Positions 1 to 64,000 of a stretch of 64,000 bases of DNA are shown one piece after another (position 1 is the first letter of the stretch; each line of letters starts with the position of its first letter). The notes under the pieces are model-generated. The model ran no database searches. It was not told the DNA's origin and was given only the letters and a program-made list of their open reading frames with translations. Source of the DNA: Sphaerolaimus hirsutus (lineage: Eukaryota > Nematoda > Chromadorea > Monhysterida > Sphaerolaimidae); the NCBI GenBank assembly GCA_964036195.1, contig OZ038453.1, positions 9,749,469-9,813,468 of the forward strand, read 5' to 3'. Made by a program: the position numbers and the translations under genes.

Positions 1-175
1 AGGTAGCTAACAATGGCTAAAAATAGGTATATAAACATGTGTATAGGCGAAAGCCGCGATTTTGAAGGTGAAAAACTATAAAATGGTATGAAAATACACG
101 ATTTTGAGCAAAAATTGGGCCAAAATTTCTCAAAACTCACTCCAGATAGGTAGGTAGCTGAGCAATTGGGGGGGG
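1..175. repeat. CTATC-type inverted-repeat element, right part
   Basis: The stretch carries the hallmark words of a family seen repeatedly in the window: an aaaaataggtat block, a gattttgagcaaaaattggg block and a ctccagataggtaggtagctgagc end, followed by a G-run. The same order occurs at about 14.4-14.7, 15.1-15.35, 20.8-21.15 and 46.8-47.15 kb. No coding capacity. The left end lies outside the window. Confidence 0.6.
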
Positions 176-261
176 GGGAGCTCAGGGGGCAGTAGCCAAA
201 AATTTGGGCAGCCCCCCAGGAGACCCCTGACAACATAGCCCATGTACAGTGGTGTTGTAGG

Positions 262-449
262 TAGGGTTCAAACGGGATCCCGATCCCGATCCCGTGACCC
301 CAATCCCGGCCAATCCCGATCCCGATCCCGAAATCTCAAAAAAACAATCCCAATCCCGATCCCGATCCCGAAACCCCAATCCAGATCCCGAAATCTCAAA
401 AAGTGAATCCCGATCCCGATCCCGAAAAGTCAATCCCGTTTGAACCCTA
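262..449. mobile_element. Non-autonomous hAT-like element with CGGGAT array
   Basis: The ends are TAGGGTTCAAACGGGA and its inverted complement. The 8 bases before (254-261) and after (450-457) are identical, GTTGTAGG, an exact 8-bp target duplication as made by hAT transposases. The interior is only repeats of the hexamer CGGGAT broken by short T-runs, so the long RDRD/GSGS-type open frames across it are not genes. A second copy lies at 13595-14214. Confidence 0.85.
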
Positions 450-601
450 GTTGTAGGTTTGAACCCCTGTGGGGGTGCAAATAAATAGCTAGGTACATGG
501 TAAATATGGTCCAAACGGGACCAGTTTTTCGGACCAGGACCAGAAATTTTCTCAGTCGGGACCGGGAAATCGGGACTAGGGCTGGCATAAGGACATCACA
601 T

Positions 602-936
602 CATGGGCCAGTCCCGCAAGTGGACAAGTGCTTTACTCTTGACTCTACCCTTCACTTTGTTCATGACTTTTCACATTACTCTTGACTTTGCCACTTGCGA
701 AACCGGCACCAGGGGGCAGTCCCAAAGTGTCCAAGTATCAGTCTCAAGTCCAAGTCAAAGTATCCAAATCTCATGTTCAACATAAGATTTGGATAGACCA
801 CTGACACTTTGGGAATGCACCCTGGTGCTAGTTTCGCAAGTAGCATGAAGAGTAAAAGAGTAAAGTAAAAAGTTAAGAACAAAGTGAAGGGTAAAGTCAA
901 GAGTAAAGTACTTGTCCACTTGCGGGACTGGCGCCA
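602..936. repeat. Foldback element with GCCAGTCCCGC ends, second element nested in it
   Basis: The ends GGCCAGTCCCGCAAGTGG and its complement are inverted, and the arms (ctttactcttgac / gtcaagagtaaag) pair over most of the length. A second inverted pair (GGGGCAGTCCCAAAGTGTCC about 705-725 and its complement about 805-825) sits inside. The GCCAGTCCC ends resemble those of the CWG-targeting family described at 35234, but the interior differs. No coding capacity seen. Confidence 0.65.
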
Positions 937-939
937 TAT

Positions 940-1870
940 TAGCACAGGACAATAAATGGGGGAGTTATTTATCCCGGCCACATGTGGTCAACCCCCCAAG
1001 GAAGCCACAGATAGCATCCAAATTTCAGCACCCGTTTTTAGCTATTTTCCCCTTTTTAGCAATTTTTTCCTAATTTAAGACTATATATTGAACCACAGCG
1101 AACCAGCTTCCACTACCCACCTTCTTTCAGCCAGAAAATGTTTCAGATATCTATGCCCCAGAATATAGATTAACCATTCATTTATTTATCCATTCGCGTT
1201 GTTTTACAAAATGTTTGAAAAAAGGAATGTCAACCTCCTTTGCAAGGAAATCATTATTATCATTCTGTTAATCATTATTTTTATTATATTAACAATCCAC
1301 ATAGCGGAGATAGTGAGGTCAGATGGGAATGCTCATTCCGAGAAAATGCATAACAACGGGACTAAAATACATTTAAAAATAAATGGCACAAGTAGTCAGA
1401 AATAGTATGAATTCAAATGAAATGTCATTTGAACTTCTAAAAGAGAGAGCTTGGGGGTAGAGAGAGAGGTCAAGCCTTCTAAAAGTCGATAACACCAAAA
1501 GTCGATTTCGGGAAAATGGCATTTTCATTTCTACATAATTGTCTGCCAGTGATGCGTGTAAATACAATAGGCGCACTCGCTGACTTTCATGAAGTTCCAA
1601 ATGTTGATCATGATGTGTCAAATTTTAAGCTTCAGCTCTCAACATAAATGAGAGCAGAGGTCATCCCATAAAATGCACTTGAATAAGAACAAAAAGCACC
1701 CAGAAACAGTCCAGTACACTTAGGTATCTACTTCTTGTCTGTGACAAAATTTTTGTTCCGAGCACCGATAAATTTGCCTTAATTCATATGAGAATATGCA
1801 CTTATCGACTTTTAGCAGTCAGCATCCCATAAGGACGTAGCACATTTCTTTAGGAATTATCGACTTCTCA
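940..1870. other. No gene recognised
   Basis: AT-rich sequence downstream of the photolyase gene with scattered short open frames and no recognisable domain. An isoleucine-rich frame at 1199-1405 reflects an ATT/ATC-rich tract. No inverted-repeat ends found. Confidence 0.5.
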
Positions 1871-1871
1871 C

Positions 1872-2545
1872 AGGTAGGTTTCAAATGATATATCGTATTG
1901 AATATCGGATATCAAACATTTTTTTAATATCAATATCGAAAATTTTGAAAAAATATTGAATACCGATATCGAATATCGACCATTTTTTCAATATATCGAA
2001 CCTGTTTGGTCCCTTACTAAAGTTATGTTTTTCATTTTGAGATATTTGTGATTGATCTGATTTATACTGTCAAGTAGTAAGTACAATATTTATACTGTCA
2101 TTTTTGTTGGAGTGCTAAATTTGAAGCCTGAAAATGCTGATATGCTATTTTTTGCAACATGCATAGAGCAATTTGGTTATAAGTATGAACTGTAATATCT
2201 ACAAATTGTTGTTTCCTGATACACTTTGATTCATCGTGTTTTTCTTCCATTTTTGACTTTTGACTGATGTAAACCTTTTTAAAATCACTTGTACCATTCA
2301 CATTTCAGTAAGAGATGATTAACCATGCGTGCAACCAAATGAAAATACAATATTCCGCTTGAAATATGCCTTGCTATACTAAACGCAAATTGCAATATCG
2401 AATATCGAAAATAACGAGTATCGACCATTTTTCAATATCAGATATCGATATCGAGGTTCCATATCGTATCGAAGATCGAGTTTCAGGAAAAAATATCGAA
2501 TATCGATATCGTTCGTTTGTTTGTCATATCGTTCGAACCCTATTC
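1872..2545. repeat. Element with ATCGATATCG-rich ends
   Basis: Both ends are dense in the words atatcgaatatcgatatcg (1885-2000 and 2390-2540) and are bounded by an imperfect inverted pair, GGTTTCAAATGATATATCG on the left and CATATCGTTCGAACCCT on the right. The layout is the same as the other hAT-like elements here: a self-similar word repeated inward from the ends. The target duplication was not resolved. About 390 bp of non-repetitive AT-rich DNA lies in the middle. Confidence 0.5.
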
Positions 2546-2777
2546 ACATGGGTTTTTTTGTAGTGTTCCGAATTGTTCTGGGAGTCAAAATAGAGGTAGG
2601 TGTCGTGAAACAGATTTGGAAAATAATGGACAATATGTGGGACAAATTCTATGACATTTCATCGCTTAACTCAATTTTCGAAATTTAGGAGTTATCGACT
2701 TTTTGAAGTGGACGCCTCATTCGTTCAAGGACTTACAAGGAAGTAAAAATGAAACCCCAGTGCAAAAAATACACGAT

Positions 2778-5700
2778 TCATGACTTCTTTACCCGCTTTT
2801 TCACCCCACTCCCGGTGGCATCTGCACAATCGTCTCCCAGAAAATGTTTTCCGATCCCAACTTTTCTGCCAGCCAAGCCGTAGCATTTCGCAACGTATCG
2901 TTCCATGTGATTTTTGAACTTGCGCTTCAAACCCTCGTCGTTCATGTAGCGCAGCTTGCCAAATATTTGCCGTTCCTAAATCACGAAAGAACGGTTTTGT
3001 TTTCGAGGAACATTCATTTTGAAGAGCACCAGCTCTGGGCCAATATGGGTATACAAGTATTTATATAATATTTATTTCTGGTCATTTATACCATGGCGCT
3101 GGCGCCATTTGTAGGGGTCACGCAATGGCGGGATTGGCGTCGGCATTGACATCAACGTCTACAATACAGACACTTATTGATACCCAAATACAGGGACGTA
3201 CGCAGGATTTTTGAGCGGGGGGGGGGCGGGCTGTATACGGAGCCCGGCGAACGGGGGCGACGGCGCCCCCCCCCCAAATGTGGCCCTATAGTAAAGGAAT
3301 GGAGCCATGGCGCTGGCGCCATTTGTAGGCGCAAGCCAGGGCCGTATCCAGGGGGGGGGGGCGGGGGGGCTGCAGCCCCCCCCCTTCCCGGGGCGAGACC
3401 AGAAAGTGGCCGGAAAAATGACTTTTTCAGCGCTACCGTAAAAAATTTTGCGCGCAAGCGCGCATTCTTCACAAGAAATAAGGTATTATCATCAGATTTG
3501 CTCCAACTGGCTGCAAATCGTTAAAAATACACTCAATGTTGTGCTTTTTGCTGTTTTGTATGTATATTTACATACATATACAGCATTCCATGGCGCTGGC
3601 GCCAACGCCAATGGTGCCATGGCGAGGCGCCTACTAATGGCGCCAGCGCCATTCCGCCACTATGTACCTAAAATTTTAGGGGGGGGGCTGAGCCCCCCCC
3701 CCCCTCGCCGGCCTCCGTAAACAAGCAGCCCCCCGCTCAAAAATCCTGGATACGTCCCTGGCGCAAGCGCCATGGCCGTATTGGCGGTGGCACTGGCGCC
3801 AGCGTCTAACATATAGGTATCTATTTATACCTATAGTACACTACCGTGCAGAATAGTTGAGACTTTTCACACATAAAGAAACAGTAGGCTGGGGATCCAT
3901 GGCACTTTTATGCTTCCCAATTTCTTGTCCCTTGCCCAATTTTGATGCTGTTTGAGTATGTTGGGGTTTGATGCTGGGGCTACAATGAAAAAATTTTATT
4001 TGCTCAAATAAACCCCCAGGCCCAAGATAAGGGGGGTCTATAAAAGATGGTCAATAAATATACAAAAAATGGGCAATCTGGATGAGTTTCTTTGAAGCTT
4101 AATAACTCAACCATTTCTGGGCTGATTTGAATCATTCAACGCTTCAAATGATCGGGACAACCTGCAGATTCTTTTTTTGTGGTCGGTTTAGTGATGTCTA
4201 AATTCGGTATGTCAATTTGACCCAGTTTTTGAACATGAAAAAATAATTTTTTTGAACATGCTATCATATACTTTAGACAACGAGGATTCATTTAAAACAG
4301 AAATCAGTTCAATATCTCTTTCCGATCAAAAGTTATGGCACTTTGAAGTTTTCAATGGTGTCTATATATTTTATGCTTTTTTTACTGGGGTTTGCAGCAT
4401 GAAAATTTTGTTATTGAACAGTCTATAACATACTTTAGACAGAGAGGATTAATATGAAAAAAACGTTTTTTTCAATATCTCTTTCCAATCAAAAGTTATA
4501 GCACTTACAAACTTCCATCTTCATTCCATCCAAAATAATTGCACATTACTCATTCACAGTTGGGCCAACTTTTCTCCCTAATAGAGCAAGGCCAAAACCT
4601 CAAATTTACACACCAAATAGCCCCACCCCAGTAGTATTCCTACCAGGGCCGTATCCAGGGGGGGGGGGGCGGGGGGGGGGGCTGCAGCCCCCCCCCTCCC
4701 GGGGTGAGACCAAAAAGTGACCGGAAAATGTGACTTTTTCAACGTCAGCGTTAAAAATTTTGCGCGCAAACGCGCATTCTTCACCAGACATAAGGTATTA
4801 TCATTGGATTTGCTCTATGTGGCCACAAATCATTATAAATACACTCAATGTTGTGTTTTTTGCTGTTTTGTATGTATATTTACATACATATACAGCATTC
4901 CTAGGCGCTGACGCCAACGCCAATGGCGCCATGGCGTGGCACCTACTAATGGCGCCAGTGCCACGGCGCCATTCCGCCACTATGTAGCTAGAATTTTAGG
5001 GGGGGGGCTGAGCCCCCCCCCCCTCGCCGACCTCCGTAAACAAGCAGCCCCCCCCCCCCGCTCAAAAATCCTGGATACGTCCCTGATTCCTACCCCCATT
5101 TCAGAGTTGCTGGCAATGGATGCAAAACTGCAGCAAAAATTAATAAATGCCACATTTCCATATATGCATCGCCATATGCTGTTCATGCTTAGAATGTTTC
5201 TTGCTGCACACAGAGCTCAGCGATGCAGGCAAGCAGTTGCCATGGTGAAAATTTTGTTAAAAAAATGAACATAGGAGGTGGATATAGACTTTGTGGATAC
5301 TGGGTGGCTCCTGCCCAAAACGAGAAAAGTCTCAACTATTCTGAAACATGAACAAACTGAGTTAATATGTTTGTACACTAGGAATATACGCAGATTTGAA
5401 CTTGAGGGGCGGTCATCCTGGGCATGTGTAGTCGACCCCCCAGGGTACCCATGTATAGTATGATGTGTTTTGCATATCAACCATTTCGAAATTCTGGCAA
5501 CATTAATCATGCAGCGCAAAAAGTCTCAACTATTCTGCACGGTAGTGTCCTAGGACCATGTTGGGCGGTTTTGTAATGCTGTTTAGAGTCCTGAAAATAC
5601 AGATTGAACAGTGGGGTGGGGATTTGCGCGCTTGTGCACAAATTTTTGTTGAAGTCCTGGCAAATTTTTATGTTCTGCCCGGGAACGGGAGGGGGGTGCG

Positions 5701-8700
5701 TCCTTGCCCAAATATATGGTACTCCTAGGAGCCATATAGACAACATATATAAAGACAATACCCATATTCTGCTGTGGGGAAATGCGCGCGGTGTTCAAAA
5801 CGGGTCGAGCCTATTACCCATGTAAACCCACTTCGCATGAAGACCCATAGTGCAGGCAGGCCCTTATAGACACATTATACCCACAGGGGTAAGAAAGGGG
5901 GGCGGGTAACCCCACCCCAAACCGCCCAGCTATCTATCTATCCCTGGGCCAATTTTTTTTGGCTACTTTCCCCTGAACACCCCCCCCCCACAAATTGTCT
6001 AGCTATCTAGAGTGCTTTTGAGTAATCTTACCAAAATTTTCACCCAAAATCGCTAATTTTCATACTTCTTACAGATTTTCACCTTCAAAATCACTAGGTC
6101 ATGTGGTTTATTGCCATTTTCACCATGCCGGGTATAATAAAATGTGTTTCGGGTCAACATGCGGGATGGGTTTACATGCAAATACTGCAGGCCCGACGTT
6201 AACGAAACAATAAACACTCCGACGTTAACGAAACACCCTAAAAAGTCCGTGTCAACTCCAGTGACAACGTGCCAGCAAATAAAGACAAACCACAAACCAC
6301 AAACAGAAACCAGATACAAAAAACCCACCTGCCAGCCCTGATCATGTTTCCCAAAGCACCACGCGACCCCCGCGTAGCCATTCGGGTCCCGCCCATCTAA
6401 CTCGTACTTGTCGTTCAGCTGCAACAACGTGTCGTACGCGTTTGAGTGAGTGTCGCTCCATTCGATCACCTGCGGGGGGGTTGGGGGTTGGATTTATAGG
6501 TTTTTGCGATTTTCATCGAGAAGCAAGGTTGATTTGATAGTGCAGCGGCGGGAACTACTTTGAGATCAGCCAGCAAAAATTTCTACGAAAAACATCGCAG
6601 AAACAAGTGTGATGCTTTAATTAATTTTCTTGTGATTTAGTTGACACGAATTTGCACTGTCAACTAGTACGTGTAGGCCAAAACCCCACCTTTTTGCCCC
6701 AATACATGCGCATGTATCCATGCATGACGCCAGTGTGCACCATCTCTAACTGGGCAGCGTTCCAATACTTGTCGTGGGTGCGCCCCTGTTCCAACTGCTC
6801 CGTGCTGTACACGTACGGCCGCTTGTCGTCCGCGTGCACGCGCATAGTTTCTTTGGCCCAGTCGGGAACGCAGTCGATCTGTGGGGTTTTGTTTGTTGTT
6901 GTTGTTGTTTTTCTGGGAGGGGGCCCATGGGGTAACGGTACGGAAAATGTTCGCAATTTGAATGTAATAATTTCGTACAGTAAAACCCACCAAAAACAAC
7001 AAACAGATTTTTTTACTTCATAAATACAACTTACAGAATCATAGTTATCATTGTAGTAAACAAAATTAACGGCAAGTTCGCGCCGCACCAGCAGTTCCTC
7101 GATGAAAGAATCTGAAAAAAAAAACAGAAAATGCTTTTATTGAAGACAATAAAAACAATCCGTGTATACTCGTCCACTTAGTATGGAAACCTACCATAAC
7201 CCATCTGAATAACGAACCAAAAATTATCGCTTTTCATCATAACATTTCGTTTTTACTATGGAATAATTAATTTAGAAATTGATCACGAGATTTTTTCATC
7301 AAATTATGGTAGGATAATGCACATACTCTGCGGTCTACCGAGTATATGACAAACTATCCAGGGGCAAAAGATGACCTAAAAATAATGAGTTCAAAATTGA
7401 TTTTTGACAGAAATCATCACATCTCTGGTTTTTCCAGTGGCTCCACTAGGGTGTCAAAAAAATTTTTTTACGGAAAACGGAAAGGTAAAAAAAAAATTTC
7501 TGCCGGAAAACGGAAAACGGAAAGGTAAAAAAATTTCACTCAGCGGAAAACGGAAAACGGAAAGGTAAAAAAAAATTGTCAGCCGGAAAACGGAAAACGG
7601 AAAAATGAAATGCCGGAAAACGGAAAACGGAAAGCAAAATTTTCACGGAAACGGAAAAAAATAAAGTGAAATTAGCACGGTAATAGACAAATTTCAGAAG
7701 GAAAACCTGCATGCAGGTTTGCCTGTTTGGCTTTGATTGTGGTAGCTGTACATTCTGCAACTATGGATCATGCCTGTAACTTCACTTGTAGTTCAAGCTT
7801 AACTGAACCAACAAAAAATCATCAAAAAGTAGCCATAGTGGCCATAGGAAAGGAAACACTATGACAATTTCACAGTCTAGAAGCAGTGGGAATCACTGAT
7901 GACCCCTATGCAATTGATGACAACATTGCAGAGGAGATGATAATAAATAGCATAAAATTCAACAACAACAACAAACAATACTGTATTGACTGGCCGTATA
8001 AAGAGAGTATCAGTGACCTGCACACGGGAAAAGGAGAAGCCTTGGTGCAGTTTAAATCACTGATAAGAAGATTCAACAAAGATCCAAACTTATTCGAACA
8101 ATACCAGAAAGTTTTGGATGACCAACTAGAAAAGGGAATAATTGAGATCTGTGATGACAAAACAGACAACAAGGGGATTCATTACCTGCCACACCAGCCA
8201 GTAATCATACCGGGCAAATCAACATCATGCAGAATTGTGTACAATGGGTCGTCAGGTAAGCCCAGTTTCAACGAGTGCCTTTTTAGAGGACCAATTACAA
8301 CACCATTAGCACTGGGCCTACTCCTGAGGTTCAGGGCAGGCAATCTAGCATTCATTGCTGATATTGAAAAGGCATTTTTGCAAATAGGATTGCATGACCA
8401 AGCTAGAGACTACACACGATTTTTCTGGCTGAAAGATGCCTCAAAACCAGTAACTGAAAATAACTTAATAGTACTTCTTTTTAAACGTGTACTGTTTGGA
8501 CTTCAAGTCTGTTTGGACTTGGAGCAGTCATAAAATACCATTTAAATGTGACAATAAACAACATGAATGAATATGAAGAAAATGAAGGGGAACAAAACCA
8601 GTTGGCAATGATAATAAACAGCATTTACATTGATAAAAATGAAATTTATAAATGTTCATATAACCTGTTCATAAGAACCTGGAATTGTGACGTCTGCACC

Positions 8701-11700
8701 CTCCTGAACAAACACAAAATTCGAGACTGCAAAAAGTACAAATTAATAAACTCGTGGCCAACTCGAGAGCCCAGAAAAAAGACAATACGTAACCCCTACG
8801 GTCAACATATAAATGCAGTCTACCCCAGTTTCGTTCCTACTGCCAAACTGGGGCAGCTCAGACCTACGTCGCTTTTCACCGGAACTCATCAGTGGGCAAG
8901 TGAACAAGCGCTTACTTACCCCTACCGGAGAACCCCCCTGCCCTACTTGTAAAGGTAAACCAACTGTTTTGTCTTTTCCGGTGCTTGTCCGGCTCTGGCG
9001 CCCTTTCTCCTTAGTTTTGTAGTCACGGCCACGGTCACGGTCACGGGTCCGGTCTCGGCTGACGCTGCGCGCACGCGTACGAGATTTGTGTCTGCCGCTC
9101 ATGACGAAAATCAGCACCAATGAAATGTTCGAATTCTGCAAATTTGGATGAATTTAGCTAGAAGAATTTCATCGAATGTGACACGTGACACCAAATCATC
9201 GAAAATGAAAATTCTTTTTATGAAAATAAATCTGAAAAAGCGAAAATATTCAAAAATATTCAAAACGGCGCCATAATAATGGGCCTGAGGCCAAATTCCT
9301 TGATAAACAGGGTCTTTTTTGTAAAAAGTTAAAAAAAACAAAAATAAACGCCAGCTGTAAAACCTGCGGGGTAACAAAGAAACACAAGTGAGTCAAAAAA
9401 CTGTTGCATGGCAACAACAAACTAAGCATCTATTATTAAATTTCTGATTTCCGTGAGAAGCGAAATGTCCAAATCCTTCTGAAGAGACCACAATAAATTT
9501 CTATATTTAGTACAACACCTGACAGCTGTCTCAAAAAGAACTGAAATCGGGTAGCCGTTTCTTTTGTGTCCCAAAATGATTGGACTTATCCCTCTACAAA
9601 ATAAGCTCCAGCTAGAACTGAGTCTCAAAGCTCTCAACCAATGTCCAAAAAAGGAGCTTCGCTTCACCTGTTCAGAGTGACCTGTGGTGTAGTGTGTAGC
9701 ATTTATACATTGGAACTGGAAATCCAATCTCTTATCATACAATTGCCATGTGATATTGTCAAAATCCACGGTCACGTCCAGGAAATCTGTGTCTGTGGAA
9801 GTGCGGTGGGTGCAATTTATGGGTAAATTAATTGGATAAATATTTTTTATAATTTCTACGGGATTCACATTTTTACCTGTTTCATAACAAATGAGCAAAT
9901 CGTCTATATACCTGAAACATTTAAGCATGTGGCGGCTAGTATGGGGGTTAGTGATAGCCCATTCCAATTCTCGGTGCATGAGACTCGCGCATGCCAAGCT
10001 AGGGGCCGAACTACAACCCATTGGAAGACCGGAAATTTGATGGAAAAGCTGATTAGCAAAAATCAGATAAGAGTTGCTCAAAACTGTATAAACCAGGTGG
10101 TCTACATCATCTGCATCAAAGCCCATAGTAGTAGTCTCGAAACTATCTTCATACCAAACTTTGCTCCAACCCAAAACCACATATTTTTTCCGAGAGTTAT
10201 TTAGACACCTTCTTGTCAATTTGCGAATGTCATGCATAATCTCTCTGTGGTCCATATTTGGGTAGAGTGCTAAAATCTCCGCAATAGCAAGAAGCATTCT
10301 TACTTTCAATTCTTAGGCTATTGCAGAATTCTACTATATCCATTGCTGAGTCACATGGCCAGTATGCTGAGAAGGATGTGAGTCCGGTGCCTGAAAAACT
10401 CAAACAATATCTTTGCATATGTTCCTTAAAATGTCTCAAAATTCTATGTAGTAAAATAGCTATCTTTTTAATAGGCGCTTTACTCCCTCCGCTAATGAAC
10501 CGGAACTTTACCGGATCTTTATGCATTTTAGGGATAGGAAACAATCTGGGGATTTCTTGCCATTTTGTGTTCAGTTTTATCCCCAGATTTCGTAAAATGT
10601 TATTTTGCCCATTTATAATGTCATGTTCACTACCTGAAATCGGAAAATAAGTCGGGTTCCCTTTAAAAACTAAATTATTATCAACCAACGTCACACCAAG
10701 TTCCTTACACATTTGCAAGGCTGCAAATTTCTTGCAAAAAATAATCATATTACTGGTTGCTTTATCAGCTGGCGCAATCACAAACTTTTCTTGAAGAATT
10801 TTGGCTTTACTAATAATATCATTTTTTGACATGTGACTGTTTTCGATAAAGCACCAGTTTTTACAACGCTTCACAATATATTGATGCATCAACTCACACA
10901 TTGGCGCTCTATCCCCTCTATGCATCTTGTCAATAATTCGTTCAACAAGGTCTTTGAGTAAAATGGTGCAGGAGTCAACCAAAAAGTTCTCTGCATGTCG
11001 ATATTTCGACCCTGCACGCAGGATCGATTCTAAATCCGTGTCACCTGCGGCTGCGAGATTACCAGTTATCACATGATTATGAAAAGTGTCTTTATAGAGC
11101 AAATTTTCACAGTCACAGGGTCTATTTAAAATTTCTATCAAATCAGCACCAGAACAATTTTTAAACACCTTATTGTGATTGCAAAGGTAGTGCGACAGGG
11201 GTCTATCGTAGGAGTAACTAAGCACAAATTTGTTGTCTTTGAGCCAGTTTGGAGCAATAAAATCACAGAATTTTTTGCTGTTTAAAAGTTTCGAAGGACG
11301 GATTGTGTCCATTATTGGACCTGGGAAGAAACAGTTGACGAAAAACTTTTTCCGGCTGTCAGTTTTCATGTCGCTAGGGGGTTTAAGCTTACTGGTTAAA
11401 AAACCTACAACTGCCATGGCTACTGCTGTAGAGAAATCACAGAGACTTCGATGCACTTTAGAAATATGAAGCTGTAAGTCTGAGAGTTCTTTTTTAGTGC
11501 ATCTTCTAAGTACAGAAAGCATCCGCCCAAAACTATCAGTGTCTACCTGTCCATTGAGTAACTCGGTCAAGATTTCTTCATGGTTTCTGTAGCTTCGTCG
11601 ACGTCGTTTCACTCGCAGGCGATCCATGTGTGTCCGTGGAAGCAGTCTGGCAAAATATGGGCAGTTTGCAAATTTTGGTAATTTATGTTTTTCAATATTA

Positions 11701-14700
11701 CCATAGCCTGACACCCTAGTATTCAAACCGAAAGGCCAAGCAGTGTTGAGGTACAATGTCCATTCTTTTTCAGCTGAAATAAGGTCTTTTTCGTCATAAA
11801 TACCCAGAATTTGAAAAGTTGGACGCTTTTTACAGTTTACAAAATGTTTGAATACTTCAGTTTTTAGTGTCCCCTTTACAAAAGATCGTAAGTGTTCCCC
11901 AGCTCGAATTCTAAAAGAACGCTTTGTCTCCCCAACATAAGTTTTCTCACAATCTTTACAGTGGATGGCATAAACTACGCATTTCGTGTCACAAGTAGCC
12001 ACGTTACCGAAACCACTGAAAAATGTGTAACCGGTGCTGAAAGCCTGGATAGTTGAATCATGGCCAATGTATGGGCATGCCTTGCAGTTACGCCCACACG
12101 TAGTAGTTACTAAGTGTGTCGCTGTATTAGTGCAAATTTCCGCGCTGAAGTTACTGCCAGTTCCTGTGATCTTATAGTTCTTGTTGCAAAAGGGGGGGGG
12201 GGGTTGGGGGGGTTGGTGTGTAGTTGTAGCAGGCCGTAAACTACCCATGGGCCGGCCCAGACCACATGGTGCTTTTAAAAGGGTGCTTTAAATAACTTCA
12301 TCATGAGTGTCACAAATGAAGTTGAAGCTTTAGAACTATATTACAAAGTCAAAGCTTTATTTAACCAATGTTCTATGAACATGAGGGAATGGCTGTCAAA
12401 CTCCAGATCAGTCATGAATGAAATAGCAGAAAACGACAGGAGTCCAAAGGTGAATAAAATTGTTGCAGTAATGGGCATGAAATAAAATCACCGAACGGAC
12501 ATGCTGGCAATATCAACACCAAAATTGCAAATTGACAGCATCACAACACCAACCAGACGAAACTTGAATAAATTATTGGTGTCAGCAAATGACCCAATTG
12601 GGTTCACAGCACCTGTTTCACTGACCCTGAAATCCCAGTTGTCAATGCTGCTCCAAGAGACAAAAACAACACAATGGGATGAGCCAATTGAAGATAAATA
12701 CAGATTGGAAAAACAATGGAAAAATGCAAGAAAACTGAAAATCGAGCCTGAAAATGGAAAAATGGTCTGGTAAAACAGAAACGTAAAAATTTTGCAGCCG
12801 GAAAACGGAAAAATGGGCTGGAAAAACGGAAACGGAAAGGTAAAAAAATTTCAGCTGCCGGAAAACAGAAAACGGAAAGGTAAAAATTTTTCGGCTGCTG
12901 GAAAACGGAAAGGTAAAAAATTTTTGGCTGCCGGAAAACGGAAAGGTAAAAAATTTTCCTGCGGAAAGGCGGAAACGGAAATTTGACACCCTAGGCTCCA
13001 CAGCCATTCACGTTTGGACCATACATTTTGGACTATAATTTTTTAAATCAAAATCATCTTAAGATTGATCATTTTTAAATAAAGTTGTTTAAAAACTTGA
13101 TTTTTTCAACCCCACACAAACCTTTAGCCGCCTGTTTCCCAGTGGAAGCGCTCACGCCGTGCATAATCTCAATAGGGCTTATGTGTCCGAAATGCAAGTA
13201 GGGCGACAAGTGACTCTGGAAGTCCGACCCAGGGATGTTACGTTGCTCGTCGTAGGAGTTCAGTTTGGATTTGATGAAAGTCTGGGGGTTGAAAGGGGGT
13301 TAGAAACACGTATCAAACTGCAGAAATGTCAAAGAATGTCAAAAATCAGAAGAAATGTCAAACTATGGTTCTACAGATTATCGTAGCGTATACTGTATCA
13401 ACATAAATACAGAAAATGTTTAATAAAAATATCCAACATCCATATAAAACCTAAAAAGTAGTGTGTATTCTTCCACCCATATCCTGAGTTGCTTTTTTAC
13501 ATCCTTCTCTTGACGACATCATTCACACTCCATAATTAAAGAACAACAACATTCACAGCTAGTCAGGGGTCTCGAATGGGGGGGGGGGTTGGGGTAGGGT
13601 TCAAACGGGATTGACTTTTCGGGATCGGGATCGGGATCGGGATTCACTTTTTGAGATTTCGGGATCGGGATCGGGATCGGGATTGGGGTTTCGGGATCGG
13701 GATCGGGATCGGGATTGGTTTTTTGAGATTTCGGGATCGGGATCGGGATCGGGATTGGCCGGGATTGGGGTCACGGGATCGGGATCGGGATTGGGATCGG
13801 CATTTTTCCGGGATCTGGATTGGGTTCTAGGGATAGCGATTTTGGCCATTTTTCTGGCATTCACAGTTGTTCATTAAGGTCTCAAAACACTGTTGGATGC
13901 CAGAAAAGTGGCATAAAATTGACACTGGGGGTTTTCATCCACTTTTTTGCATTCAAAAACGTCATTATTTCACGTTTTATAATTTCCACTAATTTTTCCG
14001 GGATCGGGATCCCGGACTTGGGAGTTTCTCGGGATCGGGATCGGGATTTGAAAATTTTCGGGATCGGGATCGGGATCGGGATTGGTATTTTTGGATTTCG
14101 GGATCGGGATCGGGATCGGGATTGGGGTTTCGGGATCGGGATCGGGATCGGGACTGGTAAATCCCGGAATTTCACGGGATCCGGGATCGGGATCGGGATC
14201 CCGTTTGAACCCTAGGTTGGGGGGCAATATCTATCCCGAGGTAAATTTTTTGTCTACTACCCCCCGCAGCAGGGGTATCTCCCCTCCGGAGGGATAGATA
14301 GCTGAAACATTTTCTGGGGGGGGTTGGGGGCGGGGTTGTGGTGGTTCGATATATAGGCTTTTTCGGAGCATAGAAGGACAAAAGGGAGAAAAATCGCTAA
14401 AAGTAGGTGTAAAATAGCTCGAAATGGGTATACAAGAGCATATAGTACTTAAAATAGCTGAAAATAGGCAGTTAGAGGCATGAACCAGTGATTTTGGAGG
14501 TGATAATCTATATATAGGTATGAAAAATAGCGATTTTGAGCGAAAATTGGGGTATAGTTTCTGAAAAATCGCTCCAGATAGATAGATAGCTGAGCGATTT
14601 TGGGGAGGAGGGTTTAGGGGGTAGTAGCCCAAAATTTTGCCTCCGGGAAAGATAGATAGCTGAGCGACCTCCAGGATAGATAGATAGCTGGGCGGTTTGT

Positions 14701-17468
14701 GGGGGGGTACCCCCCCCCCCCATTCGAGACCCCTGGTGTTGGTAAGTGCGGTAATTGTGAAATGCGACGGGGTAACTAAATACTGTAATATCGGAGTATT
14801 AACATTTTTTGGATTAGTATTTACATTATGTTATCATATTTCACGATTTTATGACTTACTCAACTTGAGGGTGCCATTTTGTCTAATCTGAAAAATGATT
14901 GAAAAAATAACTGGAAAACTATTTTGGAACTGATTTCGCTTAGCTGAGCGGCCTTCCGGGTAGATAGATAGCTGGAAAAAATGGGGGGAGGTTTGTGGTG
15001 GTTCGATATATAGGCTATTTTAATGTGTAGAAGGGAGAAAAATCGCTAAAAGTAGGTGTAAAATAGCTTAAAATGGATATACAAGAGCATATAGTACTTA
15101 AAATAGCTGAAAATAGGCAGTTAGATGCATGAACTAGTAATTTTGGAGGTGAAAATCTATATATATAGGTATGAAAAATAGCGATTTTGAGCAAAATTGG
15201 GGTATAGTTTCTGAAAAATCGCTCCAGATAGGTAGATAGCTGGGCGATTTGGGGGGCGGGGGTTTAGGGGCTAGTAGCCCAAAATTTTGCCTCCGGGATA
15301 GATAGATAGCTGAGCGGCCTCCGGGATAGATAGATAGCTGGGCAGTTTGGGGGGGGGGGGTTACCCCCCCAAACCGCCCAGCTATCTATCTATCCCGGAG
15401 GCCGCTCAGCTATCTATCTATACCGGAGGCAAAATGTTGGACTACTACCCCCTAAACCCCCACCCATATCGCTCAGCTATCAATCTGGAGCGATTTTTGA
15501 GAAACAACACCCTAATTTTCGCTCAAAATCGCTATTTTTCATACTTTTTTAAAAAGATTTTACCTCCAACATACTAGTTGTTGTTCCTATTTACCTATTT
15601 TCAGCTATTTTTAGTACTATATGCTCTTGTATATCCATTTTAAGCTATTTTACACCTACTTTTAGCGATTTTTCTCCCTTCTACACATTAAAATAGCCTA
15701 TATATTGAACCACGACAAACCTCCCCCCATTTTTTCCAGCTATCTATCTACCCGGAAGGCCGCTCAGCTATCTATCCAACCACTCGGAGGGTCAAAATTC
15801 AAGATGCCCCTGCAGCTAGTTTTTTTGTTCAACAGGCACAATTTATGTCACAAACAAGGTTCCAAATCGAATAAATCGGCTCAACGAGCGGGTCAAAACG
15901 AATTTGTGCATTAAAACGAAACGTCAAAATGCAATTTTGGTCAACTCCCACCACTGAAATACAAGCTCCGCCCACCTCGAGTCTTTTAATGGCCTCTCCA
16001 TGACCACCAATCATCGCAGAAACTGGCTGCACACTGTCATCGACATCTAATGACTGCAGGGAACTTTTTAAACCTGCGTCTGATGTGACGTCCAATTTTT
16101 TCCAGTCTGGTGCCAAAATATCCGTTTCGAATATCTCATCCACCAATGAAGGGTTAGAATGTTCTGTAAATGTTAATAGAATGTTACTGTGTATTTAGTT
16201 AAATACAAAATGGCTACTAAAGTGAATATTAGACAGCCTACTTAATTTGACGCTTTCCGGGAACTCCATACAACTTTTGGCATGCTTCCAAATTTTTGGT
16301 CGAATTGTTCTCGCTGCATACTCCTCCTTCTCAGAAGTCAACTCAACTGGCACAACAACATTCGTTTCCACCTGCAAGGTGCGAGAAAATCTATTGGAAC
16401 ACATCCGGGTGACAGTCGTGCACCCTGTAAAGTAATCGGTCAAATGTCAATCCAAATAAAAAGATGATTTTATTAGTGGCCGTTTGACATTTTGACGCAT
16501 TTATATGACATTTTGCGTGAAATTTGACACTCGGCTTGACTTACACTAAATGGGGGCGGGACTGCACTAGTTCCAGTGAAGCTAATTAGGACAAACATGT
16601 TCACATAAAAAACAATAGTATACTTAGCATTACTAACGCACATCTCAATTTAACATCTAAGCATTACTACCATTTACTTTACCCAAATCTAAACTTGACA
16701 ATAAACAGTCGGCTAAAACACTTAGTCCAAAGTGACGCTTATTTTTCACTTCATAGCGTAAATGTGACGCTGACCGCAGACCACCAATGTTACCCAAACA
16801 CAAAAACACACCTGAATCAGTGGACAGTCAATGACATCCGCCACTTTTTGGTACCAGTGTCTCTGCACCCTCAAATAGCCCATATCAACTACAACTTGGG
16901 CTGCATTTTTTGCCAGTGCGCAAACTAGTGAAACAGGCTCCGTTTGGCACAAAATAAATGAGGCATTCCTCGTTTCGGTCAGTGTTTTCGCGAAGTCCGC
17001 TAGGCCTTTAGTTAAATTAGAGTGATGTGAGGGTTTGCTTGGCAGTGTGCCAATTTCAAAAATACATGGGAAGCTCGAAAATTGGAACAGTGCCAAAAAG
17101 TAGTAGTAGTGACCTTCGCGTCTACACAGCGCTAAACTTCAGCAAAGTGAAAAGGAAACAAACCTTGCAGCATGAAAGTGTAGTGCCTCAAATTCGCATT
17201 ATTGTGGAACTGCGTGCCTAAAAAAAGATACAACATCTACCACAGAACAAAACAAAATCGCAAAAAAATAATACAAACCAGAAGTGACGCCAAAACAGCA
17301 CAAAAGCGGTAATTCAGCCTTATTAGCCAAATGAGCGGCATGTTCCAGCGCGTGGTTATAACTGACTCTGGGCGCTGCTTGCACCCAATATAAAACATAT
17401 TTTGCCGCTTTTCGCGCCGCGCAGTCGTTTAAGTTGCGGATGCGACTTTTTGTGACAGAAGTTGCCAT
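2778..17468 (-). CDS. phr: Class II CPD photolyase, ten exons, complete
   Basis: Repairs cyclobutane pyrimidine dimers with light, using FAD. Exons on the minus strand in reading order: 17468-17279, 17217-17164, 17005-16812, 16371-16242, 16163-15976, 13281-13122, 7111-7035, 6878-6690, 6469-6329, 2975-2778. All have GT-AG borders and every phase matches, giving 1521 nt or 506 residues, normal for the class. Family motifs appear in order: KYVLYWVQ at the N-terminus, [11 protein letters not shown] in the tiny exon 2, [73 protein letters not shown], and [10 protein letters not shown] near the C-terminus. The WNAAQ, YMRMYW and DGRDPNGY blocks form the flavin and substrate pocket in known class II enzymes. 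Introns 5, 6 and 9 are swollen by repeats (2.7, 6.0 and 3.4 kb). The gene faces the kinase gene at 17745. Splice sites are inferred, not observed. Confidence 0.95.
3190..3800. mobile_element. Older hAT-like copy, interrupted and truncated
   Basis: It begins CAGGGACGTACGCAGGATTTTTGAGCGG, the right-end sequence of the CAGGGCCGTATCC family, and continues with G/C runs and ATGGCGCTGGCGCC words. It is interrupted at 3336 by a complete second copy (3337-3760) and resumes after it. The far end is missing near 3800. It lies in the last photolyase intron. Confidence 0.65.
3337..3760. mobile_element. Non-autonomous hAT-like element, CAGGGCCGTATCC family
   Basis: It starts CAGGGCCGTATCCAGG and ends GGATACGTCCCTG. 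The flanks 3329-3336 and 3761-3768 are the identical octamer GCGCAAGC, an exact 8-bp target duplication. It is inserted in an older copy of its own family. The interior holds G- and C-runs, a TTTTTGCTGTTTTGTATGTA block and GGCGCC words; no transposase. Confidence 0.9.
4240..4510. repeat. Two diverged direct copies of about 160 bp
   Basis: The block with aatatctctttccgatcaaa followed by agttatggcact (about 4310-4342) recurs as aatatctctttccaatcaaa with agttatagcact (about 4472-4505). Both are preceded by matching words around catgctatcatatactttagaca and tctataacatactttagaca. This is an old tandem duplication inside the Tc1-like element. Confidence 0.55.
4644..5085. mobile_element. Non-autonomous hAT-like element, CAGGGCCGTATCC family
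   Basis: The ends are CAGGGCCGTATCCAGG and GGATACGTCCCTG. The exact octamer ATTCCTAC flanks it on both sides (4636-4643 and 5086-5093). About 442 bp, colinear with the copies at 3337 and 21870, and nested in the Tc1-like element. No transposase. Confidence 0.92.
5860..6050. repeat. CTATC-type element fragment
   Basis: Contains the family words ccccaaaccgcccagctatc, tatctatccctgggcc, a C-run and tctagctatctagagtgctt, with aatcgctaattttcatac after it. It matches the layout at 32610-32940. It sits in photolyase intron 9 close to exon 9. Confidence 0.5.
7868..8640 (+). pseudogene. BEL/Pao retrotransposon pol, left part
   Basis: In-frame protein from about [14 protein letters not shown] to RVLFGL carries BEL/Pao reverse-transcriptase features in order: YLPHQPVI, the [10 protein letters not shown] and FNECLFRGP blocks, [20 protein letters not shown] (motif A aspartate) and [12 protein letters not shown] small frameshift near 8500 follows, after which the frame continues GAVIKYHLN to SIYIDK, a decayed YVDD-type motif C. 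The pol frame breaks off at about 8637 where the Penelope-like element is inserted and resumes at 12303. Gag, protease and LTRs are absent. Dead. Confidence 0.88.
8743..9102 (-). CDS. RS/RD-rich frame downstream of the Penelope-like RT
   Basis: A 119-codon frame begins [20 protein letters not shown], then lysine-rich and less biased sequence. It lies in the 3' part of the Penelope-like insertion on the same strand. It could be a 5' coding piece of a partial tandem copy (such elements often insert as partial tandems), a separate basic protein of the element, or chance. No known domain recognised. Confidence 0.3.
   Translation of the reverse strand: MSGRHKSRTRARSVSRDRTRDRDRGRDYKTKEKGRQSRTSTGKDKTVGLPLQVGQGGSPVGVSKRLFTCPLMSSGEKRRRSELPQFGSRNETGVDCIYMLTVGVTYCLFSGLSSWPRVY
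9422..12248 (-). pseudogene. Penelope-like element protein: N-terminal GIY-YIG plus RT, frameshifted
   Basis: The first frame (12248-10230) has a [10 protein letters not shown] zinc-type knuckle near residue 51, then a GIY-YIG nuclease (VYAI about 92, YVGET about 104, RIRAGEH about 113, with CxxC and distal H residues). A linker follows with CDC, a CxC motif near 388-390, then RT motifs APADKATSN (about 502) and [17 protein letters not shown] (about 563), and CGDFS of RT motif A (about 646). The second frame (10309-9422) continues with [20 protein letters not shown] (motif B) and FRYIDDLL (motif C). The frames join at about 10267, where roughly two bases are missing, so the copy is dead or nearly so. 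A nuclease in front of the RT with a CxC linker is the permuted order described for the Naiad/Chlamys clade; canonical Penelope elements have it at the C-terminus. Confidence 0.9.
12303..12778 (+). pseudogene. BEL/Pao retrotransposon pol, right part
   Basis: Continues the fragment broken at about 8637: [30 protein letters not shown], then after one in-frame stop (12483-12485, where the family has a tryptophan) [25 protein letters not shown] and [16 protein letters not shown]. These are the thumb and connection blocks of BEL/Pao RT in the right order. It runs into the CGGAAAA array near 12750. Confidence 0.85.
13595..14214. mobile_element. hAT-like element with CGGGAT array, larger copy
   Basis: The ends are TAGGGTTCAAACGGGA and TCCCGTTTGAACCCTA. 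The flanking octamers 13587-13594 and 14215-14222 are both GGTTGGGG. Two blocks of gggatcgggatcgggattgg surround about 180 bp of unrelated sequence (about 13810-13990). Same family as 262-449. It lies in photolyase intron 5, inside a CTATC-type element. Confidence 0.85.
14215..15800. repeat. Two CTATC-type elements forming a large palindrome
   Basis: Two similar half-units (14300-14720 and 14945-15350) are followed by an inverted one (15360-15790). The words aaaatcgctaaaagtaggtg, gattttgagcgaaaattggg and gatagatagatagctgagcg recur, and their reverse complements (tatctatctatcccggaggc) appear after 15360. The apex is the poly-G/poly-C junction near 15350-15368. No coding capacity; the proline-rich frames are artefacts. 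Confidence 0.7.
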
Positions 17469-17744
17469 TTTCGGAGTTTTGAAATTTTTCTTTTTTTTGT
17501 GGTTTACTGTGACCGTGTTCGATTTTGTTGCTCGAGTGATTGTATCGAATATTTTTTACATTAGTACATTACACAAAAGAAATCCGATCGAATATATTGA
17601 GTTTATACATACATGCACGGATGATATTACTGAATTCAGATGACAGCCTTCGACGAATATTTGTGACTCACATTTGACCCCGGCCACAGTAAGATTTCAA
17701 AAAGAAAATTTCAACTTCATGGCACTTTGCCAAGTCGCTTCCAA
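17469..17744. promoter_or_regulatory. Shared divergent promoter, photolyase / deoxynucleoside kinase
   Basis: Only 276 bp separates the start codon of the minus-strand photolyase (17468) from the first ATG of the plus-strand kinase (17745), so this stretch must hold both promoters and both 5' UTRs unless there are untranslated upstream exons. It has no repeat, unlike nearly every other stretch of this size here. No clear TATA or initiator motif was assigned. Divergent control of a DNA-repair gene and a nucleotide-salvage gene is an inference. Confidence 0.55.
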
Positions 17745-20700
17745 ATGCGCCTTTCCTCATCACTCTGTGCAATCCGTCGCAAAACAGTACACGTTCGCCC
17801 AAAAATGAAACGCCTGGCCATAGAAGGGAACATTGGTTGCGGAAAAAGCACCGCCTTATCAAACGTGGCCGCTATATGCGACCGGTTGAAAATTACGCCC
17901 ACACGATCCACTGAGGAGCCCGTGGCTTTGTGGAGAAATGTGCCCGCGCCCGGTGATTTTTAATTCATTTTTGTTGTTTGAGTAAATTTGCGGCTGCTTG
18001 TGGCTCAACTCAAGCAGTTATGTAATTTCTTCCCCAGACCCTGTGAATGTTAAATGTAATGCAAAGTGTCAGAAGTCGTGTAAAATGGCAAACTTGTTTG
18101 CCATTTTACGGAGCATTTTGCAGGGCATTTTACGTGACTTTAGACACTGCACGGCATTTGACATTGTCCCAGACACTGTAAAAGACCATGTAAAACGTAA
18201 AATGTCACGTAAAAGACCGTGTAAGGTGTCCTGTGTACAACAATTTTTTAATCGTATCCAAATGTTTTTGTATCCGAAAACTATGTCAAAAAGTAGGATT
18301 TGGATACAAGTATTTGGATACCTGTTATTCGCTGCAGATGCATCGAGCAGCGGCTACAACATGTTGGACGCATTCTATTCGGACACAAAGAAGTATGCTT
18401 TCGTCATGCAAATTTTGGCTGAGACTAGCACAGCCGATGCCATGTGGTTTGACCCAGACAGCAAAGACCTCGTCAGTTCATGCCTGATTACTAAATAGGT
18501 GGCCGCACTAGGGATGGCCGAAAAAGGTTTTTTTCAACGACAGGATTTTTTGAATAAAAAAACTGTTTTTTTGTAAATGGTTTTATTTTAAAATAAAACC
18601 GTGTTTTTTCTCAAAAGCTCCCAGATATGGCCATGAGTCAACAGATATAGGTAAATCAGACAGGTGACAGTACTTAATGATGTTATATATAGCCATTGAA
18701 TGGCTTTAAAGCCATGGGATAGCATTATATGTGGTGATTTCTGTCAAAAATATCTGTTTTATGTCGACTTATTACAGATATTGCCTTCGAACATTCGTGC
18801 CTTCAAGTGATGTTGGGTGTGGAAAACTGTATAAATAAGGATATAAGAGCAGGCTAACACATGGCAGTGGTGTTTCACACTGTACAAGTATGTGGGGGCA
18901 CATTAGCTGTATATTATATACTACACTAACATATCATGGCTTATTATGACATAATAGCACAAACAAATGGAACATTTAATGCTAAAAATGGTCCAAAAGC
19001 AATGAAAACCACCACAAATGGTAAATTGCAGGTGAAATTGCAAGCTTGCGCGCAAAAAAAATTGCAAAATACCTAGTGCTTAGTACTAAAAATTTTGACC
19101 AAGGTTTAAAAAAAAACGGTTTTGATGGTCGGTTTTTTTATAAAAATAAAACGTTTTTTTATTTTAAAAAAACCTTTGAAAAAAACCTTGGCCGTCCCTA
19201 GGCCACACACACTAGTTGACATGTGTCAACTGGTCTGCGTCAACTCAGATTTCTACTTCATGTGTCGCGCAGCTATCTCCAAATGCACATGCTACCATGT
19301 TGATAAATAAGTTTTACGGTAAGTGCATTTTGGAAAATCGCTGTGTGACACAAGCCGAAATCTGAGTTGACACAGACCAGTTGACACACAAGTGTCAACT
19401 AGTGTGTGGGCCGACATAAAGGTTCAAATAATTCTTCAAGCTGCCATTTCCCAGTACAATGTCTACAAGGTATTTGAAACTTTATTTGCCTTCAACTGGA
19501 TGGACATGTCCACTTAATTAGACCACTTATCAATACCAGCGCTTACTTCACGGTTATATTTTTTGCTTCGGGTGTTCTTCTGTATTTCACTTTCCAGCCA
19601 GTGTTGTGGGCACACGAGCGCACTCTAGCGGCGCGCGAGCGCATTTTCACGCGAGTCGCCGATCAGAATGGGTTTTTGGACGACTGCCAACGCGCTGTGT
19701 TACGCTACCACAATGATTTTGGTAGAACAAATGCGCTGAAACATTTGTACAGATATGATGTGGTCGTATACTTGAGGTGTGTGCTTAAATGTTTGTGTAT
19801 GAACAAATTTAGAGCCGTTGCAAATTGATAACTGGACTGGATGGATTGAATTTTTGGACATTTTTGGCAATACATTATATATATATTTTACATTACATGG
19901 CTACCTCATAAATTTATGTTCCCTTATTTGTTATTCATTTATTTTTCCTCCACACATCCCATAAACTAATTCCGAAGCAAATCTGAAGAGTTTTTCAAAT
20001 CAACCCGGTCAGGGGTATTCTAGATTTCGGCCCTCCGGGGGTTGGATAGATAGCAAATCGCTCCTCCGGAGGGATAGATAGCTAAAAAATTTTCTGGGGG
20101 GGTTGCGGGTAGGGATGGCAAGCGCTTTTTTCAAGCGCTTTTTTTTTAAAAACGCCGCTTTTTTTTAAAAAAAAGCGCAAGGGTCCCAGCGCTTTTTTTA
20201 TAAAAAAGCGCTGGCAAAAATTTTAGTACCCATGCACTAGGTATTTTGCAATTTTTTTTGCGCGCAAGCGCATAATATCACATGCAAATTGTCAAATTGG
20301 TGGTTGTTTTCATTGGTTTTGTAGCATTTCAGTGGCATTGCTTCTATTCCTGCATGGTATTATGTAATAATAAGTTGAGGAGATATGTCAGTGTAGTAAA
20401 TAATATCCAGCCAATGTGCTTCCACTTTTCTACAGTGTGAAACATCACTGTCATGTATTAGCCATCGTTTATAGCCAAATTTAAGCCCTATTCCATGCCT
20501 ACCTTCACTTGCAGTCAAGAAACATTCAAAAACGGCAATATACATAATTATTCGACATAAAATTGGAATTTTTTTGGCAGAAATCAGCACTTATAATGCT
20601 ATCAGATGATTACATAGCCATTGTATGGTTATATATCATCACAAGTACTGTCACTTGTCTGATATACCTGTATATATTGACTCAGGACCATATTTGGGAG

Positions 20701-21710
20701 CCTTTTAGGTAATGTCTTGACAATTTTTGAAAAAAAGCGAAAAAAGCGCGTTTTTTTAAAAAAAGCGGGGCCGTTAAAAAAAGCGCTTTTTTCCATCCCT
20801 AGTTGCGGGGGTTCAATATATAGGCATAGAAGGTAGGAAAAGGAGAAAAGTCGCTAAAAGTAGGTGAAAAATGGCTAAAAATGGGTATTTAAGGACATAT
20901 AGTACTCAAAATAGCTGAAAATAGGCACTTAGACGCATAAACTAGTGATTTTGGAGGTGAAAATCTTTATAAAGGTATGAAAAATAGCGATTTTGAGCGA
21001 AAATTGGGGTATAGTTTCTCAAAAATCGCTCCAGATACAGATAGCTGGCCGATTTGGGGGGGGATTTGGGGGATAGTAGTCCACAATTTTGCCTCCGGGA
21101 TACATAGATAACTGAGCGGCCTCCGGGATAGATAGATAGCTGGGTGGTTTGGGGGGGTTACCCCCCCCCCCCCAACCCCCTCCCTTTCCTACCCCCTGAA
21201 CCCGCTTGCTTAAACATTGACTGCTCAGTTGACGACAGTTTTCATCAACATGTTGTGAGCGAATAAAATATAGGATAAAATATCGAGTACATTTGCATGT
21301 CGAAAAAACATCTAATAGACGAAAAGACTGTGAAAAAAATTATCCCAACTAGTGGTGGAAAAATTTTTTTTAACCTTATCTTTAAAAAAGACATCTGTTT
21401 AAAAAGACATTTAAAAAACACTTCTCACCCCTAACCCCAACCCCCCATCCCCAGATGCAGCCCCGAGCAGTGTCTCGAGCGGGTGCAAGCCCGCCGCCGC
21501 GCTGAAGAATGTCGCAGCGACAGCAACAAATCCAGCGGCGGCGGCGTGTCGCTGCACTACCTGCAGCAGCTGCACGACGCCTACGAAAGCTGGGCCGCGT
21601 CCCAATTTGAAAGTTTAAAAGTGGATAATGTGGTTGTGATTGATGCTAGTAGAGGGATTGAGGAGGTTGCTAAGAGGTTGGAAGAAGTTGTTGTGGACTT
21701 GGTGGTATGA
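17745..21710 (+). CDS. dnk: Deoxyribonucleoside kinase (dCK/TK2/dNK family), four exons
   Basis: Phosphorylates deoxynucleosides in the salvage pathway. Exons: 17745-17952, 18338-18471, 19598-19776, 21455-21710. All are GT-AG with matching phases; total 777 nt, 258 residues, the usual size (human dCK 260). Motifs: P-loop GNIGCGKST at 28-36, EPVALWRNV near 58 (substrate-site glutamate), NMLDAFYSDTKKYAFVMQ, PVLWAHERT with the ER pair near 121, VVVYLRCSPEQCLERV, and the lid ARRRAEE, then SLHYLQQLHDAYESW. The arginine-rich, acid-free first 20 residues before a second methionine (17805) resemble a mitochondrial targeting peptide, as in TK2. Starting at 17805 would give a cytosolic form. Introns 2 and 3 contain hAT-like and other repeats. 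Family assignment is firm; substrate preference cannot be read from the sequence. Confidence 0.94.
18509..19200. mobile_element. hAT-like TAGGGATGG element in kinase intron 2
   Basis: The ends are TAGGGATGGCC and GGCCGTCCCTA, followed by runs of aaaaaggttttt / ttttaaaaaaacc. The flanks are GGCCGCAC (18501-18508) and GGCCACAC (19201-19208), an 8-bp target duplication with one mismatch. TAGGGATG ends resemble those of Ac-type hAT elements. No transposase. The middle (about 18600-19080) is single-copy-like and matches the middle of the copies at 20110 and 23162. Confidence 0.8.
19203..19413. repeat. Hairpin MITE, CACACTAGTTGACAC family
   Basis: The ends are ccacacacactagttgacat and gtgtcaactagtgtgtggg, with a second inverted pair inside (gtctgcgtcaactcagattt / aaatctgagttgacacagac). 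Other copies: 31390-31605, 39308-39516, 43529-43738, 45610-45818, 49846-50059, 62310-62528; a related shorter element is at 52129-52345. About 210 bp, no coding capacity, sitting directly against the preceding hAT-like element. Confidence 0.85.
20000..21180. repeat. CTATC-type element in kinase intron 3, split by a hAT-like insertion
   Basis: The left part (20030-20109) has gggatagatagctaaaaa. The right part (20802-21170) has the full series aaaagtcgctaaaagtaggt, gcgattttgagcgaaaattg, ctccagatacagatagctgg and a poly-G/poly-C hairpin. The insertion between them (20110-20801) is a hAT-like element with an exact target duplication. Confidence 0.7.
20110..20801. mobile_element. hAT-like element with AAGCGCTTTT array
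   Basis: The ends are TAGGGATGGCAAGCGC and GCGCTTTTTTCCATCCCTA. The exact octamer GTTGCGGG flanks it on both sides (20102-20109 and 20802-20809). About 100 bp at each end is a palindromic AAGCGC/TTTTTAAAAA array; the 450-bp centre is shared with 23162-24509. No transposase. It lies in kinase intron 3. Confidence 0.9.
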
Positions 21711-21869
21711 CGAAGTGGGAGATGATTTATTTCTGTTGTAGATTGATGTTGTTAATTTTGATTAGGTTTTTGTTCACCCCTTGAAATGTAATTTCACTTT
21801 CAAAGCTTTACGTTGATTCTCAGTTTTGAATGCTCATTTGTGTTTTCTTTTTTTTGTAATTAGTTACTG

Positions 21870-22294
21870 CAGGGCCGTATCCAGGGGGGGGCGGGGGGGG
21901 GCTGCTACCCCCCCCCCCCGGGGCGAAACCAGAAAGTGACCGGAAAATGCGACTTTTTCAACGTCAGCGTAAAAATTTTTGCGCGCAAGCGCGCATTCTT
22001 CACCAGACATTAAGGTATTATCATCAGATTTGCTCCATGTGGCCGCAAATCGTTGTAAATACACTCAATGTTGTGCTTTTTGCTGTTTTGTATGTATATT
22101 TACATACATATACAGCGTTCCATGGCGCTGACGCCAACGCCAATAGCGCCATGGCGTGGCGCCTACTAATGGCGCCAGCGCCATTCCGCCACTATTTAGC
22201 TGAAATTTTAGGGGAGGGGCTGAGCCCCCCCCCCCCTCGCCGGCCTCCGTAAACAAGCAGCCCCCCCCGCTCAAAAATCCTGGATACGTCCCTG
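21870..22294. mobile_element. Non-autonomous hAT-like element, CAGGGCCGTATCC family
   Basis: The ends are CAGGGCCGTATCCAGG and GGATACGTCCCTG. The exact octamer AGTTACTG flanks it (21862-21869 and 22295-22302). Colinear with the copies at 3337 and 4644. It lies about 160 bp after the kinase stop codon and may fall in its 3' UTR. Confidence 0.92.
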
Positions 22295-22302
22295 AGTTAC
22301 TG

Positions 22303-22796
22303 TAATGAATAATATAACTATTAGAAGATAATGAAAGAAACGTTTTTTACCCACCCTATTTAGAAAAAACAACAACATTTTTTAAAGCTGAGTCAAAATA
22401 TGTGAAATAATCTGATGAAAAAGTACCCTAAATTTTGGCTGTCGTTTTTTAATTATTTTATGCTTTATTTAAAAAAATGTTTACAAACTCTTTATAAAAT
22501 TATGGCATTACTTTCTCAGATGTGTTTCAATTGCTGAATTTAAAAGCCGTAAAACTATCAACTCAGGTTTTTTGTATTGATCAAATTTCCGTATTTCAAG
22601 TATCTGTATAGATAATCTGCATAACAGCACGCATTTCAATGTGTAATTAACAACAAATGAACAACAAAAATGTTTTAAGAATATAAAAAGATTTCGATAC
22701 TTTATAATCTGAATATTTTTTCCAATTTGTTGATATTTATTAGCCTTTACCCCTTTCATCATACAAAAGTTAAATTCGAAAACAGGAAAAGACCTG
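22303..22796. other. No gene recognised
   Basis: AT-rich DNA downstream of the kinase. Open frames are short and without recognisable motifs. A left end of the CTG-GTGCCAATCCC family follows at about 22797-22910 and lacks its right end. Confidence 0.5.
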
Positions 22797-22939
22797 GTGC
22801 CAATCCCAGACCATGTAATGTGTACAGTGAAGTTTCGAATGTCATGCAAAGTGTGAATTGTTATGACAAATGTAAAGTAAAGTGCCAATTTTCATGCAAA
22901 CTTCAGTAATAAAATTTTTTGTTTTGATTGACATTTTAC

Positions 22940-23110
22940 TGGTGATGGAAAAGCGCCAGGAAAAATGGCGCCAATGGCACCATGGCGCCATTTAAAATAA
23001 TGGCGCCGGGCGCGCAATGGCGCCACGGCGCCATCTGAAAAAATAGCGCCAGGCGCCAAAGGGCGCCAGAAACAATGGCGCCGGGCGCCAAAATGGCGCC
23101 AAGTATAAAA
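22940..23110. repeat. GGCGCC palindrome array
   Basis: About 20 copies of the self-complementary word GGCGCC, many as atggcgccgggcgccaaaat. A second array is at 25415-25562, and the same word fills the middle of the CAGGGCCGTATCC elements. No clean ends or target duplication found. Confidence 0.7.
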
Positions 23111-23161
23111 GTCAATTTTCAGTATGTATATCGTAACAGAAGCATTTATAAATAGTACAGC

Positions 23162-24509
23162 TAGGGATGGAAAAAAGCGCTTTTTTTTAACGACCCCGCT
23201 TTTTTTTAAAAAAAAGCGCTTTTTTAAAAAAAACGCGCTTTTTTCGCTTTTTTTCAAAAAATGTCAAGATGGTACCTAAAAAATTCCCAAATAGGGTTCT
23301 GAGTCAATATATACAGGTATATCAGACAAGTGGTAGTACTTGTGATGATATATAGCCATAGAATGGCTGTGTAATCATGAGATAGCATTATAAGTCCTAA
23401 TCTCTGCCACAAAAATCCAATTTTATGTTGACTCGTTATGTATATCGCTGTTTGTGTATGTTTCATGACTTCTAGTGAAGTTAGGCATGGAATAGTGCTT
23501 AAATAACGTTGTAAGAGAAGGCTAATGCATGACAGTGATGTTACTCTCTGTAGAAGTATGTGGGAGCACATTGGCTGGATATTATGTACTAGACTGACAT
23601 ATCACAACTTATTATTACATGATACCATGGAGGAATAGGAGCAATGGCACTAAAAATGCCACAAAACAAATGAAAACTACCACCAATGGCAATTTGCATG
23701 TGAAATTGCGCGCTCACGCGCGAAAAAATTACAAAATACCTAGTGCACAAGTACAAAATTTTTTGCCAGCGCTTTTTTTAAAAAAAAAGCGCTGGGACTA
23801 GGGTGTCAAAAAAAATTTTTTACGGAAAACGGAAACAGAAAAAAAATTTTAGCGGCCGGAAAACGGAACGGAAAACGGAAAAAAATTTGCACTTGGCGGA
23901 AAACGGAAACGGAAAAAAATTTTCAGTGGCCGGAAAACGGAAAAAGGGGCCGGAAAAACGGAAACGGAAAAATGAAATTTGCATGGAAATGGAAAAATTT
24001 GCTGAAATTTTGCCAGAAAATGGATAAAATTTGCTGAAAATTTGCTGTAATTGGTAAAAATTTGCTGAAAATTTGCTGGGAACAGAAAAAATTTACATAA
24101 TTGACAATCTGCATGAATTTTTTCCCAGTTTGGATGGAACAAAAAACAGAAAGTTGAGCCAAAAAAGGTAAAATGAGGCAGAAAAACAGAAAATTGAGGC
24201 GGAAAACGAAAAAAAGGCAGAAAATCTGGAAATTGAGCCGGAAAACGGAAAAAAAGCGGAAAAACTGAAATTTTAGCCGGAAAACAGAAAATGAGCCGGA
24301 AAAATGGAAACGGTAAAAAAAGTGGCCGGAAAACGGAACGGAAAACGGAAAAAAAATTTCAGCAGCCAGAAAACGGAATGGAAAATGGAAAAAATTTGCC
24401 TGCGGAAAACGGAAATTTGACACCCTAGCTGGGGCCCTTGCGCTTTTTTTTAAAAAAAAGCGGCGTTTTAAAAAAAATAAGCGCTTGAAAAAAGCGCTGG
24501 CCATCCCTA
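23162..24509. mobile_element. hAT-like AAGCGCTTTT element with a nested second hAT-like element
   Basis: The ends are TAGGGATGGAAAAAAGCGC and GCGCTGGCCATCCCTA. The exact octamer AGTACAGC flanks it (23154-23161 and 24510-24517). The central single-copy-like part matches 20180-20700 in inverted order. Its right arm is interrupted by the CGGAAAA element at 23799-24427. No transposase. Confidence 0.9.
23799..24427. mobile_element. hAT-like CGGAAAA element
   Basis: The ends are TAGGGTGTCAAA and TTTGACACCCTA. The flanks are GCTGGGAC (23791-23798) and GCTGGGGC (24428-24435), one mismatch in eight. The interior is arrays of cggaaaacggaaa on both sides of a degenerate aaaatttgctgaaaatttgc core. The phenylalanine-rich minus-strand frame over it is an artefact of the array. 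Confidence 0.82.
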
Positions 24510-24530
24510 AGTACAGCACATAGTGTTAAT

Positions 24531-24836
24531 TATAATAAGGAGTCTGCACTGCGGGGTTGGGGGTTAAGGCTTGGGGGTCACCCCCTCAAATCGCCCTGCG
24601 ATATTTCTATCCCAGAAGGCATTCACCTATTTATCTATGTATACCGGATGCGAATTGTTTGAACGATATCCCCTCTTCTTCTGCCTTCTTTACCTTGAAA
24701 AGGCCGATAAATATATTGAACCCCCCATAACTCCCACCACAATTTTCAGCTATCTAACCCTGCGGAGGAGCAATTTGCTATCGATCCAACCCCTGAGAGG
24801 TTCAAAATCTAGAACACCATTAACTATCTAGAGTCA
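24531..24836. repeat. CTATC-type element, diverged copy
   Basis: Shows ccccctcaaatcgccctgcg, ttcacctatttatctatgta, ttcagctatctaaccctgcg and a terminal cgatccaacccctgagaggt, the layout of the family, but with many differences. The ends were not fixed. Confidence 0.45.
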
Positions 24837-24839
24837 ACT

Positions 24840-26220
24840 TACCCCCTTACCCTTACGTAACACCTTTCATTTAACATAGCATTTGAGGCGTCCACTTCTA
24901 AAATACGATATTGCTAAATTTCAAAAATTCGGTTGAGCATTCTTCTTTTCGCTATGTGGCATCAAAAATTGTTCGGTGGAAGCGCTCAGAGTGCTGCGAG
25001 GCACCACTGGCACTTACATTAAACTAGTTTGGAATTCTTGGAATCTAGCCAATTCCCATACACTTTTTCCAGTGCGGGGATAAAAGTTCCCCAGCCGAAA
25101 TTATTATCAATTATCCAAGAAATTGAAACTTAAATACTTTTTAAAATTGAGAAAATACCTAGAACTGGTTCCGCATAATTTTCACTTTAAAAAAATTTTC
25201 AACCACATTTGTCCGTTTTTTTAAAGTATCACACAATGAAAAGTAATACGTTATGTGAATTAAGTTATGGTTATGTAAATGAAGTCAATTAGGCCACACT
25301 TTCTGAAAATTATATTTACAACATAAAGTAGATGAACTATATAAAGTAAATGCTTTATGTTCAAATAGGTAACATTATGCAGTTTGGACATGGCAAAACT
25401 GTTATTTTTACCACATATTGGCGCCTTTTCTGGCGCCATCGAAAACAATGGCGCCGGGCGCCAGCGAAAATTGGCGCCAATCGCCAAGGGCGCCATGGCG
25501 ACAGTTGAAATAATGGCGCCAGGCGCCAGAGAAAAGGGCGCCAAGCGCCAATGGCGCCATTTAATCATTACATTTTACATGACATTTGACACTTTACAGT
25601 GCCTGGAATTGCCCCCTACATGCATACCGAAGGTGTGCAAACATTTCAAAAACTAAGTGACTTGTTTGTGCATTGTGTATTACACTAATCTGGGTGGCGT
25701 TTGTACGCTGCGGACCGCAATTTTAGTGCCAAGAATTTTACAGCGACCCTGAAAAATTGAATTCCATCAATGGGTGGGATAGTGCGCAAACGTTTTCTAA
25801 AAATGGATAAACTAATGTCTATTTCTGATATGCACATTTTTGTGCGCTCATAATCTCAGTTTGCCTCATCAATCATCTAAATGAATTCACTGAAACTTGT
25901 CATTAATTGAAAAATTTGAATTTTTCTTCATGCGAAATCAACGCCTTTAACATTCAGATCACTATCAATTTATTGAAGCGTCAATCACCCATAGAATTCG
26001 CAGTGAAGCGTAAATACATTACATACTGCCGGTACATCTTTTTAATTTTAAATTGACAAATACCGAAATAAGCTGTTGTTTGCAGCTTCGTTTCCCCGTG
26101 TTTGCATTGCCCAATTTCACTTGGCTTTTTCAAATGGCTCTATATGCTGCGTCTCCCGTATGTAAATACATCACAAATACCTATGTATTTAAGCACCGAA
26201 TTTTATTTACCAAAAAAAGA
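24840..26220. other. Intergenic, one GGCGCC array, no gene recognised
   Basis: AT-rich unique-looking DNA. A GGCGCC array at 25415-25562 is the only structured part. Frames here are under 105 codons and lack recognisable motifs. Confidence 0.45.
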
Positions 26221-26262
26221 AATGTCTAGTTTTCTATGGCTTTTGATCAGAGAATGATAGAT

Positions 26263-26579
26263 TTACTCGCTTATCGTTTCCCCACTGATAGCCACTGCAC
26301 CTGGGGGCTGTAGCAGACCCTGTAAAATACCCTGCAAAATGGCAAACGTACGTTTGCCATTTTACATGGCATTTTACACGACCGTTGACGCCTTGCATGA
26401 CGTTCGCCATTTTACAGGGCATTTCACAGGGCCTGGGATTGGCACCTGGCCGCATTTCCAATCCTCTACCACATTCCAAAGTCGAAACTTCCCGCCGCCG
26501 TTCCGAAAACAGCTCGTCCGGTGTATTTATCTCATCCAGCTGCAACTGCAGCCGGCAGCCGCCCAGAAACAATGTGCCG
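26263..26579 (-). CDS. C-terminal exon(s) of an unrecognised protein, split by an introner-like element
   Basis: Minus strand. An acceptor after tttgcag at 26580 opens a GC-rich frame reading GTLFLGGCRLQLQLDEINTP to CGRGLEMRP (26579-26446). It is followed by a 145-bp element (26445-26301) that starts GTGCC and ends in CAG. Removing it joins the phases exactly and adds GAVAISGETISE before a TAA at 26263-26265. Without removal the element adds its own lysine/cysteine read-through. The upstream exons and function are unknown; the charged, hydrophobic-rich sequence gives no family. The coding call rests on composition, splice borders and phase agreement. Confidence 0.5.
26304..26445 (-). mobile_element. 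Introner-like CWG element
   Basis: Read on the minus strand it starts GTGCCAATCCCAGGCCCTG and ends in CTACAGCCCC, with CAG on both sides (target duplication at 26446-26448 and 26301-26303). The interior is words such as aaaatgccatgtaaaatggc and their inverted complements. It sits exactly between two in-phase coding pieces, so it would be spliced as a 145-bp GT-AG intron ending in the duplicated CAG. Confidence 0.7.
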
Positions 26580-26746
26580 CTGCAATTTGGGGGGGGGTAA
26601 ACGGTGGCCGGGCGGCACTGATGCAACGGCAGGTTGACTGACTGACTGCGGGGGAATGGGTAGTGCAGCGCCGCTGAGCCACTTACTACGCTGTGGGGAG
26701 GAGGTGGGAGCGGCGCCTTGGTGTGGGATGTGAGGGTTGCCACCTG

Positions 26747-26869
26747 GGGGCAGTCCCAAGCCCTGTAAAGTGTAAAGTAAAATGTCATGTGAAATGTCAT
26801 GCAATGTTCTGTAATAAAATCTTTTTTGTTGACACTGAAGTCTACACTTTACAGGGCTCGGGACAGCCC
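26747..26869. mobile_element. CWG-targeting element, GGGGCAGTCCC ends
   Basis: The ends are GGGGCAGTCCCAAGCCC and GGGCTCGGGACAGCCCC, flanked by CTG on both sides (26744-26746 and 26870-26872). Both ends are of the GGGGCAGTCCC type, unlike most copies, which pair GTGCCAGTCCC with GGGACTGCCCC. The interior has the aaaatgtcatgtgaaatgtc words. Confidence 0.65.
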
Positions 26870-27581
26870 CTGGTTGCCATCTGACATCCATACCGTTTTC
26901 TCATCGCTGGCATAGATTTTTTGGGTTAGGTTTTCAGCTGCAGCGTTTTCAGATAGGTCAATCATCATTTCAGCACTAGCAATTGACTTCACGCTTCTCG
27001 TGATTTCTGCCATTTTTTTAGATTTTGGCCTTTCTCAGTAAAGTTTGCTACATTTCTTCGGTCGTTCCATGTTCCCAGGATCCGACTATCACTGGCGCTG
27101 GCCCCATTCCATGGCGTGTTTCAGCTACTATTCGCTACAAACGCGCACTGTAAAATAACAGCGCCTCGCAGCCAAATTTTTACAGGTGCACTGGTGCAGT
27201 AGGTCAAAATGCTCAGGTACAATTGACTTACATGGTAAATAAAAGTACAAAAAACAACATCTATATTCCCATATTTGTGAAAAAAATGTAATTTTCCGCC
27301 CGCGTCACCAGCAGTTTTAGTTTCACAGACGGGAGTTGCATCTATTGCGGCCGTCGACATACCTTACAGTGCGATGACTTTTTTGTGTACTTTAGTTATC
27401 CAAACATCTACGTGCAACCATAGTGTAGAATTGTAAATAGTAACTTTGCTGTTTCAGCGCGCGCACTGTAGTTTTTCAGCGTACCTGCCATTACAAGTGA
27501 TTTTTTATTTTTTTCTGTCGATATCTCGCACCTTGTAATTCCGCCCACGAATCACTACCTTACCCTAAATCCAGTCTCCAG

Positions 27582-30500
27582 ATAATCCACTCTCGCCATG
27601 ACCTTATCCTAGTCGCCTGCACTAATCCATCCGGCCCACCAATCCCCGCAACGTGCGGCGCTCGCGTGCCCAGCCTCGGGGTAGGTAGGCGGGACTTATC
27701 TGGTGCCAATCCCCGACCCTGTAAAATGCTCTGTAAAGTGTCAAATGTCACGCAAAGTGTCAAAAGTCATGTAAAATGTCCTGCAAAATGGCAAATGCTC
27801 TGTAAAATGTAAAATGTCAAGCAAAGTGTTAAAAGTCATGTAAAATGTCATGCAAAGCATCAAAAGTCACGTAAAATGGCCTGCAAAATGGCAACTCGGT
27901 TGCCATTTTGCAGGGCATTTTACATGACTTTTGATGCTTTACATGACATTTTACATGGCATTTTACATGACTTTTCACGCTTTGCATGTCATTTCACAGG
28001 ACACTTTCCACGACTTTCTCCACTTCACACGACACTTGTCACTTTACATGACATTTCCCAGTGTCCGGGACTGGTCCCCCCTAGTCCAACATGGTGGCCG
28101 GGCCGCTGGTGACGGCGACCACGCCGCGCGCCGTCGGCGAGGCGGAATTGCAGCGCGAAAGCGGCGGCATTGAATTCGCCATCGCTGATAGGTACAAGTT
28201 GTGCAGCTGGAGCGAGTATGAAGTTGATGGAAGGGATGAAAAGTACCTCTTCCCGTTGGTTTGATTGGGTTTTTTTTGGTTGTTTTGGGTTTGGGAGTCG
28301 TCCTGGGGCTAGTAAACAAGTCCAGTGAAGTGTCAAGTGCCAAATGTCATGCAAATTTGTCAATGGTAAAAATTTGTACAGCTACCGGAAAACGGAAAGG
28401 TAAAAATCTTTCACTTGCTGGAAACCGGAAAGATGTGAAAATTTTGGCGATTGAAGACAAAATTTCTCCTTAATAAGCGATTACAGCTCGGGCGTAAAAT
28501 TCCAGCGTAAAATTCCATCGCAAAATTGATTACATAAAAGTGGATGATGATACAGGTCTGCAATTTTTCATGGAGAATATGTTTATCAATACCTTCATTG
28601 TGTCCGAGAGTCATCATCCACAGTCACTGCCATTTGATAATAGAAATTCAAAAATTTCCATTTTATGTTGGAATTTTACGCCAGCGGAAGAAAAGTCAAT
28701 TCTACGCCAGGTGATTGCATGCAATGACATAGCGTAGAATTGATTTTTCTTCAGCTGGCGTAAAATTCCAACGTAAAATATAAATTTTTGAATTTCTATT
28801 ATCAAATGGCAGTGACTGTGGATGATGACTCTCGGACACAATGAAGGTATTGATAAACATATTCTCCATGAAAAATTGCAGACCTGTATCATCATCCACT
28901 TTTATGTAATCAATTTTGCGATGGAATTTTACGCTGGAATTTTACGCCCGAGCTGTAATCGTAGCATAAGTGAAAAAAACCGAAAACGAAAAATGGCAAG
29001 TTGACACCATAATCACCAATACATCCATTAAAAAAAAATTTCAGCTGTCCAGAGGAACTGGATTGTTGCGGGCGGGTGTGCTGCGACCCGGCACCATTCA
29101 TGCCGCTGTGGTGAGTTACTTTTTCATAGTGATGTACTGGGAATCCTCGAATAAATGCCCGGGGGAGTTATGGTATTTCTTTTAATAGAAGAGCGCCGTT
29201 CTATATATTTTTTTCTTTTCAATTGTTCTACCTGCCGTTCTATTGGATGCTGCCATTTCATTTATTTCATGGCTGGAAAAAGTGTCAAAACCTGCCGTTC
29301 TATTGGCGGTGTTGTTCTATTTTAGGTATGCCGTTCTATTAGAATAAATAAGATATTATTTTACCAGACTTCATTGACCATGGAATTATCAAAGGGAAAA
29401 GTTTATTTCGGCTGAATATTCAGAGAAACGTGTGACCGATTTACTGTATGAATTGGGTTCCAATAACTGCATTAGTTAATCAATAATCAAGTAGGAATTC
29501 AATGAAACAATCAATGGAGCACATATTAGTGAAAATAGACTGCAAGATGATAAAAACTGAGTAAAATACTCGAATAATCCCTTAAAAAAACCCCTTAACA
29601 ACCCCCCCTTCCTATTGAATACACGACGAAAGCCCCCAGCGTATAACTCCCCCCGCTGTGGTGGGCACGAACGAATATTACCGTACATACTCGGATAACC
29701 TCGAAGAGACTCGAGACTATTCGAGGGGGGGATAATTCAAGGAGGGAATTATTTTTCCGTAAAAAAATTGAAGCATGTTTCTAACTAACGTGAAATTTTT
29801 GTCCGAATTGGATGCAAAAGCTTTATCATATTTCTAAGGGGGGGTTATTCCAGGGGGGAATTATTTTTTATACACTCGTCTAAATGGGGGAAAGTATTCA
29901 AGGGGAGGAATTTTTCAAGCCGGGGGAATTATCCGAGTATATGCGGCATTTCAATTTAAGTACTCAAACTAAAACTTCAATACTTGACCCCCTTCGACCC
30001 CGTCTGCAGGCTTTGGCTACTGCTGCTTTTATTGTTACTGCTGCTTTTGTGCATTTGCTGCGGCCTGGCTGCTTACATCTGGTACAAGTGCCGCAAGAAG
30101 GTCGTCAAAACTGTGGAAGGTCGGTGGTTTAGTTTGTGCAGATTTTGAGGCACACTTTGCGAAAATCCGAGTGTCTTGATCGAAATGAATTTATTATTGT
30201 CGTTCAGTAAACTATTGATTGAACCATTCAATTATAATAATCGCTGGTAAATGTTTCGTCTCAATATTTCGAAACTTCACCTCACCACCAACATTTAATC
30301 ACACCCGCATGAACGCACGTCCACACAAGTCTTTCTACTTACCTGCAACATTCGCATGCGAACCCGAAAAGTCCCCTCGATCAAACCCCCAAAAATAACA
30401 ACCCGCAACCCCCAGCCCACTCAACATCCACCCAACCGCACTACACCCGACTGCCGGGCACGGGAATGTGTCCCCCCTCCCTGGCCGCGCGCACCGGTGA

Positions 30501-31828
30501 AAGGTGCCCTAGATGCCCTCCAATGGCGGGTGAAGGGCACCAGCGTAGGGCGACTGTAGGGCAGTCGCTGCACAGACCCAAGCCGATGCGACCTACGCCC
30601 AGTGGGTTGATCGTGCCCGGACCGGATATGTGGCGTGAGTGAGAGAGGCTTTTTTTGGGAGGGTGTGTCTGCTGGTAGTCCCGGACACTGTAAAATGTTA
30701 GGTCAAATCTATGCGAAGTGTCAATCAAAATACGAAAATATTTTATTACAGAATTTTTTAAATTTGACGTATTTGTATACCTAATAAATTTTACAATAAT
30801 TGGTCAAATTTGTACAACATTTTGCATGACATTTGTCAAATTTGTACAGCATTTTGCATGACACTTGACAAATTTGTACATACAACATTTCGCATGACAT
30901 CAGTCAACTCTTACACAGCGACCCGATCCGAATCGGCGCGCACGCCCTCCCCCTCCCCACTGCACGACAATTGCCCCCTGTGCCACACGGCGGGCGACAC
31001 GACCTACGGCGGCAGCGGCACCCTCTTCAACACGACCACCAACAGCAAGTCCGCCGTGGGCGACAACAACGCGTCGGACGCGCGCCGGCCCACCGCGCTG
31101 GTGCCGCGGCACGGCGACAGCGAGCAGCGACTGCACGAAGCCCCGCCGCACCGGGTCCACGCGAGCGGCGTCTATGAAACCGTGCAGATGTATCACAAGA
31201 GCGAGGAGAGGCGGCTGAGCCATGAGGGACCAGCCACTATTGGGCTTATAGCCGTCAATGACGCTGGGCGGCATGATGATCAGGCATGGGATTTAATTAG
31301 CCCGACGCCCGTGTTTTTGGGTTGCCCGATTAGTTGTGGCGTATTTCAGACTTTTGCTGCTCGATTCAATGTGGTTTTGTTAGAATCTTGGCGGCCCGCA
31401 CACTAGTTTACGCATGTGTGTCAACTGGTCTGTGTCAACTCAGATTTCGGCTTGTCTAGCACAGCTATCTCCAAATGCGGCAATGTTGAAAAATAAATAT
31501 TACGGCAAGTGCGTTGGAAGATCGCTCTGCGGCGACACGTGAAGCCGAAATCTGAGTTCACACAGACCAGTTGACACACATGTGTCAAGTAATGTGTGGG
31601 CCGCCATTATAGTCGAACAGAAACAAAATTGATCCAGACAGCTACTAATTTTTGACACACTGAATCGGTCCGACCAAAATGATTTGTGGGGCTAATTAAA
31701 TTTCGTCTCAGGAGGTCCTATTTGATCAACGGGAAGTTGCGCCCGATGGAGCCACACGCACTTTAAATCGAATGAAAAGTGCTGATAGTGTGCACTCACT
31801 TGATATGGCTGATAGGTGGATGAATTAG
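27582..31828 (+). CDS. Single-pass membrane protein, WBP1/VOPP1-like, 5' incomplete
   Basis: Exons: 27582-27680 (weakest), 28085-28242, 29045-29110, 30010-30119, 30560-30634, 30919 to about 31253, 31712-31828 with stop TAG. Phases agree at every join; the end of exon six is the least certain. The ectodomain ends ENCPEELDCCGRVCCDP, then a membrane segment of eleven leucines followed by CICCGLAAYIWYKCRKK; a long serine/proline-rich tail follows, with a CPLC pair and the end SVHSLDMADRWMN. A CCGxxCC knot immediately before the membrane and CCG within it match the WBP1/VOPP1 family, whose members are WW-ligand endolysosomal or plasma-membrane adaptors. No PPxY motif is visible in the tail, so the function is uncertain. 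The signal-peptide exon was not found. A CWG element lies in intron 1. Confidence 0.65.
27703..28080. mobile_element. CWG element in intron 1 of the WBP1-like gene
   Basis: Starts GTGCCAATCCCCGACCCTG after CTG (27700-27702) and ends GGGACTGGTCCCCC before CTA (28081-28083, a changed CTG). The interior is a long imperfect hairpin of aaaatgtcatgcaaagcatc-type words. The next exon begins right after CTAG at 28085, so the element's distal target copy supplies that exon's acceptor. Confidence 0.7.
28330..29015. repeat. Remnant of a CGGAAAA hAT-like element around a foldback
   Basis: Words aaaacggaaaggtaaaaatc (28385-28440) and aaaaccgaaaacgaaaaatg with gttgacacc (28975-29010) flank the perfect-looking foldback at 28480-28959. 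Ends have decayed (tttgtcaatgg on the left), so no target duplication can be read. In intron 2 of the WBP1-like gene. Confidence 0.5.
28480..28959. repeat. Near-perfect 480-bp foldback
   Basis: Arms 28480-28705 and 28735-28959 are almost exact inverted complements from attacagctcgggcgtaaaa inward, with a loop of about 25 bases around gcatgcaatgacatagc. A diverged relative is at 52460-52857, where the assembly gap begins. No coding capacity; the frames of both arms are mirror readings of each other. Confidence 0.85.
29190..29345. repeat. Repeated CCGTTCTATT word
   Basis: The decamer ccgttctatt occurs four times in 150 bp (near 29198, 29231, 29294 and 29330) within AT-rich sequence of an intron. 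No ends or target duplication were identified. Confidence 0.45.
29689..29945. repeat. Diverged CGTATTTCCTCGAA-family element
   Basis: Ends tactcggataacctcgaaga and ttatccgagtatatgcgg frame blocks of ggggggataattcaagg and gggggttattccagggggga. This is the layout of the large CCTCGAA family (for example 38493-38962, 40735-41141, 60724-61155). It lies in the intron before the membrane-segment exon. Confidence 0.5.
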
Positions 31829-32248
31829 AGTGAATTTGCATGGATTTTTTAGGTTGTTTGCTTTTTTAGGTTGGTTTTTTAATGTTTTTCTCTTTGATTT
31901 TGCACTATAATGTTTGCTTGCCCGTATTGTTAATTTTAAAATTCACAGTTAATTGCATGAATGAATTTACGGCGGTCGGGGTTTAGATTCCCATAGGTAT
32001 TCATAAAGATTTGCAGTGCCTTGCATGTTTCACTAAACAAAAACTCACAAAATCACATAATTAAGCATGATAAAAATATCATTCAAAATTAGTTGTAAAA
32101 AGAAAAGTTGCATAAAAAAAGTTACAGTGAAAACAGCGATACAAGTTATGAGCAAAACCTTCCCGCCAAATGTCCCCCCTTTTTACGCAGTATCACTTTT
32201 CACCGACGCCAAAACCCCCCAAAACCCCCCAACCCCCCCCCCCCACAG

Positions 32249-32442
32249 AAAAGTTCGTTCCCTCCCCCCTGGACGAAACATTCATCCCGGCCGCTCAACC
32301 GATTCAAGTGCGCGGCCATTCGATCGACGAAGTGAGCCGCGAGCAGAGGGCCGCTCTGGCAGCCGAGCCGCCGCAGCAGCAACAACAAAGGGCACACATC
32401 GCTTACTATAGGCAAGGGGTTGATGATGTGCCCGCTTATTGA
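32249..32442 (+). CDS. Terminal coding exon, VPAY family, no intron
   Basis: After a C-rich tract and acceptor ccccacag, the frame reads KFVPSPLDETFIPA, HSIDEVSREQRAALAA, a run of glutamines, and ends YYRQGVDDVPAY with TGA at 32440-32442. It matches the split exons at 35113 and 53751 in FVPSP, H-S-x-DE-S-R and the C-terminal YYRxGxDxVPAY. It needs an upstream phase-1 donor; the WBP1-like exons at 30010 and 30560 both have one, so it could be an alternative last exon of that gene, or belong to a separate one. Function unknown; the conserved C-terminus suggests a short binding motif. Confidence 0.6.
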
Positions 32443-32599
32443 GGGGTGCCGTAGTCCTGTGAATAAGCCCCCCTCCTCTACTCCCCCCGAATGAAGGGGA
32501 GTTTTTTTCTGTGGTGGAGATTTTGAAGGGGTTGATTGTGGCCACTGTGAGGGTCAGGCCTATTATGCATGTAAACCCATTACGCATCTATATCCATTA

Positions 32600-32945
32600 T
32601 AGACACATATACCTGCAGGGGAAAGAAAGGGGGTGGGTTCCCCACCCCGAACTGCCCAACTATCTACCTATCTATACCGGAGGTCAAATTTTTTGGTTGC
32701 TTTTCCCTGAACAAACCCCCCCCCCCAAGCAAATTGCCTAGCTATCTAGCTATCCAGATCGCTTTTAAGCAATTTTACTCGATTTTTCACCAAAAGTCGC
32801 TAATTTTCATACTTTTTCTAGATTTTCACTCTCAAAATCACTAGGTCACGTGTTTTATTGCATATTTTCAGCATGCCGTGTATAGATAAATGCGTTCTGG
32901 TTCTAGATGCATAATGGGTTTACATGCGTAATGGCACAGGGCCGA
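32600..32945. repeat. CTATC-type element fragment
   Basis: Runs from cctattatgcatgtaaaccc through ccccgaactgcccaactatc, tatctataccggaggtcaaa, a C-run and tcactaggtcacgtg to gcataatgggtttacatgcg. Parallels 5820-6130, including cattatgcatgtaaac/gtttacatgc outer words, so the two are copies of one longer element. Confidence 0.5.
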
Positions 32946-33789
32946 CTGTGAAACCTGAAAATTCCTGGTTCGTGTGCGTTGTCGGCGCGCATCCCTACCA
33001 GTCTGGAGTTATTTAACGGTGGGTAAAAATACTGGTTATCCCTTTTTTTAAACCGAGTAGCTTTCTAAGGTGGCTTATTCGAGGGAAAACGGTATAGCGA
33101 GCGGTGTGGTTGCGCTATGCATGTGCGTGTCTTCATGGTTCCATTTGGGGCTTTTCATTAGTACATATTTGAAAATACCTAAATATTTTCCGTGGAATGA
33201 CTGTCAAACAACCTATGGCGCAATCATTCCACTTTACTCTCTCTCTAATATGTAATACCGTATTTGTTATAATAATTTCCCTGGGGAATTATTTTTTCGT
33301 CACACTTTTTTGACGGGGAACCACTCAGGAGGGGGAATTATTCAACTAAACATGTTGTTTTTGTCCACATTGGATACAGAAAAGATTATCATATGCCTAA
33401 AGGACGGAATTTTTTGACGGGGAGGGGGTCATATTTTCCTCACTCGTCTAACAGGGGAAATTATTCAAGCAAATACGGTATTGACAACCTTATTCACGTG
33501 GCTGCAATGACAAATAAAATTAGATATGTTTGGCTATGCATATTGTTCCTTTAAGCTACATAAATAGTGCTCATGTAAAAAGAAACAGATAATCGGTGTG
33601 CCGTAAATTAAATTTAGATCGAACACGGTAGGAACGAAGTTTTTCGAATGTACCATTCATGAGTTTTCCGTTTTACCGTAAAGTGCTGATTATAAGGGCA
33701 TACTGAACCCCTGTTCTATACACACAAAGAATAATATGCGGAACAACAATTGTGTGTATTGTCAGAGCCTGTTTCCGATCCGAAAACTG

Positions 33790-34032
33790 GAGCCAGTTCC
33801 GCAAATTGAGAAGTGATAAGTAAAATGGCAAATGCGTAGTGAAATGAGAAGTGAAAAGTGCATTGAAAAGGAAATTGACAAAAGCGAAGGGAAATTACTT
33901 TTTATTGTTATTTTTGTTACTTCGCTTTTGCCAATTTACCTGCCATGTCACTTCTCTTTTGCGAATTTTCTTCTCAATTCACTTTGCATTTGCCATTTTT
34001 ACTTCTCACTTCTCAATTTGCGGAACTGGCAC
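33790..34032. mobile_element. CWG element, GCAAATTGAGAAG subtype
   Basis: The ends are GAGCCAGTTCCGCAAATTGA and its complement ending GGAACTGGCAC, flanked by CTG on both sides (33787-33789 and 34033-34035). The interior is a hairpin of aagtgaaatg/catttcacttc words rather than the aaaatgtc words of the main subtype. Another copy with CTG duplication is at 58301-58516. Confidence 0.75.
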
Positions 34033-35112
34033 CTGATCGATCAGCACTTTACTGAATTACCCATATCAATATTCAATACATTTTTTTTACACAATATCAA
34101 ATATTACTAATCGTAATGTTAGGATTTTATCCTGTGATCTTGTATTTTTGTTTAACCCAAACGGTTCTGAATGCCCATGCCATCAGGTTTTTTTACAAAT
34201 ATCAGTTTATACGTAAATAAATATTTACAGTTTAATGAAGCACTCAGGATCGTTTCGTTCAGATCAGTTCCGTATCCAAATATTATGTTTACCGAAAAAT
34301 TTGTCAAGAATATGAATGAAATGGGCATTCAGATCTATTTATCGACCCTATGCATGTTTGCGCTGATTAATAATGATAATATTTAGTGTTATCCTACTGA
34401 AAAAGCACGTTTTGCTGTGTAACCAATTAAAATTATATCCCGACATTGTCAACTGCAAAAACAGTTTTTGATGTTACAGCAGTTGAAATAACGGTTTTAA
34501 TCATAACATTTACACTTTTGATCATTTCAGTTTTAAGCAAAAAAAGTTTTTCCCTTACTCAGGTAAAGAGACTAATTTTGACATGAAATCATCACCATTG
34601 GACAAAAAATTCAGAGTAGACAAAAAGACAAATATCTACAACTTTGTACTGTCATTCCTTTGTTCTGTTTTAAAGACGAAAAATAAGGTTTATTAAGGCA
34701 TACATGCTTAGATATTTTTTTCATTTTAATTCTGTACAGTTACAACAGTTTTATAATACATCAAAATACAGATTGTTTTTCAAATGTGTAATGTTTTTGC
34801 AACTCTTACATTCACTTATAATACTTACATATTTTCTTTCAACTTTTCAGTGTTGAATGTTCTCTTGCCCTATTCACCCAATTTCTCCATGCTTCACCGT
34901 AACCCGCGGAATTAATGAAATAAAAGCGAATGAAATGCGGTGCTCAGTTGTTGACATCACTTACCATTTGTCCTCAATAAATAACATATTGTGAAATACC
35001 CGTAGAAATTTCGTGTATAGGTTTTTATACCCACAATAGCCTAACTACTAAACCCTAACCAATCAAAATGAGCTCCAAACAACCAAAAACCTCTACCTAA
35101 AAAACCCCACAG

Positions 35113-35594
35113 GCCATTCGTTCCCTCGCCCATGGAGGAGTCGGTGTTGTCGAGGCCCGTGGCGCACACGGCGCAGGTGCACAGCGTGGACGAGATCAGC
35201 CGGCCGCAGCAGCCGCGCATGGCCATACTCCAGGTGCCAGTCCCGGACCCTGTGAAATGCACTGTAAAATGTGAAATGTCATGGAAAATGCCAAAAGTCA
35301 TGGAAAGTGTCCTGGGACATGTCCAATGTGATACAAAGTGTCAAAAGTCATGTAAAATGCACTGCAAAATGGCAACTGAGTTGCCTGTTTACAGGGCATT
35401 TCACATGACTTTTGACACTTTGCATGACACTTGGCATTTTGCAGGACATTTTACCTGACTTTTGACACTTTGCATGTGATTTGACATTCTACAGGGCATT
35501 TTACAGGGTTTGGGACTGCCCCCAGGATGACGCCGTCAAACACACCAAGCCGCTGTATTATAGGCCCGGCTTTGATAATGTGCCAGCGTATTGA
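35113..35594 (+). CDS. Terminal coding exon, VPAY family, split by an introner-like element
   Basis: Acceptor ccccacag opens the frame PFVPSPMEESVLSRPV, HSVDEISRPQQPRMAILQ (35113-35233). It is cut after CAG by a 292-bp element (35234-35525) and resumes DDAVKHTKPLYYRPGFDNVPAY with TGA at 35592-35594. Phase 0 on both sides, GT and AG at the borders. The related exon at 32249 runs through the same place without interruption, which argues that the intron was gained. An upstream phase-2 donor is needed and was not identified. Function unknown. A near-identical copy is at 53751. Confidence 0.65.
35234..35522 (+). mobile_element. Introner-like CWG element in a VPAY exon
   Basis: Starts GTGCCAGTCCCGGACCCTG and ends GGGTTTGGGACTGCCCC. 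CAG precedes it (35231-35233) and follows it (35523-35525). The interior is a long imperfect hairpin of words like aaaatgtgaaatgtcatgga and tgacttttgacactttgcat. With the trailing CAG it forms a 292-bp GT-AG intron. The splice donor lies in the element and the acceptor in the target duplication. Confidence 0.85.
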
Positions 35595-37227
35595 ATCGGG
35601 ATTTGGGTTGGGGATTTGGATGGGATGGGTTTAGAGGGGATTTTTATTTTCTTTGTTTGGCAGTGGTATGTTTCGTTCATTTCTGTTTGCATGGTGCCTT
35701 TTTGTGAATTATACCTAATGATATTCGCATGTGTTTCATTTTTACCATCTTTTTATTGGAATTTTTTATTAGTTAGCGTTTTCAGTATACCTAATTTTTC
35801 CCGGAATGTATCAAAATATCGTGTTTCTACGTACATAATATGGTCAACCTTGGTATAAATTTGTCTATCTTTTCTCTGTGTTTATGTATGCAAATAAAAA
35901 TGTTTAAATTCCCCTTCGCGAAATGTTTGAACATATCAGGTCTTCGCGGTGCCACATTTTCACAAAATGTGTCGAAAATCGATCACAGAAAGCAAATAAT
36001 GTATCCAAATGGATGGATTTTGTTCCACCGGCACTCGACATCAATCAATCAAAATAGAAGTTATCAATACATAAAGATAAACTGGTGCGATCTAGAGACA
36101 TGTAGTGGGCCATACTGCATGCAGTGTACCTCCATCAGATACATTTATAGCGTTGGAAAAATATTTACAGGATTTTGTCAAAATAATTTATGAGGAAGGA
36201 TGTGTATTATGTTTTCCAGGATACCATTCAACAGTATTCTAGATTAGGTATTTAAAAGTGAGGGTATTTATATTCAGCTTGTTATTCATAACATTGATGC
36301 TGGAAGCAAAAAAATGCACTGCCTTGTGCACAGATCGCAATGTTTGCATATGTATACCACATTTCTTCTATTTAATTGTACAGTAATGAAATAAATAATG
36401 AATGTACCTACCATATTTTCTCGAAATACCCCCATGGGGTTTATTTTTCAGAGTGGAAATTTTGAGGTGGGGGGGTGATTATTTCATCAGAAATTTTCAT
36501 GAAATTCATAGTAAAGTGTACGCTTTTATACACCGTAAACAGGTAATCAACGTGTCCAAGTACAGTTGGACATATCAACGTTAGAAAGTAGGGACATGAC
36601 CGCTGAGTATATCAATTATATCAATATAAAGTAGGGACATGACCGCCAAGTAAATATATCAATTATCACCGCCGGTCACACTGTATGTTGTGAAAAAAGC
36701 GGGTCCGTATGAAAGTTTGCTCTATCTAATTGGCAAATTTCCAATCTGCGGGAATGGATCTAAAGGGGACAGAGTGTCCTTTTTCAATAAAGAAGCGGAC
36801 AGGCGAGCCATATGCAAAAAACGTTTTTGCTTAAGCAAAATTTTACGAAATTTTTTTTTATCAGTGCTCATATCAATATATTTTCCGCGCCCGTGCCGCG
36901 GCGTTTTCCCATCGCTTCATAATTTGATGGCTGCGGTGCCTGCGCGTCCATTGCGTACTCATTCAGTCGATATTATCTATCTGCGTAAATCAATCGTTGT
37001 GTATCAATCAAGTTAGGAATTGACACTGCCGAATCTACGAATTTTCACCACCGCATGCATATACTTTCGCGGCGGGAATTGTGTAAGCTATTTGTGTACG
37101 ATCTGCTCTATCGGAAAGAATGAGTAAACAACTTTTGCATTTATAGCAAACTGGCCTGTCGCATTGTTTTGCATTCGACCGGAATTTTCACAATCCAAAA
37201 TTTACGTTTACTCGCCCTCATTGTGGT

Positions 37228-37409
37228 CACGCACACTAAAAAGTACACCACCGAAATTTGGGAAACTCGTAGACTTTTTTGAACACATTTGAGTTGACCA
37301 CAATGAATGATTTTTATCGCCGTCAACAGTAGTTCACAGACTGTCATTGTGGTGAACTCAAAATTGTGTTCAAAACAGATTTATGAGTTCCCCAAATTTC
37401 GGTGGTGTA
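37228..37409. repeat. Hairpin MITE, CACTAAAAAGTACACCACCG
   Basis: The left arm acaccaccgaaatttgggaa and the right arm ttccccaaatttcggtggtg are inverted, with an inner pair agttgaccacaatga / cattgtggtgaact. About 180 bp. The same hairpin is at about 57378-57559 in copy B, so it predates the duplication. It lies just upstream of the secreted-protein gene and could be in its promoter. Confidence 0.7.
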
Positions 37410-37514
37410 CTAGTATCTATTTCCCACCCTCACTAAAATACACTCCCCAACCCGACACATTTTTCCAGCCAAAAACATCCAACCAAACAATCTCCCTCAC
37501 TACAAAACCACCAA

Positions 37515-40278
37515 ATGCATTCGCTATTCTACCGCACACTGGCTTTACTCTGCGCCGTTCGGGCGTCGGGCGGCTCCGAGCGCTCGTCGGGCGAGAACGA
37601 CTGGTGCCAGTCCCAGACCCTGTAAAATGCCCTGTAAAATGTGAAATGTCACGCAAAGTGTCAAAAGTCATGTAAAATGCCCTGCAAAATGGCAACGGAG
37701 TTGCCAATTTAGCAGGGCATTTTACATGACTTTGACACTTTGCGTGACACTTGACATTTTACAGGGCATTTTACAGGGTCTGGGACTGCCCCCTGGGCGC
37801 CGGAGAGCCGCGCGTTGAAGCAGCGCGTGTTGGACTTGGGTATTGGCAACAAGTTGGAGCCGAAGAGTTTGGAGTTGGGTGGCAATTTGGATGGCAATGG
37901 CAATGCGAATGGCAATGGCAATGGCGTATCGGGGGAACAGTTTCAAACACTCTCGCCACTGCAGGTGGGCTGGCTTGGGTTTTGCTTACACCAATAGTGA
38001 CCAGAATACAGTAAATGCCGATTTAACGTGTTTGCTTAAATAATTGCCCTGGAGAATTTTTATCGTTGGACTTTCTTGAGCGGGACTACTCAAGAGGGGG
38101 GATTTTTCAAGGGAGGGGAATGATTTTTTCGTCTAAGTTTTCAAGCACGTTTGTGTCAAGTCAACTGATTTCATGAAATATGCTATATTAACTACATAAG
38201 TTGCAATTTTTATCCATATTATACTCAACAAATTTATCATTTGCCTAAATAAAGGGCGAATTATTTTTTCTCACGTATCTAACAGGGGGGAATTATTCAA
38301 CAATGGGTATTATTCAAGGTGGAATTATTAAAGGAAATACGGCGTTTTTTCTGGTATATTGCATCCGCACCTTTTATGCATCCCCCTAGTCTCAAGAAAA
38401 CATCGATTCCACTATACACATAACTTGACCACAACCAACCAAAATCGGTTTCAAACATTTTCAGTATTTTCATTTTCATCCAAATGTCAATCTACCGTAT
38501 TTCCTCGAAATACCCCCCTCGTTCTACCCCCCCCCCTCGTTCTACCCCCCCCCCCCTCGTTCTACCCCCCCCCTCTCGGGACCACTATGAAACAATCACC
38601 CCCCCCCCCTCGAAATACCCCCCCAAATTGAGTGTAAAGGGAACGTACATGACAATAACTGTAGTTTGTGTTTTGTGTAATGCAGAACAGACGTTAAAAC
38701 AATGTTGGTGTCACGTTAGAACAGGGTTATAAATACCGTCTACATACTAATATAAGTCTACATAACCTTATAAATGGCGGTTTTTGTTGTATTTTTCGAC
38801 GTCTGCGTACGTTTCAGACGACAATTTCGTACTGGGATTCAAAAAATTGTTCTTGTGAAATAATAAACCCCCCTCGAAATACCCCCCTCGTTCTACCCCC
38901 CCCCCCCTCGAGACCACTATGAAACAATCACCCCCCGGGGGGTATTTCGAGGAAATACGGTATGACTAATCTCTCGACAAAAAAAGCCATCTTCTCCTGT
39001 CAACTAAAAACCCATTCAATCGACCACCAGTCTCAGTTCAGTTCACCGTCGGTCAACTCAGTAACATAGCGTACCTATCCACCCCAGCCACAACCCTTCT
39101 CCCAACCCCCCCCCACCCCCCAGTTACCCGACGACGAGCCAGTAATGCTGTGCGTGTGCACGGACTTCTTCTGCTACGCGTCGTCCATGCCGCGCGAGGA
39201 GCTGAACCAGCGACGCAAGAGGGACGCGTCCAAGCTCAGCGGCACTTGTCCCGTGCCTTGGGCTGATGGGGAGGGTGGAATGGTGGCTGGTGGGTGTTGA
39301 TAGTATTGGTGGTTCGCACACTAGTTGACACTTGTGTGTCAACTAGTCTGTGTCAACTGAGATTTCGGCTTCACGTGTCGCACAACGATCTCCAAATGCG
39401 CATCCGACACGGTTGAAACATAAATATTGCAGAAAACGCATTGTAAGATCGCTCTGCGACACGTGAAGCCGACATCTGAGTTGACACAGACCGCGTCAAC
39501 TAGAGTGCGGGCCGCCATTATTGCGTGTCTAGGTGTCACTCCCAGACCCCTGTAAAGTGTCAAATGTCAAGCATAGTGTCAAAAGTCATGTAAAATGTCA
39601 GGAAAAGTCCAGTATAGAATAGAAGAAAATTTAACAAAATTTTACAGGGGCTTTTTCGGGGACTGGGAGTGACCCAAAGAGATGTACGTTCAAATATTTT
39701 TATACAGGCCTGCATAAGTATGTACCCAAGTCATCCTTAATCGCCCCAATGAAAGAGTACATGTTTACCTAAGCCACGCACCCACTCCTTACACCATTTT
39801 GTAAATGGGCGGAGCCAACCCTTCGCAGCCAGGGGTAAATGTGTTAAAGACCCTGTAAAATGTCATGTGTATCCAAATCTTATTTTATCGTATCCAAATC
39901 TTATGTTTTTGTATCCAAGTATTATGTCAATAAGTAAGATTTGGATACACATGACACTTTACAGGGTTTTTACATGAGATTTGACAATTTACAGGGTGTT
40001 TTACATGACACATGACATTTTACAGGGTCTTTTACCTGACTTACAGGGTCTTTTACAAGGTCTGGGTGACGATGACTCCCCTTGACAGTAGCCCATCAAA
40101 CATAGGTGACCCAATTGAACGCCGAGCAGCCGATGATGCCCAAATCGACAGCACAAGCAGCGTAAATCGGCACGCAGCCGTCGAAAACGCGTGGGGTGAT
40201 GCCGTTTCTGGCATCGTGCCAAATTTGCCGCGGCTGAGAATGTGCCCCAGAGGAACGCAGTGCACTTTGAGGCTGTGA
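37515..40278 (+). CDS. Secreted cysteine-containing protein, copy A, four exons
   Basis: Exons 37515-37603, 37808-37964, 39124-39293, 40089-40278; phases agree and the total is 606 nt, 201 residues. It begins with a signal peptide, MHSLFYRTLALLCAV, then an acidic spacer, a run of NG/GN dipeptides (NLDGNGNANGNGNG), VMLCVCTDFFCYASSMPREE, a tetrabasic QRRKRD site typical of furin cleavage, SGTCPVPW, and a C-terminal RMCPRGTQCTLRL. Six cysteines lie after the signal region. This looks like a processed secreted ligand or peptide precursor, but I recognise no family. Intron 1 is a CWG element; intron 2 contains CCTCGAA-type elements; intron 3 holds a hairpin MITE. Copy B at 57663 keeps the same frame throughout, which supports the gene model. 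Confidence 0.75.
37604..37792 (+). mobile_element. CWG element serving as intron 1 of the secreted-protein gene, copy A
   Basis: Starts GTGCCAGTCCCAGACCCTG and ends GGGTCTGGGACTGCCCC, flanked by CTG on both sides (37601-37603 and 37793-37795). Removing it restores an uninterrupted frame ENDWAPESRALK. Because the target is CTG, not CAG, the duplication gives no AG, and the first acceptor that keeps the phase lies 12 bases downstream (AG at 37806-37807). The spliced product would then read ENDC-RALK, five residues shorter than the ancestral one. Confidence 0.75.
38493..38962. mobile_element. CCTCGAAATACCCCC family element
   Basis: The ends are TACCGTATTTCCTCGAAATA and TATTTCGAGGAAATACGGTA, fully inverted and bounded by TA. 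The interior has gttctacccccccc repeats and a core with gaacgtacatgacaataact. Similar copies with the same core: 55203-55590 and 60724-61155. Related copies lacking that core are at 40735-41141, 48743-49035 and 60222-60648. No transposase. Confidence 0.8.
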
Positions 40279-40734
40279 TCGCGTGTTTTCGAAATATTTT
40301 TCGTGATTTGAGCGAGTTCAAAGTGTATTTCTGCCGGTATTTTTTCACTTCATTTTAAGTGACATTATTTTATAGTTGATGTAAATACGTAGGTACTGTT
40401 TATTTAACAGATATAATTTAAGTGATTGTAAATTTTTGGTCTTTCTGGCAGCTCATGTGGTAGTATGAGTAGGTATGTAAATGTCATCACGATTTATCAC
40501 ACTCAGGTCTCAAGAACAATCAATATGGTAAATGTTGTCAATCAATAGTGTAGCATCTGATTGAACTTCTAAACAATACTACAAAATTTTTGTATACCGT
40601 ACCTAGTATACTGGCTTCAATCGACTGCTATACTAGCTAGTGTTTAAGAATGTGTTCATAAAATGAAACCAAGGCACAATAATGCAAAGCAAATTCTGCA
40701 GAGCAGAGACAATTTGGTAGGCAAAAACGTTACA

Positions 40735-41141
40735 TACCGTATTACCTCGAAATACCCCCATGGGGGTTTATAATTTCGCCAGCAAAATTTGAGGGGGGGT
40801 TAATTCGAGGGGGGGTATTATTTCGTCAGAAATTTTCGTGAAATTCATAGTAAAGAATACGCTTTTTCATACACAAAAACGGTAATAAACGTGAGAAAGT
40901 AGGTCATATTTGGGCTATAGGTGTACATCTGTACACAAATGAGTGTAAAAGTGTCACTGCAATCCAAATTAGTAGTAATAAATACATCATGTACATTGCA
41001 TACACGATGTCCATCATTCAGGAGGGGGGTATTTCTATGGGGGGGAGGGTTTATTATTTCCCCAGCCCATTTTGAGGGGGGGGGGGTAATTCGAGGGGGG
41101 GGTAAATTCAAGGGGGGGGGGTAATTCGAGGTAATACGGTA
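40735..41141. mobile_element. CCTCGAAATACCCCC family element
   Basis: The ends are TACCGTATTACCTCGAAATA and TTCGAGGTAATACGGTA, with blocks of gagggggggttaattcgagg on both sides of a 200-bp core. Bounded by TA. It marks the right limit of the duplicated segment; its counterpart at 63804 runs off the window. Confidence 0.75.
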
Positions 41142-41337
41142 TTTATAAAGAAGCTCAAAGCGTCAAAGAATCATATGAAAAGCTTCAGTATGAAAAGCCA
41201 TTCCACGTAAACCCATCCGAATTCGAAATACCGTAATTCCTCAAAATACTCCCAGGGGTTTATTTTTTTGCAAGCAAATTTTGAGAGGAGGTGGTGATTT
41301 GAAGGTTTTTTTATTATTCGTCAGAACTTGTCCTGAT

Positions 41338-42363
41338 CAGGGTTGGTTTTATAAAAATTCATTTTAGTAAAATTGTATAAAAATTGTATAAAAATTTTAT
41401 TTTATTTTAATTTTATTCTTGTTTCATTTTATTTTATTTTATTTTATTCCCAAAAGTCATTAATAAAATAAAATGACACATTTTACAAAAATTTTACAAA
41501 AATTGTACAAAAATTTAACAAAAAATCGGAAACATGCATGCAAGGCCAGAAAAATGTTATAATTAGACCTATACATGAAAAACCTGGACAAATTTTTCCC
41601 TTACTTTTCAAAAGTTGCATGCAGTATGTATTGTTAGCTAGCTGCAAGTGTAAAGTTACAATTATTGATAAGAATGGTTTGCATTTTCAATAGAAGGACA
41701 ACTGGAGTGTGCTTGGCACATTTGTAAAATGTCATGCAAAGTATCAATTGTCATGCAAAATGTCAAGTGTCGTGTAAAATTTCAAGCAACGTGGAAATTG
41801 TCATGACAAATGTCATGCAAAGTGTGAATTGTGTATCCAAATCTTGTGTTTTTGTATCCATAGTATGTTTTAGATCCAAATCTTGTGTTTTTGTATCCAA
41901 ATGTAAACATAAAATTTGGAGTCAACAACAACGTAATTTGGATACAAAACATAAGATTTAGAAATTAAACATGAGATTTGAACACAATTTGCTTGACAAT
42001 TGATACTTTAATTTTTACATGTCATGACAATTTACACTTTACTTTACATTTGTCATGACAATTGACACTTTGCATGTCATTTTACATGACATTTGACACT
42101 TTACAATGCTTGGGACTGCCCCCAGATCCATGAATAAACAGGTAGAGACTCAAGCAATGAAACAAAATTTTACAAAAAATATGAATTTTTATACAATTTT
42201 ACAAAAATACGAATTTTTATACAATTTTACAAAAATTCACATTTTTATACAATTTTTATTTTTATTCTTAAATTTTCCATTTTATTTTATTTTATTTTAT
42301 TCTTGAATATTCCATTTTATTTTTATTTTATTTTTATTTTTTTCTGAGATTTTGCCAACCCTG
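41338..42363. mobile_element. hAT-like element with ATTTT/TACAAAAATT array
   Basis: The ends are CAGGGTTGGTTTTAT and TTTGCCAACCCTG. The exact octamer GTCCTGAT flanks it (41330-41337 and 42364-42371). The interior consists of attttattttattttattc and atacaattttacaaaaattc arrays. A CWG-type element (about 41701-42122, ending GGGACTGCCCC-CAG) is nested within. Confidence 0.88.
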
Positions 42364-42567
42364 GTCCTGATGGTTCATAGTAAATAACAGTCTTTTAAAT
42401 AAATAGGTAATAAATGTGACAAAACGGTATATTTTTGGACATCTATAGCTGAATCTTTGGATATCTACACAAACCAGCTGTGATGCAAACTGGCATTCAA
42501 TACCAAATTCACAGAAATGATGTGGAGATATTTTAGGGGTTATTTTTTCCTCAGCTCGCTCAGACCT

Positions 42568-43169
42568 GGGGCCAGATTTAATTCTCCCTACAGATTTGTA
42601 GGGTAGGGCGTACGCCCGACAGATTTTTTAAAGTTTAGCCGCATCGACGCACATGCACCGAGAGCAAGGCGGTTCGAAAAATATACGAAACCATCCCTTA
42701 AGGTCGCCGATATTGCAATCTGACCTATATCACTGCGATTTTGGCACGGAAATCATGATTTCGTCATTTCTTGGCCGTCTGCCAATTCGTTTTTTATTTT
42801 ATTTTGTCGGGCGGGTTACTCGCATAAGTCGCGCTTTTGTACGCCCGTGCATGCATTTCTTTCTTGTCGCTGCCCTCATGGTTTTGGTTGTAGGCAGTGA
42901 ACACTTAAAAAGTGACCACCTGACTACACAAAAGCGTGACTTATGCGAGTAACCCGCCCGACAAAATAAAATAAAAAACGAATTGGCAGACGGCCAAGAA
43001 GTGACGAAATCATGATTTCCGTGCCAAAATCGCAGTGATATAGGTCAGATTGCAATATCGGCGACCTTAAGGGATGGTTTCGTATATTTTACGAACCGCC
43101 TTGCTCTCGGTGCAGGTGCGTCGATGCGGCTAAACTTTAAAAAATTTGTCGGGGAATTAAATCTGGCCC
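42568..43169. repeat. 600-bp foldback, GGGCCAGATTTAATTC ends
   Basis: The left end gggccagatttaattctccc and the right end ggggaattaaatctggccc are inverted. Arms from ttaaagtttagccgcatcga to gcgggttactcgcataagtc pair almost exactly with their complements at 42930-43140, leaving a spacer of about 95 bases. No coding capacity. It is nested in the CCTCGAA element. Confidence 0.85.
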
Positions 43170-43272
43170 TTGGGGGTATTTCGAGGGGGGTCAATTCAAG
43201 GGCGGATAATTCCAGGAAATACGGTAGTCCACTGCAAAAACGTACAAACTTTATTTACCCCAACCACCGAAA

Positions 43273-46200
43273 TCAAATAAGCGTCGCATTTATTCCATTT
43301 TGCCTGCCCACCCCCATCAACAAATCACTGTCGTTGGCATAAATTGGGCTGAGGTCCTGACTATTTCCTTTCCTCATGCCGGATTCCACGCTGAGGGGGG
43401 TTTGGGCGCCGCCGCGGCCGAAAACTTGTCGTAGTAAAACGGATTTGTCGTAAGTGAGTTGGTTGATTAGGGCCGTTTTGTCCGCTAGCTCCTGCGCGTG
43501 GGATTTTAGGGATTTATTTGAAGTGTTTGGCGGCACGCGTACTACATGTCAACTGGTCTGTGTCAGCTCAGATTTCGGCTTCACGTGTCGCATAGAGATA
43601 TTTCAATGCACTTGTCGTAATATTTATTCTTCAACATTGCCGCGTGTACATTGGTAGATCGCTGTGCGACACGTGAAGCCGAAATCTGAGTTGACACAAA
43701 CCAGTTGACATACTTGTGTCAACTAGTGTGTGGGCCGGGTTTCGTGCAGAAAGAAAGAGGAGGGAAAAGTCGCGCCAAGTGAAAGTGTTAGACAAATTTG
43801 TCAAGTGTCAGGTTACGTATGAAAAACTTGGACAAAAATAGTTTCGCTTTTTTGTGTGCGGGACTATCTCCTGGTGCCAATCCCAGACCCTGTAAAATGT
43901 AAAGTAAACTGTCAAATGTCATGAAAAAAGTCACGCAATGTGTCAATTGTCATGACAAATGTCAAGTAAAGTGTCAATTGTCATGCAAAGTTCAGTAATA
44001 AAATCTTTTTTGATTTGATCGACAGTTTACATGACATTGGACACTTAACTTTACACTTCACAGGGCTTGAGACTGGCACCACAACGACATAAATAAATAA
44101 TATTATTGTACCAGTAACCCCCAAAAACCCACCCAATCACCAACCCCCCCCCCCCCGAAACCCACCAAACTCATCAACTGGTTCTGCCGTCTCAACCACT
44201 GCGCACTGGACTTCTCACTATCACCCCGATCCCCCTCAAACTCCGCCTCCTCAATCAGGGGTCGATGTCCATTGGGCAGGGCTGCCGCGGGCGCGTCCAT
44301 CAAAGAGCGACTTGCGGAGTCTAGGCGGTCTGTGCATTTGTGCAGTCGCTGCACGCGGCACTCGTGCATTGCGGTGTCCTGGGGGGGGGGGGGTAAAGGG
44401 GGTTTGTGGATGCTGGTAGTGGGAGGAAAGTGAGAAGTTTACTCTTCCTTGAAATTTTCACCTGTCACTTCAAAATTTTATTTACTTTTTCATTTGCGGA
44501 ATTGTCACTGCTTTTGCTGTGGTTGTTTTTTTAGTGAAAATTCAATGGCCCAAATTATGCTGCGCACACTAGTTTACTGCCAGATTTTTGTGAACTCATA
44601 AATTGGCTTTAAACACATTTGAGTTTACCAGAATGATATGCCTGTCAACTGCAGTTGATGGGGATTAAGAACAACTCGTTCCAGGTGGTAGTTCCAAAAA
44701 CTGTAAAGTGTAAAGTAAAATGTCAAATGTAAAGTAAATTGTCAATTGTGATGCAAAGTGTCAAACACGTTACCTTACATTTGACACTGCATGTCAATTG
44801 ACACTTGACTTTACACTGTACTTTGCATTTGACACTTTACTTTACACTTAACAGGGCTTGGGAGCGTTATGACGCCAGTAAACTCAAATGCGTTCAAAGC
44901 CAATGGCAATAAACTAGTGTGCACACACGCATTTAAACCCCTCCCATCCCAATCACCCCAACCCCCCAACCCACCAGGGGCACCACATGTCCATTCCTAT
45001 TAGCCGCGTGCATTCTCCTACTGACATTCTCCAGCCGCTCGTCGTACCACTGCACCAGTCTCTGGGCGTTGGCACGGCCCGACTGCAACAGGTCCCGTTC
45101 CCAGTTCAGGAGGCAGGCAGCTTTGCGCTGGGGGGGGGGGTTAATTGGGGTTGTGGGGGTGGGTGCGAGTGTGTGGAGGGTTGAGATGAGTCAGGGACGT
45201 ATCCGCGATTTTTGAGCGGGGGGGCTGCTTGTTTACGGAGGCCGGCGAACGGGGGGGGGGGCTCAGCCCCCCCTAAATTTTTCCCCTATATAGGGACGGA
45301 AAGGCGTTTTGGCGCTAGCGCCATACAAAGGCGCCACGCCATGGCGCTATTGGCGTTGGCGCCAGCGCCAGGAGCCGCTTTATATGTATGTAAAAATGCA
45401 TACATATGCAGCGAAATTCGCAAAAATGTGTTTATTTCCGAGGATATTGGTTCACAGGGGCCGATCCGTTGAAAATACAACGCATGGGGAAGAAATTGCG
45501 CTGTTGCGCGCAAAATTTTAAAGAAACATCGGAAAATATATAGGAAAATATGCATTTTCCGGGACTTTTTGGGTCTCACCCCGGGAATTTTTCATAGCGC
45601 TTTTCCATCACTAGTTGACACTTGTGTGTCACATGGTCTGAGTCAACTCAAATTTCGGCTTCACGTGTCGCAGAACCATCTCCAAATGCACATGCGGCAG
45701 CGTTGCAAACATAAATGTTACGGCAAGTGCATAGGAAGATAGTTCCGCGACACGTGAAGCCGAAATCTGAGTTGACACAGACCAGTTGACAAGTGTCAAC
45801 TACAGTGTGGGCCGCCATTGAGTCGGCCTGACGTCATTGAGATGAATATGATTGAAACTGCATTTTGTATATTTAATTGATTCTAGGCTCGTCTCGCAAG
45901 CAGAGTAGGGCATCATTCTATAGTTGTTAAAACGTATTTACGTTTACTCGATAAATACGTATACTCGAGTACTGCGTAAATACGTTTACGTTTCCCCGCG
46001 AATAAAAATACCGGTACCCACTTACTCGCGTACTTTTTGAAAATGAAAATTTTAACAGGACATCGAAAAGGACATAGGTATTTACAGACAGAAAGTGACA
46101 AACATTGAATATTGTCCCGGGAAATACTTATCAGGAGCAACCCCCCAGATATTTGTTCCAGGGTAAAAATAAAACAATAGCTTTACATTTTCTGTGAGGA

Positions 46201-49200
46201 AAATTACTCGCGTTCACGTTTTATGTACGAAAAAATACCCACCTTTACGTTTTCGCAGGAAAAAAGTATTTTACTCACGTTTTACGCAGTGTAAAAGTAC
46301 AAAACTTTTACTTTACCTTTTCTGTACTCAGCCGTGAGTAAAATAAAAATACGTTACGTTTACGTTTACTTTTTTCAAAGTTCAGTACTTTTAACAACTC
46401 TGCATCATTCCCCAAGATGAATCTCTACTTCGCTGTGATTCGAAAAACGACTTGCCAGACGTCTAAGCTGTGCAATGTCAATGAAATATTTGGTCGCTGC
46501 ACATTTATCAATGAACTTATTGTCTGTCATTAATCAGGACAAAAGTGCTTCGCTACTCCCCATTCATTGGCTGTGGTGTCATTGACAAAATAAAATCATG
46601 GTTCCATCGCGTGTTTCCATTAACACTTTGCGTTTCCTGTGTCTGTGAAATACAAGACGGACCCTTTAAGGGCTGGATTCCACAAAGTCTAGACTGGAAA
46701 CTAGGTACTTCAAGGGCAGGGGTCTGCTAGATTTCGACACTCTGGGGGCTTGGATAGATGGCAAATCGCTCCTCCGGAGAGATAGATAGCAGAAAAATTT
46801 CTGGGGGGTGGGGGGAGGGTTCGCGGGGGTTCAATATATAGGCATATAAGGAAGAAAAGGGAGAAAAATCGCTAAAAGTAGGTGAAAAATGGGTATATAA
46901 GAATTTATATTACTAAAAATAGCTGAAAATAGGCAGTTAGACGCATGAACTAGTGATTTTGGAGGTGAAAATTTATAAAAAGGTATGATAATTAGCGATT
47001 TTGAGCGAAAATTGGGGTTGTGTTTCTCAAAAATCGCTCCAGATAGGTAGATAGCTGGCCGATTTGGGAGGGGGATAGTGTATAGTAGGCCAAAATTTTG
47101 CTTCCGGGATAGATAGATAGCTGGGCAGTGGGGGCTAACCCCCTCTCCCTTTCCTACCCCTGATCAAGGGTATGCATTACCCATCAGCATAGTAGGTTTT
47201 GGGGTTGGGGGGTGGTTTCGCGGGGGTTCAATATTTAGGCTTTGTCAAGGTTTAGAAGGAAGAAAAACGGGAATATCGCTAAAAGTACCACGGGTAACCC
47301 CCAACCCCCCTTTTCTTACCCCCGTTTAAGTGTTTTTCCCATGGTGGAATACAAGTTCGAAAACTCTGAGAAAAACGAAAAAAAATTCTTCGGCATCGTC
47401 ACGTTACCACCATGAATAATTTGCTTTAAATAAACCTTTAAGTAAATGTGTTCCAAAGACAAAACGAATGCACAAACAATTGCCAGCTTTATTACCTGCT
47501 CTTACGATCACGCATTATATGCAGCTCATGCTTAATAGATAATTACGTCTAAGCCGATTTTACAAAGGCGCCAATGAAAGCAGCCATTTTATCAGTTTAA
47601 ATCAGCCGACCCCGTTGCGGTAAAAAGAGGAAAAATGGCGCAGAAATATTTCCTAAAGTTGATTTCAGCAATGTGCATACTGAAAATCACGATGGGCATG
47701 CAATATCCATGTAAATCTGGATCTAAAATTTTAAATTGATTGCCCAAATAAAAACTCACAATTAATTAATTAATTGTTGGAAACAGGTAAACGATCTTTG
47801 GCGCTCGGCCGACTAGACTACCGCCCTGGAAAACGTGACTGTGGTTGGTTTATTTTTTAAATCACATTGTCACATTTTTCGTTCAAGCGCCGTGTGCCAG
47901 TAAAAAGGCATGCTCGATTAGTTCCCCCTCGATTAATTCCCCCCAAGAATAGTTCCTCCATTGATAAGCAGTAAAATACTGCACATCTTAAAAGACAGTC
48001 GATGAATCCAGTTCCGCACTGACAAAAGTGCTATTATAAGCTTGGCCTAGGGATGGCACCTGGCTCTTAAACTGATTCTTTAAATTTGACGTTTTTAAAT
48101 CACATGGGTCAATCTGATTTTTTTAATTTAACGTGTTTAAAGCACAGGGTTTAAAGCACATTTGGGAAAAAATGAAAATGTTGAAGTTTCGGTGGGAAAC
48201 ACCAGGTTCAATTCTCAATTTCCAGGGTTCGAGCAGCCGCAAGATTTGGCAGAATGGGACTATGGAATGCCGAAAATTGAGCGCCGCTCGCTCGCCGTCG
48301 GGCGGGACGACTTCAGACCGGGAAAGCGGCACGCGCCAATGTTGGCCTCACCCACCGTTAGCGATGGTAAAGGCACCGGGAAATGTGGCACCGCACCGGA
48401 ACCTCTGCCATACCGTAGAGAGGGCACCTGGCACCTTGGGCACCGATAAAAAAGGGCACCGCACCGGCACCGGCAGGGAACCTCTGAAAATTGCAAGGCA
48501 CCGCACCAGCACCGGTGCTGGTGTCTTTCGGTGCCCAGCACCAATGCACCGGTGCCCCGCCCGGTGCTTTTACATCACTACACGCCATCAATTGATTTTA
48601 ACAATCTCACAATCGTTTTTGCAACGTTCTTTCCGCGCACAATTTCAGGCTCGGATGCGATTCATACAGCAATCGAATGAGATATTTGCGCGTGCGGGAA
48701 TTAGACAGGCTATTGCAGGTAAAGCTTTTGTATTTGTCTGGGTACCGTATTTGCTTGAATAAATACCCCTGGGGAATTATTATTTCGTCACTTTTTAAGG
48801 AGGGCCTGTTAGAGGGGAGGGCTACCTAATTATTTCGTCAAAATTTTCAAGCATGTTTCTATACACTCATTCCATGAAATGTGCTTTATTAACACAGCAA
48901 CATGCTATTTTTGTTCAAATTGGACACAACAAACTGACCATATACCTTAAGGGGGAATTATTCGAGTGGGATTATTTTTTCCTCACTCGTCTTACTGGGG
49001 GGGGGATTATTCAAGGGGGATTCAAGCAGATACGGAGTCTTGAAATTAAAATACACATTCCCAAATAATATAAAAATTATGATTACTACCAAGCTCGCAG
49101 GAAACAGTCGACCAAATTGGCCAGTGCATGACCGAAAACACGGGCTGAACACCGTTCTTAGTGATTTTAAGGCACACTTTGTCGAAAGCCCGCGAATGCG

Positions 49201-50395
49201 AAAATGATATTTAGGCGGACACCATAATGATGAGATTTGCAAACCATGTAAATAATTACCTATATGAATCCTTTTCACCAGAGTTGGAACGATGCCAAAA
49301 AAAAGATCAAAAATTTACACAAGCGCAACTCACAGAAAAATGAGTGCCGTTCCCCTCACCACTGCCATTCACCCCACCCTCCAAAGGCCCCATAACAGTG
49401 TGTCTTCTATTGTCGATCATGTTCAGCGAGCTGTTCGTGTCCGGCGACCTGTGCGCCACGACCGAGCTGCCGCCGCTGCTGCTGCTCGCACTGGTGCTGC
49501 TATTTGTGCCGCTGGTCAATTGCGACGTCGGGCGGCTGGACGCGCGTCGGCCGGCCAGTTTGGACTGCAGGTGCCGCGGCGAAGTGGTCGCTGCGGCGGC
49601 GACATTTGTTGCCGTCGTGGCGGCAGTTTCGCATGTGGTTTCTGCGGGCGGCGGCAGCGCCCGTCGCATCGGCGCTTTGATGTTGCCGCCAGTCGGATTC
49701 GATTGCTTTGAAGTCTTGCCGCTCTTGTCTATCACGCCGTAGATGTTCTCGTAGGAGGGAGGCATGCTGAATGAAAAGGGCCGCGTGAAAAAATGACGAG
49801 AAAAAAATTGTGAACGACAAAATATCATCATATTATAATGGTAGTCGACACAATAGTTGACACACGTGTGTCAACTAGTCTGTGTCAACTCAGATTTCGG
49901 TTTCACGTGTCGCAGAGCGATCTACAAATGCACATGTTGAAAAATAAATATTAGTGTATAATCTAAGTGAGTTGGAAGGTCACTGTGGGTCAGTGAAGCC
50001 AAAATCTGAGTTGACACAGACCAATTGACACAAATGTGTCAACTAGTGTGTGGGCCGCCAATACATTTTCAACAAACCTCGGTCTGGCAGTTGACAAAAC
50101 CTTCTCTCTATTAGCATACTGCGAATGTCTGTAAGGATCCTCCCCATTCCCTCCTTTCCCAGCCACAATTCTCCCACTGAATCTATGCGGCGGCACTTTC
50201 AGCGAGTCGATCGTGTGCATGTGCTGCGAGATTTGCCTCGCGTCGTTTTCCACCTCTATCAGAAGATCGTCCTTGGCATTGGCACCGTGCCAGTGCAGTC
50301 GGTGCGCTGGTGGTTGATTGTGTTGGCTGTTCGCCAGTTGACACGCGTCCAAGATGCTCGTTTCCGACGCTGATCGCGCCCAAAGTGAGGGTCGT
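43273..50395 (-). CDS. Coiled-coil protein, five 3' exons, 5' end not found
   Basis: Minus strand exons in reading order: 50395-50120, 49766-49373, 45127-44975, 44378-44166, 43491-43273 (TGA). All joins are in phase: 2 at the first, 0 at the others. Exon 1 has DDLLIEVENDARQISQHMHT. Exon 2 begins PPSYENIYGVIDKS and is then alanine/serine/threonine-rich and probably disordered. Exon 3 (NWERDLLQSGRANAQRLVQW, DERLENVSRRM) and exon 4 look helical. Exon 5 opens ELADKTALINQLTYDKSVLL, continuing a heptad pattern from LRRQNQLMSL, and ends NGINATLI. The WYDERL helix followed by a QNxLM-ELxxK-IxxL-DK-LLRQ coiled coil loosely recalls suppressor-APC-domain (SAPCD) proteins, but I cannot confirm this. Introns contain MITEs, CWG elements and a hAT-like element. 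Confidence 0.65.
43874..44079. mobile_element. CWG element in an intron of the coiled-coil gene
   Basis: Starts GTGCCAATCCCAGACCCTG after CTG (43871-43873) and ends GGGCTTGAGACTGGCAC before CAC. The interior is a hairpin of aaagtgtcaattgtcatgac words. The right end is of the GGCAC type, so both ends match GTGCC. The target copy is imperfect. Confidence 0.65.
44566..44925. repeat. Hairpin element GCACACTAGTTTA with a nested CWG element
   Basis: Outer inverted ends tgcgcacactagtttactg and aataaactagtgtgcacac, with inner words aaacacatttgagtttacc / gtaaactcaaatgcgttca. A CWG-type element (GTGGTAGTTCC after CAG, near 44684; right end near 44868) sits inside. It lies in the intron between coiled-coil exons 3 and 4. 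Confidence 0.6.
45193..45600. mobile_element. Diverged, truncated CAGGGCCGTATCC-family hAT-like copy, inverted
   Basis: Begins CAGGGACGTATCCGCGATTTTTGAGCGG and continues with gctgcttgtttacggaggcc, a G-run, GGCGCC words, tgtatgtaaaaatgcataca and gcgctgttgcgcgcaaaatt, matching the family in reverse order. It fades at about 45600 without the GGCCCTG end. No target duplication. Confidence 0.65.
45919..46402. mobile_element. hAT-like element with ACGTTTAC array
   Basis: The ends are TATAGTTGTTAAAACG and CTTTTAACAACTCTG. The exact octamer CATCATTC flanks it (45911-45918 and 46403-46410). Both arms are arrays of tacgtttac / gtaaacgta words. No transposase. It lies in the large intron between coiled-coil exons 2 and 3. 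Confidence 0.85.
46715..47330. repeat. CTATC-type elements, one long copy and a fragment
   Basis: 46735-47165 carries the whole family series from ggatagatggcaaatcgctc to gatagatagatagctgggca and a C-rich end. 47205-47330 repeats a shortened version (ggtttcgcgggggttcaata, aaatcgctaaaagta, ccccaaccccccttttctta). Confidence 0.6.
47340..48050. other. No gene or repeat recognised
   Basis: Unique-looking AT-rich DNA in the intron of the coiled-coil gene. No frame with a recognisable motif. Confidence 0.45.
48226..48680 (+). CDS. Possible two-piece plus-strand C-terminal exon
   Basis: After acceptor atttccag the frame reads FEQPQDLAEWDYGMPKIERR, SLAVGRDDFRPGKRHAP, ASPTVSD up to a GTAAAG donor at 48367. 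Skipping to the acceptor atttcag at 48648 continues GSDAIHTAIE and stops TGA at 48678-48680. The intron would be almost exactly a GGTGCC-array element. Another frame (GSSSRKIWQN, then ARMRFIQQSNEIFARAG) also splices in phase, so the true frame is not settled. It lies antisense within an intron of the coiled-coil gene. No family recognised. Confidence 0.35.
48359..48580. mobile_element. hAT-like GGTGCC-array element
   Basis: Starts TAGCGATGGTAAAGGCACCG and ends CCGGTGCTTTTACATCACTA, close to the TAGTGATGTAAAGGCACCG end of the complete element at 59952-61747. The interior is GGTGCC/GGCACC words. The flanking octamers CCCACCGT and CACGCCAT agree at only five of eight bases. Its left end contains the GTAAAG donor of the possible exon at 48226. 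Confidence 0.65.
48743..49035. mobile_element. CCTCGAA-family element, diverged
   Basis: Begins taccgtatttgcttgaataa and ends ggggattcaagcagatacgg, with gggggaattattcgag blocks. Members with this GCTTGAATAA end also occur at about 33250-33480, 38025-38342 and 58275-58300 / 59570-59710. Confidence 0.6.
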
Positions 50396-50490
50396 CTGTG
50401 TTTTTGGGGTTGAATGGAAGTGAATTTTGGATGGGAAATTGATATTTTGTATTGTCCCGATATTTCTGATGGCGGTATCATATTCTATTT

Positions 50491-50815
50491 ACCGTATTTG
50501 CACGAATAATTCCATGGGGAATTATTTTTTGTCAGGCTTTTTGAGGGGGAACTATCAGAAGGGGGTATTCAAGAGAATGAATTTTTATATTGTCAAAATT
50601 TTCAAGCATTTCTATCAAGTCTGCAAATGTGTGCTTGCTACCGTTATTATTGTACTCAAAACATGTGCGTTTCTTGTTCCTCGTGCATTATCGGCTTCGC
50701 TTTTCGAAGACCACAATCTTGAAAAGTCTCAAATGCAAAGATATGATTTTGGCAAATTTCTTGTGTACAAACATAATTATATAATTATGTTCTAGTTAGC
50801 GTACACGGTAAACTC
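50491..50815. repeat. CCTCGAA-family remnant
   Basis: Starts taccgtatttgcacgaataa with ccatggggaattattttttg and gggggtattcaagagaatga blocks. The right end is reduced to gttagcgtacacggta near 50797-50812. It lies upstream of coiled-coil exon 1. Confidence 0.45.
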
Positions 50816-50819
50816 TTAT

Positions 50820-51748
50820 TAACTATTTACCTACCTATTTTGTATTTTTCTCCTCTGAAAGAAACGTTCATTTGGGTTACATTTATTGGCCCATTAAAAT
50901 GGCGGGCGGGGTTGTTTCTTGATGTAACGAAAAACATTTATCATTGATATGGAGAAAAAATTAGCGAGTCTTCGAATGAAAAACAACAACAAAATACTGC
51001 TATACCTAACATAAAATCATTGGATTACACTTTACTGGCAATAGTAATACCACGACGGAAAAAATTTTTTTTTGTGTTTTTGATTTTTCACGAAATGGAG
51101 ACGGGAATGCTTCCGCCATCGTTTGAGGTACGGTTAAAATTAGAAACGAAAATAATGAAAAATCAAAAATGTAATTATCAATTTTTGAAGGAACTCAAGA
51201 GAAAAACACCTGTGTGTTTTTTTATAACTTAAATATATTTTTATAGGAAATGACAAATTCTGAAACACTTCATCTAAAAATGGTATTTTCGAACCATAAA
51301 CATGAAATTTTTATCCTTTTTAAAATTTCCCATCGTTGCTCACGATGGTAGTGGGTTCATCATCATCTCCTTTCAGCACCCCAAAAACGATTTTATGTAA
51401 TTATTGTCCTCTTTAAGAAAAACTACCGAAACACATTACATTCAACGCTTTTTTCAGACAGGAACAATAATTTATGCACCTTGCCACGCGAACACTATTG
51501 TTTGAAAAAGTCCACCCAATTAGCTGATAAAAATCTCTATAGCATTTCGGCAAATCGTTTCCAAAATCGAACGCAACATCTCATCGCCAAATCTAAATAT
51601 TTACCGGCCAAATTATTGCCCAATTTTTACCGTTCCTTCAGTCGCTGTACAAAAATACAAGTGAATCGGCAATAATTAAGCATAAAAGTGAAGTAGTCAA
51701 ATTTGCCACAAACTAAACACCACTCAAATTAGGGTCAAAAAGCTACGA
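50820..51748. other. No gene recognised; 5' flank of the ShKT gene
   Basis: AT-rich sequence between divergent genes (coiled-coil on minus, ShKT on plus). The missing 5' exon of the coiled-coil gene may lie here but no convincing one was found. The short basic frames at 51020 and 51481 have no recognisable motifs. Confidence 0.4.
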
Positions 51749-51752
51749 CCAG

Positions 51753-51893
51753 GTGCCAGTTCCGGACCCTGTAAAATGCCCTGTAAAATGTTGAATATCA
51801 TATGCAAAGCGTCAATAGTCCTGTAAAATGCCCTGCAAAATGGCAACTCGGTTGCCATTTTACAGGGCACTTTACAGTCTCCAGAATCCCCCC
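51753..51893 (+). mobile_element. Introner-like CWG element in the 5' leader of the ShKT gene
   Basis: Starts GTGCCAGTTCCGGACCCTG and ends CCAGAATCCCCC. CAG precedes it (51750-51752) and follows it (51894-51896), and the ShKT start codon is only 7 bases further on. It would act as a 144-bp GT-AG intron in the 5' UTR. The interior is a hairpin with aaaatgccctgtaaaatg. Confidence 0.7.
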
Positions 51894-51903
51894 CAGCCAA
51901 ACA

Positions 51904-52096
51904 ATGCTCGCCCTACTCGTAATCCCCGCCCTACTAGTGGGACTATGCAGCGGCACCCCCGGCCACCCCAATGTGGGCGACGACTGCAAACACTGCGACC
52001 ACTGTTGCTATTGGGCGGCCAATGGCAAGTGCGACGAGAAGCCGGGCTTCATGAAGACGAAGTGCAAGAACGCCTGCGGCACTGCGGGTTGCCGGA
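51904..52096 (+). CDS. Secreted ShKT-domain protein, first coding exon
   Basis: A 17-residue hydrophobic signal peptide (MLALLVIPALLVGLCSG) is followed by a six-cysteine-type ShKT domain with the pattern C-K-H-C-D-H-CC-YWA-NG-C-x3-P-x-FM-x3-C-x3-C-x4-C. The conserved W-A, G-C and P-x-F-M positions identify it. ShKT modules occur in animal secreted enzymes, extracellular-matrix proteins and ion-channel-active peptides; the sequence does not tell which this is. The exon probably ends at a GGA-GTGAGT donor at 52096; reading through gives 24 further residues before a stop at 52167, part of them encoded by a MITE. The first ATG is chosen because the signal peptide begins there. Confidence 0.75.
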
Positions 52097-52128
52097 GTGA
52101 GTGTGTGAAGTTTGGGTGCGAGCAGGGC

Positions 52129-52345
52129 ACACACAAACTAGTTGACATGAAAATTAGCGTCAACTGAATTCGACAAAATTTTGGTTAATTGTGTGATTTC
52201 AATTTTCCTGTATAATAGAGCATAGGTAGTTAATTTATTTTTTTTATATTGCGACACTTAATTTTTTTATTGTTTTTGCTTAAAATTTTTTTTTCCAGTT
52301 TATGTTCAGTTGACACGGATTTGCGATGTCAACTAGTGTGTCTAT
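52129..52345. repeat. CTAGTTGACA MITE relative
   Basis: Ends acacacaaactagttgacat and gatgtcaactagtgtgtc, with an inner pair tagcgtcaactgaatt / cagttgacacggattt. Shares the terminal CACTAGTTGACA word with the hairpin family at 19203 but has a different AT-rich interior. Confidence 0.6.
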
Positions 52346-52403
52346 AGTGGCTCTATAGTACGGGATCTTTTCACGTCTTGCAGATAGGCACGCTGGGACA
52401 TTT

Positions 52404-52440
52404 GAGGCATCTAGTTCCGAATGTCGGTAAAGACCAAGAT
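52404..52440. repeat. Single end of the GAGGCATCTAGTTCCG element
   Basis: The words gaggcatctagttccgaatg and tcggtaaagaccaagatgg match the ends of the complete element at 58648-59553. Only one end is present. Confidence 0.6.
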
Positions 52441-52459
52441 GGAAAATATTAGTTAAGCG

Positions 52460-52857
52460 GGAATTAGAGCTCAGCGTCGATTCGACGTGAAATGATGACG
52501 TGAAATGACGTCGTGAAATTTATAACACGAGTGTGGATCATGCTACGGGTCTACAATTTTCTAAGGATAATATATGAATCAATACCTTAATCGTGTCCAA
52601 TACTGAGTGTTATCAGCCACAACTAGAGCGAATTGAAAAATTCAATTTTTATCATTTCACGTCATCATCATTTCACGTCACAGTGTCAGGGAACAACTTA
52701 ACATTTCACGTCAGACTTTTGCAAGCAATAGTCTGACGTGAAATGTCAAGTTGTTCCCTGACACTGTGACGTGAAATGATGATGAAGTGAATGATAAAAA
52801 TTGAATTTTTCAATCGCTCTAATTGTGGCTGATAACACTCAGTATTGGACACGATTA
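52460..52857. repeat. Foldback arm cut by the assembly gap
   Basis: Inverted halves meet near 52725 (tcagacttttgcaagcaatagtctga). Words atttcacgtcatcatcattt, attgaatttttcaat and tgtccaatactgagtgttat appear on both sides in inverted order until the sequence turns to N at 52858. It is a diverged relative of the 28480-28959 foldback (compare ggtctacaattttct and aataccttaatcgtgtcc). Confidence 0.75.
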
Positions 52858-53057
52858 NNNNNNNNNNNNNNNNNNNNNNNNNNNNNNNNNNNNNNNNNNN
52901 NNNNNNNNNNNNNNNNNNNNNNNNNNNNNNNNNNNNNNNNNNNNNNNNNNNNNNNNNNNNNNNNNNNNNNNNNNNNNNNNNNNNNNNNNNNNNNNNNNNN
53001 NNNNNNNNNNNNNNNNNNNNNNNNNNNNNNNNNNNNNNNNNNNNNNNNNNNNNNNNN
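52858..53057. other. Assembly gap of 200 N
   Basis: Exactly 200 ambiguous bases, probably a fixed-size placeholder. It falls inside the second arm of a foldback and at the left border of duplication copy B, both of which are hard to assemble. Any frame drawn through it is meaningless. Confidence 0.98.
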
Positions 53058-53750
53058 AACCTATTAAAATTATCTCCCGACATTGTCAACTGCAAAAACA
53101 GTTTTTGATGTTACAGCAGTTGAAATATCGTTTTTCATCATAACATTTACACTTTTGATCATAACAGATTCAAGCAAAAATTTTTCCCCTAACTCAGGTA
53201 AAGAGACTAATTTTGACATGAAATCATTACCATTGGACAAAAAATTCAGAGTAGACAAATAGGCAAATATCTACAACTTTGTACTGTCATTCCTTTGTTC
53301 TGTTTTAATGACGAAAAATAAGGTTTATTAAGGCATACATGCTTAGATATTTTTTTCATTTTAATTCTGTACAGTTACAACAGTTTTATAATACATCAAA
53401 ATACAGATTGTTTTTCATATGTGTAATGTTTTTGCAACTCTTACATTCACTTATAATACTTACATATTTTCTTTCAACTTTTCAGTGTTGAATGTTCTCT
53501 TGCCCTATTCACCCAATTTCTCCATGCTTCACCGCAACCCGCGGAATTAATGAAATAAAAGCGAATGAAATGCGGTGCTCAGTTGTTGACATCACTTACC
53601 ATTTGTCCTCAATAAATAACATATTGTGAAATACCCGTAGAAATTTCGTGTATAGGTTTTTATACCCACAATAGCCTAACTACTAAACCCTAACCAATCA
53701 AAATGAGCTCCAAACAACCAAAAACCTCTAACCTAAAATAACCCCCACAG

Positions 53751-54169
53751 GCCATTCGTTCCCTCGCCCATGGAGGAGTCGGTGTTGTCGAGGCCCGTGG
53801 CGCACACGGCGCAGGTGCACAGCGTGGACGAGATCAGCCGGCCGCAGCAGCCGCGCATGGCCATACTCCAGGTGCCAGTCCCGGACCCTGTGAAATGCAC
53901 TGTAAAATGTGAAATGTCATACAAAATGTCAAAAGTCATGGAAAGTGTCCTGGGACATGTCCAATGTGATGCAAAGTGTCAAAAGTCATGTAAAATGCCC
54001 TGCAAAATGGCAACTGCAGGACATTTTACATGACTTTTAACACTTTGCATGTGATTTGACATTTTACAGGGCATTTTACAGGGTTTGGGACTGCCCCCAG
54101 GATGACGCCGTCAAACACACCAAGCCGCTGTATTATAGGCCTGGCTTTGATAATGTGCCAGCGTATTGA
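53751..54169 (+). CDS. Terminal coding exon, VPAY family, split; duplicate of 35113
   Basis: Coding parts 53751-53871 and 54101-54169 (TGA) encode the same protein as 35113-35594. The intervening element (53872-54100) is about 63 bp shorter because part of its hairpin is lost, yet its GT and CAG borders are unchanged. Coding sequence is conserved while the surrounding repeats differ, which suggests both copies are under constraint or the duplication is recent. Confidence 0.65.
53872..54097 (+). mobile_element. Introner-like CWG element, duplicate of 35234
   Basis: Same ends (GTGCCAGTCCCGGACCCTG and GGGTTTGGGACTGCCCC) and the same CAG target copies (53869-53871 and 54098-54100) as the copy at 35234, with an internal deletion in the hairpin. 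It was inherited through the segmental duplication rather than inserted independently. Confidence 0.85.
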
Positions 54170-55202
54170 ATCGGGATTTGGGTTGGGGATTTGGATGGGA
54201 TGGGTTTAGAGGGGATTTTTATTTTCTTTGTTTGGCAGTGGTATTTATGTTTCGTTCATTTCTGTTTGCATGGTGCTTTTTTGTGAATTATACCTAATGA
54301 TATTCGCATGTGTTTCATTTTTACCATTTTTTATTGGAATTTTTTATTAGTTAGCGTTTTTAATATACCTTATTTTTCCCGGAATGTATCAAAATATCGT
54401 GTTTCTACGTACATAATATGGTCAACCTTGGTATAAATTTGTCTATCTTTTCTGTGTGTGTATGCAAATAAAAATGTTTAAATTCCCCTTCGCGAGATGT
54501 TTGAACATATCAGGTCTTCGCGGTGCCACATTCCAACAAAATGTGTCGATAATAGATCACAGAAAGCAAATAATGTATCCAAATGGATGGATTTGATGCC
54601 ACCGGCACTCAACATCAATCAATCAAAATAGAAGTTATCAATACATAAAGATAAACTGGTGCGATCTCTAGAGACATGTAGTGGGCCATACTGCATGCAG
54701 TGTACCTCCATCAGATACATATATAGCGTTGGAAAAATATTTACTGGATTTTGTCAAAATAATTTATGAGAAAGGATGTGTATTATGTTTTCCAGGATAC
54801 CTTTCAACAGTATTCTACATTGTTTAAAAGTGAGGGTCTTTATATTCAGCTTGTTTTTCATAACACTGATGCTGGAAGCAAAAAAATGCACTGCCTTGTG
54901 CACAGATCGCTATGTTTGCATATGTATACCACATTTCTTCTATTTAATTGTACAGTAATGAAATAAATAATGAATGTACCTACCGTATTTTCTCGAAATA
55001 CCCCCAGGGGGTTTATTTTTTCAGAGTGGAAATTTTGAGGGGGGGTTATTTCGAGGAGGGGGGTTGATTATTTCGTCAGAATTTTTCACGAAATTCATAG
55101 TAAAGTGTACGCTTATATACACCGAAAACAGGTAATCAACGTGTCCAAGTGCATTTGGACATATCAACGTTAGAAACTAGGGACGTGACCGCCGAGTATA
55201 CC

Positions 55203-55590
55203 TACCGTATTTCCTCGAAATACCCCCCCCTCGAAATACTCCCCCCCCCCAGATTGAGTGTAAAGAGAACGTACATGACAAATACTGCAGTTTGTGTTCT
55301 GCGTAGTGCAGAACACACGTTAAAACAATGTCCGAATCACGTTAGAACAGTGTTTATACCATCTACATACTAATATTAGTCTACATAACCTTATAAATGG
55401 CGGTTTTTGTTGTATTTTTCGACGTTTGCGTACGTTTCAGACAACAATTTCGTACTGGGATTTAAAAAAAGGTTCTTGTGAAATAATAACCCCCCCCCTC
55501 GAAATACCCCCCCTCGTTTGACCCCCCCCCCCCTCTCGGGACCACTATGAAACAATCACCCCCCGGGGGGTATTTCGAGGAAATACGGTA
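55203..55590. mobile_element. CCTCGAAATACCCCC family element, specific to copy B
   Basis: The ends are taccgtatttcctcgaaata and tatttcgaggaaatacggta. The core with gaacgtacatgacaaatact matches 38493-38962. Copy A lacks it at this position (near 36640), so it inserted after the duplication, or was lost from A. Confidence 0.75.
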
Positions 55591-55602
55591 TATCAATATA
55601 AA

Positions 55603-57016
55603 CACCTTCCCGGTCACGTCCGGCACCCTATTGTTGATGACACTTGTGACATCCTATCTCCAGTTCTATGGTGCGCCAGAAGCTGAAACTTGGGGGAAAT
55701 ATTGACAGAACCCCCCTCTACTTCGCATGAATTTGGGGGGTCGCGGCGACCCCTTTAGAGGGTGGGTCGCCATAAGTACAAAAATTTTATTGGCTTTTCT
55801 GGTGTCCCTCACAGGTCCGGCACACACTGATTTTTTAGCTGTGGGAGGCCTATAAATCTAAAATTTTGGGGATGTGTTACCAACACCCCTCCCCTACTAT
55901 ACACTATTCAAAAATGTGAGATTAATGTGAAAATTTCTAAAATATTCTTTTATTCTCTAAAAAAACATGACCACCCAATAGATGGATGACAAATAATTCA
56001 CTTTTGGAACTTTTTTATTAGACACTTGAAAAGCTGGTTTACGATACTTTAAAGTGAAGGGGTTGATGATTAAAGTTATGTAAAGAACCACACCTCTAAA
56101 ACGCCTGCATTGCAAAATTTACTTGGGGGGAATTTCAAAGTGTAAATTTTGTAAATTTTTGTTCCTGAAATGATGTCATTATGGTGTCATAAAATTCCCC
56201 CCAAGTAAATTTTGCAATGCAGGCATTTTAGAGGTATGGTTCTTTACATAACTTTAATCATCAAACCCTTCCCTTTAAACTATCGTAAACCAGCTCTTCA
56301 AGTGTCTAATAAAAAAGTTCCAAAAAGTGAATTATTTGTCATCCATCTATTGGGTGGTCATGTTTTTTAATGTCATGTCAATGGGACAGTCGATTTTTTC
56401 GATGAAACGAAATCGCTCGAAAAGAGACCCTGTGAAGCGAGCGATTTTTCAACTTTTAAAATAAAATTAGTTTTGGGTATGCATGGTACATTTTGCAATT
56501 TGGATACGTGTATCAAATTGCATCTTTAATCACTTTATTTCACATTAATCGCGCATTTTCTACACTACTGTGTTCATTTTTGAACCAGAAATCAGTGACG
56601 GACCCGATGGGACAGTTTATTTTTTCAATGAAATGAAATTGAACCGCAGCAACCGGGAATTTAGTGAGTCGCCGGGGGCCGCCCTGAGGGGGTATAGTAG
56701 GGGAGGGTGTTAACTATACTCCCCCCAAATTGCAGCTCTTTATCACCCCCACAGCTGGAGGTACGGCATCCGAAGTGTCGCAAAATAAAGTGGGTGCCGG
56801 ACCTGTGCGGGACACTCAAAAAGCCAAAAAAAAGACTTTGCGTATACGGCGACCCACCCTGTAGCGGGTCGCCGTGGCCTCCCCCAGTGATGCAGCGTAA
56901 AGGGGGGTTGCAAGTATATACCCCCCCATTTTCAGCTTTATACTCCGCCCGCAGCTAGGGGTTAGGGCACCCGGAGTGAAATCAAAAATAGGGTGCCGGA
57001 CCTGACCGGGAAGGTG
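55603..57016. mobile_element. 1.4-kb inverted-repeat element with GGTCCGGCACCC ends
   Basis: The ends caccttcccggtcacgtccg / gcaccctatt and aatagggtgc / cggacctgaccgggaaggtg are inverted. Inside is a second, near-perfect inverted repeat with arms of about 180 bases (55962-56135 and 56190-56370, acatgaccacccaatagatg inward). Downstream are two related direct blocks containing tgtagcgggtcgcc- and ggggtgccggacct-type words. No transposase recognised. Absent from duplication copy A. Confidence 0.75.
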
Positions 57017-57662
57017 TTTACATGTCCGCGCCAGTGCCGTGGGTTTTCCTATCGCCATCGCTTCATAATTTGATGGCTGCGGTGCCTGCGCGTCCATTGC
57101 GTACTCATTCAGTCGATATTATCTATCTGCGTAAATCAATCGTTGTGTATCAATCAAGTTAGGAATTGACACTGCCGAATCTACGAATTTTCTCCACCGC
57201 ATGCATATACTTTCGCGGTGGCAATTGTGAAAGCGATTTGTGTACGATCTGCTCTATCGGAAAGAATGAATAAACAACTTTTGCATTTCTATAGCAAACT
57301 GGCCTGTGGCATTGTTTTGCATTCGACCGGAATTTTCACAATCCAAAATTTACGTTTACTCGCCCTCATTGTGGTCACGCACACTAAAAAGTACACCACC
57401 GAAATTTGGGAAACTCGTGGACTTTTTTGAACACATTTGAGTTGACCACAATGAATGATTTTTATCGCCGTCAACAGTAGTTCACAGACTGTCATTGTGG
57501 TGAACTCAAAATTGTGTTCAAAACAGATTTAGGAGTTCCCCAAATTTCGGTGGTGTACTAGGATCTATTTCCCACCCTCACTAAAATACACTTCCCAACC
57601 CGACACATTTTTCCAGCCAAAAACATCCAACCAAACAATCTCCCTCACTACAAAACCGCCAA

Positions 57663-60600
57663 ATGCATTCGCTATTCTACCGCACACTGGCTTTACTCTG
57701 CGCCGTTCGGGCGTCGGGCGGCTCCGAGCGCTCGTCGGGCGAGAACGACTGGTGCCAGTCCCAGACCCTGTAAAATGCCCTGTTAATTGTCAAATGTCAC
57801 GCAAAGTGTCAAAAGCCATGCATGACTTTTGACATTTCACAGGGCATTTGCCATTTTGCAGGGCATTGTACATTACTTTTGACACTTTGCTTGAGATTTT
57901 ACAGGGCATTTGACATTTTACAGGGCATTTTCCATGACTTTTGACACTTTGCGTGACATTTGACATTTTACAGGGCATTTTCCATGACTTGTGACACTTT
58001 GCGTGACATTTGACATTTCACAGGGCATTTTACAGGGTCTGGGACTGCCCCCTGGGCGCCAGAGAGCCGCGCGTTGAAGCAGCGCGTGTTGGACTTGGGT
58101 ATTGGCAACAAGTTGGAGCCGAAGAGTTTGGAGTTGGGTGGCAATTTGGATGGCAATGGCAATGGCAATGGCGTATCGGGGGAACAGTTTCAAACACTTT
58201 CACCACTACAGGTGGGCTGGCTTGGGTTAGCTTATAACAATAGTGACCAGAAATGACCAGTAAATGCGGATTTAACGTATTTGCTTGAATAACCGCCCTG
58301 GGACCAGTTCCGCAAATTGAGAAGTGAAATGTAAAATAGCAGGTGCGAAGTGAAATGGCAAAATCGAAGTGAATTGAGAAGTAAAATAGCAAAAGCGAAG
58401 AGGAATTACTTTTTATTTCTTTACTTCGCTTTTGCCAATTTACTTGCTATTTCACTTAACTTTTGCCATTTTACATCGCCTTTGCCATATTAATTCGCAA
58501 TTTGCTGAACTGGCACCTGGAGAATTATTTTTTCGTCGGACTTTTATGAGGGGGACTATTCAAGAGGGGGATTTTTCATGGGAGGGGAATGATTGTTTCG
58601 TCAAAATTTTCAAGCATATTTGTGTCAACTGATTTCATGGACTATTTGAGGCATCTAGTTCCGAATGTCGGTATCTCCATCATTTTAGGTTTTTCCAAAA
58701 TTGCATTTGAAAATTCAAAGTTGGCCAGAGCGGGCAACTTTAAAGTGACAAGTCTTGCCCAAGACTTTTTGAAAAGCTTATGAAATTGTCTACATTTTCC
58801 ATATTTTCGACCCTGCGGCCGACGTATATAGCTGGAGTTATGATGATTTGATTGACAGCAGGTCAGCAGATTCAGTGGAGATACCCTGTTTCGAGTGATT
58901 TTTTAATGAAAAATCACTCGAAACAGGGTATCTCCACTTAGTACATAAGATTTACTGGGCGGTGGTGGTGCACCCTCTTGGAGTCAATGGTGCCACTCCT
59001 TCAGAATGGCCCCACTTGAGAGTAAATTTTGAGTGGAGATACCCTGTTTCGGACAAAGATGTTTTGGAGATACCCTGTTTCGGACAAAGATGTTTTGGAG
59101 ATACCCTGTTTCGGACAAAGATTTTTTTTGGAGATACCCTGTTTCGGATGATTTTTTACAAAAACTGAATTGGAATTCTATACCGTAATTCGGATGATTT
59201 TTTCTGTTTTGTATGGGAATTTGGACTGATTGCTTCAAATCTATACCGTAATTCGGATGATTTTTTCCGTTGGTGGAGATACCCTGTTTCGAGTGAAATT
59301 TTTGGTGGCTCTTTTTGGAGATACCCTGTTTCGAGTGAATTTTTTCGAATTTGAGGGTGGAGATACCCTGTTTCGGATTATTTTTTTTGTTTTTTCTAAA
59401 AATCGGCATATATATTTATATCTCGGGAACGGTATAAGATATTGAGAAAATTCTTTTGCTATCATGAAGAAATAAGTGCACGTATCACAGATCCGCACTT
59501 AACTTATTTTTTTTCCACTTTGGTCTTTACCGACATTCGGAACTAGATGCCTCATTTATATTAACCACAAGATTTTGTTCAAATTATACACAACAAATTT
59601 ATCATATGGCTAAAGGGGGAATTATTTAACAGGGAATTTTTTTTATCTACAGGGGGAATTATTCAAGAGGGGGAATTTTTCAAGTGGCAATAATTCGAGC
59701 AAATTCGAGCAAATTTTGGATAATGTTTCGTATCTATTGCATCCGCGTCTGCTCTGCATTTTTCATTAATTTCAACTTTTAAGTGTACCCAACCGACTGA
59801 CAGTCTCTCCATATTGATCTTTTTTACAAGAAAAGTTCGATGCCACTATACACAATACTTGATAACCCGTCAACTAAACTACTAGTAAACCTTAAAATCG
59901 CTTTCAAACATCTTCAGTATAATGGGAACATCTTGAATATTTATCTATGACTAGTGATGTAAAGGCACCGGGGCACCGGTGCCCCGGTGCTAGGCACCGA
60001 AGGGCACCAGCACCGGTGCTGGTGCGGTGCCATTGCAATCTTCAGAGGTGCCATGCCGGTGCCGGTGCCATTTTTTTCAGAATAGCACCGGTGCCGGTGC
60101 GGTGCGGTGCCATTTTTTTGCCGGTGCCAAAGGTGCTAGCACCAGGGCCAAAGTAAAAGGCACCGGGAAAGGCACCGGCCAAGGCTTCATGTGCTGTGCA
60201 ATTTTGTCCATAGTATGTGCTTACCGTAAATCCTCGAATAAGTCCCCGGGGGAGTTATTTTTTCCTCAGAATTTTTTGAGGGGGGACTAATTCGAGGGGG
60301 GGAGTTATTCTAGGGGGAGTTATTTTTTCATCGGAATTTTGAGTAAAAAGCATGATCAATATATCATCCTATGGGGTTAAGTTAGTTGCATAAAGGTCTA
60401 AGCCAGTATAGAAATCCCATAATTCATGGAATGAAATCAATGTTAGTGTGCATAAAATGCAAAATAATGCATACTTTTAATGAACGTATACACTAATACG
60501 TTTTTTTATACGTGGACTTCTTTCCCACCCATAAAATAGGGGGGAGTTATTCGAGGGGGGGAGTTATTTTTTCCTCAGCCTGCTTAGAGGGGGGAGTTAT

Positions 60601-63336
60601 TCGAGGGGGGAGTTTTTCGAGGGGGGACTTATTCGAGGATTGACGGTATTCATATTTCAAAAAACAGCGATATATTTACCCAACCGTTTTTGCCTATTTT
60701 GTAACCCTCCCATCAAATAAATATACCGTATTACCTCGAATTATCCCCCCCTTGAATTAACCCCCCCTCGAAATACCCCCCCCCCCTAAATTTCGGCTGA
60801 GGAAAAAATAAACCCCCCCTCGAAATACCCCCCCTAAAATTGAGTGTAACGTGAATGTACATGACGAATACCGCAGTTTGTGACCTGTACTATGCAGAAC
60901 ACACGTTAACACTGATGATTAAGTGACGTTAGGGAAGGGTTTTTGTGTATCTACAGTAATATATGCCTATAAACACATATAAATCTATGTGATTGTGCGA
61001 TTTTTCTACGTCTGCGTATGGGGAATTTCCAAAAACTTCTGGCGAAATAATAGACCCCCCCCCCCCCTCGAATACCCCCCCCTCGAATTATCCCCCCCTC
61101 AAATTTTGCTGGCGAAATAATAAACCCCCTGGGGGTATTTCGAGGTAATACGGTACCTAGGTACTGTGAAATCCATTATACCCGATACGTGATCTGATGA
61201 GCAAATCTAAAATGTTGTTGTATTTTAAATCATTTTTATACTTTATATTTATCTTACGTTTTTGTTCAAAATTGGTTGTCAGTTTATGACAGAGATAGTT
61301 CCATTCTCTGTACAGCAACGACTCCGATCAGTAGACAATAGTGGCTATGGACATTGTAGTGAATTAAATATTTTATCTTTCATTTGTAATCATTGTAATT
61401 GCTTCATAAAAGTGATTGCCACATCATTCTGATCATTTTAAGTGCTCAACCATCAAAATCGGTTGAAAATTCATGGAAATATGCACTTCCAAAGGTGAGA
61501 CCACTGAGAAACTGCCCGATATTTACTTCAGAAATTCCAGCCCGGTGCGGTGCCTTTCGGTGCTAGCACCGGCAACCCGCCGGTGCCCTTCGGTGCCGGT
61601 GCCATTTTTTCCAAAAGGCACCGGTGCCGGTGCGGTGCGGTGCCATTTTCTGGCCGGTGCCCCAGGGTGCCAGGTGCCCTTTTCATGCGTTGGCAAAGGT
61701 GCCGGTGCGGTGCGGTGCCATTTTTCCCGGTGCCTTTAACATCACTATCTATGACTAGTAGTGATCGACAAAAAGCCATCTTCTCCCGTCAACTAAAAAC
61801 CCATTCAATTGACCACCAGTTTCAGTTGACCGTCGGTCAACTAAGTATCCGCACTAGGGTGTAAAAATATTTTTACGGAAAACGGAAAGTTTAAAAAATG
61901 TCAGCTGCCGGAAAACGGAAATGGCAAAAAAATTTATTGGCCGGAAAACGGAAAGGGTAAAAATTTTCATCTACCGGAAAACGGAAAACGGAGAGCGTAA
62001 AAATTTTCCAGCTGCAGGAAAACGGAGACGGAAAGCGTAAAGATTTTCCTCCGGAAAGCGGGAACGGAAAACGGAACGTTGACACCCTAATCCACACCCC
62101 AACCACACTACCCCCACCTCCCAGTTACCCGACGACGAGCCAGTAATGCTGTGCGTTTGCACGGACTTCTTCTGCTACGCGTCGTCCATGCCGCGCGAGG
62201 AGCTGAACCAGCGACGCAAGAGGGACGCGTCCAAGTTCAGCGGCACTTGTCCAGTGCCCTGGGCTGATGGGGAGGGTGGAATGGTGGCTGGTGGGTGTTT
62301 ATACTATTGGTGGTTCGCACACTAGCTGACACTTGTGTGTCAACTGGTCTGTGTCAACTCAGATTTCGGCTTCACGTGTCGCACAGCGATCTCCAAATGC
62401 GCATGCGACACGGTTGAAACATAAATATTACGGAAAACGCATTGGAAGATCGCTCTGCGACACGTGAAGCCGACATCTGAGTTGACACAGACCAGTTGAC
62501 GCACATGCGTCAACTAGAGTGCGGGCCGCGATTATTGCGTGTCTAGGTGTCACTCCCAGACCCCTGTAAAGTGTCAAATGTCAAGCATAGTGTCAAAAGA
62601 CATGTAAAATGTCAGGAAAAGTCCAGTATAGAATAGAAGAAAATTTGACAAGATTTTACAGGGGCTTTTTCGGAGACTGGGAGTGACCCAAAAAGATGTA
62701 CGTTCAAATATTTTTATAAATACAGGCCTGCATAAGTAACCCAAGTCATCCTTAATCGCCCCAATGAAAGAGTACATGTTTACCTAAGCCACGCACCCAC
62801 TCCTTACACCATTTTGTAAATGGCCGGAGTCAACCCTTCGCAGCCAGGGGTAAATGTGTTAAAGACCCTGTAAAATGTCTGTAAAATGACCCTGTGTATC
62901 CAAATCTTATTTTATCGTATCCAAATCTTATGTTTTTGTATCCAAGTATTATGTCAATAAGTAAGATTTGGATACACATGACACTTTACAGGGTTTTTAC
63001 ATGAGATTTGACACTTTACAGGGTGTTTTACATGAGATTTGACACTTTACAGGGTGTTTTACATGACACACGACATTTTACAGGGTCTTTTACCTGACTT
63101 ACAGGGTCTTTTACAAGGTCTGGGAGACGATAACTCCCCTTGACAGTAACCCATCAAACATAGGTGACCCAATTGAACGCCGAGCAGCCGATGATGCCCA
63201 AATCGACAGCACAAGCAGCGTAAATCGGCACGCAGCCGTCGAAAACGCGTGGGGTGATGCCGTTTATGGCATCGTGCCAAATTTGCCGCGGCTGAGAATG
63301 TGCCCCAGAGGAACGCAGTGCACTTTGAGGTTGTGA
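57663..63336 (+). CDS. Secreted cysteine-containing protein, copy B, four exons
   Basis: Exons 57663-57751, 58067-58211, 62125-62294, 63147-63336; 594 nt, 197 residues, in phase throughout. Identical architecture to copy A: signal peptide, spacer, NG-dipeptide run four residues shorter, CVCTDFFCYASS, QRRKRD, SGTCPVPW, RMCPRGTQCTLRL. Intron 2 has grown to 3.9 kb through post-duplication insertions while the frame stayed open, suggesting the gene is still used. Copy B carries an N where A has an S at the start of exon 4. Function unknown. Confidence 0.75.
57752..58050 (+). mobile_element. CWG element, intron 1 of the secreted-protein gene, copy B
   Basis: Starts GTGCCAGTCCCAGACCCTG and ends GGGTCTGGGACTGCCCC, with CTG at 57749-57751 and 58051-58053. 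It is longer than copy A because the internal unit tttgacattttacagggcat is repeated, about 50-70 bp per unit. The predicted acceptor is the same shifted AG as in copy A. Confidence 0.75.
58301..58516. mobile_element. CWG element, GCAAATTGAGAAG subtype, specific to copy B
   Basis: The ends are GGACCAGTTCCGCAAATTGA and the complement ending TGAACTGGCAC, with CTG on both sides (58298-58300 and 58517-58519). It is inserted into a CCTCGAA-family element (ttgcttgaataaccgcc continues at ggagaattattttttcg after it). Copy A has that element uninterrupted near 38030-38060, giving an empty site. Confidence 0.82.
58648..59553. mobile_element. Inverted-repeat element with GGAGATACCCTGTTTCGGA minisatellite
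   Basis: The ends are gaggcatctagttccgaatg and cattcggaactagatgcctc, with ATTT on both sides (58644-58647 and 59554-59557). From about 58880 to 59385 the unit ggagataccctgtttcgga recurs about nine times with variable spacing, plus one palindromic pair (58888-58940). Isoleucine/proline-poor frames over it are artefacts. No transposase. One stray end is at 52404. Confidence 0.75.
59952..61747. mobile_element. hAT-like GGTGCC-array element carrying two CCTCGAA elements
   Basis: The ends are TAGTGATGTAAAGGCACCG and GGTGCCTTTAACATCACTA. The exact octamer TCTATGAC flanks it (59944-59951 and 61748-61755). The GGTGCC arrays occupy 59970-60180 and 61540-61740; between them lie CCTCGAA-family elements at 60222-60648 and 60724-61155 and about 380 bp of unique sequence. 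Absent from copy A. Confidence 0.88.
61855..62089. mobile_element. hAT-like CGGAAAA element, specific to copy B
   Basis: The ends are TAGGGTGTAAAAATA and CGTTGACACCCTA. The flanks ATCCGCAC (61847-61854) and ATCCACAC (62090-62097) match at seven of eight. The interior is a cggaaaacggaaag array only. Copy A has no insertion here (near 39085), which provides an empty site. Confidence 0.85.
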
Positions 63337-63803
63337 TCGCGTGTTTAAATATTTTTCGTGATTTGAGCGAGTTCAAAGTGTATTTCTGCCGGTATTTTTT
63401 CACTTCATTTTAAGTGACATCATTTGATAGTTGATGTAAATACGTAGGTACTGTTTATTTAACAGATATAATTTAAGTGATTGTAAATTTTTGGTCTTTC
63501 TGGCAACTCATGTGGTAGTAAATATGAGTAGGTATGTTTGGTATGTAAATGTCATAACGATTTATCACACTCAGGTATCAAGAACAATCAATATGGTAAA
63601 TGTTGTCAATCAATAGTGTAGCATCTGATTGAACTTCTAAACAATACTACAAAATTTTTGTATACTGTACCTAGTATACTGGCTTCAATCGACTGCTATA
63701 CTAGCTAGTGTTAAAGAATTAGTTCATAAAATGAAACCAAGGTACAATAATGCAAAGCAAATTCTGCATAGCAGAGACAATTTGGTAGGCAAAAACGTTA
63801 CAT

Positions 63804-64000
63804 ACCGTATTACCTCGAAATACCCCCAGGGGGTTTATTATTTCGCCAGCAAAATTTGAGGGGGGGATAATTCGAGGGGGGGGGTTATTCGAGGGGGGTC
63901 TATTATTTCGCCAGAAATTTTCGGAAATTCCCCATACTCAGACGTAGAAAAATCAAACAATTACATAGATGTATATGTGTTTATAGGCACACATAACTGT
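63804..64000. mobile_element. CCTCGAA-family element, runs off the window
   Basis: Begins taccgtattacctcgaaata and includes ggggggataattcgaggggg blocks and the core word cccatactcagacgtagaaa seen at 61015. It is positioned like the copy at 40735 but carries a different core, so one of the two has been replaced or rearranged. Confidence 0.65.

Follow-up and report, generated by a model that had tools for sequence, protein, structure and literature searches.

The 64,000-nucleotide stretch of DNA analysed here (the window) has a GC content of 41.6% and a CpG observed/expected ratio of 0.89. The copepod Eurytemora carolleeae, with 33.0% GC in its genome and a mean ratio of 0.5 in its genes (PMC11706791), was considered as the host but not adopted. 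The window contains a 200-N gap at 52858–53057. The sequence that follows the gap (53058–64000) is largely collinear with 34421–40846, in blocks of ~84 to 94% identity (gaps counted) with large insertions in between. It may be the other, unmerged haplotype placed in tandem or, alternatively, a segmental duplication. On the minus strand, a DNA photolyase gene is found in two pieces at 6053–7136, and two separate pieces of it match solved photolyases that are class II-like (the class was assigned by eye). A reverse transcriptase frame with a GIY-YIG domain ahead of it occupies 9422–12287 of the same strand, an arrangement known from some Penelope-like elements; a protein search with this frame scored 7992 candidates, none of them at an E value of 0.001 or better. 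A weak match to an APC suppressor domain, below the curated Pfam cut-off, is found at 44936–45190, also on the minus strand. Together with the likewise sub-threshold kinase matches at 17667–18498 (see below), it suggests that the DNA is probably from an animal; the structure of the genes, that of the photolyase among them, points to a eukaryote.

The coding exon at 35113–35594 is interrupted by a member of a family of inverted-repeat elements. Its features, together with those of the related elements in the window, are listed in Table 1. The reading frame of the upstream part is picked up again at GAT 35526 and ends at the TGA stop codon 35592–35594. When 292 nt (the element with a single CAG) are taken out, 35233 is followed directly by 35526 and the translation has 62 residues, PFVPSPMEESVLSRPVAHTAQVHSVDEISRPQQPRMAILQ-DDAVKHTKPLYYRPGFDNVPAY. 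The 292 nt are not a multiple of 3, and the frame read into the element meets a stop codon at 35456–35458. A letter-by-letter check bore out the original prediction that removal of the element and one CAG restores a phase-0 frame up to the TGA, with a tail ending in VPAY. The inverted repeat, the GT start and the CAG on both sides are likewise as first described, but the element itself is 289 bp long and not 292 bp, the larger figure including one CAG. A protein search with the frame running through exon and element returned no candidate.

Table 1. Interrupted exons, paralogous exon and members of the element family (window positions; a slash within a motif marks an element or splice boundary)
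Feature	Position	Strand	Basis or comment
Uninterrupted paralogous terminal exon (KFVPSP...VPAY)	32249–32442	+	Alignment score 111 vs shuffle maximum 54 of 2000
Upstream exon part (PFVPSP...AILQ), ends CTC CAG	35113–35233	+	Letter-by-letter reading, alignment
CAG to the left of the element (duplicated 3-bp target, copy 1)	35231–35233	+	Sequence
289-bp MITE with hairpin structure, starting with GT (proposed 5′ splice site)	35234–35522	+	Repeat, fold, end comparison
CAG to the right of the element (duplicated target, copy 2), source of the proposed 3′ splice site AG	35523–35525	+	Sequence
Downstream exon part (DDAV...VPAY) and TGA stop	35526–35594	+	Sequence, alignment
35234 insertion in the second locus copy	53872–54097	+	63-bp deletion, 8 substitutions, both ends unchanged
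Exon parts flanking the 53872 insertion	to 53871; 54101–54169	+	Copy comparison
Second family element inside a coding exon (37515–37603 / 37796–37964)	37604–37792	+	Sense-strand CTG target, no junction AG
Counterpart of the 37604 insertion, diverged (300 bp)	57752–58051	+	Copy comparison
CAGTTCCGCAAATTG-type related element	58301–58516	-	Present here, absent at 38049–38051 of the other copy
Family member between CAG copies, GT...CAG	51753–51893	+	Second CAG ends 7 nt before ATG 51904; proposed 5′UTR intron
Family member, minus-strand CAG/GT.../CAG	26304–26445	-	Exact excision keeps the frame briefly open to a stop; predicted
Related element, minus-strand CAG/GT.../CAG	33790–34032	-	Outside any recognised gene
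Family member, CTG on both sides (plus strand)	26747–26869	-	Both ends GG, GT absent
Family member with CTG to its left and CTAG to its right	27703–28080	+	CTAG ends 6 nt before ATG 28091

A related exon without the element is found upstream (32249–32442). It codes for 63 residues, compared with 62 after exact excision, and has the same blocks. Alignments with shuffled sequences score on average 25.3 (standard deviation 5.0), far below the value of the authentic pair, and the kinship on which the original prediction had staked itself is real. Its use of this exon as the state before insertion holds in part only: the exon is an intronless relative but not an exact empty site, because the part of the paralog opposite the insertion point is rich in Q and aligns poorly. 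The true state before insertion would read as uninterrupted CTCCAGGATGAC. Ahead of the two paralogous exons, acceptor-like AGs lie at distances of 5 and 4 nt from a common TTC codon, so the phases of their upstream introns differ. By eye, the 32249 exon could be the last one of a multi-exon gene spanning 28085–32442 and starting at 28091, in which the exons ending near 30633 and starting at 30904 join in one phase.

The element begins with GTGCCAGTCCC and finishes with GGGACTGCCCC. It consists of one long inverted repeat whose 149-nt arms are 80% complementary and separated by 1 nt, with sub-repeats of 19 and 50 nt inside it. Folded as RNA together with its flanks, it forms a single hairpin of -174.4 kcal/mol (z -14.15; none of 100 shuffles folded as well) that places both ends side by side. 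That this interval is a chance product was rejected, the hairpin and the matched triplets both being far above expectation. The view that CAG belongs to the inverted repeat instead of being a duplication was rejected as well: the flanking triplet is either CAG or CTG, yet it is equal on both sides in seven copies of the family, and a relative described below has an empty site with a single triplet.

Twelve independent two-ended copies of the family were examined; the elements at 53872 and 57752 are copies of those at 35234 and 37604 and were not counted. The best family ends score at least 15 of 19 positions, the maximum for all ends in 10 shuffles of the window being 14. Identical triplets flank 8 of the 12 copies: seven are CWG (26304, 26747, 33790, 35234, 37604, 51753 and 58301) and one is CAT (605). 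The triplets are unmatched at 27703 (CTG and CTA), 43874 (CTG and CAC), in an inner pair at 713 (CAG and CTG) and at 44685, where the right end is eroded. The chance of 8 matches in 10 copies (the 713 pair and 44685 omitted) is 1.6e-13. This value overstates the significance, since the right ends of 26747 and 51753 were set manually and lie one base off the first guess. Eight ends whose partner is not settled (16409, 22797, 25615, 30676, 39533 with its copy at 62547, 42122 and 48059) and the end at 43870 are outside this count. A scan of all inverted repeats found matched triplets at 127 of 7704 pairs, most often TTA (14) and in four cases CTG; swamped by element-internal and simple repeats, it does not by itself single out CWG. 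Duplication of the target is directly visible at the 58301 element, whose natural empty site in the other copy of the locus has a single CTG (38049–38051) where the occupied site has CTG...CTG.

In six of the eight triplet-matched copies, one end has GT and the other does not. On the strand that starts with the GT end, five of them have CAG as their triplet (plus strand at 35234 and 51753; minus strand at 26304, 33790 and 58301), and the sixth, 37604, has CTG. Besides 35234, the insertions at 51753 and 26304 show the GT...CAG layout in a genic setting, in both cases on genes that are predicted only. One terminus is GGGG in several copies, while the other is GTG or, in some, GAG, GGA or GCG. 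With lengths of 123–377 bp, inverted ends, no recognised protein and eight independent copies with matched duplications, the family has the properties of MITEs. It also resembles introners, being multi-copy with common ends that coincide, at 35234, with the proposed splice sites. A search for exact matches to the terminus found none in viral and none in prokaryote contigs. Judged by eye, ATG 51904 opens a small secreted Cys-rich protein. At 27703 the CTAG found in place of the expected CTG happens to provide an AG. The related element with the CAT duplication extends over 605–934 and harbours the second, nested inverted repeat at 713.

The second copy of the locus allows the divergence of the element to be compared with that of its surroundings. 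The original prediction had pointed to 53840–54130 as a second site; it does carry the 35234 insertion, but as part of a diverged copy of the same locus and not as an independent insertion. In the comparison of 34421–36611 with 53058–55200, the exon parts differ by 1 substitution in 190 positions, which is synonymous, the element and one CAG by 8 in 229 plus the 63-bp deletion, and the flanks by 61 in 1698 (Fisher P 0.044 for exon versus element, 0.017 for exon versus flanks). The element is unchanged over its first 49 and last 33 nt. These figures show signs of coding constraint on either side of the element; they support it without proving it, because the nearest upstream 100-nt windows (34721, 34821 and 34921) are quiet too, with 1, 1 and 0 differences.

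A similar pattern is found in a second coding exon. Its frame opens at 37515 as MHSLFYRTLALLCAVRASGG, a signal peptide by eye, and is broken at 37604 by a 189-bp family member lying between two CTGs. After exact excision the frame runs on to 37964, where it is followed by a GTGGGC donor. Between the two copies of the locus, the exon parts differ by 0 of 87 and 4 of 158 substitutions with one 12-nt gap, and the element with one target copy by 26 of 191 with 113 gap columns. All five coding substitutions, four in this exon and one in the 35113 exon, are synonymous in the frame obtained by exact excision. With a pooled expectation of 0.236 synonymous per change, this outcome has a P value of 0.0007, the true chance being greater because all five changes are transitions. 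The target being CTG, the duplication at 37604 cannot supply an AG. Six AGs are present within 37760–37840; only the one at 37807 is in frame, at the cost of four codons and of a change in another one.

In the splice consensus, the exon side reads CAG, so every insertion into a CAG target arrives as CAG/...CAG/. At 35234, the upstream end of the element starts with GTG and creates CAG/GTG where a 5′ splice site is expected. The downstream end, GCCCC, followed by the second CAG, makes up a C-rich acceptor, CCCCCAG/G. Transposition duplicated the 3-bp CAG target. We propose that the GTG terminus provides the donor and that the GGGG terminus, read as its complement, puts CCCC ahead of an acceptor whose AG comes from the duplicated CAG. 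The spliceosome would then take out 35234–35525 (292 nt), exactly the element and one copy of the target, and the resulting mRNA would be identical to the one made before the insertion. The donor (CAG/GTGCCA) shares six of the nine positions of the U1 consensus if G is accepted for A at +3, and is weaker than ideal; four further donors of the window, picked by eye, score 5 to 7. Clean splicing of an insertion in an exon would require a sense-strand target of CAG, not CTG, together with an upstream GTG end. On a given strand, CAG accounts for half of the CWG sites, and GTG should come first in half of the insertions, so clean splicing would be expected for roughly a quarter of the exon insertions. 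In the window, 35234 fits this rule, as do the predicted cases 26304 and 51753, while 37604 is of the CTG kind.

The reading that we favour, with a probability of roughly 0.7, is that a CWG-targeting non-autonomous hairpin transposon, NuwaI-like and of the PIF/Harbinger superfamily, entered the last coding exon and is removed as an intron. Judged from the DNA, the 35234 element very likely behaves as a new intron. The earlier claim that the insertion made the intron finds partial support in the target duplication, the GT of the element, the AG of the duplication, the restored frame and the intronless relative, to which the copy comparison adds the constraint on both sides. A point against this explanation is the 37604 copy, which sits in an equally coding exon without an AG at the junction.

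In a rival account, which we regard as unlikely, the exon carrying the insertion would be a duplicate of the 32249 exon that is dead or can be dispensed with, the element an ordinary MITE and CAG/GT...CAG a by-product of target choice. The upstream exons of the gene are not established and the acceptor phases of the paralogous exons differ, as a dead duplicate would allow. The 33790 relative, moreover, shows that the CAG/GT.../CAG layout arises without splicing, since it is found there outside any recognised gene. Against a dead exon speak exon parts that stay open and nearly invariant between the copies next to a more diverged element and more diverged flanks, and the similar pattern of the 37515–37964 exon.

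Two other accounts do without exact removal of the element. Its retention in the mRNA, perhaps alternating with splicing, would add 74 residues encoded by the element and replace the VPAY tail. The frame is open from the exon to 35455 and a hairpin of such stability could affect splicing, but in both copies the DDAV...VPAY half has retained an intact frame and stop, and it corresponds to the tail of the paralog; we consider retention improbable. Still less probable, in our opinion, is splicing at other sites (e.g., a donor at 35176 or an acceptor at 35549), with the element being only part of the intron. Frame alone does not fix the exact splice sites, because 26 of the 70 GT/AG pairs near the element ends keep it, including one with the donor CAG/GTGCAC at 35176. 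The listed upstream donors, however, would lose all or part of HSVDEISR, which is conserved in the paralog, whereas the pair at the element ends gives nearly the length of the paralog and retains all conserved blocks.

Removal of the element as an intron has precedents among transposon-derived introns. Work by Huff et al. in 2016 reportedly identified introners of Micromonas and Aureococcus as DNA transposons with inverted repeats and target duplications that contribute splice sites; those hosts are algae. In the accessible text of a wider survey, 548 introner families are reported, in animals from only two groups, with copepods named (Gozashti et al. 2022, PMC9860276). The introners presented there create introns within exons; they are non-autonomous, are enriched in genes and at GC-rich sites, and in many cases possess inverted repeats and short target duplications (PMC9860276). 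The roles are divided in the same way in a Chrysochromulina family, in which the element holds the 5′ site and the target duplication is co-opted for the 3′ site (PMC9860276), so that the original prediction was right in taking its logic, one site from the element and the other from the duplication, as already published. The Chrysochromulina duplications are of 4 bp and the elements have no inverted repeats, whereas the present element is an inverted repeat throughout and has a 3-bp CWG duplication; a CWG family is not named in the accessible part of that text. Introners of the dinoflagellate Amoebophrya share with the present element boundary direct repeats (of 3–5 nt) and inverted repeats able to fold the intron into a hairpin, but, as far as the available text goes, have mostly non-canonical splice sites of many kinds, while a GT-AG pair is available here (PMC7789003).

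The original prediction did not recognise a family with a CWG target. The CWG duplications and the G-rich terminus are in fact those described, in the accessible part of the survey, for the NuwaI group of PHIS (PIF/Harbinger, ISL2EU, Spy), whose 5′-CWG-3′ target duplications were confirmed by empty sites (Han et al. 2015, PMC4482050). In that survey NuwaI was found only in animals, in 16 genomes, and its termini usually start with GGG (PMC4482050). The likeness lies in the CWG target duplication, found here in 7 of 12 copies and with one empty site, and in the G-rich terminus at one end, by which we infer that the family is recognisable as NuwaI-like. The assignment is built on target and termini because no transposase is among the Pfam matches of 20 submitted frames, a small part of those of the window, whereas NuwaI is defined by the transposase of full-length elements; the copies here are 123–377 bp long and have no recognised protein. 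Further differences are that one terminus is usually GTG here and not GGG, and that the 149-nt inverted repeat of the 35234 element is longer than those of NuwaI (12–61 bp). Intron formation is not mentioned in the survey text accessible to us (PMC4482050). In searches of an open-access collection that covers only part of the journals, no NuwaI-type or CWG-targeting PHIS-type origin of introners was found. The splice-site logic is thus already known, but the making of introns by a CWG-targeting element of the PHIS type may be new.

The origin of new introns is a long-standing question, and few intron-making transposons come from animals (two groups in the accessible text of PMC9860276). If the interpretation given here is correct, intron gain in a probable animal would be tied to a named group of transposons, with each splice site explained by the ends and the target. 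It would also follow a rule that can be counted (CAG on the sense strand with the GTG end leading, roughly a quarter of the exon insertions) and for which the CTG insertions are internal controls. GGG to GTG at one end would be the sole change needed to turn the usual NuwaI terminus into an intron-maker. A tentative extension, to which we give less than even odds, is that CWG-targeting NuwaI-type transposons are pre-adapted as animal intron-makers: a CAG target, the C-tract from a G-rich terminus and a single G-to-T change would together make a GT-AG intron, insertions at CTG serving as built-in controls that lack an acceptor. The process would be recent and perhaps ongoing here, since only one of the two copies of the locus carries the 58301 relative. 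Elsewhere in the window, two pieces at 17667–18498 resemble a deoxynucleoside kinase, with matches below the Pfam cut-off, and a diverged copy of a similar element was found by eye between them.
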